From Chondrosia reniformis (taxonomy: Eukaryota > Porifera > Demospongiae > Chondrillida > Chondrillidae), in NCBI GenBank assembly GCA_947172415.1, contig OX359200.1:5334501-5398500 (forward strand): a DNA stretch of 64,000 bases, read 5' to 3'. Position numbers and translations under genes: made by a program. The notes under the pieces are model-generated. The model was given only the letters and a program-made list of their open reading frames with translations. It was not told the origin of the DNA and ran no database searches. This document shows, piece after piece, positions 1-64,000 of the stretch; position 1 is the stretch's first letter; the number at the start of each line of letters is the position of its first letter.

Positions 1-343
1 CATTCATTTATATATGTATATGCAGTATTGATATCTCTAATAAATAATATACTTTATACCCTAACATAACTGATTGGCTGCCTCCATTCTAAACACCAAT
101 TGCAATCAATAATGGCAAAATAATGACATTCATTGGCACAGAGTATTATATAAAGGTTTGTATTATAAAGTCAAGTCTGTAGTATCAAAATCTCTGCCTG
201 TAGTATACAGCACAGTCTCCTGCAGGGGTAGAGAGCAAGATCTAAAATTTAAGTGAGAAAATTTTAAACATGCAATTGCCTTATTACACTCTAGATGTGC
301 ATGTTTCTTTTCATATACTGATTCAGCTTCAGTGCAATCAAAA

Positions 344-2277
344 ATGGCTGCTTCATTTGGAATAAATCTGTTGATCCTCGTCTGTGTGTTGGGACTTGAA
401 ATTCCTGTATGCTGCTCTTCTATTATTGACAGAAACACAAGCCGTAGTGGATTTGAAACACATCATTTACAAAGGGTATTAATGTGGCATGTTGTATTGC
501 TGATATTATGCATATTCACACCTTCTATATTATTCTTGTATGTATAGACTGTAACACAGGATCAAATTACAGGTTTCATATGGTGTGAAATCTATTTGAA
601 ACTTCTTGAACAGCCAGGTTTCAAAGGGTGCTCAAGAATGTGCTAACAGATTAATTTCAAGGGTTTCAAGTTTTAACAGCCCCCTTTCTGAGTTTTATAC
701 ATACTTTCATACCTTTTGAAACCTGGCAGTTCAAAAGAGTTTCAAATAGGTTTCATGCCTTCTGAAACCTGATATTTGATCCTGTGTAAACTTATTATAA
801 TTCCAACCTTAGCTTGCAATTGGTGTTTTATAATACTGTACATGCATTAACTTTAGTTAGTAAAATTCTGACTTTGAAATTTTCTAGAGGTCAACTTTCC
901 CAACTAAGGACTGCACTTCAGCTAATGATGGAGAGGTCTTACATTTCAGTGCAGGACCACAGATCAAAACTATATGGATATGTCAGAATGAGGATTGGAT
1001 TCCTCATGAGTACGTGTATATAAACACAGGCACAATTGCACAAATAAGTGGAACTATATTAACAAGTAATATGGCTATATATCGATCAGACATGAACACA
1101 TATGTACATACGTATATGTGTACATTAAGTGTGCAATTGCTTGTATAGCTGAGTTTTGCTATTTATTTGTTTGACAGTTTCAGAACCACATACAATAATT
1201 AAGATCACAGTAGGTATAAATAACAATGTATATTCCATACAGTGTGACCCCATCTCTTGGTAAGACTGAAGCTGTGGCTGCTTCCTCTTGTAAAGAGATC
1301 AGAGACGTTCTATCTAATGAATGTTCTGGAAGACCACAGAGTGGAACTTACTGGATCAGTGCAATGGAATGGTGCGACTGTGACTGTCAGACATATCCAA
1401 ACAAGACCATGCAAGTGAGGGGGACTATATACATTATATATATGAATAGTTGAACTATTATTATCAAACTATATACAATATCAATTAGTTGGCTGATATT
1501 CAAAATTGTTGTTGTAAAGTGCCATTTTTTAATAAAGTTGAATATTTGAAGTGTTTTGTGTCAAACCGCAGTATCAGTAAATGTTTATAATCATTGTTTT
1601 GTGAAGCAGTATAAACAGGAATAATCCTATATATCTAGATGCTATAGGAATCTTTTACTTGATGGCCATTTTTGCGATAAACACCCGTGACCATTATTTG
1701 TTTGTTTAGCAAAATTTGTTATTGTATTGTATTCATACAGGTACACTGTGAAATGGATTTGGATGGTGGTGGATGGACCATGGTATGGAAGCATTCATAC
1801 TTGGAGGTGCTACCTCTCACAACAGATATGTACTATTTCAGTGACTATTTCAAGCAGTGCAGTGACCTGGAATCAGGATGGTGTAATATTCCTAAGAAGA
1901 GACGATTTAAGCCAACAGAGATGCTCATTGCTGCTTATCACAACAAAGTTGTCTGGTTTGCTTACAAGGGTTGGTTCAACTGGAACATTGACAATGACTG
2001 GACGGGTGGAATACTTATTGAACCAAAGAAGATTGTGGACACGTGTACCTGGACTGATCACACACAAGGGATTGAACCAGCCCCAAGCTCACCTAATGAT
2101 AGGAGGCTTCTTGGAATTAATTTTGATAAACACTCTCCTCGTAACTATTTAGTAAACTGTGTTGGTTATCATGGAACATTTGATTCACCAAATGATTGCA
2201 GATGGGGTGATTGCCATTGGGGTGGTAATAGAGCTTTGGTGGACCAACAAATGACAATTGCTATTTACATTCGATGA
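344..2277 (+). CDS. Secreted fibrinogen-like domain protein
   Basis: Four exons join in frame: 344-475, 888-1009, 1243-1414 and 1741-2277, giving about 320 residues. Residues 1-25 form a hydrophobic signal peptide. Exon 2 reads in frame only from its AG acceptor at 887 and encodes a short Cys/Trp segment (CTSANDGEVLHFS, WICQNEDWIPHE). Exon 3 carries SCKEI and SGTYWI, and exon 4 opens with VHCEMDLDGGGWTMVW, the classic start of a fibrinogen C-terminal domain. The end (WGDCHWGGNRALVDQQMTIAIYIR) lacks the usual calcium-loop and ligand-pocket pattern of ficolins, so it is a divergent member. Such proteins are secreted and often bind glycans or microbes, but ligand and role here are unknown. Exons 1 and 2 are less certain than 3 and 4. 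A MITE fills much of intron 1. Confidence 0.75.
555..786. mobile_element. Foldback MITE, PIF/Harbinger-like
   Basis: The outer 80 or so bases at each end are near-perfect inverted repeats, starting CACAGGATCAAAT and ending with its complement. TAA flanks both sides, fitting a 3-bp target duplication of PIF/Harbinger type. There is no coding capacity. It lies in intron 1 of the fibrinogen-like gene. Confidence 0.75.
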
Positions 2278-3523
2278 TATATCTCCTCTAAACAGCTGCA
2301 GTCATATTAACAACACTGTAGGCTAAGAGTAATTAACAGCAGTAATATTAATTTTACAGATGTATTAGTATTCCTGATATATACTATCATTATTCAATTG
2401 TATAACCCTTTTAAAAAGACAACATATTTTTAATGAAGCCATAAATATATCCATAGCTATAGATGATATAAAAGTGAGATATAAATATGCCTTGTGTATA
2501 CTGCTGCAGTATTATATATATATCCTGAAATTTAAAGCAATGCAAAGAGCATTCAGAGTCGTTAATGTACCTTTTGAGATTATGGTAATGCATGGTCTCA
2601 TTGTGATTGGTGATTTTAATTGGTATAATATTGTGAATTGTGAAGAACGTAGCGGTTGAGTTGTCAGTTGAGATGGAATTCCTCTCATTGTATCTGGCTA
2701 TATAGGACCAACACGGGGGGACAGCCCTAGACTAGGTGGCCTTCACTGGCCATGCATTCACTGAAGTGGGCTGCCCCTCCTGTAGGTAATTACAGGAGCA
2801 CTATATATAGTAACCCACATTAAGAGAAGAGAGCTCAAATATATATATATATATTCTTAGTCTATATTGCTTATGCTGATCATAAGGGATAACAACCATT
2901 TAATTATTTTTCAGTCAAGGTCAGTGGTACTGTAACAGATCGATCCACACATGGCCATCAGTGCATCATTAGTCAGTTTATGATATTGTAATACGTATAA
3001 CCCTTTCGATAATATATCTCCTCTAAACAGCTAAAGTCATATTAACAATTGACAATGTCATTCTGTATAGAGAAATTAACAGTAGTACTGTATATTATTT
3101 ACATATACATATCACAAAAAGTATTATTTTCCCTGGCATGTATTGTCAATTGAATAAACTTTGAAATGATAAATATATATACAATTAGCCATATATAGAG
3201 TATCAATATATCAGTATATAACTACACAAGTTTTTCAGCCACTGCAGTTTCCTTGCTCCCAGCAGAAAGTGGTTCACTTTCAATCTTCCTAGGATTGATT
3301 GATAATTGAGAATGAAGATATATATTCTACTATCCTGCCGACTAACTGTGGAAGTACTTTCATTATTCACCTAAACAAGCTGAATGCCTAAGGGAGATCC
3401 AACAAGTACTTAAAATGGCCAGGCTAGTTTTGTTCTCTTAATTAGAGGATAATCACATGTAGTAGCTACACTGATATCGAGTAAGTGTCATGTTTGATCG
3501 TAAATAAAACTTGTACAGGATTC
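2278..3523. other. Intergenic DNA with hairpin and duplicated 3'-flank
   Basis: I see no gene here. A GC-rich hairpin lies at 2716-2777, with outer arms ggggacagccc/gggctgcccc and an inner inverted repeat of cttcact/actgaag type. The sequence just after the fibrinogen-like stop codon (about 2270-2350) recurs degenerately at about 3005-3090, suggesting an old local duplication of the gene's 3' flank. Confidence 0.5.
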
Positions 3524-3726
3524 ATAGAAGCTCAAAAAAAGACAAAAATTCCTAGTATCGCTGCTGAAGGATGGAATTAACCCATGACCAGAAACAGCTG
3601 TCTGGCCCAGTGGAGCAGAAGAAAGAGAAGACTGAAGGCACTTCATCCAAAGTTCTATCCAGGTCTAGTTCCCTACAGGCTTTTTACTTAACTACACAGT
3701 ACGTAGGCATAGCATGTAGAAAAATG
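3524..3726 (-). mobile_element. Hammerhead-bearing dispersed repeat, inverted copy
   Basis: This is the inverted copy of the dispersed repeat described at 18976. The ribozyme sense is therefore on the + strand, at about 3556-3606. GAAAC and GCTGTC are kept, but the first core box reads CTGCTGA instead of CTGATGA, so catalysis should be lost. It lies in the VIRMA upstream region. Confidence 0.6.
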
Positions 3727-3836
3727 ATTATTCATTATCATAAGCTTGAAAGACGTACTACATCCTAGACATGTACGACTGCAATGACAGGCGGCCATTT
3801 TTAAAGCATGGACTATGAATATAGTTTATGATATAA

Positions 3837-6800
3837 ATGGCGTCCGAAGAAGACAATCTGCCTTTGCAGTTGCTGTTTTATGGCAGTTTCGTACATGATC
3901 CAACGGAAGTTAGTTCTACTTCTCAGAAATGTGGATTGTTTAGATGTGTTTTGTCGTGTTAACTTCATAGAATGAGCTTCGCGTGGATATGATCAAGTTC
4001 TCCCATCCAGTGAATATCAAAGAAATAAGAATAATTCCAAAGTGCTGTAAACTTCATACGAGTCTTAATGAGCCAGACAAGATTGGGTAAGCCTATACTG
4101 CAAGAGTAAATCTTACAGTTGCCTTTATGGTAAAGTTAAGTAGCCAGTTATTGGTGATATATCATACGCCCTTTTCGCATTGATTTAACGGACATTCGGA
4201 TTGGTTTAACTGCAATATTAATTGGTATTTTCATCTGTAATGGTTAGCTCTTCATATTTTAGAGTATTCTGCTTTTTTAGACTTTTAACACTGGATTCTG
4301 TTCTCGTATGGACAGAGTTTGAAGGTTTTCTCGAAAAATCACATTTGCATAAGCCAAATACTAGTGCTAATGTACAGTTACTTTCTGTTTAGCAAATTAT
4401 CCATCCAGTGAAATCCTCTTACTTATACGTATATGTGTATCCTATGTACTAAAATGTATGTATCAAAATTGTAAGTTATATAATTATGATATATATATAT
4501 ATTTTATATTGTAAATGCTATCTCCCTTGTTAGCCTTACAACACCAGACAGCATGAAATTGGACTTCTCTGTTAATGATGCTAATAATGTACTCTTACCA
4601 ACCTTTATTTCTCTTCCTTCGTAAGTGTCCCAACAATCTATGTGAGTAGTATCTCTGAACGTGTATACGTATGTAAATGCGCCTCCTGTCTGCAGCTTGA
4701 ACTACTCAGTATCAAACTTTGTTCAAAGTGTTTCACCAGAGGTACGTACATACATGCGTATGTGTTATGTATACTTTAAGTAATGAATTATTTATGAATA
4801 ATCAACACATCATTTTTCTTACATGCTACATCTACTTTAGAGTATGGGCCTATTACCTAGTGAGAGCTTTGGACAGGTCCTTATACTTCTCTTCTTCACC
4901 ACTGGGCCAGACAGCTGTTTCTGGGAATTCAACCCTTCATCAGTGACTGTGGGAATATTTGTCTTCTTCTTGATCTTTTCTGGTCCCATGGTTGTGCAAT
5001 CTGGTAATTGGTCTATTCATCCTCTCCTGGGCCTGCCTGTTGGTCGGTCTGATGCCTGCCTGTTGGTCGGTCTGATGCCTGCCTGTTGGTCGGTCTGATG
5101 CCTGCCTGTTGGTCGGTCTGATGCCTGCCTGTAGGTCGGTCTGATGCCTGCCTGTAGGTCGGTCTGATGCCTGCCTGTAGGTCGGTCTGATGCCTGATAC
5201 TTCACTGAGTGCATGTATTTACAATGAATGGTCATATAAATTCATTTTTACACTGTATTGACTGTTTAACAGGGAATAAGCCATTGAATGATTGAATTGA
5301 ATGATTGATTGCATCCATTGTGAAAGAAATGAGAAATTACAAGAATATTCTTTATTTAGGTTCAATCTGATATTTTACTAATGAAGGGTCTATATAAGGC
5401 GCTTACCGTATGTGTGTATGGTTGCTCAAAGTTCACTGCTACTGGTAGTGATATTCAAAAGTTAGTTGACATTTCTCTGTGCATTTTCAACAAATTGCTT
5501 CACAATAAGTCCTGTTTCGTGCTTGAAGGAAGAGACCCATTCCGGGACTGCAGAATGAAGACGGCTCCAAAGATGAGGACGAACTGTCAGCAGCTAAGAA
5601 GAAGAAGTTACTGGAGGAAGGAGAAGAATTTGATGTACGTAAGAAGGATTTATTATTTGTCATGTTTCAGTTGTGCTACTTAATGTATGTATGTATGCTT
5701 ATTGTACATATTGACTTCAATATTATAAAGCTGACTATTCTATATTGAAAACTGCTATCCATACTTTTGATTGAAGGATATTACTCTATTACAATTATTA
5801 TTACTGATTGAAGAATATTACTCCATTACAATTATTAAAAAATGTTTTATATGCAAAGGTTGAAGATTCTTTTAAGTATATATACATGTTGCTGAGACTC
5901 ATAAAGAGTAATATTTTTAATCGTAAATGCAACAAATACCATATAGCGGGAAAATGTCCTCATATGCGGGAGGTTGTATCATTTTATCTGAAAGATAAAT
6001 GTACGTACATGTATTCATTAGGTTTTAGTATAATATGTACATACATATGTTTATAGGGCAAATCCGACTTCTATGGTGAAGAGCTCTTTGAACCATTCTC
6101 ACCAGACCACTCCCCCTCCATGTTTGACCTCTTTGATGACGACCTCCCACCTCCTCCTCCCACTGGCAAAAGGGTTGGTTGCCTTTTAAAGTACCTGTAT
6201 ACATTTGTCTCTGACCTAAAGCTCTCTGATATCCATCTAGCAGACAAATGCTTCCGGTTATGAAGAGTTTTCTGATGATGAAATTGCATTTGGTGATGAT
6301 GATTTTGATCAAGAGGTACACAGATAGCCACATTATTACTCAGTAACAACTCGTATGAAATGTATGAAAATTCTAAAAATGTATACCATCCTACATGCTA
6401 TGCCTATTCGTAAAAAAGCCTATTGGAAAACTAAACCTGAAGAGAGCTTTAGATGAAGATACAGGAGTCTTTTCTTTCTTTCTTCTTTTCCTTTCTTTCA
6501 TCTTCTTCTCCACTGGGTCAGACAGCTGTTTCTGGGTATTCCACCCTTCATCAGTGATCCTGGTCTTTGCTTGATATTTTGTGATTCCTTTATGTATACT
6601 TATAGGGTGATGCAGAAATTTACAGTGATGATATGGATATATGGTTTGCTAGCTCCGTTAGCTTCAACCCTTACCAATGTACTGTAGGACAGTTAAAGGT
6701 GCGTACATTAATACTGTGTGAAAAAGGACTTGGTAGCACCGAACCTGTACCTATAGTTATTATACCAAGCTCCAACTTGGACAACTGGGGTCAAACACTG

Positions 6801-9800
6801 GCTGTCATTTTACTGAAGAATAACTTATGTAATTTGGTTGCTTGACTGGTTTGGCATAAACATGTCAGTGGTCATTCACAACTCAAATATACGTATATAA
6901 AGATACCACATACTAGTAACTCAAACTTAACTATACGTACATAAAGATACACATACCAGTAACAGGAAATACGTATGGTAGAGAAAAATGGCTACCATAC
7001 AAATGTAGTGTGTTATAATTTGCTATAGCTTTGAAACATCAACCAATATCATATTATTTATTATGTACTTATATATACGTACCTTAAGAAACCTGTTTTA
7101 GGTTATCCATTCTAGCTACGTAGCTGTACTAAATTTTGATACTATTTTTAAAGGCACATTCCCCTTGATATGATATTGATGATGGCTGTATAGTATTCAT
7201 TATGTACTGTATGTATATTCAGTGTTCATGTTTATTTGACAGCATTTGGACAAGATTTCCAAGACAAGTCACCAAACTCTTATCTCTGCCAAAGAAGATG
7301 AGTTGGCTCTCCAGTTGGATAAGCAGAGTTGGGATGATGTAAGCTCTAACCAAAAGTGCTAGTTAGTGTAAGTAAAAATGATTTGCATATATGTAAATTT
7401 TAATCTTTGTGTAGATGTATAATTTCCACGATGTGGTGTTGAAGTGCATGGAAAGAATAACACCAAGGTTGGTGAAGTCAGTTTTGTGTGAGTGACTTGG
7501 TTGTGTTATTGTCTCCATTCGTTGCTTCAGAATATTGTTAGAAACTCTTGAAGTGGCCAGTGCAACACTTTACCCATCTTTGGTTAGTCGTCACTCTGTT
7601 CCTATAAGCCTCTTAAAGTGTTTTAATTCCTGACCATTGATTAACTATTTTTAGGGACTTTTGGAAAGACAAAATGAATCAGATGCACAAGGTATGAGAC
7701 TTTAACGTAGGTAGCATTACCAAGTATAAATATAGGAATTTGCTCAAACTTTGAAATTATGTAAAAAAGTGAAACTAGCTGAAGTGAAATAACTGATTTA
7801 CAAAGAAGAAGAAGGTGCTTTTCTAGTCAATCAAGTGGAATGACGTCTGGTGGAGACAAGAAATAGATTGATATTAGTTTCATTATTGTTTATTTGTTTA
7901 TGTACGTATGTATACAATTTGCTTGTTGTACCTGTAGCTGTGTTGGCTGCGCTGGTCAGTTGGGTTGGCGAGATCCTGAGTGGGTGTGACTTGGTGATGA
8001 ACTGCCCTCCTGGCATCAATGTGAGATTGATCAAGGCCTCTCTGGATCTAGTGCAGAGGATCTGTGAACTTGGAGACTTTGTGGTCAACCATATTCTTGT
8101 AAGTTTATTTGTTACATACTTATCTTATGTATATTTATTGTTATTGGACTGTGCGTTAATGCTTTGTGTAGGAAAACAACATTTTAGGAGCACTGGTAAA
8201 ATTGTCTCTGGATCCACTCATGGCAGTTTCCTTACGATTATTGGCTGTTACATGTAAGAATTTATAACCTGTCTTTACAGTAGCCTTTGTACAGGCTTTA
8301 GTGCATGCTTGCAATTAACTACCTAAATGTACATACATACGTATATACGTACGTAAGTACAGTATATACCGTAAATCAGGAAATATTCGTTTGCGGAAAT
8401 TTTTGTGTCGAAATATTTTCGTGGTCTAAACCAACTGCACTTCTTGATTCGAACAAATAAACGAGCAAACATTTTGTGCAAGAACTTTTTGTGGTTTGGG
8501 CCAACCACGAAAATGTATTAACAACGAAAATTTCCCATATATATTTGTAGCTGAAAGATTGCCTCATTGAAACATCTGAAATAGGTCAATGTACGTATAT
8601 TATATGTAAATGTTGGACGAAATGGGAGGAGGCTGATGTTATTAATTGCTAACTGTGTTTTTCAGCCATTAGATCTGTTATAGCATACCCGGGAGGAGCC
8701 AATGCCTTTATCAAACTGTCAGAAGAGGTACGTATGTGTAGTTGTGTCATTAATACTGTTGCTAATTTGTCCTCATTTTTATGTACACATTTCTTACATA
8801 CTTTATGACACAGGAGGAAGAAATGAAAAGTAGTTTCTACAGACTGCTTCTAAATGAAGTACTTAGTGGTCAGGTGAGCTGATGAGTTTTAGATGATAGG
8901 GTTAACCCCTTTGGCTACCATACTTTATTGTCATGCTCAATGTTCAATGTTAAATATACGTACTAGTATTATAATTGTCAAGATAATCAATTCAATACGT
9001 CAGGTTATCATTATGAACGCAACAAAAAACTTTCGCTTCAAACCCCCTATCAATACATACGTAATATGTGTATACAGTACCTTATAGCAGTATTATGTAT
9101 TGCTAATTTGTCCTCCTTTTCATTACATACGTACATATACGTACATTTGTTGTATACGTAACTACTACATCTGAAGTGTTAACTTCGCCCTTTAGATAAA
9201 AAATAGTATAATTTAGTCTTCATAGTAGCATGAAGTGAAGATTACTATTCACAATTATCTCACTGCTTTAGATGCCACTTCAGTTACACTTTGAGGTTGT
9301 TCAGTTTTTGAAGACATTTAATGTTTATGAACTTTTGTTGGAATTCAAAGAGACCATGAAAGAGTAAGTTTTCTAGATTACATGTACTACTCTATGTGTA
9401 TCACAATATGTACAGTGAAGCACTAAAATACAAACCCTCGGCTATGCTCCCGGGTCTATAGAGTCCCAATTGATACCCAGAAAACTGTATTAAAAAATCA
9501 CCGCTTTGAAAGATGTTTTGATGAACAAATAACATTTGAAGAAAGTATTTTTTCAAAGATGCACAAATTAAAATCTTTAGTGCCACAATGCTTACCTACG
9601 TACTGGTACTGTTTTTTAAAACTGTGCGTTCAAAAGCAAACAGAGTACTGTAACACCTCTGGCGCATCCATGCCAAAGGTTCATAAACTGTATCAGAGAG
9701 TATGGCAGTACTCTCTAAGTAGGGATATACAAAGGATTGAATAACTGATGTAAGATAGCAAGCATATGTACATTGTCTGCACTGAATTACATATCTCTGA

Positions 9801-12800
9801 GTTACTTATATACCATTCAAAGAGAATATGGATGGATCCCAGATGGTCTGGCTGTTTGTGATTTAGGCTTGTTGATGCTGCTCAAGACATTGTTAATGTG
9901 GCAGAGACTGCAGCTGTTGAAGTACAGTCAGAAGATGGAGGCAAGGAGGTGAAGATAAGCGAGGGTTCCACCAACGAAAACAGTTTGCTTAGTCCTACTG
10001 ACAGTAAGATGGGGAGCAGATCAAAGAAAAGAGACGAGGAGAGACCTTTGCTCACTGATCTGCTACCAGAAGAGACTGTTCTAAATTTTGTGTTATCCAC
10101 CGATGTAAAAAACTTTCTAAAGTTATGTTTCAATGGCATTAAGGGCTATATTTCTGAAAATCAGACATTAGTAAGATGATGGTGTTTGGCTGACTGAGTA
10201 GTAGATATGACCTTGCGACATCTATTTCTCCAGGAGTGCAAGAGTAGCTTTCATTCTGTCTTCTCCACAAAAACTGAGAGCAAATCAGAAAGATTTTTCC
10301 ACATCAATAAATGGCTAACTGATTGGCAAGTTTTTATGTGTATTATACTCAAATAGTATGTTACATATGTACATGAGGCTTATGTACGTACGTAGTTTTT
10401 AATATTGACTTATTCGGTCATTTTTGCAGCTGTTTTTTGGAAAACATTTGCTTTCTCCTTTCCTTGCCAGTCCTTTCTGGTGAGATTTGGGGACCTTTGA
10501 GGGATTTACTACTGGAATTAATGACCTTTCAGTCAGGTACTTAACTAGAGAACTGAAACTCGGTTTCAGGATACACAAACAATATGCTGAGCTTTAGCAA
10601 TGATTTTGTTTATACTTACACTATACATAAGTATGTACGCGTATGCATTTACCTACGTATGTACTCTATATATGGTCATATGTACATATACGTATATGTA
10701 TACAGTCCATGTGTACATATACGTATATGTATACAGTCCATGTGTATGTACATAAATACCATATACGTATGTCTGTATAGAAGTGGGGCTGAAATAGAAG
10801 CTGGTTATCGTTTAGAGGTCTGGGATCAGCTGGGCTATTTGTAAAATAGAAGCTGGGTTTGAATTGAGGCCCGGGTCTCTCGATGTATCATATTATACGT
10901 ACATACATTTGAACTGCAGGACTAATTTTTCTCAATAAGCCTGAAGTGATCAATGATATTGTACAGTCACTATGTCAAGAAGCAGTGAGTGCCTTATCAC
11001 ACGCTTTCATTTGAATATGTACTACCTCACGATACATACATACGTGTCTGTAATTCTGACTGTAGATCAAGAGTGATATCCCCTTCAGTACTACACCTCC
11101 ACTACGTGTTAGTTACAGTGTATTTATATTGTTTAGTGTTGAGTTTGTCAGTCTAAGTTACCTGTATACATCCTTTCTACTGTATATAGCCATCATTGAA
11201 AGAGGAAGAAAAGGAATTGTTTACTCCTAATTACCTTGGAATCCTCATAGTGTATCACTTACAAGTATGAATTTGATGGCAGTTCTGGGACTGTCCCTGA
11301 CACATGTAATTATTACTTTTATAGGCTCTGTATTATTTGGATGAAATTAAGCAACAGTTACCTAAACCTTGTGTAGAGGATTTAGATGATCCGAAATGCT
11401 TGTCTCTGCTTCAGCAGTTGTACTCAATGACTCTCACGCCAGCTGGTGAGTTTTGAGGCTTGTTTGAGTTGAACCAGTGGCTAGATCATTGATTTAAATT
11501 GACAGGAAAGCAAGCGGTTGCAGGTATATTATCCATGGAGCACAATCTGTCTATCCTGCTGCCATTCATAGAACCAAAAGGTAATTGAAGAGGGACTAAT
11601 AGGCCTTCCATTCTGAATTTTTTAAGATTTCTCCTCACACATTGCAAGAGACTTCTGTCAGTTACAGAAACATAAGTAGCTGACCTTTTGTGTTGATATT
11701 TAGGTAACCGAGAACATGATTTAAAGTTGAAAAAGCAGTGTATTTCTAATCGCTATGTGTTGCTGTTACTGATCCAGTTGCTTCAAGGTAAACATATGAA
11801 TAATCTAAAACTCCTTTTCCCTATAAATATGGTTGTCATGTGTAAGTGACTGATTTTTGATTGAGTCCAGGGTACAGCATTCATTAATTTGTGATATTTT
11901 TACTCTTTTTTGAAGTAATTCTGATTCGTATTCTGTACTTCCAGACTCGGCTAATTCAAGATTTCTTCTCACAAATTGCAAGAGAATTCTGTCAGTTGCA
12001 GATTTTTTCAAGGGTATGATTCTTCCAGGTTGACGGCCATTTTGTGTGCAGTCATCTGTGATGTGTCTCATTCATGTGTACTGTAGATAATACAAGTTCA
12101 CTGATTTCCAGTATATTTCACTGGACTAATCCTCTTCGTACCATGGTGAACCTCCTGGACAAACCCCATCAAGCTGTGGTACCGCTGATGGATATCATAT
12201 CCGAGTAAGGTCTTTCAGTAATATGACGTAGGATTCTAAATACATTGAACTTGTCTTTGAAAGGGTTCATGCTCAAACTCTTTTGATCATCTAAAGATGA
12301 TGTTTTGGTTATAATTATCAAAATATGGAACACTTCTCCATTCATCAGTAGTTGACGTTGACACCTCCAATGATAAGGAGTTTAAACCAGAAACTGTGCC
12401 TTCAGATGAAAAAATGAACCTTTTAAAAGATACCATCTTTTCAGTTTGTGCTCTAATATGAAGCAGCGTGCCCATGTTTTATGTGTATGCAATGATTTTT
12501 GTGCGTTTAGGGAAATTCCCAAGTTAAGCTGTTATAAATCTTCAAAATCTATTCAACCAATTTTGACAAGCCTGAGAGTGATTCATCTACTTCTCAACTC
12601 CCCAAGTCAAGCTGTGCAAGGTGCGTATGTCCTGGCAAAGTGTTCTCTGTCTCCCTGCTCACCTTTGACAACACCTATTAACTTATTTCTATTTGAAGGT
12701 TCCAGTAGAGTGGATACATTGATGGAGCTAATGTCCTGCGAAAGTATGGACAATTTAACAACATTACTTCAGGTAGCCATTGAAGCACTACTTATATATG

Positions 12801-15800
12801 GCACATGCGCTAATATCAAACTGCTTGGATAGCAGAATATGTTTGTACGTATGTATACTTAAAATATGTTTTATTTCAGTTTTGATCCTTTGTAGGAGCC
12901 ATTGAATTTATATATACGTACATATATACGTACATGTATACATTATATTACAATACTTATGGTATTGTAACTTACACTGTATGTATACTAGGCTAAGTGT
13001 GCCTAGTGTAATAATGTGGTTAGTCTATTCTGATTGCTCTCCTTTTAGAAAATTGCCGACATACTTCTGCCGTTTCTCAAGCAGAGACAGATTCCCAGTG
13101 TGTCCATTCAGAACTACTTGATGTCTGCTGTGAAGGTTGCGCTAAGTGTACTGGAAGTAATACTGAGCGAACTACAAGATTGTCACACATACAAGGTTAG
13201 TGATCTTGAGCTTGTAATGGATTCTTACAACATACCAAACATTTTGGTGGGGAATTTATTTTGGCTGATTGGTGGGTTTTGTTAGCAATCTGCCAATATT
13301 TCACCCACCAAACTACACCGAATGTAAGAGAACAGTGTCTTGTCAGTAAAATCACCTTATGCCATAACCTGAGCAATCTACCAAATATTCATCCTGCTAA
13401 AATTTCCAACCATATGATACCTGTGTTTTATGTTGTAATTTCCTTAGTTCTCTGATACCACTCTGCTGCATGCACTGTTCTCCGTCCATGCTGTGTTCTG
13501 TGCCTTCCCAATGACTCGTGTTATATCTCAAGCTGCTGACGACATACAAGATCAAGTGATTGGCATTCTTTCATTGTTTTCAAGATTCAAAACTGTTACC
13601 TCTGGATCAGAAGGGGGTAGGCACTCATTATGTATACTACATTCTCTTAGAACAAAATGTACTACTTTGCTGTGTTCGTTTGTTTTAGGCATCCTTGCAT
13701 CTCCTTTTAACTCTTCTTTAACTCTCCATCACCTCTCCTTCACCTCCCCTTCGCCTCTCCTTCACCTCTCCTTCACCTCTCCTTCACCTCTCCTTCACCT
13801 CTCCATCACCTCTCCTATACCTCTCCATCACCTCCCCTTCATCTCTCCTTCACCTCTCCTTCACCTCTCCTATACCTCTCCATCACCTCTCCTTCACCTC
13901 TTCATCACCTCTCCTTCACCTCTCCTTCACCTCTCCATCACCTCTCCTTCACCTCTCCTTCATCTCTCCTTCACCTCTCCTCCACCTCTCCTTCACCTCT
14001 CCTCCACCTCTCCTTCACATCCCCTTCATCTCTCCTTCACCTCTCCATCACCTCCCCTTCACCTCTCCTTCACCTCTCCTATACCTCTCCATCACCTCTC
14101 CTTCACCTCTTTATCACCTCCCCTTCACCTCTCCATCACCTCTCCTTCACCTCTCCTATACCTCTCCATCACCTCTCCTTCACCTCTCCATCACCTCTCC
14201 TATACCTCTCCTATACCTCTCCTATCCTTTTTCTAGATTCCAAGACTGCCTGGTCTTCCCTGCTTCACATTTTGTTTAAGGAGCACATGCCATCTTGTCC
14301 ACAATCATGTTTAAATGGTCTAGTAATATTTTGTCAACTCCTCCCCCTACCTCTACCTGTTGAAGTGCCTCGGGTGAGTCTAAGGAACGATTAGAAATTA
14401 TTTCGTCGCTAGCTTTGCCACCATTCATGTACCTGTGTCTCCTGGGAGTACATACGTAGTACTGAAGGAAATATGTATACCTGAGCTCTACCTAATGTAC
14501 AGCTCTGTGCTGTCAGTTATAATAGATAGTGAGCATTATAATATAGTATATATATATATCAGATAGTGTAGCTGTTTAGGCCTATATGAACCTGTATGTA
14601 ACTTTGTTTTCAGAGGTCGGCACTCAAAGACATGCAGCTTCTTCTCACTTTCCCAACTTTAGGGGCTCCTTGACACAGATGCACCTAGCTTTGAGCTAAT
14701 GTCATATCGCCAGACATGGCAGGAACACCTCAAGCCTTTCATGAACGATATCCTCACTTTTATAAAGGCACTTATGGGTAAAGTGAAATGTAAAGGTCTC
14801 GTTAAATGTGTTCATAGGGTGGCTAATCCATTTCATAGTTTCCCCGTGTGTGGATGTTGCCCAGCCACTAAGAAGAGTTTGCATCAAATTGGCAGATCTC
14901 TCACCGACTGTTGCACTTAGTGTTTGTAGGTACGTATGTATACTGCAATGTACATGCTTAGGTTGCCAATAAGTCATTAGTCGAGGAAAATTGTGTTTTA
15001 GTCTATTCTCTTTATGTTTCCTTAGCTTCATAGACATGATAACCATAGTTTTTGTAGTATGGTACAGATTTTAGATAATTCATTTAGGTTGCTGAGATGT
15101 GCTGATATTGCAGTGCATACTACAGGCAACTCACTCATAATTATGTGGTTCTAGTCTAATCTCAAAGTATCAGAATTTATACAGTTTGTATGCAGTGTAG
15201 TTACATACATATGTATGTATTTATGTATAGCAGTAGATTGGCTTTTAATGTCATGTGCTAATATATTATGTAATCCTTGTTGAAGTACATAGATTGTGCT
15301 ACCTCAATAATGCTATAAATTTTTGATAGTTGTAATTGATCATTGAGTGCGTAATCCAGAAAAAGTGACTTTTTAAGGATAAAAATTGCTCTTTCCCTCA
15401 GAACAAACCTGATATGTGTATAACTTTAAACCTGATATCTTGACTTAGGATAATTAAGCAATATAAAACTGTTTGTTTAAATTATTACAAATACACATCT
15501 ACGTACACTCACTTATTTATCAGCTCCATTAATTAACAAGTGACTGGGAAGACATTTACTTGGTTATTATTTATATTGTTACTTATGAAAGGTGTATTTT
15601 GGAGTTACTAGATGACCTTTTTGGAGAGACTGTAAGTTCCTCAGAGCAGAAAGAGAAGATTCAAGAGAAAGCTGATGTGAAAAAGGAATCAGAAAAGTAA
15701 TATTACTATTATTGCTGATTGTCTGTGGTTCTTTGATGAATATTTTCCATCTTGGATGACTGGGAGGCAATCACTGGTTGCCAATTTAATAGGACTTTGG

Positions 15801-18800
15801 TCCCTCAGAAGATTAGAATTGGAAAAGTAGTATTATGTATTATTGCTGATTGTCTGTGCAATTTGACTATATTCAAAGGATGGAAGTACCTTCCTACCCC
15901 TGCCCCTTCCCCTCTCTCCTAAATGAAACTCTGATTCATCTTTGCCTTGTGTGTATATATAAATAAGGTACAGTAAAACCTGCATGAGCAATCACCTCTC
16001 TAGGACAGTCACTTGCTTAAACCGGTCACCTGGATCAAGTTCTGAAAATTTACACTGTACTTTGTATACATTTAATGCGGCCACCTGTCTAATACAGCCA
16101 GATAAATTAGGTTCCATTGGTGACCGGATTAGAAAGGTTCCACTGGGTGTAGCTTAATTGTGAGGAAGTTTTGGAATGGAAGTAGACTTTGCCCTGCTGG
16201 TTTTAAGTGTGAACTTTGCTCTCACCTTTGTGTATTGTCATAAGGCAATATCTGTTCATATGTATCTGTAAATGTACATACGGCAATAAGGTCATATCTA
16301 CAGTATCTTAATTTCACTACTCATAGAAAAGCTTCTGGTAATATGCTAAGTGTATTGGCAAACCTGTGTGTCATACTGGAGCAACCTTCCCTGAAAATTG
16401 CTTTCATTGAATTAATTTCTGCAAAGTGAGTTCATCCCCTATTTTACCATGGTGCATTGGTACTTAGTATTAGAATATTATGTTATCTGTATAGTATTCT
16501 ATTAAAATATTATAGTATAGTATTGTATTGGAATATTATAGTATAGTATTGTATTGGAATATTATAGTATAGTATTGTATTGGAATATTATATCAGTATT
16601 ATATTGGAATATTATAGTATAGTATTGTATTGGAATATTATATCAGTATTGTATTGGAATATTATAGTATAGTATTGTATTGGAATATTATATCAGTATT
16701 GTATTGGAATATTATAGTATAGTATTGTATTGGAATATTATATTAGTATTGTATTGGAATATTATAGTATAGTATTGTATTTGAATATTATATCAGTATT
16801 GTATTGGAATCCTTAATTTAGGAGAGCAGCAATTGAGAAAACCTTTCCTCACCTGCTTCCGCAAATTTTACATTTGCTGACTACATCTGATCAAGAAGAT
16901 GTGAAACTGTGTATTTTGGTAGGCTGTGTATTTATGTATTAACATGGCTAGTTTTAGGGAAGATTCAATATATGTAAGAACATATAAATACTCTACATAT
17001 TGATGTACTAATGTAAACACACTATATATGGGGTATGGTACATAAGTATTAAGGTAATGATGCCTTTGTGGAATACAGTGCCTAGTGTATATATGGGGTA
17101 TGGTACATAAGTATTAAGGTAATGATGCCTTTGTGGAATACAGTGCCTAGTGTACATATGGGGTATGGTACATAAGTATTAAGGTAATGATGCCTTTGTG
17201 GAATACAGTGTCTAGTGTATATATGGCTAACAATCGCGAGTACTAAGGCTCTATCAGTACTTGGGTGTGATATTACAGTTAAATTGTGTAAGGTCATTAA
17301 GTACGTTTCTCCCTTTACAGGTGATACTTCAGGCCTTATGCAATTTTGCTATTGCATTTCCCAGTGGGCGGCCACCTTCAAGACAAGACGTGGCAAACAG
17401 CAGCTTGCCAATGTTGTATCTGAGCAAGGTTATCAACTCTGCATGGTCTGTTATGGTTGATGCCAAACAGCCATATTCCATTGTCACTTACTGTCAGAAG
17501 TTGCTTTTAACTGCTTGCTCTTATGATCAAGGTATTCAAGCAGTTTATAGGTAAGTACAGGTAAAATGTATATCCCTTCCCAATTGCATAATTTTATACC
17601 TTATTGCGTCATTTTTGTACCTTATTGTGTCATTTTTGTACCTTATTGCGTCATTTTTGTACCTTATTGTGTCATTTTTGTACCTTTTTGTATCATTTTA
17701 TTGTGTAGCCTATTTCCATCATGGTCACCCACTGTAAAGCCCTATATCAGACGTCTTACAGAAACATTTAAGTAAGCCAAACCCCTATATACGTATGTAC
17801 GTATGATCTCCTTGGCTTTGTGTAAATTTAGGTACATTTTATATGTACATATATTTATTTTATAGGACTGACGCTCTTTTATCAAAGGAGTTCTTTGACT
17901 GTGTCACTGACTTCCTGGAGCTCCTAGATTGCTTCCTGTTTGATATTGAGAAGGCTAAGGAACGCCTTCACTCTGTTGGTAAGAATAATGTTTTGAAGGA
18001 TGATTTGGCAAAATTTGAAGAAAAGGAACAAGAAGAACACTCAAGTTCTGTTATTCCACTCTTTGATTATGAGGATAGTGACAATGTTGATGACGAGGGT
18101 GAAGGTTTTGTTGATGAAATGGAAGCTGATATAGGAGTTAGCTCATCATTAGAAGAGATCGCAAAGGCCCAGCACGAAGCTGAGATGAACTTGGAAGACA
18201 TAAGCCATATAAGAAGTTTATCTATTCCTTCTCTATGGATCAGTGAAGTCCTTATTGACCAAGGGAAAAATACCTTAGAAGACCTGAATGAAGCAGTAGA
18301 AGTACATATGTGTAGATCTTTGAGCTGTTTTACATGTCTCATTCACTGAGTTTTGTTATTGTTCTCTGTAGGACTACTGTAACCGTATGAAGCAACAAGA
18401 TCTTAAAGAGTTTAAATGTTCTGCACAAGATACCATTGCTAATCTTGAAAATTTAACAAAAAATGCTGCAGGTTATTGTTCTTCGGTTTTGTTTATTTTA
18501 CTTGTAATTCTTGGTTAAACCTGTATTATTCCTTTGCAGATGTGCCCATAAAGAAGCCACATTTAGAATTTCCAGAAAGACTTAACATTCATGAACAGTT
18601 TGAAGATAGAAGCGTCACTGTAACTACTTCAGATATTATCAGGTATGTATGTCCCCTTTTTTTTTATTTTTTTGTACTGGTTTCATTATGGATGGATGCT
18701 TCCTCAGGAGTACACCCAGCGATGTTGGACTTTGGCTCACTGAACCACCTTCTAGTAAAGACGCAGTGAAGCAAGAAACAGTATGCATTCACATTTACTG

Positions 18801-20799
18801 AAATTCTGTCTCTTAATCGGTTATTGTCAATTTTCTTGCTTCTTAAGACTGTGATTGATTTGCAAGAAATGGGAGGCAGGTTCTGTCCCAGTTTGAATAT
18901 AGAAGAAGAGTTACAGAAGCAATTGCTGCCTTCTCCTCCTCAGTCACCAAGACAGAAGTACAGGTAATATTGTGAACATGAAAAATCTAAGATACCATTT
19001 TCCTACATGCTATGCCTATTCTGTAAAAGAGCCTATAGGGGAACTAAACCTGAAGAGAGCTTTGGATGAAGATACAGGAGTCTTTTCTTCCTTCTTTTTT
19101 CTTCATCTCTTCTCCACTGGGTCAGACAACCGTTTCTGGGAACCACCCTTCATCAGTGATCCTGGGAGTTTTTGTCTTTTTCTTTATCTTTATCTTGATC
19201 TTCTGTAAATTCTTGGCTCTCTATGCTAAATCTAGGGGCCTTATATACACTATGTTAAAGAGCTATTCGTCTGTAGACAGTGGTTTCAGTGTAGTGTAAA
19301 GTATTAGGTGTTAATCGAATGCGAAGGTGATTGCAAAGTACAGGTATAAGTAAAAATATTGTGGTTAAAGTATACGAATTTACTGCGGTGTCGTATCAAT
19401 GTCAAAAGAGTGCAAATGCAAGTAAAACTTGCAATCTCACATTCTTTAGACACACACTATCAATTCCTGATATACGGTATTATTAATTGTGTTGCATGTT
19501 GCATCTAAAGCCAATCTTAACACCTGGAGTATCGTCATTATTTAACTCTAGATTTACTGGAACTAAAATCCACTTATTAATTAATTGTTGTGTGATACAA
19601 ACTGTAAGGCTGTAACATGGACTTGAGATTGTGCTTATTTACCAACTTTGTCAAGGATTGCCATTATTATCTGTAATTGTGAAAATTAAGTAATCTTTGT
19701 ACCTATGGCTCTTGTTAGCTGGTGTGTGTTTAAATGTTCACCTTCTTCAGTACACTTTTGTTTCATACCTTTTAAGTGCTTTTTGCTGTTTTCAATTTGA
19801 CTTTACCTATGTACAGTATAAATATTATTTACTGTCATTTGATTGTAGGAAAGGTAAATCAAATCTTTTGGCTGAAAAGCTGAAAATGAGAAAAGAAGGT
19901 AGGTGCCTTATTACATTATTGTGTTAAAAGACATACAATATTAATGTAATATATTTATAATATACTACTACTTTTCTTTCAAGCCTTGCTTCGGCGTGGT
20001 CCCATATCAGGAGGAGGGAAACATGTATTCCGTAGCCGTAAGAGTACCACTAGTAGAGCACCTTCCATGCACGTGGATGACTTTGTGAAGCTTGGACAGC
20101 AGGTATACGCTATGTACCCCAACAGACACTATATTGTCATATTGAGTATGTAGTTGGACACCACATAAATATGCTTTATTTGGTGCAGCAGTCCTCTGCC
20201 ACTGATACAATTGCCACAGGAATACTTCATGCATACAACACTATTAATCAGTTAGCAACCAGAACGCCTTAAATAGAACGTTTCAACCTGTAGGTGTATC
20301 TTTTGGAAGGATTATCTTTCAACTTTTAGACCGTCTAAAAATGCAGTTTGGTTGTCTCCCAAAGTTGAAAGATGATCCTTCCAAAAGATAAGCTTGACGC
20401 AGTTAGTAGAAATCCTTATTCTATAAACCTGTAGGTCTTCATCAGCTAGCAACCTACAGGACTGGTTAAAACCTTTCATTGTCACTCAATAACTAACCCA
20501 TCACAAAAGAGGGCCTATCATTTCATACGCATTAATATACTAACCAAAAACTAAGTAATACGTAAGCTTCCAAAGGCATGTACATGTATTAATCTGTATG
20601 TTACCTATTGCAGAGTCACCTTCCTCAGAATCTGCCACATTTTGGACTCCATCCATATGTTCCAAGTGCTTTCATGCATTCACAGTTGTCCTCAAGAGCA
20701 TGGAGCCTGCCAGGGAGTCAGTTTGGAAGTAGAGATCTAGCTACTCTCATTCGGATGCCCTCCTCAGTATTGACCTCTATGAGAGCAGGACTTAGATAG
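3837..20799 (+). CDS. VIRMA: VIRMA (Virilizer), m6A writer complex scaffold
   Basis: VIRMA is the large nuclear scaffold that joins WTAP, HAKAI and ZC3H13 to METTL3/METTL14 and directs m6A methylation of mRNA. The start MASEEDNLPLQLLFYGSF matches the vertebrate N-terminus (AMELLFLDTFKHPS). It continues through exons 3977-4086, 4534-4620 (TTPDSMKLDFSVNDANN) and 4696-4741. An acidic Pro-rich exon follows at 6058 (GEELFEPFSPDHSPSMFD). Helical-repeat exons run through 7.2-17.6 kb, including NCPPGINVRLIKA near 8000 and FCQLLPLPLPVEVPR ending near 14372. The C-terminal part runs from 17709: WISEV (18228), FPERLNIHEQFEDRSV (18570), SRAPSMHVDDFVKLGQQ (20052), and last exon 20614-20799. There are about 45 exons. 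Exact edges near 5.4-5.6 kb and 11.1 kb are uncertain. The human C-terminal RGG tail is absent or much reduced. Introns hold minisatellites and repeats. Confidence 0.88.
4847..5000 (+). mobile_element. Hammerhead-bearing dispersed repeat, 5'-variant copy
   Basis: This partial member of the repeat family lies in a VIRMA intron. On the complementary strand, 4904-4949 reads CTGATGA, a stem II with GGG/CCC, GAAAC, and GCTGTC, so the hammerhead core boxes are intact. Its left end (cctagtgagagctttgg) is shared, inverted, with the fragment at 21056-21125. Confidence 0.6.
5034..5197. repeat. 23-bp minisatellite in VIRMA intron
   Basis: About seven head-to-tail copies of a unit close to gcctgcctgttggtcggtct plus gat. 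The later units carry gtaggtcgg in place of gttggtcgg. The open frames through it are repeat artefacts. Confidence 0.9.
6364..6590 (+). mobile_element. Hammerhead-bearing dispersed repeat
   Basis: A near full-length copy in a VIRMA intron. On the complementary strand, 6515-6560 has intact CTGATGA, GAAAC and GTC. Stem II is the best in the family (GGGU/ACCC), and stem I is GGATCA/TGACCC with one A-C mismatch. This is the copy most likely to be active by inspection. Confidence 0.65.
8366..8545. mobile_element. AT-rich palindromic MITE-like element
   Basis: It begins near taccgtaaatcagg and contains facing arms (gaaatattttcgtgg and ccacgaaaatg; gcggaaattttt and acgaaaatttcc). There is no coding content. 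It sits in a VIRMA intron. The boundaries are approximate. Confidence 0.45.
11626..12002. repeat. Pair of 43-bp direct repeats in VIRMA
   Basis: The segment at 11626-11668 (aagatttctcctcacacatt onward) recurs at 11959-12002 with a few changes. Both copies are intronic, on either side of the exon that begins near 11705. Confidence 0.55.
13722..14230 (+). repeat. 12-bp pyrimidine-rich minisatellite at a splice acceptor
   Basis: About 40 units of cacctctccttc-type repeat, almost purely pyrimidine on this strand, fill a VIRMA intron. They run directly into the acceptor cctttttctag at 14226-14236. The preceding exon ends near 13616 (TSGSEG, then gtaggc), and the next begins with DSKTAWSSLLH, so the array is intronic although it stays open in one frame. 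Confidence 0.9.
15968..16150. mobile_element. pogo/mariner-type MITE
   Basis: The ends are imperfect inverted repeats: acagtaaaacctgcatgagc at the left, and the complement of ccagtggaacctttctaatc at the right. The GTAAAACCT...GGTCACC layout is typical of non-autonomous pogo/Tc1-mariner elements. It lies in a VIRMA intron and has no coding capacity. Confidence 0.6.
16490..16812. repeat. AT-rich minisatellite, about 26-30 bp unit
   Basis: Roughly a dozen units of tattggaatattatagtata alternating with a tattatatcagtattgta variant. It ends shortly before the VIRMA exon that begins at about 16822. Confidence 0.85.
17023..17222. repeat. 63-bp tandem repeat, three units
   Basis: Three nearly identical copies of a unit starting tatggggtatggtacataag and ending gaatacagtgcctagtgta. 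It lies in a VIRMA intron just upstream of the exon starting near 17321. Confidence 0.85.
17590..17700. repeat. 21-bp minisatellite at duplication breakpoint
   Basis: About five units of tttttgtaccttattgygtca. The left end of the large tandem duplication (17672) falls inside the last unit. Copy 2 (36012 onward) therefore begins in mid-repeat. Confidence 0.85.
18976..19225 (+). mobile_element. Hammerhead-bearing dispersed repeat
   Basis: Reference copy of the family. It starts near tgaaaaatctaagatacc, passes through catgctatgcctattctg, then gaactaaacctgaagagagc, a pyrimidine stretch, ccactgggtcagac, and cttcatcagtgatcctggg. It has no terminal inverted repeats and no long protein frame. Read on the complementary strand, 19119-19162 gives CTGATGA, stem II, GAAAC, GTTGTC and TGACCC: a type I hammerhead core with a 3-bp stem III. 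It lies in a VIRMA intron, and its duplicate is at 37315. Confidence 0.65.
20297..20390. repeat. 30-bp-stem hairpin in last VIRMA intron
   Basis: The arm at 20297-20327 (tatcttttggaaggattatc onward) is complementary to 20361-20390, with few mismatches. The loop contains a second small palindrome (ttttagaccgtctaaaa). A cctgtaggt/acctacagg pair and an antisense ctgatgaag motif follow at 20427-20460. It is repeated in copy 2 at 38636-38729. It looks like a decayed mobile element. Confidence 0.6.
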
Positions 20800-21055
20800 A
20801 CTTGATTATCATTTGAAACTGGTTGTTTTCTAATAATAATAGATTACTGCTATGACATGTTATTACTAAAATACGTAAAAAATAATTTACAATTGGATTA
20901 GTTTATACTATATCTGGGGTTGATATTCAATATACCAATTTTGTATATTATATAGTAAATATATTACGTGATTGCCGTTTGTTTTGATACATGAATTATA
21001 CTGTAGATTATTATTAAAATAATCAAATTAATTTTTGAAAATGTGTGCACCATAG

Positions 21056-21124
21056 GCCAAACTGCGTGATGAAGAAGTGAAGAAAGAGAAAACTCTGTAT
21101 CCTCATCCAAAGCTCTCACTAGGT

Positions 21125-21125
<1 letters not shown>
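21056..21125 (-). mobile_element. Fragment of hammerhead-repeat family
   Basis: The complement reads ctagtgagagctttggatga onward, matching the left end of the copy at 4847. Only this part remains. It is intergenic between VIRMA and receptor 1, with a duplicate near 39395-39464. Confidence 0.45.
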
Positions 21126-21127
<2 letters not shown>

Positions 21128-21158
<31 letters not shown>

Positions 21159-21312
21159 AGTGACTATCAGTATACAAGCTGACCAGCCAGGTTTGGCTTA
21201 TTAGTCACAAAAAAGATTGGTGAGGGTGTTTACAATAAATTATGATGGGAATAAAAGGGATTGTCTAAGATTATACATTCTATAAATAAAATTAATGACT
21301 TTTGACTAACTG
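21128..21312 (-). mobile_element. Retroposon insertion private to copy 1
   Basis: About 185 bp is present here and absent from the matching site in copy 2 (39464-39470). It is flanked by a 6-bp duplication, ggtgta, at 21122-21127 and 21313-21318. The left end is a run of att repeats, which is an (AAT)n tail if the element points leftward. This is a 5'-truncated non-LTR element or SINE that inserted after the duplication or allele split. Confidence 0.7.
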
Positions 21313-21807
21313 GGTGTAGTTGGCTTTATATATTTAAGGCCTTTACTTGAAAGTAGGTGTAGTGTGTACATATTAGATTAATCATAGGAAGGGACCTACA
21401 GGTTGGTATATAGCTATGTTTACGAACTTATTGGATGCATAGTTAAGTTGTTATTGCAATTTTCTAGTAATAGCTGGTAATTGCATTGCCCCACTAGTAA
21501 AAACTTTAGGGAACATTGCCCCATTTATTTATTTAATGTACTATACAAGGATAATTAATGGTGACTAACTTTAGGGAGCACCTCCCCCCCACTGCCCATG
21601 CTGCATGCACCTGCTTGTTGAAGCCTGATCAGTTGATGTTTAACACTAAACAACATGTAGAGGGCAGTCTCTCTCTATATATATATAAGTTGATTGATAC
21701 AGACAGACAGCACTGCACTATTATGGTAAACCTAGCCTGTGGTTATAGCTGATTTGTTTCATGGGATTCTATGCAATGTAGAACACATTGAAATTTAAAT
21801 TTGTATG

Positions 21808-22075
21808 TATGAAAAATCTAAGATACCATTTTCCTACATGCTATATGCCTATTCTGTAAAAGAGCCTATAGGGGAACTAAACCTGAAGAGAGCTTTGGAT
21901 GAAGATACAGGTCCTGGAGTCTTTTCTTCCTTCTTGTCCCTTCTTTCATCTTCTTCTCCACTGGGTCAGACAGCCGTTTCTGGGAATTCCACCCTTCATC
22001 AGTGATCCTGGGAGTCTTTGTCTTTTTCTTTTTCTTGATCTTCTGTGAATCCTTGGCTCTCTGTGCTAAATCTAG
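21808..22075 (+). mobile_element. Hammerhead-bearing dispersed repeat
   Basis: Full-length copy upstream of receptor 1. The complementary strand at 21963-22008 has an intact CTGATGA, GAAAC and GCTGTC, with stem I GGATCA/TGACCC. The duplicate is at 39955-40215. Confidence 0.65.
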
Positions 22076-22606
22076 GGGCCTTATATACTATTATGTACAT
22101 AAAATACACATACATGTGTATAATAATATGAGTCTTTTCCATATATAAGATTGCATGATCTCTGCCAACTTAAAACTCAGCTAATATAAAAAAGCTTAAG
22201 AAGTCAGTTAGTATGCACCCCATGCAGCTCTATATAAAACCTTCATTTTTTATAAAAATACATGCGGTTGTCATGCAGTGACACATGCATTGCATGATTC
22301 AGATTGTCCTTCGAATTCCTTCATAATTAGTAATACTCACCATAATACTTTTGGCAAAGATGAATCGCAATACATGCTGAAAATGCATATATAAGCTTGG
22401 ATAAATTATATTTAGCCTGTAAATTTAATATTAAAATGATTATTGCATATATAGCTATACATTTATGATCTCATACATAGTACAGAATCGATGGAAAACG
22501 TATATAGTCCAACGTAAAATTATCGTGGCCTAAAAACATTTTGAGAAAGGGAAGTGTGCGCTGGCAGGTTTAGTCAATACTTCAAGTTTCAGATTCTCGC
22601 ATAGAC

Positions 22607-25600
22607 ATGGCGCTCGTATCTGGCTGGATTTCTCTTCTCACTTTGTTTGCTCTTTATGCTGTGATTGGTAAGCATATAACTAAATCGGCACATGCATGTA
22701 TAGAGAGTTGAATTATATTAATAAGTAGATTAGCTATCTTAAAAATCGTATAAAAACATTGCAACGAACCTATATTATATCGCTCGTGCATGGTCACGTG
22801 CCACATATATAAGTTTTACTTCTATAACGTAACGGGTTACATTCTGGGAAGAAAAGTCACTGCATGGCAAAGAAATGTTTTGGTGTTTTAAGCAATTTTT
22901 AGTCATAACAGCGTGCAAGAACAAACAATCTCATAAACATGAAATCTCATGCTTATTTGAACAATAATGCACAGTACATGTTCATTATATAATACATAAA
23001 ATCAATACCATAAAGGCTCCAATTAAGTTGGTAGATTGGTTTGAGGTCAGTTTCGCTCATATTTCGCATGTCGAAATAATAAATATTGTAAGTTTCGCCT
23101 CATATAATATTTTACGCCACATCCATGCATAGCTACATCTCTTTGAATTGAGTCTATGAAAGGTCACCATTTTAAAATACTGCACAACTAGCTTTTTGAC
23201 AGCTTCGATTTCTGTTACAGAAAAAATGTGTTATTCCATACTTGTGAAACTACATATCTTGAAATGGGTTCACCACTTATCATACATATACGCCTTGGAA
23301 TAGGGGTTTACCGTTTCCCCGAAGGCCTTGAATGGGTTCAGTGTTTCCTTTTTGTTATTATATACGGCTTGAATGAGTTCACAATATCCTATAAAAGTTG
23401 ATATGTATTAACATACATAATTGAAAGGCTTGAAATATAGTTTATTTTACGAAATTGCAACATATATGTATATACATGTTGTATAATTATGATAATGATT
23501 ATGATTGATTCTTATATTGTTTACAGTACAAGTAACTGCATCTGATGCAACTACTATTGTAGTGGGGAGAGCTACTAATTCAACTACTACAATCACTGTA
23601 ACACCTACCATTGGTCAATCAGTAGAGCTGCAGTGTGTTAGGCGTGCAGGATATAAACAGTGGTACACAACAGGAAGTGCAGTAACACCCACTCCTAATG
23701 AAATAAGTACAAGTGCTGGACCTACTAGGATATTGGCCTTCTCTTCATTCACTCCAAGTCATGCTGGAACATACACTTGTTTGGTATCTTCTCCTGGTGA
23801 TACTCAGACAAAAACAACATACCCTGTGGTACTTGGTGAGTCTATATGGTAATCATTCCTATGGTTTAATGTACGTACGTACATACATCCATTGATTTTA
23901 GATTGCTACTGTATGTACAAGTTAATTGTCATATTTTAAACATTCAGACAAATATATACTTTAATATGTTGAGATATTTCCAAATGAAATTTGTTACATT
24001 AAACTACCACTAATTATCTGTTACAGTGGAATCGGACTATGTACATACAATCAACAATTAATGGATCAGTTATCTAAAAGCTTGCAAAATTGAGCATGCA
24101 TTAGCTCTACTGTAAATAATTTACTCTACTTGTTTGTACGTATATCATATAAAAATGTACATTAGTCATCTGTCCATACTTCAACTAACTGGACTGTCAC
24201 TTCAATATGAGTATCTATAACCGTTAACATACGTAGGTACCCACATATTTATTGACCTAGTTAATTTGGCACAAGTATTCATTGCGGATATGCATGCATC
24301 AATGTCCTGTACAACTTACAGATTATTGACCTAATGTGGCTAGCATTTAAATTACTCTACTGGATTGTTTTGATGTGTAAGATTCAGTTACACTGGTTGT
24401 TAAGGGTATTTTAACATGTTTTAACAACATTTTAGTTTTTATCAGAACTGTTTATAAAATGTCTGTTAACTTTATAAATTCTGTAGTTAATCCATCAGCA
24501 ACTAACACCTTAACAGTTGGTAGGACTGATGATCCAACTACTACTGTCATTATAACACCTACCCTCAGTCAACCTGTAAAGTTGGAATGTGACAGACAGA
24601 CTACAGTGAAGAACTGGTACACTGATGGAACTGTAGTAACCACCACTCCTGGAGAACTTGCTACTAGAGCTGGACGAGTTAGAACACTATCTATTTCATC
24701 ATTCAGTCCATCTCATGCAAGAGGATACACATGTACTGTGAATGGAGGTACATCTACTGCTTATCCTGTTTTACTAGGTAAGTGAGGCAATAATCAGAGC
24801 CACTACTAGCCACTCAAACGTCCATCGTATGCCATACTGATGAGTCCTAATAAGGATAAAATAGCTGTCTATGGCTCGACCATCTTTTTGAGTGGCTAGG
24901 GGGAGACTTTGGTTCCCATCCAGCAAACTTCGGTTCTGCCCATTAGCTCATTGTGCTCCTCAGGGGACATGAGTGGGCAGGGGTAATATCCATAGTTCAA
25001 TGATGATACGTATATCAATGCTTTAAGATTGGCTTTAGATCTTATGCGTCACCCCAGAATAAGAGATATTCTGAGGTATAATGTATATATATTAACTTTT
25101 AATTATTATATTATAATTTTGAAGTGTGTCTGGATGAGCATATTAACATTTTCTGTACATATATATGTTTAAGATATTAAATACAGCCTCAATTATTTAA
25201 TTTACAAGAGAATATATAGCAATAAGGCCTGCATGGGGTTTATGCACAAAGGCTGTAATGTGACTAATAGAATAGAAGAAGAACATGTGGTTTTATGGAT
25301 CTTGGATGACTAATTTGAAGTATATAGCAATTAATGGTTGTAATTTAACAGAGATTTTGCAGGATCTTCCAACCAATTGATATACGTTGGTCAATTGGTT
25401 GGTTATGTGCAATATCTCTAGTAAGTGATTAATCTCCCTTCAACACATTCTATAGGCCATGCAATATATACCTCCTGTTTATATTATATAGTGTTTTATG
25501 GATACTGCAACTTTTGCAATGTTTGAACATTCATTTGCATTGTAATAATAAGATCTAGATAGAGTGCATGTATACTGTACGGGAGTTTCACAAGGCTATA

Positions 25601-28600
25601 TATGTACATGCGAATATAGATACGTACGTATAATGACATGAATAATCTAAATACATTTTCATACATAGGCTATGCCTACTCTGTAATAAATTAAAAGTAT
25701 ATGAATACATATGTAACTAAATCTGGTGAGGGCTTGGAATGAGGATACAGGAGTCTTCTCTTTCTTCTTTCCACTGGGCCAGACAGCTGTTTTTGGGAAT
25801 TCCACCCTTCTTCATTTACTCTATCCTTTTTGATCTTTTGTGAATCCTTGGCTCATGCAATGTATAGAAATTTTATGCATAATCAATCAAGTGATCATGA
25901 CCCCGAGTTTTAGAATTCCATTGCTGATTTACATTCACATAATGGCAACAGTACATTTGTATTGACAAAGTGAAAATTATTGATACACTTACTTATATCC
26001 ATTGATATGGTTTGTGAGAATGTATGATAAAAAGTGTGAATTGTAGAATCTTTACTATATTATTAATACTGTTAATTGCTATCATTTCATTGTCACAGAA
26101 ACTCCACCTACAGTACCTGTATTACCTCCACCATCTCAAGTCCAAGGTGTAATGGTAACTCGAAGTGGAACATCATTGACTGTTTCATGGACTGCAGTTA
26201 CTGTAACTGATCCAAAGTATAAGCTATTATATGTAGTTAGATATTCAACTGATAGAGGTAATGAAACAGATCCACCATCTGATGCTATGAAGAGATCAGG
26301 AATCAGTGCTAGATCAACTACACTGACTGGACTTCAATTAGATACCATCTACTATGTTTGGGTAGCAGCTGAAATACTTGGTGCTGGAGTGCAAGGACCT
26401 TACAGTACTAGGGTATTTAATAAAGGTTACTTGATTGTTCATTGTATTGTAGCTGTGTAACAACTGCACATCTATATATAATGACTACTTTACCAACATG
26501 TTAACAAAACATTTTTGCTATTATTATGCCATTCCTTTTTAGTGTAAATAATAATGTATACAGATAATTTATATATCATACTTATATACTGTATATCTAC
26601 ATACGTACATATAGTATGTATGTATTATTATGTATCTATAAATGTTAATATATATATATATATATATATAAACTCCTCCTGCTGCATGAAGAGTACAGAA
26701 AAATTCCCTAATCTTTATAGTCCCATCTAAAGTTACTGGAGTGTCGGTGTCCCCGATTGTGACATCAAATCAACCATCACTTCATGTCACATGGTCAGCT
26801 CCTTTAAGTGATCATATCATACTACACTATCAAGTAGACTATAGAGTGGATACCTCTGGTAGTTGGAGCACATGGAGTCCAAATCCTACATCTACTTCAG
26901 TGACACTGACTGGTCTTCAAAGAGGAACTACCTATCAAGTGAGAGTGAGAGCTGTGTCTGATCTTGGAAGTGGAGCATGGAGTGTTGTAGTTAGTAGTTC
27001 TACTTATGATGGTAAATTACTAAGCATTGGACAGCTAATCTTGATATATACTGCTTTGTATGTAAATATTACAAGTTTATTCATACGTATATATAGTGTT
27101 GATAAAATAGTATCTGTTTCCAAGCATAATTAATTAATTAAAAGGTGCAGTATTGCAATTGTGTACTAACATGCTGTAAAAGACTCTATTTCTTCTGTGG
27201 TGTTTGATATCACCGTCTGCTTAAAACTCTACCTTGCATATACAGTACTTAGATATTTAGATTGTAGTTTAATTAATAGTTTAATATATGTAGACGTTCA
27301 TGTCCTGGATTGTATATAGACCTGCATAATAATATTAATTTATGTTGCCCAGTTCCAGGTGCTCCCACTAACCTCATGATATCTTCTCCATCTGGATCAT
27401 GTGACCAACTGATGATTACATGGACAGCACCATCTAACACTGGAGGACTACCAGTCAAGTATAAAGTGTATAGAAATGGTACATTAATACATCAAATGAT
27501 AACTACAGCTACTACTACATGGAGTGGTCTAACAGCTAACATGCAGTACACAGTGAGAGTAGTAACTTTCAATGAACTGGGAGATGGAGGAGAAGTGACA
27601 GGAACAAGAAGAACAAGACCTCAATGTAAATATTAAATAACACTATATACTAATGTGTTTTAGCAATTCTCAATTGTCAATTGAGCTTGAGGTTATATAT
27701 ACATGGCTCAATAGATACTTCATACATGAGACATTTTTACTATGTATACAACTATTACAGTGTTACTTCTTCTCTATAATATACATGCTCTCATGTATAT
27801 AGCTCCTTCAATATCTTCACTGTCAGCCAGTTCTTCAACACAACTCATCATCACACTCACTGCACCAGCTAGATCATTGTCTCTTACTTACGAATGTATT
27901 ATATCTACAACTAAGAGTGGTCTGTCTCCAAAGACTGTAACTGATACAGTGTTACAGTATACAGTGAATGGTTTAAGTCCTTATGTTACTTACACTGTTG
28001 AATGTACATCTTCAAATGGTGAAGATTCTTGTAATTCTAATATGAACACTATAAGAATGCCTTCAGATGGTGAGTGAATATGCAAGGATATGGTTCATTG
28101 TATATGATGAGAACACCACCGAACTACCGTATATAATATACCATTTCATATTCAGATACGTACTATACCTTTTCTTAGTTCCCAGTGGACCTCCACTTAA
28201 CCTTAATGTAAGATTAATGTCGGATACTTCTGTCATCCTAACTTGGGAACAACCAGCGCAAAAACACAGAAATGGTGAAATTACTGGATATGTAATAAGA
28301 TATAAAGGAACTACAGTCTCAAGTAATGAAGAAATGATAACAGTTGGGAGAGGTGTTACTGAACTGGAACTGAATGACCTGATTACTGGTGAAAGTTACC
28401 ATTTCAGTATTGCTGCCCAGACAATAAATGGAACAGGACCATATGATAATGTAACAATTGTAATTGAAGGATGTAAGTCTACTTTGAAGTAAAAGTGATA
28501 ATATTAGGCCATTAGCTTGTTAGCTGTTGCTACTTGTTTATATATACATATGTACGTATGTATATATGCTCTATACGTCTTGAATATTATACATGTACGT

Positions 28601-31065
28601 ATATATAGTGCCTGGTCCAGTTTTAAACTTAAGAAGTCGTCCTACTGATGTTACTTTTGAGTGGGATCCACCAGTTCCAACAGGAAAGCATGGACAGATT
28701 GTTAGTTATACAGTTGTTTACGGAGAACTGGGTGTGGATGGTACTAGAGTTTCTCTAACTAATGATACCACCAGTTATACCATAAGTCTTACAGGTGAGA
28801 ATTATATGCATATGGACTCTATCATATTCTTCATAAATCCTTTATAATAATTATTATTATAGTCTATTACTATTAAATCTAACATTTTATAATAGCACGC
28901 AATTCTATGGAATCATAGGTAGGAGTAAGACAGTTCTATAATACCGTACATATAGCTGGAAATGTTGCATTTGGTAGATTGTTCTTATATATATATCAAT
29001 AATTTGCTATATAGGTGAAAGGGTACCATACTACATCAATATATCAGCTAGCACAGCTGGTGGAAGAGGAGAGGAGAAACAAGTTGTTTACTTGTTAAAT
29101 GTTATAGGTATACCATTTATACGTACAACTAGATTAATATATATATCACACCATTTGTATATATACATAGATAGATTATATATAGGTATATTATAGCAAC
29201 ACTCATGTATACTGCTACGTATATAATTTTTATCTAAATAATACATTTTGTAAATTTTACCAATACACACTCTTTAGATCTTTCTACAACTATTAATACA
29301 TCTACAGTCAAGACTGTATGGAGTGGTAACTCACTCACTATCAGTTGGGAACCACTAACTCTACAAGCAAGAGGATTTCCAGTGTACTATATATACCTCA
29401 ATGATAGTAGTGGACCTGTTAAGAGAGAAATAGAACCAACAGCTATCACTACAGAGTCAAGTATAGTGATTGGTGGTTTGGACTCCTCTCAGATGTACAC
29501 ATTAGCTATAGCAGTTGCTACTAATGAAGGGAAGTTGGTGGGCAGAGTGAGTGAAGCAGGTAAATGTATACAAACTGTATTTAGAGCAGTCAAACTGTTG
29601 AATAAGGGATTATCCATATATACCACCTAATACATATCAATTATGTAGTACTGTATATACGTATATATTAAGAAATGGCTATAGAATGTATACTTTATAT
29701 TAATGATTATTATTATTCATAAATATAATTTCTATCTTATAGTATGATGCCCCCATGTATGTATGTATTAAATGGGTGGTATTGTAGATTCATCTATATA
29801 CTAAACAGCTATCCTTATGGTGGTTAATTATTGAGCATGCTGTAGTTTTATGAAACAAGAATTTCAAGACATTTCAGTCCCCTGACCTTCATCAGTTGAG
29901 ATGACACAATAGGTTATATCCAAAGTATATAAACATTGTGGTAGCGGCGTGAAGTTGTGACATAGAGTAATATAAAATATGGTGCAATAGTTCTAAAAAT
30001 AGTTCTAAAATAATTGGTTGTGGAGAAAAGGAAATTAATAAATAAATAATGTAGGGTCGTTATGTTAATGGGGGAGGGGGGTTAATGACCTTGTATATAC
30101 CAGACATGGTTCAAGGTAAGTCCTCTGTCCAGGTTGGCAGTATTGTGGTGACCTTGAATCTGGATAGCTTCTAGGATCTTTCTCCTTCCTTGGTGGCTCT
30201 CAATCTTCACCACGGTTGCTCCATCCCAGTTAACTTGGTGGCCTTCATCTATCCTTATATACATACATATATATACACATTGCTGATGAAGATTTCCGGG
30301 TCGAAATGTCCAAATCTGTCAAAATATGTGTTGCTGATGCTCAAAAATAATTGATTGCCATAATGATCACAACTATTACTTCATACACATGAATGTACAT
30401 ATATATGAAATATACATCTGTATACATGTAGCCACATATTGTACATATATATATAAACATACCATTAGTGGTGATATCAAGTCAACCAGTCAGAGCTCAA
30501 GAAGGCAAAGGCAATCCTCCATGTGCTGTATATATTGTTTGCGGTCTCTTTGGAGGAGTAGCTATTGGAGCTGTAACCACGGTGATTATGTACAAGATAA
30601 TATGTGGAGTGCCCAACAGGTATACTTGTAGGAAAAGAAGACCAACTGATAAAAAGAGAAAAACCACACAAACTGAAATGTATGAGAATGTTATTAAATT
30701 ACACAATACATTAAAATCCAAAAATTATTTTAATTACCCAATTATCTATAACTTGTATGTATACATATACCTACAAATTAGAATAGCCAAACAAAAAGGT
30801 ATAACCTTATACCTTATGTGAAGCATTGAATATACGTATGTATATATTATGATGAATGTGCATGGAAGCAAAGTTATTGTATATACAGTGCAAGTTACAA
30901 TACTAAGGTAATCTAATCTAATATATATATGTAAACAAATTCTTCTCATGCAGGGATGAATTTAAGGTGAATTGTGATCCTGACTATGCAGTTCCAGATA
31001 TGCCAATGGATAAGAATCCAGCTTATGTTGCAGTCAAGCATTATGACACAGTTGGAGAATCATGA
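22607..31065 (+). CDS. Ig-FN3 transmembrane receptor, copy 1
   Basis: Thirteen exons join in frame to 978 residues: 22607-22667, 23527-23835, 24487-24777, 26099-26425, 26721-27011, 27353-27625, 27803-28069, 28179-28472, 28609-28794, 29015-29107, 29278-29559, 30469-30619 and 30954-31065. Exon 1 is a signal peptide (MALVSGWISLLTLFALYAVI). Exons 2 and 3 are one Ig domain each, with the Cys, Trp and YTC marks. Exons 4-8, 9+10 and 11 give seven FN3 domains. Exon 12 holds the membrane helix AVYIVCGLFGGVAIGAVTTV, with a glycine-zipper pattern. The tail ends NPAYVAVKHYDTVGES. NPxY is a PTB/endocytosis motif in other receptors. All introns but the last are phase 1, as in shuffled extracellular modules. 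I know no named orthologue; adhesion or self/non-self recognition is plausible but inferred. Confidence 0.85.
24806..24899 (+). ncRNA. Hammerhead ribozyme, inactivated copy
   Basis: The core is at 24831-24875: stem I GCCATA/TATGGC, CTGATGA, stem II GTCC/GGAT, then AAAA where GAAA is required, then a short stem III and GTC. The G12-to-A change should abolish catalysis. A 13-bp inverted repeat (ctagccactcaaa/tttgagtggctag) encloses it. It lies in intron 3 of receptor 1 and pairs with the intact copy at 42968. Confidence 0.75.
25638..25860 (+). mobile_element. Degraded hammerhead-repeat copy
   Basis: Recognisable by catgaataatctaaatac, ggctatgcctactctgtaat and ccactgggccagacagctgt. The CTGATGA box is lost (the site reads cttcttcattta) and GAAA is AAAA, so the ribozyme is dead. 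It is in intron 3 of receptor 1, with a duplicate at 43797. Confidence 0.55.
29868..30320 (-). mobile_element. Penelope-like element remnant with hammerhead-like motifs
   Basis: The minus strand at 30264-30082 encodes a 60-residue piece with NWDGA, RRKILEAIQIQ and NTANLDRGLTL. This is the pattern at the end of the GIY-YIG endonuclease of Penelope-like retroelements (R..I.EAI, N.D.G). Downstream on the same strand, 29900-29868 has CTGATGA followed by a possible stem and GAAATGTC. On the opposite strand, 30284-30310 has CTGATGA, a weak stem and GAAATGTCC. The catalytic and reverse transcriptase regions are gone. It lies in intron 11 of receptor 1. Confidence 0.6.
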
Positions 31066-31996
31066 ATCTAATTTATGATTTCACAGTGGCAAGTGTCACA
31101 GTGAATATATGAACAATTAGTTGTAAGATTTGTATGGCTTTAGGACTAGTATATAAACTGATGTGTGATGTGTGAACACTAATATAATGTATGAAAATAT
31201 TCAGTTTGTGTACAAATTATACGGTAGCTTGGAATATACGTATAATGGGTTGCAATTATTGTTTTCGTATCATTTATAAATAACTGGATCTGCTAACTTA
31301 TTATGATCCTAACTCATACGTAAACAACATCTACTCGTTACAAGAAAAACACGAACCATGTTTACATGCAGAGATGGCAAAGTTGTCAGGAGACAGTGTA
31401 TACAAGTATATATAAAAAGCAAATGGATTCCTAGCTATGGCAATAGCTATAGACATGCAAGACACAAGTCCACTGATTCTCAGATTATGAATGTACGTAC
31501 TTAATTCATCGATCCAACTTTAGATAATCCTTTAAGCACTCTATTGTTATACATATACCGTATATATAGCGGGATATTTTCACAGATGGGATGTGAATCT
31601 TTGAAAAGTCCTCAGAAAAAATGTTCACTATTCTTATATTAATAGAATAAGGATTCCTTATTCTTATATTGTTATAATTATTTTTACAAAGCACGTGAAA
31701 CTTGAACGTACATATATATAAAAAAGGCAGTGGTTAGAGTACCAATACCGGTAACGGAACGTATTGCGCATGCGTTACTCGTACACAAAAGTGAGCTACT
31801 AAAGTGTATACAAAAGTGGTTAAGCACCGTCAAGAATTATATTACATTTATATATATAAATATAAGTATAATGGTACATCGATAAGCACCAGCTTACAAA
31901 CTCCGTACACATAGCTGTGTTAAAGTAGCTGTAATAAAACAATACATATACGTTATAGAAAACCTTATTAGCTAGGCGAATGGCAAAAGGGAAAGG
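31066..31996. other. 3' flank of receptor 1
   Basis: No gene seen. The sequence is AT-rich and nearly identical to 49188-50033. Near 31799-31840 and 31886 there are taagcacc/ggtgctta fragments related to the satellite and foldback elements that follow. Confidence 0.4.
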
Positions 31997-32375
31997 AACT
32001 GACAGTTAAGGGGGTCCAGGTGTCTGCCAACTGTCCTACACACATCTTATAAGCTTGCCGGTGCTTAAGTCACTTTTTGCTCTAAGCACTGGCAAGCCCC
32101 AAACTGACAGTTAAGGGGGTCCAGGTGTCTGCCAATTGTCCTACGCCCATCTTATAAACTTGCCGGTGCTTAAGTCACTTTTTGCTCTAAGCACCGGCAA
32201 GCCCCAAACTGACAGTTAAGGGGGTGCAGTATCTGCCATGCAACTGTCCTACACCCATCTTATAAGCTTGCCGGTGCTTAAGTCACTTTTTGCTTTAAGT
32301 ACCAGCAAGCCCCAAACTGACAGTTAAAGGGGTCCAGGTGTCTGCCAATTGTCCTACACCCATCTTATAAGCCTC
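31997..32375. repeat. 105-bp hairpin satellite, copy 1
   Basis: About 3.6 head-to-tail units begin near 31997, 32102, 32208 and 32313. Each contains aactgacagttaagggggtc and a hairpin with arms cttgccggtgctta/taagcaccggcaag. Arm changes are often matched on the other arm (ggtgctta with either cactggcaag or caccggcaag). The last unit is cut by the copy 1 deletion. It lies between the convergent 3' ends of the receptor and BLM. Confidence 0.85.
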
Positions 32376-33682
32376 AATTGAGGAGGTATATATTCTATCG
32401 TTCAAGAAGTATCTAGTAAAAAAAGCTCTGGGAACCCATGAGTATCCAAACACGCTTGGGTCGTTTTTTTCTCGTGATATGTAAAATATATTGTTTGTGA
32501 ACTTTTTCCCTTTTTTAAACATTAGATATTTATATATATATATAGAATTGTCAAATGAAAATGATCATTTTCAATGGCTGCATTATATTTGTAAATTACA
32601 CTGTTAAGACATTATCAATGAAAGATACATACTTTATGCAAGGAGGGAAAAGAAAGAATAGAAATAGAGGCGATATACACAGTGAATATAAATTACACGT
32701 GCTCATACAGCACAGGTGATCACACAAAATGTCTTAGTTTCTGTTGACTGTTTATCAAGTACAAAAAGTCACTGATGTAATTATTATTAAAATATAAGTA
32801 TAAAGACTTTCACAGTATTAAAGAGTTGACATACATAGAAATATAATGTTATCTTTTTCCACTTTTGAATTTCTTGGACGCTGGATTGGCAAAACTAGGA
32901 TATCTCTTGGCAGATGTGTTGTATGAATCCACTTTATCATTGGAGTGGTTAGTGTTTGTTAAAAAGTCATTATACTCAGGGTTAGTGCTATTCATGCTCT
33001 TCTGTCTCATAAAGTGCTTCAAAAACTTCAGAAATCTCTCCCCCGATGATGCATGCCACTTATTCTCAGTCACACCGGTAATTTTTAAAAAGGCTTCCTT
33101 GGTTGTGGGTAGTTGCTGAGCCATTTCTTGAAGTGCAGCTGTAGTAAACAAGGCTTCAACAGACAACTTCTTTTCTTTGGCAATCACTCTTCTCAGAGCC
33201 AACAAACTGTTGTAGCACTCATCTAGTATGGGATCCAACAGAATCCCCATTGGCTGTTTAGATTTAGCAGTAGCACTAGAACCAATCTTGATATGGAATT
33301 TGATCCTGCCGGCTACTCCTCTAAGAAGATCTTGTCCAAGAGTACCTAGGATAACATAAGATACTGCGTTGTCATGGTTTCCGATTTGAATATCTTCAGA
33401 CAGATAGTCCTGAGTGATAAGAAGGTGCATTAGCCTCTCCAGGTCTGTCCTTGAGTAAGCAGATCCAGCACTATACAGAGGCAGTACATGGTGCCCAGAC
33501 TGTTTTATTTTACTAGAGGCAGATCCCCTTAACAAATCCAAATAGTGTTGAATGGTGAAGCGAGAAAATTTATGACAGGATACCTAAATATATTGAGGAA
33601 AAGATGTGTGTATAAGGATAATATACGTATGTATGAAAATTAGCACACATACGTACGTACATATGCATATATTCGTAACTAC

Positions 33683-33765
33683 AGTTAAAACTCATTAAGA
33701 CGAACTTTAAGGGACCATAAAAGTTGGTTTCTCTTATCAGTTGTTCTCCTTAACAGAAACTATAA
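33683..33765. mobile_element. Tc1/mariner-type terminal fragment
   Basis: The stretch acagttaaaactcattaaga onward, with a gggaccataaaagttgg core, resembles ends of non-autonomous pogo/Tc1-mariner elements. It is in the last BLM intron and is repeated at about 55628-55710. Confidence 0.4.
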
Positions 33766-34250
33766 ATTAATTTCATCACCCACAAATCAATTAAATTCAT
33801 GCCATACGAATACTTGTAATGCTAATAAAGAGTACAAAGAGGTAAACTACGTACGTAATTAAATCCCTATTCTATTACATAATTAAAAGTTCAGTAAGTT
33901 CAGTTTGGTGATTGTAGACAATGTAAACTTAGTTATACCAAGAAAGAGTGCTATTTGTTGCCGTTGCCATGTTTGTAAACATTTGTAATCAATTTCTCGA
34001 TTTTGTTCTTGAAAGTTTACGCTAAATCTACTTAACTAACAAAGGCATTATTGTTGTCTTATATTCCATTGCCATGGCCTTCAGGCAACCCATAAATGAT
34101 ATAATATGGTTAATAAAGAGAAAAAATGCATTAGATTTGTAACAAAAATGAACGTGTAAGAGTTAAAAGATATATACAGAAAGTATACAAAACTCTTACA
34201 CATTGTTTATACAGTGGTATACCCTCCTTAATGTATGCATACATATACGT

Positions 34251-34335
34251 ACATAGTTGCTCAAAGCTTTCAGGTTTAGTTCCCTATAGGGTTATTTACA
34301 GAGTAGGCATAGCATGTAGGAAAATGGTGTACTAT
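34251..34335 (-). mobile_element. Partial hammerhead-repeat copy beside BLM donor
   Basis: The complement carries the cctacatgctatgcctactc end of the repeat family and stops before the ribozyme. It lies within about 30 bp of the splice donor of the BLM exon ending at 34363. The same fragment is at about 56170-56250. Confidence 0.5.
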
Positions 34336-36005
34336 ATTTTTCATAAGTACATACGTATGTACCTGCTGGACACTTTGAACAATTATCTGTGCTAAGTCAG
34401 TTGCATCTACTTCAGTGTAGGGCTGTTTACTGTCACAGTTGTCACACACTGCTCCTGGGTAGGACTTACACTGAGAAGAGTCAAACCGCTCTGCAAAGTA
34501 TCCTAGAACTTGTGCACGTCTACAATCAACCTGATTCTCTGCATATTGCACCATACGGTAGAGATTGTCAATATGCACCTTTTGCTGCTCTGGGGAACCC
34601 TCCGACATGATCATCCTCCTGATCCTTGCTACGTCACTGTAATGATAAAACAGCACACAATCTGCTAGTAAGCCATCTCTACCAGCACGGCCTGACTCCT
34701 GGTAGTAGCCTTCAACAGACTTGGGCAACGAGTGGTGTATCACAAATCGAACATCTGGCTTATCAATGCCCATTCCAAAAGCAATAGTTGCACACATAAC
34801 CTAGAGATGAGAGGGATTGGCTGAATACACTCTAAGTGCAAAAGCATTAGTACACACTCCTGAGGTCCATAAGTACGTACGTACATACAGGAAGTTAAGA
34901 AAGTCAGATACACAAATGTAGACAAGTCAAGGCTGCATGCAGAACTTGGGGCCAGAGGGGGCAAAATGAAAATTTTCCAAAATTTGGGGGGGGGGGGGAC
35001 AATAGTATGAGAGTGTCGAAGCAGTTTACATTAACTTCCCTAAAGTCTAGGGGGAATGCCCCTATGCAGCCCCACTTCAAGTCATATTGCAGTGGTTATT
35101 GGATTTATAAAATTAGTAAAACATCTTTTTGGCATTCCCTAGACTTTCAAGATTAACACAATAATAAATGATTATTTTCCTTTTACATACTGGTAACTTT
35201 AGCAAACTAGACTGGCTGTACTTCACACATACACAAGCAACTACATACGTATTTGATCTGTTAATTAACCATGACTTACGTATAATTACATATGTATGAA
35301 CCACTACAAATTGTATTATTTAATGTTAACACACACAACAAGCACCTTGCAACTGTCATCAGTCACCCATTTTGTTTGCACTTCAGATCTCTCAGTGTCA
35401 GTCATTCCACCATGGTAGGCACTAGCTTGAATGCCATTTTGAAAAAGAGCATCAGCCATGACTTCACAGTCTCGCCTACGGTACATTAAAATACAACAGA
35501 AAAGAAATTGTGGTTGTACGTACATATACGTACATCATAATATCCCAGTATTCCTCCTGAGCTACGTACGTACGTATATAGTGGTTCTGGAGATCCATCG
35601 CTCCAAGGCTTTAAAGTAAAATCTATATTGTTAAATGTTTAAGGCAGAATAGTGTGACTACGTACGTATGTACATACAATATAAGGTTCCCATTAAAAAA
35701 TAAGAGAAAGTGGGAAAGTAGAAATTTTAAGAATGGTAATAGAAACCTTTTTAAAACAAAACACTGTAGAAATACTATGTTGCAAATAGCAAGCACTCGT
35801 ATGCCTTCTTTTGGACATACGTAGGACATGCATACCTTACATTGAGTGAATTACCTTGACAAGCAATAAACAATGCCACAAGTCCCACGGTATTGCTCCA
35901 TGATGATTCCTGCCACATCAGCCACTATACTTCTCGGCTTCTTGGGTATCACCACATACTTCAAGTTGGAACGATTAAAGCTTTGTTGGAACCTTCAGAG
36001 TTCAA

Positions 36006-36013
36006 AATTGTTC
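36006..36013. other. Tandem duplication junction
   Basis: Left of here the sequence matches the BLM intron up to about 57905 (ttcagagttcaaaat). From 36012 it matches the VIRMA intron at 17672 (tcatttttgtaccttttt). At most three bases (tgt) belong to neither side clearly, so joining used little or no homology. Confidence 0.85.
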
Positions 36014-37314
36014 ATTTTTGTACCTTTTTGTATCATTTTATTGTGTAGCCTATTTCCATCATGGTCACCCACTGTAAAGCCCTATATCAGACGTCTTACA
36101 GAAACATTTAAGTAAGCCAAACCCCTATATACGTATGTACGTATGATCTCCTTGGCTTTGTGTAAATTTAGGTACATTTTATATGTACATATATTTATTT
36201 TATAGGACTGACGCTCTTTTATCAAAGGAGTTCTTTGACTGTGTCACTGACTTCCTGGAGCTCCTAGATTGCTTCCTGTTTGATATTGAGAAGGCTAAGG
36301 AACGCCTTCACTCTGTTGGTAAGAATAATGTTTTGAAGGATGATTTGGCAAAATTTGAAGAAAAGGAACAAGAACACCACTCAAGTTCTGTTATTCCACT
36401 CTTTGATTATGAGGATAGTGACAATGTTGATGAAGAGGGTGAAGGTTTTGTTGATGAAATGGAAGCTGATATAGGAGTTAGCTCATCATTAGAAGAGATC
36501 GCAAAGGCCCAGCACGAAGCTGAGATGAACTTGGAAGACATAAGCCATATAAGAAGTTTATCTATTCCTTCTCTATGGATTAGTGAAGTCCTTATTGACC
36601 AAGGGAAAAATACCTTAGAAGACCTGAATGAAGCAGTAGAAGTACATATGTGTAGATCTTTGAGCTGTTTTACATGTCTCATTCACTGAGTTTTGTTATT
36701 GTTCTCTGTAGGACTACCGTAACCGTATGAAGCAACAAGATCTTAAAGAGTTTAAATGTTCTGCACAAGATACCATTGCTAATCTTGAAAATTTAACAAA
36801 AAATGCTACAGGTTATTGTTCTTCAGTTTTGTTTATTTTACTTGTAATTCTTGGTTAAACCTGTATTATTCCTTTGCAGATGTGCCCATAAAGAAACCAC
36901 ATTTAGAATTTCCAGAAAGACTGAACATTCATGAACAGTTTGAAGATAGAAGCGTCACTGTAACTACTTCAGATATTATCAGGTATGTATGTCCCCTTTA
37001 TTTTTGGGTTTTGTACTGGTTTCATTATGGATGGATGCCCACTCAGGAGTACACCCAGCGATGTTGGACTTTGGCTCACTGAACCACCTTCTAGTAAAGA
37101 CGCAGTGAAGCAAGAAACAGTATGCATTCACATTTACTGAAATTCTGTCTCTTAATCGGTTATTGTCAATTTTCTTGCTTCTTAAGACTGTGATTGATTT
37201 GCAAGAAATGGGAGGCAGGTTCTGTCCCAGTTTGAATATAGAAGAAGAGTTACAGAAGCAGTTGCTGCCTTCTCCTCCTCAGTCACCAAGACAGAAGTAC
37301 AGGTAATATTGTGA

Positions 37315-37570
37315 ACATGAAAAATCTAAGATACCATTTTCCTACATGCTATGCCTATTCTGTAAAAGAGCCTATAGGGGAACTAAACCTGAAGAGAGCT
37401 TTGGATGAAGATACAGGAGTCTTTTCTTCCTTCTTTTTTCTTCATCTCTTCTCCACTGGGTCAGACAACCGTTTCTGGGAACCACCCTTCATCAGTGATC
37501 CTGGGAGTTTTTGTCTTTTTCTTTATCTTTATCTTGATCTTCTGTGAATCCTTGGCTCTCTATGCTAAAT
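37315..37570 (+). mobile_element. Hammerhead-bearing repeat (duplicate of 18976)
   Basis: Copy 2 counterpart of the repeat at 18976. The ribozyme core on the complementary strand is at 37458-37501 and its boxes are intact. Confidence 0.65.
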
Positions 37571-38635
37571 CTAGGGGCCTTATGTACACTATGTTAAAGA
37601 GCTATTCGTCTGTAGACAGTGGTTTCAGTGTAGTGTAAAGTATTAGGTGTTAATCGAATGCGAAGGTGATTGCAAAGTACAGGTATAAGTAAAAATATTG
37701 TGGTTAAAGTATACGAATTTACTGCGGTGTCGTATCAATGTCAAAAGAGTGCAAATGCAAGTAAAACTCGCAATCTCACATTCTTTAGACACACACTATC
37801 AATTCCTGATATACGGTATTATTAATTGTGTTGCATGTTGCATCTAAAGCCAATCTTAACACCTGGAGTATCGTCATTATTTAACTCTAGATTTACTGGA
37901 ACTAAAATCCACTTATTAATTAATTGTTGTGTGATACAAACTGTAAGGCTGTAACATGGACTTGAGATTGTGCTTATTTACCAACTTTGTCAAGGATTGC
38001 CATTATTATCTGTAATTGTGAAAATTAAGTAATCTTTGTACCTATGGCTCTTGTTAGCTGGTGTGTGTTTAAATGTTCACCTTCTTCAGTACACTTTTGT
38101 TTCACACCTTTTAAGTGCTTTTTGCTGTTTTCAATTTGACTTTACCTATGTACAGTATAAATATTATTTACTGTCATTTGATTGTAGGAAAGGTAAATCA
38201 AATCTTTTGGCTGAAAAGCTAAAAATGAGAAAAGAAGGTAGGTGCCTTATTACATTATTGTGTTAAAAGACATACAATATTAATGTAATATATTTATAAT
38301 ATACTACTACTTTTCTTTCAAGCCTTGCTTCGGCGTGGTCCCATATCAGGAGGAGGGAAACATGTATTCCGTAGCCGTAAGAGTACCACTAGTAGAGCAC
38401 CTTCCATGCACGTGGATGACTTTGTGAAGCTTGGACAGCAGGTATACGCTATGTACCCCAACAGACACTATATTGTCATATTGAGTATGTAGTTGGACAC
38501 CACATAAATATGCTTTATTTGGTGCAGCAGTCCTCTGCCACTGATACAATTGCCACAGGAATACTTCATGCATACAACACTATTAATCAGTTAGCAACCA
38601 GAACGCCTTAAATAGAACGTTTCAACCTGTAGGTG

Positions 38636-38729
38636 TATCTTTTGGAAGGATTATCTTTCAACTTTTAGACCGTCTAAAAATGCAGTTTGGTTGTCTCCCA
38701 AAGTTGAAAGATGATCCTTCCAAAAGATA
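38636..38729. repeat. 30-bp-stem hairpin, duplicate
   Basis: Counterpart of 20297-20390, unchanged by inspection. Confidence 0.55.
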
Positions 38730-39954
38730 AGCTTGACGCAGTTAGTAGAAATCCTTATTCTATAAACCTGTAGGTCTTCATCAGCTAGCAACCTACAGGA
38801 CTGGTTAAAACCTTTCATTGTCACTCAATAACTAACCCATCACAAAAGAGGGCCTATCATTTCATACGCATTAATATACTAACCAAAAACTAAGTAATAC
38901 GTAAGCTTCCAAAGGCATGTACATGTATTAATCTGTATGTTACCTATTGCAGAGTCACCTTCCTCAGAATCTGCCACATTTTGGACTCCATCCATATGTT
39001 CCAAGTGCTTTCATGCATTCACAGTTGTCCTCAAGAGCATGGAGCCTGCCAGGGAGTCCGTTTGGAAGTAGAGATCTAGCTACTCTCATTCGGATGCCCT
39101 CCTCAGTATTGACCTCTATGAGAGCAGGACTTAGATAGACTTGATTATCATTTGAAACTGGTTGTTTTCTAATAATAATAGATTACTGCTATGACATGTT
39201 ATTACTAAAATACGTAAAAAATAATTTACAATTGGATTAGTTTATACTATATCTGGGGTTGATATTCAATATACCAATTTTGTATATTATATAGTAAATA
39301 TATTACGTGATTGCTGTTTGTTTTGATACATGAATTATACTGTAGATTATTATTAAAATAATCAAATTAATTTTTGAAAATGTGTGCACCATAGGCCAAA
39401 CTGCGTGATGAAGAAGTGAAGAAAGAGAAAACTCTGTATCCTCATCCAAAGCTCTCACTAGGTGTAGTTGGCTTTATATATTTAAGGCCTTTACTTGAAA
39501 GTAGGTGTAGTGTGTACATATTAGATTAATCATAGGAAGGGACCTACAGGTTGGTATATAGCTATGTTTACGAACTTATTGGATGCATAGTTAAGTTGTT
39601 ATTGCAATTTTCTAGTAATAGCTGGTAATTGCATTGCCCCACTAGTAAAAACTTTAGGGAACATTGCCCCATTTATTTATTTAATGTACTATACAAGGAT
39701 AATTAATGGTGACTAACTTTAGGGAGCACCTCCCCCCACTGCCCATGCTGCATGCACCTGCTCGTTGAAGCCTGATCAGTTGATGTTTAACACTAAACAA
39801 CATGTAGAGGGCAGTCTCTCTCTCTATATATATAAGTTGATTGATACAGACAGACAGCACTGCACTATTATGGTAAACCTAGCCTGTGGTTATAGCTGAT
39901 TTGTTTCATGGGATTCTATGCAATGTAGAACACATTGAAATTTAAATTTGTATG

Positions 39955-40215
39955 TATGAAAAATCTAAGATACCATTTTCCTACATGCTATGTGCCTATT
40001 CTGTAAAAGAGCCTATAGGGGAACTAAACCTGAAGAGAGCTTTGGATGAAGATACAGGTCCTGGAGTCTTTTCTTCCTTCTTGTCCCTTCTTTCATCTTC
40101 TTCTCCACTGGGTCAGACAGCCGTTTCTGGGAATTCCAACCTTCATCAGTGATCCTGGGAGTCTTTGTCTTTATCTTTTTCTTGATCTTCTGTGAATCCT
40201 TGGCTCTCTTTGCTA
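39955..40215 (+). mobile_element. Hammerhead-bearing repeat (duplicate of 21808)
   Basis: Counterpart of the repeat at 21808. The ribozyme core is at 40110-40155 on the complementary strand. CTGATGA, GAAAC and GCTGTC are intact, and stem II differs by one base in its loop. Confidence 0.65.
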
Positions 40216-40727
40216 AATCTAGGGGCCTTATATACTATTATGTACATAAAATACACATACATGTGTATAATAATATGAGTCTTTTCCATATATAAGATTG
40301 CATGATCTAATATAAAAAAGCTTAAGAAGTCAGTTAGTATGCACCCCATGCAGCTCTATATAAAACCTTCATTTTTTATAAAAATACATGCGGTTGTCAT
40401 GCAGTGACACATGCATTGCATGATTCAGATTGTCCTTCGAATTCCTTTATAATTAGTAATACTCACCAGTCTTTTGGCAAAGATGAATCGCAATACATGC
40501 TGAAAATGCATATATAAGCTTGGATAAATTATATTTAGCCTGTAAATTTAATATTAAAATGATTATTGCATATATAGCTATACATTTATGATCTCATACA
40601 TAGTACAGAATCGATGGAAAACGTAGTCCAACGTAAAATTATCGTGGCCTAAAAAAAATTTTTGAGAAAGGGAAGTGTACGCTGGCAGGTTTAGTCAATA
40701 CTTCAAGTTTCAGATTCTCGCATAGAC

Positions 40728-43700
40728 ATGGCGCTCGTATCTGGCTGGATTTCTCTTCTCACTTTGTTTGCTCTTTATGCTGTGATTGGTAAGCATATAA
40801 CTAAATCGGCACATGCATGTAGAGAGTTGAATTATATTAATAAGTAGATTAGCTATCTTAAAAATCGTATAAAAACATTGCAACGAACCTATATTATATC
40901 GCTCGTGCATGGTCACGTACTACATATATAAGTTTTACTTCTATAACGTAACGGGTTACATTCTGGGAAGAAAAGTCACTGCATGGCAAAGAAATGTTTT
41001 GGTGTTTTAAGCAATTTTTAGTCATAACAGCGTGCAAGAACAAACAATCTCATAAACATGAAATCTCATGCTTATTTGAACAATAATGCACTGTGCATGT
41101 TCATTATATAATACATAAAATCAATTACTCACATTCATCACAATTACAATTGAGCTTGGAATACCATAAAGGCTCCAATTAAGTTGGTAGATTGGTTTGA
41201 GGTCATTTTCGCTCATATTTCGCATGTCGAAATAATAAATATTGTAAGTTTCGCCTCATATAATATTTTACGCCACATCCATGCATAGCTACATCTCTTT
41301 GAATTGAGTCTATGAAAGGTCACCATTTTAAAATACTGCACAACTAGCTATAGCTTCTTTTTGACAGCTTCGATTTCTATTACAGAAAAAATGTGTTATT
41401 CCATACTTGTGAAACTACATATCTTGAAATGGGTTCACCACTTATCATACATAAACGCCTTGGAATGGGGGTTTACAGTTTCCCAAAGGCCTTGAAATGG
41501 GTTCAGTGTTTCCTTTTTGTTATTATTGAATGAGTTCACAATATCCTATAAAAGTGATATGTATTAACATACATAATTGGAAGGCTTGAAATATAGTTTA
41601 TTTTACGAAATTGCAACATATATGTATATACATGTTGTATAATTATGATTATGATCATGATTGATTCTTATATTGTTTACAGTACAAGTAACTGCATCTC
41701 AGCCAACTACTATTGTAGTGGGGAGAACTACTAATTCAACTACTACAATCACTGTAACACCTACAATTGGTCAATCAGTAGAGCTGCAGTGTGTTAGGAG
41801 TAAGTATATAGAATATAAACAGTGGTACACAACAGGAAGTCAAGTAACACCCACTCCTAATGAAATAAGTACAATTGCTGGACCTACTAGGATATTGGCC
41901 TTCTCTTCATTCACTCCAAGTCATGCTGGAACATACACTTGTTTGGTATCTTCTAAGGGTGATACTCAGACAAAAACAACATACCCTGTGGTACTTGGTG
42001 AGTCTATATGGTAATCATTCCTATGGTTTGATGTACATACATCCATTGATTTTAGATTGCTACTGTATGTACAAGTTTGTAATTGTCATATTTTAAACAT
42101 TCAGACAAATATATACTTTAATATGTTGTGATATTTCCAAATGAAATTTGTTACATTAAACTACCACTAATTATCTGTTACAGTGGTAATGGGTATGTAC
42201 ATACAATCAACAATTAATGGATCAGTTATCTAAAAGCTTGCAAAATTGAGCATGCATTAGCTCTACTGTATATAAGTTACTCTACTTGTTTGTACGTATA
42301 TCATACATTAGTCATCTGTCCATACTTCAACTAACTGGACTGTCACTTCAATATGAGTATCTATAACCGTTAACATAGGTACCCACATATTTATTGACCT
42401 AGTTAATTTGGCAAAGTATTCATTGCGGATATGCATACATCAATGTCCTGTACAACTTACAGATTATTGACCTAATGTATGCACTACTTACTACACTATG
42501 TATTGGATAGCATTTCTACTTGATGGTTTTGATGTGTAAGATTCAGTTACACTTGTTGTTAAGGGCATTTTAACATGTTTTAACAACATTTTAGTTTTTA
42601 TCAGAGCTGTTTATAAAATGTCTGTTAACTTTATAAACTCTGTAGTTAATCCATCAGCAACTAACACCTTAACAGTTGGAAGGACTGATGATCCAACTAC
42701 TCCTATCACTATAACACCTACCCTCAATCAACCTGTAAAGTTGGAATGTGACAGACAGACTACAGGGAAGAACTGGTACACTGATGGAACTGTAGTAACC
42801 AACACTCCTGGAGAACTTGCTACTTCAGCTGGAGCTGGAGTTAGAACACTATCTATTTCATCATTCAGTCCATCTCATGCGAGAGGATACACATGTACTG
42901 TGAATGGAGGTACATCTACTGCCTATCCTGTTATACTGGGTAAGTGAGGCAATAATCAGAGCCACTACTAGCCACTCAAACGTCCATCGTATGCCATACT
43001 GATGAGTTCTAATAAGGACGAAACAGCTGTCTATGGCTCGACCATCTTTTTGAGTGGCTAGGGGGAGACTTTGGTTCCCATCCAGCAAACTTCGGTTCTG
43101 CCCATTAGCTCATTGTGCTCCTCAGGGGACATGAGTGGGCAGGGGTAATATCCATAGTTCAATGATGATACGTATATCAATGCTTTAAGATTGGCTTTAG
43201 ATCTTATGCGTCACCCCAGAATAAGAGATATTCTGAGGTATAATGTATATTTATTAACTTTCAATTATTATATTATATATAATTTTGAAGTGTGTCTGGC
43301 TGAGCATATTAACATTTTCTGTACATATATATGTTTAAGATATTAAATACAGCCTCAATTATTTAATTTACAAGAGAATATATAGCAATAAGGCCTGCAT
43401 GGGGTTTATGCACAAAGGCTGTAATGTGACTAATAGAATAGAAGGAGAACATGTGGTTTTATGGATCTTGGATGACTAATTTGAAGTATATAGCAATTAA
43501 TGGTTGTAATTTAACAGAGATTTTGCAGGATCTTCCAACCAATTGATATACGTTGGTCAATTGGTTGGTTATGTGCAATATCTCTAGTAAGTGATTAATC
43601 TCCCTTCAACACATTCTTTAGGGCATGCAATATATACCTCCTGTTTATATTATATAATGTTTTATGGATACTGCAACTTTTGCAATGTTTGAACATTCAT

Positions 43701-46700
43701 TTGCATTGTAATAATAAGATCTAGATAGAGTGCATATATACTGTACGGGAGTTTCACAAGGCTATATATGTACATGCATATATAGATACGTACGTATAAT
43801 GACATGAATAATCTAAATACATTTTCATACATAGGCTATGCCTACTCTGTAATAAATTAAAAGTATATAAATATATATATGTAACTAAATCTGGCGAGGG
43901 CTTGGAATGAGGATACAGGAGTCTTCTCTTTCTTCTTTCCACTGGGCCAGACAGCTGTTTTTGGGAATTCCACCCTTCTTCATTTACTCTATCCTTTTTG
44001 ATCTTTTGTGAATCCTTGGCTCATGCAATGTATAGAAATTTTATGCATAATCAATCAAGTGATCATGACCCCGAGTTTTAGAATTCCATTGCTGATTTAC
44101 ATTCACATAATGGCAACAGTACATTTGTATTGACAAAGTGAAAATTATTGATACACTTACTTATCCATTGATATGGTTTGTGAGAATGTATGATAAAAAG
44201 TGTGAATTGTAGAATCTTTACTATATTATTAATACTGTTAATTGCTATCATTTCATTGTCACAGAAACTCCACCTACAGTACCTGTATTACCTCCACCAT
44301 CTCAAGTCCAAGGCGTCATGATAAGTGGAAGTGGAACATCCTTGACTGTTTCATGGACAGCAGTAACTGATCCAAAGTATAAAATATTATATATAGTTAG
44401 ATATTCAACTGATAGAGGAACTGAAACAGATCCACCATCTGATGCTATGAAGAGATCAGGAATCAGTGCTAGATCAACTACACTGACTGGACTTCAATTA
44501 GATACCATCTACTATGTTTGGGTAGCAGCTGAAATACTTGGTGCTGGAGTGCAAGGACCTTACAGTACTAGGGTATTTAATAAAGGTTACTTGATTGTTC
44601 ATTGTATTGTAGCTGTGTAACAACTGCACATCTATATATAATGACTACTTTGCCAACATGTTAACAAAACATTTTTGCTATTATTATGCCATTCCTTTTT
44701 AGTGTAAATAATAATGTATACAGATAATTTATATATCATACTTATATACTGTATATCTACATACGTACATGTAGTATGTATGTATTATTATGTATCTATA
44801 AATGTTAATATATATATATATATAAACTCCTGCTGCTGCATGAAGAGTACAGAAAAATTCCCTAATCTTTATAGTCCCATCTAAAGTTACTGGAGTGTCG
44901 GTGTCCCCGATTGTGACATCAAATCAACCATCACTTCATGTCACATGGTCAGCTCCTTTAAGTGATCATATCATACTACACTATCAAGTAGACTATAGAG
45001 TGGATACCTCTGGTAGTTGGAGCACATGGAGTCCAAATCCTACATCTACTTCAGTGACACTGACTGGTCTTCAAAGAGGAACTACATATCAAGTGAGAGT
45101 GAGAGCTGTGTCTGATCTTGGAAGTGGAGCATGGAGTGTTGTAGTTAGTAGTACTACTTATGATGGTAAATTACTAAGCATTGGACAGCTAATCTTGATA
45201 TATACTGCTTTGTATGTAAATATTACAAATTTATTCATACGTATATATAGTGTTGATAAAATAGTATCTGTTTCCAAGCATAATTAATTAATTAAAAGGT
45301 GCAGTATTGCAATTGTGTACTAACATGCTGTAAAAGACTCTATTTCTTCTGTGGTGTTTGATATCACCGTCTGCTTAAAACTCTACCTTGCATATACAGT
45401 ACTTAGATATTTAGATTGTAGTTTAATTAATAGTTTAATATATGTAGACGTTCATGATCATGTCCTGGATTGTATATAGACCTGCAAAATAATATTAATT
45501 TATGTTGCCCAGTTCCAGGTGCTCCCACTAACCTCATGATATCTTCTCCATCTGGATCATGTGACCAACTGATGGTTACATGGACAGCACCATCTAACAC
45601 TGGAGGACTACCAGTCAAGTACAAAGTGTATAGAAATGGTACATTAATACATCAAATGATAACTACAGCTACTACTATATGGAGTGGTCTAACAGCTAAT
45701 ACACAGTACACAGTGAGAGTAGTAGCTTTTAATGAACTGGGAGATGGAGGAGAAGTGACAGGAACAAGAAGAACAAGACCTCAATGTAAATATTAAATAA
45801 CACTTTATACTAATGTGTTTTAGCAATTCTCAATTGTCAATTGAGCTTGAGGTTATATATACATGGCTCAATAGATACTTCATACATGAGACATTTTTAC
45901 TATGTATACAACTATTACAGTGTTACTTCTTCTCTATAATATACATGCTCTCATGTATATAGCTCCTTCAATATCTTCACTGTCAGCCAGTTCTTCAACA
46001 CAACTCATCATCACACTCACTGCACCAGCTAGATCATTGTCTCTTACTTACGAATGTATTATATCTACAACTAAGAGTGGTCTGTCTCCAAAGACTGTAA
46101 CTGATACAGTGTTACAGCATACAGTGGATGGTTTAAGTCCTTATGTTACTTACACTGTTGAATGTACATCATCAAATGGTGAAGATTCTTGTAATTCTAA
46201 TATGAACACTATAAGAATGCCTTCAGATGGTGAGTGAATATGCAAGGATATGGTTCATTGTATATGATGAGAACACCACCGAACTACCGTATATAATATA
46301 CCATTTCATATTCAGATACGTACTATACCTTTTCTTAGTTCCCAGTGGACCTCCACTTAACCTTAATGTAAGATTAATGTCGGATACTTCTGCCATCCTA
46401 ACTTGGGAACAACCAGCGCAAAAACACAGAAATGGTGAAATTACTGGATATGTAATAAGATATAAAGGAACTCCAGTCTCAAGTAATGAAGAAATGATAA
46501 CAGTTGGGAGAGGTGTTACTGAACTGCAATTGAATGACCTGATTACTGGTGAAAGGTACCATTTCAGTATTGCTGCCCAGACAATAAATGGAACAGGACC
46601 ATATGATAATGTAACAATTGTAATTGAAGGATGTAAGTCTACTTTGAAGTAAAAGTGATAATATTAGGCCATTAGCTTGTTAGCTGTTGCTACTTGTTTA

Positions 46701-49187
46701 TATATACATATGTATGCTCTATAAATCTTGAATATTATACATGTACGTATATATAGTGCCTGGTCCAGTTTTAAACTTAAGAAGTCGTCCTACTGATGTT
46801 ACTTTTGAGTGGGATCCGCCAGTTCCAACAGGAAAGCATGGACAGATTGTTAGTTATACAGTTGTTTACGGAGAACTGGGTGTGGATGGTACTAGAGTTT
46901 CTCTAACAAATGATACCACCAGTTATACCATAAGTCTTACAGGTGAGAATTATATGCATATGGACTCTATCATATTCTTCATAAATCCTTTATAATAATT
47001 ATTATTATAGTCTATTACTATTAAATCTAACATTTTATAATAGCACGCAATTCTATGGAATCATAGGTAGGAGTAAGACAGTTCTATAATACCGTACATA
47101 TAGCTGGAAATGTTGCATTTGGTAGATTGTTCTTATATATATCAATAATTTGCTATATAGGTGAAAGGGTACCATACTACATCAATATATCAGCTAGCAC
47201 AGCTGGTGGAAGAGGAGAGGAGAAACAAGTTATTTACTTGTTAAATGTTATAGGTATACCATTTTTATACGTACAACTAGATTAATATATATATATATAT
47301 CACACCATTTGTATATATACATAGATAGATTATATATAGGTATATTATAGCAACACTCATGTATACTATCTAAATAATACATTTTGTAAATTTTACCAAT
47401 ACACACTCTTTAGATCTTTCTACAACTATTAATACATCTACAGTCAAGACTGTATGGAGTGGTAACTCACTCACTATCAGTTGGGAACCACTAACTCTAC
47501 AAGCAAGAGGATTTTCAGTGTACTATATATATCTCAATGATAGTAGTGGACCTGTTAAGAGAGAAATAGAACCAATAGCCAGCACTACAGAGTCCAGTAT
47601 AGTAATTGGTGGATTGGACCCCTCTCAGATGTACACATTAGCTATAGCAGTTGCTACTAATGATGGGAAGTTGGTGGGCAGAGTGAGTGAAACAGGTAAA
47701 TGTATACAAACTGTATTTAGAGCAGTCAAACTGTTGAATAAGGGATTGTATACCACATAATACGTATCAGTTATCTATGTAGTACTGTATATACGTATAT
47801 ATTAAGAAATGGCTATAGAATGCATACTTTATATTAATAATAATTATTATTCATAAATATAATTTCTATCTTATAGTATGATGCCCACATGCATGTATGT
47901 ATTAAATGGGTGGTATTGTAGATTCATCTATATATAGATCAGTTATATACTAAACTGCTATCCTTATGGCAGTTAATTATTGAGCATGCTGTAGTGTTAT
48001 GAAACAAGAATTTCAAGACATTTCAGTCCCCTGACCTTCCGAGATGACACAATAGATTACATCTGAAGTATATAAATGTTGTGGTAGCGTCGTAAAGTTG
48101 TGACATAGAGTGATATAATATGGTCCAATAGTTCTAAAAATAGTTCTAAAACAATTGGTTGTGGAGAAATTAATAAATAAATAATGTAGGGTCGTTATGT
48201 TAATGGGGGAGGGGGGGGTTAATGACCTTGTATATACCAGACATGGTTCAAGGTAAGTCCTCTGTCCAGGTTGGCAGTATTGTGGTGACCTTGAATCTGG
48301 ATAGCTTCTAGGATCTTTCTCCTTCCTTGGTGGCTCTCAATCTTCATCACGGTTGCTCCATCCCAGTTAACTTGTTGGCCTTCATCTATCCTTATGTACG
48401 TACGTATATATACGTACAAATTGCTGATGAAGATTTCCGGGTCGAAATGTCCAAATCTGTCAAATATATGTTGCTGATGCTCAAAAATAATTGATTGCCA
48501 TAATGATTGCAACTATTACTTCATACACATGAATGTATGTACATCTGTATACATGTAGCCACATATTGTACATATATATATAAACATACCATTAGTGGTG
48601 ATATCAAGTCAACCAGTCAGAGCTCAAGAAGACAAAGGCAATCCTCCATGTGCTGTATATATTGTTTGCGGCCTCTTTGGAGGAGTAGCTATTGGAGCTG
48701 TAACCACGGTGATTATGTACAAGATAATATGTGGAGTGCCCAACAGGTATACTTGTAGGAAAAGAAGACCAACTGATAAGAAGAGAAAAACCACACAAAC
48801 TGAAATGTATGAGAATGTTATTAAATTACACAATACATTAAAATCCAAAAAATATTTTAATTACCCAATTATCTATAACTTGTATGTATACATATACCTA
48901 CAAATTAGAATAGCCAAACAAAAAGGTATAACCTTATACCTTATGTGAAGCATTGAATATACGTATGTATATATATATTATGATGAATGTGCATGGAAGC
49001 AAAGTTATTGTATATACAGTGCAAGTTACAATACTAAGGTAATCTAATCTAATATATATATGTAAACAAATTCTTCTCATGCAGGGATGAATTTAAGGTG
49101 AATTGTGATCCTGACTATGAAGTTCCAGATATGTCAATGGATAAGAATCCAGCTTACAAGTGTCACAGTGAATATATGAACAATTAG
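40728..49187 (+). CDS. Ig-FN3 transmembrane receptor, copy 2
   Basis: Same architecture as copy 1, with an open frame of 976 residues over 13 exons: 40728-40788, 41683-41997, 42646-42939, 44265-44585, 44875-45165, 45513-45785, 45963-46229, 46339-46632, 46757-46942, 47161-47253, 47414-47695, 48596-48746 and 49085-49187. Compared with copy 1, Ig domain 1 has a 2-residue insertion (RAG to SKYIE) and six other changes. Ig domain 2 has a 1-residue insertion and about eight changes. The first FN3 domain differs only in its first half. The last exon lost about 62 bp, so the tail reads NPAYKCHSEYMNN instead of NPAYVAVKHYDTVGES. NPAY is kept, the YDTV part is lost and a new SEYMNN appears. YMNN fits the YxxM and YxNx patterns of PI3K and Grb2 SH2 sites, but function is not shown. 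Confidence 0.85.
42968..43061 (+). ncRNA. Hammerhead ribozyme, intact type I core
   Basis: The core is at 42993-43037. Stem I is GCCATA/TATGGC (6 bp, perfect), followed by CTGATGA. Stem II is GTTC/GGAC with loop TAATAA, followed by GAAA. Stem III is ACA/TGT closed by a two-base GC loop, and then comes the cleavage triplet GTC ending at 43031. G10.1-C11.1, A15.1-U16.1 and C17 are all canonical. A 13-bp inverted repeat (ctagccactcaaa/tttgagtggctag) at 42968-42980 and 43049-43061 encloses it. Hammerheads with such a tiny stem III, known from Penelope-like elements, are reported to work best as dimers. It lies in receptor intron 3, so it could cut the pre-mRNA. Confidence 0.8.
43797..44025 (+). 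mobile_element. Degraded hammerhead-repeat copy (duplicate of 25638)
   Basis: Counterpart of 25638-25860, with the same losses of CTGATGA and GAAA. Confidence 0.5.
47995..48450 (-). mobile_element. Penelope-like element remnant, duplicate
   Basis: Counterpart of 29868-30320. The minus strand at 48512-48219 is open and includes NWDGA, RRKILEAIQIQ and NTANLDRGLTL. The sense hammerhead-like motif downstream has lost 'atcagttg', so its CTGATGA is destroyed here. The antisense motif at about 48422-48448 remains. Confidence 0.55.
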
Positions 49188-50033
49188 TTGTAAGATTTGT
49201 ATGGCTTTAGGACTAGTATATAAACTGATGTGTGATGTGTGAACACTAATATAATGTAGTTTGTGTACAAATTATACGGTAGCTTGGAATATACGTATAA
49301 TGGGTTGCAATTATTGTTTTCGTATCATTTATAAATAACTGGATCTGCTAACTTATTATGATCCTAACTCATACATAAACAACATCTACTCGTTATAAGA
49401 AAAACACGAACCATGTTTACATGCAGAGATGGCAAAGTTGTCAGGAGACAGTGTATACAAGTATATATATATATATAAAAAGCAAATGGATTCCTAGCTA
49501 TGGCAATAGCTATAGACATGCAAGACACAAGTCCACTGATTCTCAGATTATGAATGTACGTACTTAATTCATCAATCTAACTTTAGATAATCCTTTAAGC
49601 ACTCTATTGTTATATATATATACCGTATATATAGCGGGATATTTTCACAGATGGGATGTGAATCTTTGAAAAGTCCTCAGAAAAAATGTTCACTATTCTT
49701 ATATTGTTATAATTATTTTTACAAAGTACGTGAAACTTGAACGTACATATATATAAAAAAAGGCAGTGGTTAGAGTACCAATACCGGTAACGGAACGTAT
49801 TGCGCATGCGTTACCGGTACACAAAAGTGAGCTATTAAAGTGTACAAAAGTGGTTAAGCACCGTCAAGAATTATATTACATTTATATAAGTATAATATAG
49901 GTATAACTGTACATCGATAAGCACCAACTTACAAACTCCGTACACATAGCTGTGTTAAAGTAGCTGTAATAAAACAATACATATACGTTATAGAAAACCT
50001 TATTAGCTAGGCGAATGGCAAAAGGGAAAAGAA
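49188..50033. other. 3' flank of receptor 2
   Basis: No gene seen. AT-rich, collinear with 31066-31996, with small indels in TA runs. Confidence 0.4.
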
Positions 50034-50450
50034 CTGACAGTTAAGGGGGTCCAGGTGTGTGCCAACTGTCCTACGCACATCTTATAAGCTTGCCGGTGCT
50101 TAAGTCACTTTTTGCTCTAAGCACTGGCAAGCCCCAAACTGACAGTTAAGGGGGTCCAGGTGTCTGCCAATTGTCCTACGCCCATCTTATAAGTTTGCCA
50201 GTGCTTAAGTCACTTTTTGCTCTAAACACCGGCAAGCCCCAAACTGACAGTTAAGGGGGTCCAGTATCTGCCATGCAACTGTCCTACACCCATCTTATAA
50301 GCTTGCTGGTGCTTAAGTCACTTTTTGCTCTAAGTACCAGCAAGCCCCAAACTGACAGTTAAAGGGGTCCAGGTGTCTGCCAACTGTCCTACGCCCATCT
50401 TATAAGCCTGCCGGTGCTTAAGTCACTTTTGCTCTAAGCACCGGCAAGCA
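50034..50450. repeat. 105-bp hairpin satellite, copy 2
   Basis: About four units equivalent to 31997-32375, with the last unit complete (hairpin tgccggtgctta/taagcaccggca). Confidence 0.85.
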
Positions 50451-50520
50451 CTAACATAACAGTTAGGTGTATTTAGGTGTCTACCAATCGCCCCCAAAGC
50501 ACCATCCTATGCTACGTATA

Positions 50521-50745
50521 TAATGAAAAATATAAGATACCATTTTCCTACATGCTATATGCCTATTCTGTAAAAAGAGCCTATAGGGGAACTAAACCTT
50601 TAGATGAAGATACAGGAGTCTTTTCTTCCTTCTTTTATCTTCTTCTCCACTGGGTCAGACAGCCGTTTCTGGGAATTCCACTCTTCATCAGTGATCCTGG
50701 GAGTCTTTGTCTTTTTCTTTATCTTGATCTTCTGTGAATCCTAAT
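50521..50745 (+). mobile_element. Hammerhead-bearing dispersed repeat
   Basis: A single copy within the block absent from duplication copy 1. The ribozyme boxes at 50652-50697 on the complementary strand are intact, but stem II carries a mismatch (AGAG against CCCA), so activity is doubtful. Confidence 0.6.
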
Positions 50746-51180
50746 ACACGATTAATTTGTACCTATATTATCAGTCATCTTGCTATTATTCGTATTCATT
50801 AATGATCATCATTACGGTAGACACTGAAGATTAGCAGGCTTACCCACAAATTCGACACTTTTCTGTCCTAAACGGATTAAAACAAAACTGTCTACATCGT
50901 CGTTCAAGGTTTCGTTCCATTTACAGGCCTAAATACAGAAGTAAAAGCTTTAATCATCGCTTGAAGAACAGCTACTGCAAGACCCCGGGCTATTAATCGA
51001 ACCTTCAAACATAACACTTTCCAAAATCTATTGTTCTTCCTCTTTAAGTCAACTCTGGATTTGCTGCAGGCCATAAAAGAAAGAAAATACGAACGAAAAA
51101 CCTCGATTAACTTGGCGTGAGTAAGCTACCTCGCCGTTGTTGCTGGTGCTTAAATTTATACTATATAATATATACTATAT
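50746..51180. other. Unique-looking spacer before the retrotransposon
   Basis: No gene found. It ends in a gctggtgcttaaa sequence at about 51141, which is the foldback-element end also seen at 53358-53424. This suggests the retrotransposon landed in or beside such an element. Confidence 0.35.
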
Positions 51181-51184
51181 AGTA

Positions 51185-53266
51185 AGGTTTTGGAGGATGA
51201 ACTCACTCAAGAAGAAGTGATGTGGGCATTGGGTAAAGTAAAGAAAGGGAAGGCAGTTGGCAAAGATGGTATTTCTGTTGAGATGATGAGTGCTGAGTGT
51301 TTAACAGATGTGTGGGTGAAATTGTTTAATGTCTGCTGGAAGTTTGGAGTGGTGCCCTCTTTGTGGAAACATTCAATTATCGTTCCAGTCCCAAAGAAGA
51401 GGGTGAGGGGAGTATGTGACACCAAAAACTTTAGAGGTATATCCCTGACATCCTTGGTTTGCAAGATCATGTGCATGGTTCTGAACATGCGGCTGACTAC
51501 CTTTTTAGAAACAGAAGGTACCTTGGTTGACGAACAGGGTGGTTTTCGCAGTGGTAGGAGTTGTAGGGATCAAATCCTGTCTTTGCTGTTGATTGGCCAG
51601 TCAATGCTGTCAAAGAAGTCAGATGGGATGCTAACAGCTTTTATTGACTTTAAGAAGGCGTATGATCGGGTGAACAGGAAGAAGCTGTGGGGTTGCTTAG
51701 AGGGTTATGGTGTAAATGGGCGCTTCCTCACCTTCTTGAAAAGTTTGTACGGTGGTAGTGTGTCTCAAGTGAGAATTGATGGATGCCTAGGTGAAGAGTT
51801 TGAAGTGACAAAAGGTTTACGGCAGGGGTGTGTGTTATCTCCAGTTCTTTTTTCCTTGTATATCAACGGGCTGGTAACTGAATTAAAGGATAAGGATTGT
51901 GGGGTGATGTGTGACGAAATTATGGTACCTGGTCTGCTGTTTGCCGATGACACAGCTCTATTGGCTGAGAGTGCAGATGATATGAGGAAGAGTCTCCAGT
52001 GCTTAGAAAGTTGGTGTGAGGAATGGTCCGTTGAGATAAATGTGGAAAAGAGTGTGGTAATGCACATGAGGAAAAGAGGGATCAATAAGTGTGCTGATCA
52101 TTTCAGTATTGGTGAGAAGGAGCTCCCATGGGTGTCTACTTACAAGTACTTGGGCTGTATGGTGGATGACAGTTTGGGCTGCTCAAGTATGGTGGAGCAT
52201 CGGGTGGAAATGGGGTCTCAGGCATTAGGTGCTTGGCTGCGGAGGTGTCGGGAGTCAGTTGGGGAGGTGAACGGCAGGTCGTTTATGCAGTTGATGCAGT
52301 CACTGGTGGAATCCGTGTTGTTGTATGGGGCAGAGATCTGGGGTTGCCATCAGAAGTTAGATGGGTTGAACCAGCTACAGTTAAGGGCCCTGAGAATCTT
52401 CTTTGGGGTGGGTGTGCGCCACCCAAAGGTATCCCTGATGATGGAGGCTGATGCTTTCCCGGTGGTCTGGCTTGCAAGGGTGAGATGTGTTACATTCTGG
52501 TTGAAGGTTATGACGAATCCACTGTTTGAAGGAAGGATTTTGAGGGCAGCAGTGTTGGAGGCGGCTAAGAGTGGTGGAGGATGGATGAAGAATCTGAAAA
52601 AATACCTGGAATGTTTTGGTTGGGGTGGAATCGGTGCCAAGGAGGTAAAAGGGCTGTCATGTAGAGAAATCACAATGATGTTACAGGCTTGTGCGAGAAG
52701 GAAGGTGAAAGATGAATGGGATGGTGAACTGGTCACAAAACCCAAGTTGGCCTTGTTGAAACTTTTGAAGGAGAAAGGTGGTGAATCTCGATGTTTAGAT
52801 GTGGCAGATAAGGGTAAGAGACGGATGATGATGATGATCAGGGGTGGGACAGCCCCACTTAAGATTGAATGTGGAAGGTGGAGGGGTCTCGAGAGAGCGG
52901 AGAGAACATGTGGGGAGTGTGATTTGGGGAAGGTGGAAGATGTACAACATTGGCTGCTGGAGTGCGAGAGATGGAAGGATGAGCGGGTGGACCTTTTTCA
53001 GTCTTTGTCACGGGTAGCACTGGGGTTTGATTTGATGACTGATGATGATAAACTATTTGCCATTCTGGATCAAGGATGCAAGCATCACTCAATCCTTAAG
53101 ATTATTTTGAAGATGTGGACTGCTAGATTTAGTTGACTTGATGACTTGATGTTTTGTTGAACTGATTTATTTGTCATGATGTATTGGTGTGTGCCTCATA
53201 GGACAGTCTGTCCTAGTGATATGCATGTGGCACGTTAAATAAAATAATAATAATAATAATAATATA
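51185..53266 (+). mobile_element. Non-LTR retrotransposon, 5'-truncated, open RT frame
   Basis: A frame of 648 codons (51190-53136, with no ATG at its start) encodes the reverse transcriptase and C-terminal part of a LINE. It has motif A AFIDFKKAYDRV, motif B GLRQGCVLSPVLFSLYI and motif C LLFADDTALLA. A C-terminal Cys-His cluster (CGECDLGKVEDVQHWLLEC) may bind nucleic acid. The endonuclease domain is missing. The element ends with an (AAT)n tail at 53240-53263. Similar atatacta sequences before the frame and after the tail may be the target duplication. The lack of stops or shifts implies a young insertion. Codon use is more GC-rich than surrounding DNA. The clade is not assigned. Confidence 0.85.
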
Positions 53267-53280
53267 CTAGTAACAGGCTG

Positions 53281-53346
53281 TGTACTAATGCTGGTGCTTA
53301 ACCACTTTTGTATACAAAAAGTGGTTAAGCACGTCAGCATTAGTAC
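53281..53346. repeat. 66-bp near-perfect palindrome
   Basis: The arms start tgtactaatgctg and gtgcttaaccactttt, and meet at gtatac. It is the outermost form of the ggtgctta family also found in the 105-bp satellite and at 31799-31840 and 49819-49870. Confidence 0.8.
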
Positions 53347-53357
53347 AGGAAGTATAG

Positions 53358-53424
53358 CTGGTGCTTAAATTAATATAATATACTATTACTCTATTATTGT
53401 ATAAAATGTTAAGCACCAGCCATA
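53358..53424. mobile_element. Small foldback element
   Basis: gctggtgcttaa at the left and ttaagcaccagc at the right form 12-bp inverted ends around an AT-rich centre. The related end at 51141 lies on the other side of the LINE. Confidence 0.6.
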
Positions 53425-53639
53425 CTTAGGAATTGAATATAGTGCATATTTATAACTAGTATATTTCCACTTCCATCACCACCTCGCTGGTGGCAGAGTG
53501 ATGCGAGAGAGAAGCGTATAGATTAAAAGGAAGCTTCTGGAATTAGATCAATTACAACGGTAATCAGTTTTTTTCCTTTTTTTCTTTATCATTTCACAAC
53601 GTAGTTGCATATAAATAGTCCATTTTAACATGACCATTC

Positions 53640-54175
53640 AGGCCTGCCAGCGTGGAGCCTCGGGTTAGGAAGTAAGTCCTAATTCGTTGGCTTGGCAGTG
53701 TCTAGGTTCCGTAGCTGCCCTGTATCGGTTGGTGCCATGGGGATGTGCTCACCAATTATCGATTTATCGATACAACGGAACCCGGGGAGGGATAAGGCCG
53801 GTTCTGTCACTCCGTGACTACCAAAGCCGAAACTGCACCAGTTAGGCGTTACCAACGATCCTGGCCCCAGACGACCAGCGATGGAAGGACGGCTCGCATT
53901 GTGGATGGTAACGTGAACTCCCTGCGTCGAGCAAAATCCAAGTCACACCTCCTCGTGGTGCTCGACGGTAACAGCAGTCTCTGCTGGCTAACGTGACTGG
54001 TTTTTTTCTTCTTTCTTATCGTCAGTATATCGCGATATTTGTTGTAACCCACTGAGAATGGACGTTTTTCTCTTTTTTCCTTATCGTTAGCATATCGCGA
54101 TATTTGTTGTAGGGTCTGGGAACCGATTGAGTTCCAAACACGCTTGGGTCATTTTTTCTTCTTTTTTCTCGTTGC
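53640..54175. other. GC-rich unclassified repeat-like block
   Basis: Base composition jumps to GC-rich at 53640-53995, unlike any other non-coding stretch here. This is followed by a direct repeat (atatcgcgatatttgttgta near 54027 and 54090). A further short element (aaacacgcttgggtc next to a T-run) occurs at about 54133 and 54370, and in copy 1 at about 32449. It could be the 5' region of another retroelement. I do not recognise it. Confidence 0.4.
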
Positions 54176-54766
54176 GCCGGTATCAGCACTCTAGTCGCTG
54201 CGTTCCTTTTTCCTCATTATATCAGTATGCACATAAAATGGCTGCTATAAAGCATCGCTTGCAATTATTGTTTTGCGAAAGTCTGTAGTTAAGTGTCAAT
54301 TGAGGAGGTATATATTCTATCGTTCAAGAAGTATCTAGTAAGAAAAGCTCTGGGAACCCATGAGTATCCAAACACGCTTGGGTCGTTTTTTTCTCGTTGT
54401 GATATGTATTGTTTGTGAACTTTTTCCCTTTTTTAAACATTAGATATTTTTATATATATATAGAATTGTCAAATAAAAATGATCATTTTCAATGGCTGCA
54501 TTATATTTGTAAATTACACTGTTAAGACATTATCAATGAAAGATACATACTTTATGCAAGGAGGGAAAAGAAAGAATAGAAATAGAGGCGATACACACAG
54601 TGAATATAAATTACACATGCTCATACAGCACAGGTGATCACACAAAATGTCTTAGTTTCTGTTGACTATTTATCAAGTACAAAAAGTCACTGATGTAATT
54701 ATTATTAAAATATAAGTATAAAGACTTTCACAGTATTAAAGAGTTGACATACATAGAAATATAATG

Positions 54767-61829
<7,063 letters not shown>

Positions 61830-61931
61830 TTTAAAAATTTTGTGCAAACATTTTTGCTTTCCCGCCAAAACATGTCTGTCGCGTTCATATCCTATTGCGT
61901 AAGTGCAGGACGGCAAAGGTTTCACTTGAAA
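61830..61931. promoter_or_regulatory. Head-to-head BLM/AMFR promoter region
   Basis: Only 102 bp separate the BLM start codon (61829, minus) from the AMFR start codon (61932, plus). Any promoter elements must be shared or overlap the coding ends. I see no TATA box in a useful position. Such spacing is typical of bidirectional promoters. Confidence 0.6.
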
Positions 61932-64000
61932 ATGCCAATTGGTAATTTGGATCATCTTCCTCTTCCCAATCTGGCGTCCTATTCAGTTCTCAGCATCGTT
62001 GGCTTTACAACGGCAATCGGCTATGCCATAGTTGGTCCGAAAGGCTTCTATACCACGATCCAGGATGAGGTCTGGTGCACTTGGGTAAGTCTCTTCGGGA
62101 CAGTTCATCATTCGCCTGTTGACCACTCGTTTGCGATAGGCTACTAATGTATAGAGTAGGTTACTGGCAAGAGTGTTGCGACGTTATTTGGGACGATTGT
62201 GATGGCTCTCGAAGTCCGAGTTTCGTAAGCGCAATGATTTGCGAGTAGAGATTAAGCCTTACATTCCACGTAAGGCTTGGGAGAGATTGGTAAAGTTTAT
62301 TAACGGATAGCTTAATCACTTATAGGTACTAATAGTTATTATGTTATGTCAGATTTTCTCTAGTGAAGCGCTAGAACAGTACCATATTGACGATATTGCT
62401 ACAGATTTTGATATGCTCATCTTAAACATTTACTGTAATGGTACCAAAATGTCAAAATATGCTGGATTGATTAACGTAGGCTACATTTAAAGTAAACCAA
62501 TCGCAATTTTGTGTCTCTGAGAAACCAAAGAGACTTCTTTGACTCATTGCCCTCTCTAATTGATTTGTAGGCATTGCTGAACATGGCGTGCTGTTGTTTG
62601 TTTATATCCGGGCAATTGATTGTGAGCAAAGTGTTTGGGAAGCTCAGAATATGTGAACTTCAGGTCAGTCGTTTCCTTGTGGTTTGAATGTGTACTTATG
62701 CGTATGAAAGTGTAGAGAATTTCCTAGACCATAACTCTAAGTGGCTGAAAAACTATGTGTATTACAAATGTGATATGGTTTAATTTGCATATGAGCATAC
62801 ATACTATACTGCATACAGTACATTTTGGGTTGGTTGTCCAGACTGGACATTGCAATCGTTAATTGCAAAGGTTATCGACGCATGCATGGTGAGTGAGTGA
62901 AAGTTCTAGTGAAAGTTTGTTCAAATGGTATAGTCGTGAGTTACCCATTGCAACGTCCTGTCTGGACAATCGACCCAAAATGTACTGTAACACTTTTAAG
63001 AATCGCTAGACAACATCATATTAAACTCTACAGCATACCTATATACATGTGTGAAGTGGTAATAATGGTATTTGAAATTGTAGAGCTTCAGTAACACAAG
63101 TAATTAATAACAGAAATTGAATGTTCAATTTTCTATTAATGTGTTGCTGATGTTCAATTACCATATGTATACATATGTATGTATGTACATATGTGAGAAA
63201 TTTACTGCATGGCTGACATATACTGTATGAATATGTACTATCCATAACCTTAGCAACTCTTTCCATAAATTGAATATTTCAACCCAATGGTTTCCTTAAA
63301 CTTTTTTTATTATGAATGCAACAGTTACACATTATAATTTAACATGTTGAATGTACGTAAGTTACATAATGAAATCCATGGGTAATTTTTACATTATTTG
63401 ACGCACACTATAATCTTTTTTATTATGTGCCTTTTTACTTGTATTTTGAGAAGACTCAATAAATTTAATTTAATGGACTGGCTTATATACATGCATGCAT
63501 ATTATAGCCCACCACATTTAGGGGGGACCCCCTTGCATGGAATCTTGGTTACCCAAATATTAAATATGTTAGTAACACACTATTCATTAATTAGCTCAGC
63601 TTATCGAGTGATAAACCTGGGAATGCACTGGGATTAAGACTAAGATTAAAATTTTCAGGGAAGTATGCCCCCTATTACATATGAACAACAAGGAAGCTTT
63701 ATCCCCAACAGTTTCACAGTGGGATTTTTACTCCTTCTCCCTGGCATTTTTGTCTAAAGGAAGCCACATACAGACATGTGTGTATACGTACGTATATGTT
63801 TCCATATATGTACGTTGTTTGTACCCTTTTTTGGCAGCATCTGAGGGACAAGTTTTGGAATTTTGTCTTCTATAAGTTCATATTTGTCTTTGGGGTGATG
63901 GATGTTCAGAATGTTGGTGACATACTAGGCTGGTGCATGTGGTTTGCGGCACTTGGATTTTTCTCGCTGATCAGCCAACTGTGCAGGGATAGGTTTGAAT
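61932..64000 (+). CDS. AMFR: AMFR/gp78 E3 ubiquitin ligase, 5' part
   Basis: Three exons are present before the window ends: 61932-62084, 62571-62663 and 63838-64000 (continuing). AMFR is a multi-spanning ER membrane RING E3 ligase of ER-associated degradation. Exon 3 encodes HLRDKFWNFVFYKFIFVFGV and VGDILGWCMWFAALGF, nearly matching human HLKDKFWNFIFYKFIFIFGV. Exon 2 (ALLNMACCCLFISGQLIVSK, VFGKLRICELQ) matches the WVLVNTACC...VFGPLRVSERQ segment. Exon 1 (MPIGNLDHLPLPNLASYSVL) supplies the first membrane segment. The chosen ATG is the one matching the short N-terminus of relatives; upstream in-frame ATGs at 61842 and 61872 overlap the BLM side. RING and CUE domains lie outside the window. Introns 62085-62570 and 62664-63837 show nothing else. 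Confidence 0.88.

Follow-up and report, generated by a model that had tools for sequence, protein, structure and literature searches.

The window, a 64,000-nucleotide stretch of the genome of the sponge Chondrosia reniformis, contains two tandem receptor genes, copy A and copy B, both with the architecture Ig-Ig-FN3x7-TM. Their exons, and the loops of the first Ig domain (Ig1), are as follows:

22607..22667 (+), copy A signal-peptide exon: ATG and hydrophobic MALVSGWISLLTLFALYAVIV, GT donor
23527..23835 (+), copy A Ig1 exon, the hypervariable domain: AG/GT, phase 1, Pfam Ig_3, AF2 Ig fold
23640..23651 (+), copy A Ig1 BC loop (residues 38-41), from AF2 strands
23670..23702 (+), copy A Ig1 C-to-D loop (residues 48-58), loop pN/pS
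23715..23723 (+), copy A Ig1 DE loop (residues 63-65), loop pN/pS
23790..23807 (+), copy A Ig1 FG loop (residues 88-93), loop pN/pS
24487..24777 (+), copy A Ig2 exon: AG/GT, phase 1
26099..26425 (+), copy A FN1 exon, last exon closest to C12 neighbours
26721..27011 (+), copy A FN2 exon, first stalk exon closest to genes outside the array
27353..27625 (+), copy A FN3 exon
27803..28069 (+), copy A FN4 exon
28179..28472 (+), copy A FN5 exon
28609..28794 (+), copy A FN6, first half
29015..29107 (+), copy A FN6, second half
29278..29559 (+), copy A FN7 exon
30469..30679 (+), copy A transmembrane exon: hydrophobic YIVCGLFGGVAIGAVTTVIMY
30954..31065 (+), copy A cytoplasmic exon, encoding NPAYVAVKHYDTVGES and stop
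40728..40788 (+), copy B signal-peptide exon, same sequence as copy A
41683..41997 (+), copy B Ig1 exon: 16 substitutions relative to A, 6-nt insertion in BC loop
41796..41813 (+), copy B Ig1 BC loop with 2-residue insertion, from alignment to A
42646..42939 (+), copy B Ig2 exon: 14 substitutions and 3 nt relative to A
44265..44585 (+), copy B FN1 exon
44875..45165 (+), copy B FN2 exon: 2 differences from A
45513..45785 (+), copy B FN3 exon
45963..46229 (+), copy B FN4 exon
46339..46632 (+), copy B FN5 exon
46757..46942 (+), copy B FN6, first half
47161..47253 (+), copy B FN6, second half
47414..47695 (+), copy B FN7 exon: 11 differences from A
48596..48806 (+), copy B transmembrane exon
49085..49187 (+), copy B cytoplasmic exon, NPAYKCHSEYMNN and stop: NPAY kept, YDTV end missing

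The introns of both genes are in phase 1 throughout, the last one excepted, and each gene model has a single Ig1 and a single Ig2 exon in the genomic sequence. With a signal peptide, a Cys-Trp-Cys Ig core, and one transmembrane segment, A and B are predicted by gene model to be type I membrane receptors of the immunoglobulin superfamily, the signal peptide and transmembrane segment of both being assigned by hydrophobicity only. Copy A Ig1 matches Pfam Ig_3 at E 6e-7 (30.2 bits, just over the cut-off of 30) and Ig2 at E 2.9e-5, under the curated cut-off; the V-set family (PF07686) scored 21.7 bits, below its curated cut-off of 26, and no kinase domain appeared among the Pfam matches of the full copy A gene model. 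The NPAY motif and the Y[DN]T[IV]GES-stop of the copy A tail are also found in both (2/2) of the C6 genes read, and the tail end of copy B has been altered by deletion relative to copy A. The copy A transmembrane exon has distant relatives on C6, C13, and C5; transmembrane exons were searched for in the C12 genes g1-g8 and not identified.

A comparison of the two copies (21306-31025 and 39454-49156) shows 95.3% aligned identity, and a block upstream (17666-21127 and 36007-39466) is 99.2% identical. The initial annotation gave the exon coordinates and splice sites correctly, and its tallies were reproduced: in Ig1, 16 substitutions and 6 nt (15 of the base changes fall in codons with a changed amino acid, and a single codon differs silently); in Ig2, 14 substitutions, 10 of them replacements and 4 silent, with a 3-nt insertion; and in FN1, differences confined to the first half (within codons 16-54 of 108). 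The near-identity described for FN2, FN6, and the introns holds in FN2 (2 differences) and the two FN6 exons (3) but not in the introns near the Ig exons, where intron 2 is 4.3% diverged (27/627). Intervals 23256-23405 and 24306-24455 differ at 10/141 and 17/150 positions, the intron preceding the transmembrane exon is 4.1% diverged (36/875), and FN7 (3.9%) is diverged to the same degree as FN1 (3.7%).

An excess of replacements between the two copies had been read as a signature of diversifying selection, a reading that does not hold on these two copies alone. With pathways averaged, Ig1 carries 13.5 nonsynonymous and 2.5 synonymous changes, a dN/dS of 1.92 that is not significant (replacement excess, Fisher one-sided P=0.17-0.37), and Ig2 has a dN/dS of 0.90; a ratio at or below 1 in the Ig exons, which had been named as evidence against selection, is thus found in Ig2 and not in Ig1. 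Nonsynonymous change in Ig1 and Ig2 together (24/438) shows no excess over the nearest noncoding sequence (23256-23526 plus intron 2; 40/889, P=0.50), mildly exceeds introns 1 and 2 taken whole (46/1475, P=0.029), and exceeds all introns pooled (108/5343, P=7e-5). The FN2-TM stalk exons have a pN/pS of 0.40. Pairwise A-B dN/dS was rejected as proof of selection, as it is not significant. The accompanying caveat that gene conversion might be responsible was well placed: both states occur in other array genes at 10 of the 16 Ig1 and 9 of the 14 Ig2 differences, so that much of the difference between A and B is reassorted family variation.

The initial annotation had proposed looking for further loci, and these are present in number. 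A total of 71 strong Ig1 matches (E <= 1.3e-31), none with a stop, are distributed over six contigs; A and B lie in an array of ten genes on C12, and two C6 genes have the same domain order and tail end. The starting set comprised 72 Ig1-class tblastn pieces in the examined loci at >=60% identity, three of which were without a complete splice signal where the region ended inside the exon (the two halves of g6 Ig1, and C3:738690). Restoring g6 Ig1 as a whole exon and leaving out C3:738690 gave 70 exons read entire with splice signals, 68 of them distinct, and C36, W45, and C84 are invariant in all 70. When the Ig1 alignment was used as a search profile (7988 candidates scored), it returned 119 proteins, mostly on the same few large contigs. 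In a full-length search (7997 candidates scored), no relative of the same architecture was found among the named matches listed (best 120 of 123). These named matches consisted of FN3 proteins and remotely similar adhesion molecules of Ig-FN3 type, among them netrin receptor DCC (31%) and a DSCAML1-like protein of Dysidea (22%), identities in both cases being over parts. No report of such a sponge receptor family was found in the open-access literature. The family, found here in C. reniformis, is apparently lineage-restricted.

Selection was assessed across this family with a tree-free pN/pS computed on 29-32 independent pairs from the 70 Ig1 exons, with loops defined from AF2-predicted strands (pLDDT 69.6, medium confidence). 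The whole exon gave a ratio of ~1.05-1.12, not significant. The BC, DE, and FG loops together gave 1.71-1.76 (P 0.0047, 0.0015), rising to 1.98-2.04 when widened by one residue (P 1.4e-5, 1.7e-6), compared with 0.73-0.76 in the strands and 0.85-0.87 in everything outside the loops; the loop P values are nominal, three distance cut-offs and ten site classes having been tried. Taken singly, the C-to-D loop (1.89-1.94, P 0.006-0.01, 29-32 pairs), the DE loop (1.97-2.18, P 0.05-0.014), and the FG loop (1.89-1.92, P 0.026-0.017) are all elevated. The BC loop, with a mean entropy of 2.26 bits across 70 paralogues, is not significant alone (1.34-1.35), and 11 very close pairs gave a loop ratio of 2.28 (P 0.12).

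Codon site models indicated strong positive selection, with 2dlnL 51.4 (w 6.2) for the 11 Ig1 of the C12 array and 313.8 (w 3.6) for the 68 distinct Ig1 of the family, or 270.6 without C12, the family values being set against the nominal cut-off. This test is inflated by recombination, as 18 of 80 simulations under a recombination null for the array Ig1 passed the nominal cut-off, but none reached 51.4, the maximum being 18.0. The FN1 value (24.4) is above that maximum, from a null built for Ig1. Selection on Ig2 was rejected, since its M2a statistic (10.1) falls inside the same Ig1-built null; the Ig2 M8 posteriors, at 1.00 for every one of 25 sites, cannot be used. Among the 24 sites that the family model flagged, the four loops account for 10, positions next to them for 3, and residue 44 for 1; the other 10 fall within the first 27 residues, an N-terminal part that is less securely aligned. 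Taken together, these sequence comparisons support positive selection on Ig1 that is concentrated in the loops of the distal domain, with N-terminal sites flagged too; the diversifying selection first proposed from two copies is thus carried by the family-wide Ig1 loops, and not by the A-B pair or by whole exons.

A second Ig1 set, differing from that of the assembly mainly in the loops, was identified in the protein database. Differences number 25/118 in loops versus 25/384 elsewhere on contig 2157753 (5/5 clusters), 57/297 versus 87/993 on contig 9271787 (13/34 clusters; 7 were identical and 14 were dropped as >16% different or <80 aligned residues), and 22/118 versus 30/377 on small contigs (5/8 clusters); on contig 3197828 (2/2 clusters compared), the loop excess is not significant (P 0.22). 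Contigs 807642, 823625, 6744381, 7566015, 8541523, and 7542460 lie outside this comparison, and database clustering at 90% hides close alleles. Exact matches and contig sizes indicate that the second set is probably the other haplotype.

Recombination is detectable in the Ig1 of the C12 array (PHI P=0.001, 50 bp). Between copy A and the eight other full array genes, Ig2 dS is 0.013-0.070 and intron 3 is alignable over 0-10%. Copy A FN1 is 82-89% identical in amino acids to seven of these eight genes, 77% to g7, and 77-80% to the two C6 genes. The best matches of FN2 are on C6 (79-85%) and on C13 and C2 (80-81%), versus ~52% or less to other C12 array genes, and the FN2-FN4 stalk is closest to genes of another chromosome. 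At the protein level, the array neighbours of copy A Ig1 are no closer than some C6 copies. Head and stalk thus show a mosaic pattern of similarity, which was probably made by exon-scale exchange.

The reading we favor, with a probability of roughly 70%, is that A and B belong to a large family of germline-encoded recognition receptors that has diversified through duplication, exchange at the scale of exons, and selection acting on Ig1. A fixed Ig1 frame with loops changing fast under selection is what would be expected of a recognition or immune system, and we infer a recognition role with good reason. The membrane-distal Ig1 would display CDR-like loops (BC, C-D, DE, and FG) on a near-invariant Ig frame. 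Copies would arise via tandem and dispersed duplication, gene conversion or exon shuffling would spread and reassort head exons and loop variants among them, exon-scale exchange would couple heads to differing stalks, and loop residues would be repeatedly replaced under positive selection. Putative ligands may be non-self, either microbes or allogeneic cells; binding by the Ig head would probably be relayed via the seven-FN3 stalk to the short tail, with its conserved NPAY and Y[DN]T[IV] motifs as the presumed signalling part. As a named family whose loops and gene coordinates are precisely placed and whose binding face is predicted, it can be tested directly, in a species that has a genome at chromosome level and harbours a dense microbiome. 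Such a family would also place antibody-like use of Ig loops, and exon-scale exchange as a source of diversity, at the base of the animals.

It is possible that the loops, instead of binding microbes, serve as self-labels in allorecognition and match cells homophilically or through a partner, in the manner of Alr or Dscam. Most differences between the two Ig1 sets, which probably represent two haplotypes of a single animal, are in loops, the Ig1 fold resembles cell-adhesion Ig domains, and sponges tell self from non-self grafts (available text of PMC5450542), but the 71 strong matches over six contigs exceed the needs of one compatibility locus. More tentatively, and with somewhat lower probability, the favored family may amount to an antigen-receptor-like germline repertoire, with at least 70 V-like heads per haplotype, CDR-style hypervariable loops, and reshuffling of heads among stalks through exon-scale exchange, and would then be the molecular basis, long sought, of sponge self/non-self recognition or symbiont discrimination.

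A neutral mosaic, in which duplication and gene conversion reassort pre-existing variants while the loops are under relaxed constraint and free of positive selection, is unlikely. It would accommodate the PHI result, the majority of A-B Ig1 and Ig2 differences being shared family variants, the whole-exon ratio close to 1, and the inflation of site models by recombination, but relaxed constraint cannot push a ratio above 1, and the tree-free loop values of 1.7-2.0 (P down to 1.7e-6) count against it, as does the array statistic, reached in 0/80 recombinant simulations. We find it doubtful that the family is a Dscam- or NCAM-like adhesion or developmental identity code for tissue patterning rather than immunity: the Foldseek matches to NCAM2 and sDscam Ig1 and the partial DCC and DSCAML1-like matches agree with it, but such a code needs stable labels, with which fast loop change and apparent haplotype differences would sit oddly. 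That A and B are two haplotypes placed in tandem by the assembly is very improbable, for although 95% identity could be allelic divergence, the 254-kb stretch contains zero N, the HiFi assembly has QV 69.8 (available text of PMC12181767), a 7.54-Mb database contig, perhaps another version of the same assembly, has both Ig1 exactly, and the downstream flanks of A and B differ by a retroelement-bearing stretch.

Sponge aggregation factors differ from the present family in being secreted proteoglycan cores with other domains. They resemble it as polymorphic sponge recognition molecules (cited titles in PMC5450542). Sponge surface proteins with Ig-like domains include a Geodia receptor tyrosine kinase and adhesion molecules (available text of PMC12018476 and PMC11999971); compared with that kinase, the Chondrosia receptor is a many-gene family with no kinase domain in the gene model. 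The Hydractinia Alr family of the allorecognition complex has 41 genes (available text of PMC11999971), and the sponge family has two Ig and seven FN3 domains and is larger and dispersed. As in vertebrate antibody and TCR V domains, an invariant frame carries changing BC, DE, and FG loops; unlike these, the sponge family is germline-encoded and its V-set score is under the cut-off. Foldseek matches of the Ig1 model include Fab light chains in addition to NCAM2 Ig1 and sDscam Ig1, whose folds the modelled domain resembles. The order of Ig domains, FN3 repeats, and a transmembrane segment is shared with arthropod Dscam and vertebrate DCC and NCAM, with DCC and DSCAML1-like as named matches at 22-31% identity over parts only. 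Unlike in Dscam, diversity in the sponge appears to come from separate genes, with no alternative-exon array in gene models A and B; in g7, the genomic sequence carries an additional Ig1 exon ~0.8 kb upstream of the gene.

The window carries two tandem receptor genes, copies A (21306-31025) and B (39454-49156), which are 95.3% identical in a self-alignment of the window. Each has 13 exons encoding a signal peptide, a membrane-distal Ig domain (Ig1), a second Ig domain (Ig2), seven FN3 domains (FN1 to FN7, with FN6 spread over two exons), a transmembrane segment and a short tail, and the gene models are 998 (A) and 996 (B) residues long. The tail of A ends in NPAYVAVKHYDTVGES, that of B in NPAYKCHSEYMNN. 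The two tails diverge through deletion (exons 30954-31065 and 49085-49187), with A ending in YDTVGES, which resembles both relatives read on contig C6, and B in SEYMNN; signalling by the two copies may differ. Downstream, the duplication continues at 96.2% identity in the self-alignment. The flank upstream of the receptor copies (17666-21127 and 36007-39466) is 99.2% identical between the duplicates versus 95.3% in the adjoining receptor segment, and a single duplication unit thus contains blocks with different apparent ages.

Diversifying selection in the Ig exons had been proposed in the initial annotation from a comparison of these two copies. Its counts are reproduced, at 16 substitutions plus 6 nt in Ig1 and 14 substitutions plus 3 nt in Ig2. 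By the Nei-Gojobori method, Ig1 has a dN/dS of 1.92 (13.5 of 226.8 nonsynonymous and 2.5 of 79.2 synonymous sites), above 1 as the proposal requires but not significantly so, while Ig2 falls below it at 0.90 (10 of 211.3 and 4 of 76.7). FN1 has a dN/dS of 0.33, and the pooled exons from FN2 to the transmembrane segment have a pN/pS of 0.40. The excess of replacements is not significant in one-sided Fisher tests of either Ig exon (Ig1, P 0.17-0.37; Ig2, P 0.69). Taken together, the nonsynonymous differences in Ig1 and Ig2 (24 of 438) do not exceed those in the nearest noncoding stretches (40 of 889, P 0.50) but do exceed those in the whole of introns 1 and 2 (46 of 1475, P 0.029) and in all introns (108 of 5343, P 7e-5). 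The verdict against noncoding DNA thus depends on the stretch chosen, and the A-B pair alone does not demonstrate selection.

The two copies belong to a large family. The searched genome totals 117,379,552 bases in 15 contigs; the genome report describes this assembly (odChoReni1.1, GCA_947172415.1) as 14 chromosomes and a mitochondrion from HiFi reads at QV 69.8, with a longest scaffold of 10.41 Mb, an N50 of 8.46 Mb and a deposited alternate haplotype (PMC12181767). A single Ig1 peptide found at least 151 matches (150 of 289 candidates scored). The 71 strong Ig1-class matches (E <= 1.3e-31; next match 9.2e-26) lie on contigs C12, C6, C1, C3, C9 and C7, and none contains a stop codon; the remaining, weaker matches are more distant and some are Ig2-like. 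Seventy of the 71 were read whole with splice signals and form the Ig1 set analyzed here. In one fetched set of 20 loci, Ig1 precedes Ig2 in 19. The tandem array on C12 (OX359200.1) holds ten genes (g1 to g8, A and B) and one additional Ig1 exon upstream of g7. On C6, five Ig exons run at 717-747-base spacing on the minus strand (348724-351921), which could be one gene with several Ig domains or an array of alternative exons. Also on C6, two Ig1-class exon pairs with equal scores lie 34.7 kb apart (3075455-3079830 and 3110186-3114561). At the DNA level their Ig1 exons do not differ, which points to a large duplication of recent date or to an assembly repeat.

Across this family, selection in Ig1 is concentrated in the loops. 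The AlphaFold2 model of Ig1 has an Ig fold (pLDDT 69.6, pTM 0.60, 81-row alignment) with strands B 32-37, C 42-47, D 59-62, E 66-71, F 80-87 and G 94-100, and its Foldseek matches are I-set and V domains (NCAM2 Ig1, titin, sDscam Ig1 and Fab light chains). These strands define the tested loops BC (38-41), C-D (48-58), DE (63-65) and FG (88-93), although these loop assignments are partly tied to the variability itself, as the model was built on the same family alignment. In the Ig fold, the BC, DE and FG loops cluster at the same end of the domain. Cys36, Trp45, Leu69, Phe71, Tyr82 and Cys84 are invariant in all 70 sequences, and positions with at least 2 bits of variability (maximum 3.1) fall in or beside loops (37, 39-42, 53, 56, 62, 63, 65 and 89) and near the N terminus (2-4, 11 and 14-18). 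In a tree-free analysis of independent closest pairs, with no sequence used more than once (29 and 32 pairs), pN/pS is as follows.

Replacement-to-silent ratios in Ig1, closest pairs (P for 29 and 32 pairs where two values are given)
Whole Ig1: 1.08-1.12, not significant
BC, DE and FG together: 1.71-1.76, P 0.0047 and 0.0015
BC, DE and FG, each loop broadened by one residue: 1.98-2.04, P 1.4e-5 and 1.7e-6
C-D: 1.89-1.94, P 0.01 and 0.006
DE: 1.97-2.18, and FG: 1.89-1.92, P 0.05-0.014
BC alone: 1.34-1.35, P 0.2
EF: 1.14-1.30, not significant
Strands: 0.73-0.76
All four loops: 1.79-1.80, P 1.2e-4 and 4.1e-5; complement 0.85-0.87

In the eleven very close pairs the BC, DE and FG ratio is 2.28, which is not significant (P 0.12). 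Site models, in our own implementation, give statistics of 51.4 (M1a/M2a) and 48.6 (M8a/M8) for Ig1 of the C12 array, with flagged sites in or beside the four loops as well as at residue 44 (one site) and within residues 1-15 (three sites). The statistic is 313.8 for family Ig1 (68 distinct sequences) and 270.6 when C12 is left out; among the other head exons it is 10.1 for Ig2 and 24.4 for FN1. Of the 24 sites flagged by the family model, 10 fall within the four loops and 3 next to a loop; another 10 are among residues 1-27, and the remaining one is residue 44.

Recombination is evident in the array by the PHI test, both in Ig1 (P 0.001 with a 50-bp window, 0.018 with 100 bp) and in a concatenation of the three head exons (P 0.001); the null of no recombination is retained for Ig2 alone (P 0.96) and FN1 alone (P 0.39). 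For family Ig1, P is 0.012 (50 bp) and 0.51 (100 bp). Many A-B differences have both states elsewhere in the array (10 of 16 in Ig1, 9 of 14 in Ig2 and 4 of 12 in FN1). Because recombination inflates site models, 80 array-like alignments were simulated on five segment trees without positive selection, as a control for the array set. Eighteen of the 80 exceeded the nominal 5.99, but the maximum was 18.0 and none reached 51.4.

In the protein database, 81 clusters are Ig1-like. All 16 on database contig 1,361,078 are identical to Ig1 exons read from the genome. Of the nine on contig 7,542,460, six are array genes exactly, one is identical to a C12 copy at 1.92 Mb, and two are g6 and g8 except for the first residue. 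None of the five clusters on contig 2,157,753 has an identical copy among the 70 Ig1 exons, and 27 of 34 on contig 9,271,787 are identical to none of those read. Four of the unmatched clusters (P0002, P0007, P0012 and P0030) were searched against the genome, with best identities of 90, 89, 89 and 84%; the remaining ones were compared with the 70 exons only. P0002 resembles copy A and is identical to it over the first 34 residues; of its ten changes, seven fall in loops, two at a distance of one residue from a loop, and the tenth elsewhere. Differences are likewise enriched in loops on contig 2,157,753 (25 of 118 versus 25 of 384 elsewhere, P 1.5e-5), contig 9,271,787 (57 of 297 versus 87 of 993, P 2.7e-6) and the small contigs (22 of 118 versus 30 of 377, P 0.002). 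The simplest reading of this second set is the alternate haplotype; no allele frequency is claimed, since clustering at 90% masks near-identical alleles.

Similarity between copy A and other array genes is largely limited to exons. DNA identity of A to other C12 genes is 83-90% in Ig1, 87-97% in Ig2 and 88-93% in FN1, and in most genes the alignments end near exon borders. Against the eight other full array genes, its Ig2 dS is 0.013-0.070, while 0-10% of intron 3 and 23-42% of intron 2 can be aligned, except in g7, where intron 2 aligns fully at 82% and intron 3 is unshared. If exons and introns had the same neutral age, introns and silent sites would be comparably similar. For A, exchange at the scale of exons or repeated replacement of introns is therefore needed; a less favoured explanation of its exon-limited similarity is selection on silent sites. 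The pattern does not hold for every pair, as several pairs among g1 to g8 keep alignable introns (e.g., g1-g3, g3-g8 and g6-g8).

The genes also show mosaic similarity, A and B being closest to genes outside the C12 array from FN2 onward. The best FN2 matches are 79-85% on C6 and 80-81% on C13 and C2, versus about 52% or less in C12, and FN3 and FN4 match two C6 genes at 79-87%, versus 64-68% and 33-39% in C12. The relationship is reversed for Ig2 (84-94% in C12 versus 70-73% in the two C6 genes); FN1 stands at 77-89% versus 77-80%, and Ig1 does not discriminate (72-82% versus 75%). Both C6 genes have the domain order of A and B and a tail ending in NPAYN[AV]VNTY[DN]TIGES; NPxY is a docking motif for PTB domains. 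In one of them FN2 is doubled; in the other, FN2 has only 40% identity and an FN6a match is absent. Fragments are also present on C12: part of an A/B-type FN7 exon inside g7, between Ig2 and FN1 (5287327-5287559, 91% over its second part), and FN2 fragments at 5271360 and 5321840.

The Ig1 loops may bind a changing ligand, microbial or allogeneic, with the FN3 stalk presumably keeping the head off the membrane and the cytoplasmic tail presumably signalling. A family of about 70 dispersed heads is slightly more in keeping with discrimination of microbes or symbionts than with a single compatibility locus. In Halichondria, most pattern-recognition-receptor transcripts are reported to be expressed in an individual-specific manner, and Ig/FN3 domains to occur in putative cytokine receptors (PMC8242945), a result kindred in spirit to the Chondrosia family though not the same finding.

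Several other elements accompany the receptor copies in the window. The DEAD domain was detected in neither of the two listed ORFs of at least 150 aa between copy A and 36 kb. RecQ-type pieces lie downstream of both copies, the one at 54767-55501 being assigned by similarity only.

Repeats and RecQ-type pieces in the window
32849-33583, 34276-34800, 54767-55501, 56190-56702 and 59462-59950, minus strand: RecQ-type helicase pieces (RQC, HRDC, zinc-binding and helicase C; DEAD in the last)
31997-32372 and 50032-50449: 105-base tandem repeats, one block downstream of A and one downstream of B

In the unmatched stretch of the two downstream flanks, an open 655-residue reverse-transcriptase ORF (51169-53136, PF00078) is followed by an HDV-like ribozyme match (53926-53998, RF02682, 47 bits), which together look like a retroelement between B and its flank. 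Intron 3 of each copy contains a type I hammerhead ribozyme match, at 42993-43037 in B (33.7 bits against an Rfam cut-off of 34, E 4.2e-7) and at 24831-24875 in A (22.0 bits, E 0.003), where conserved core positions differ; the hammerhead of B looks the more intact.
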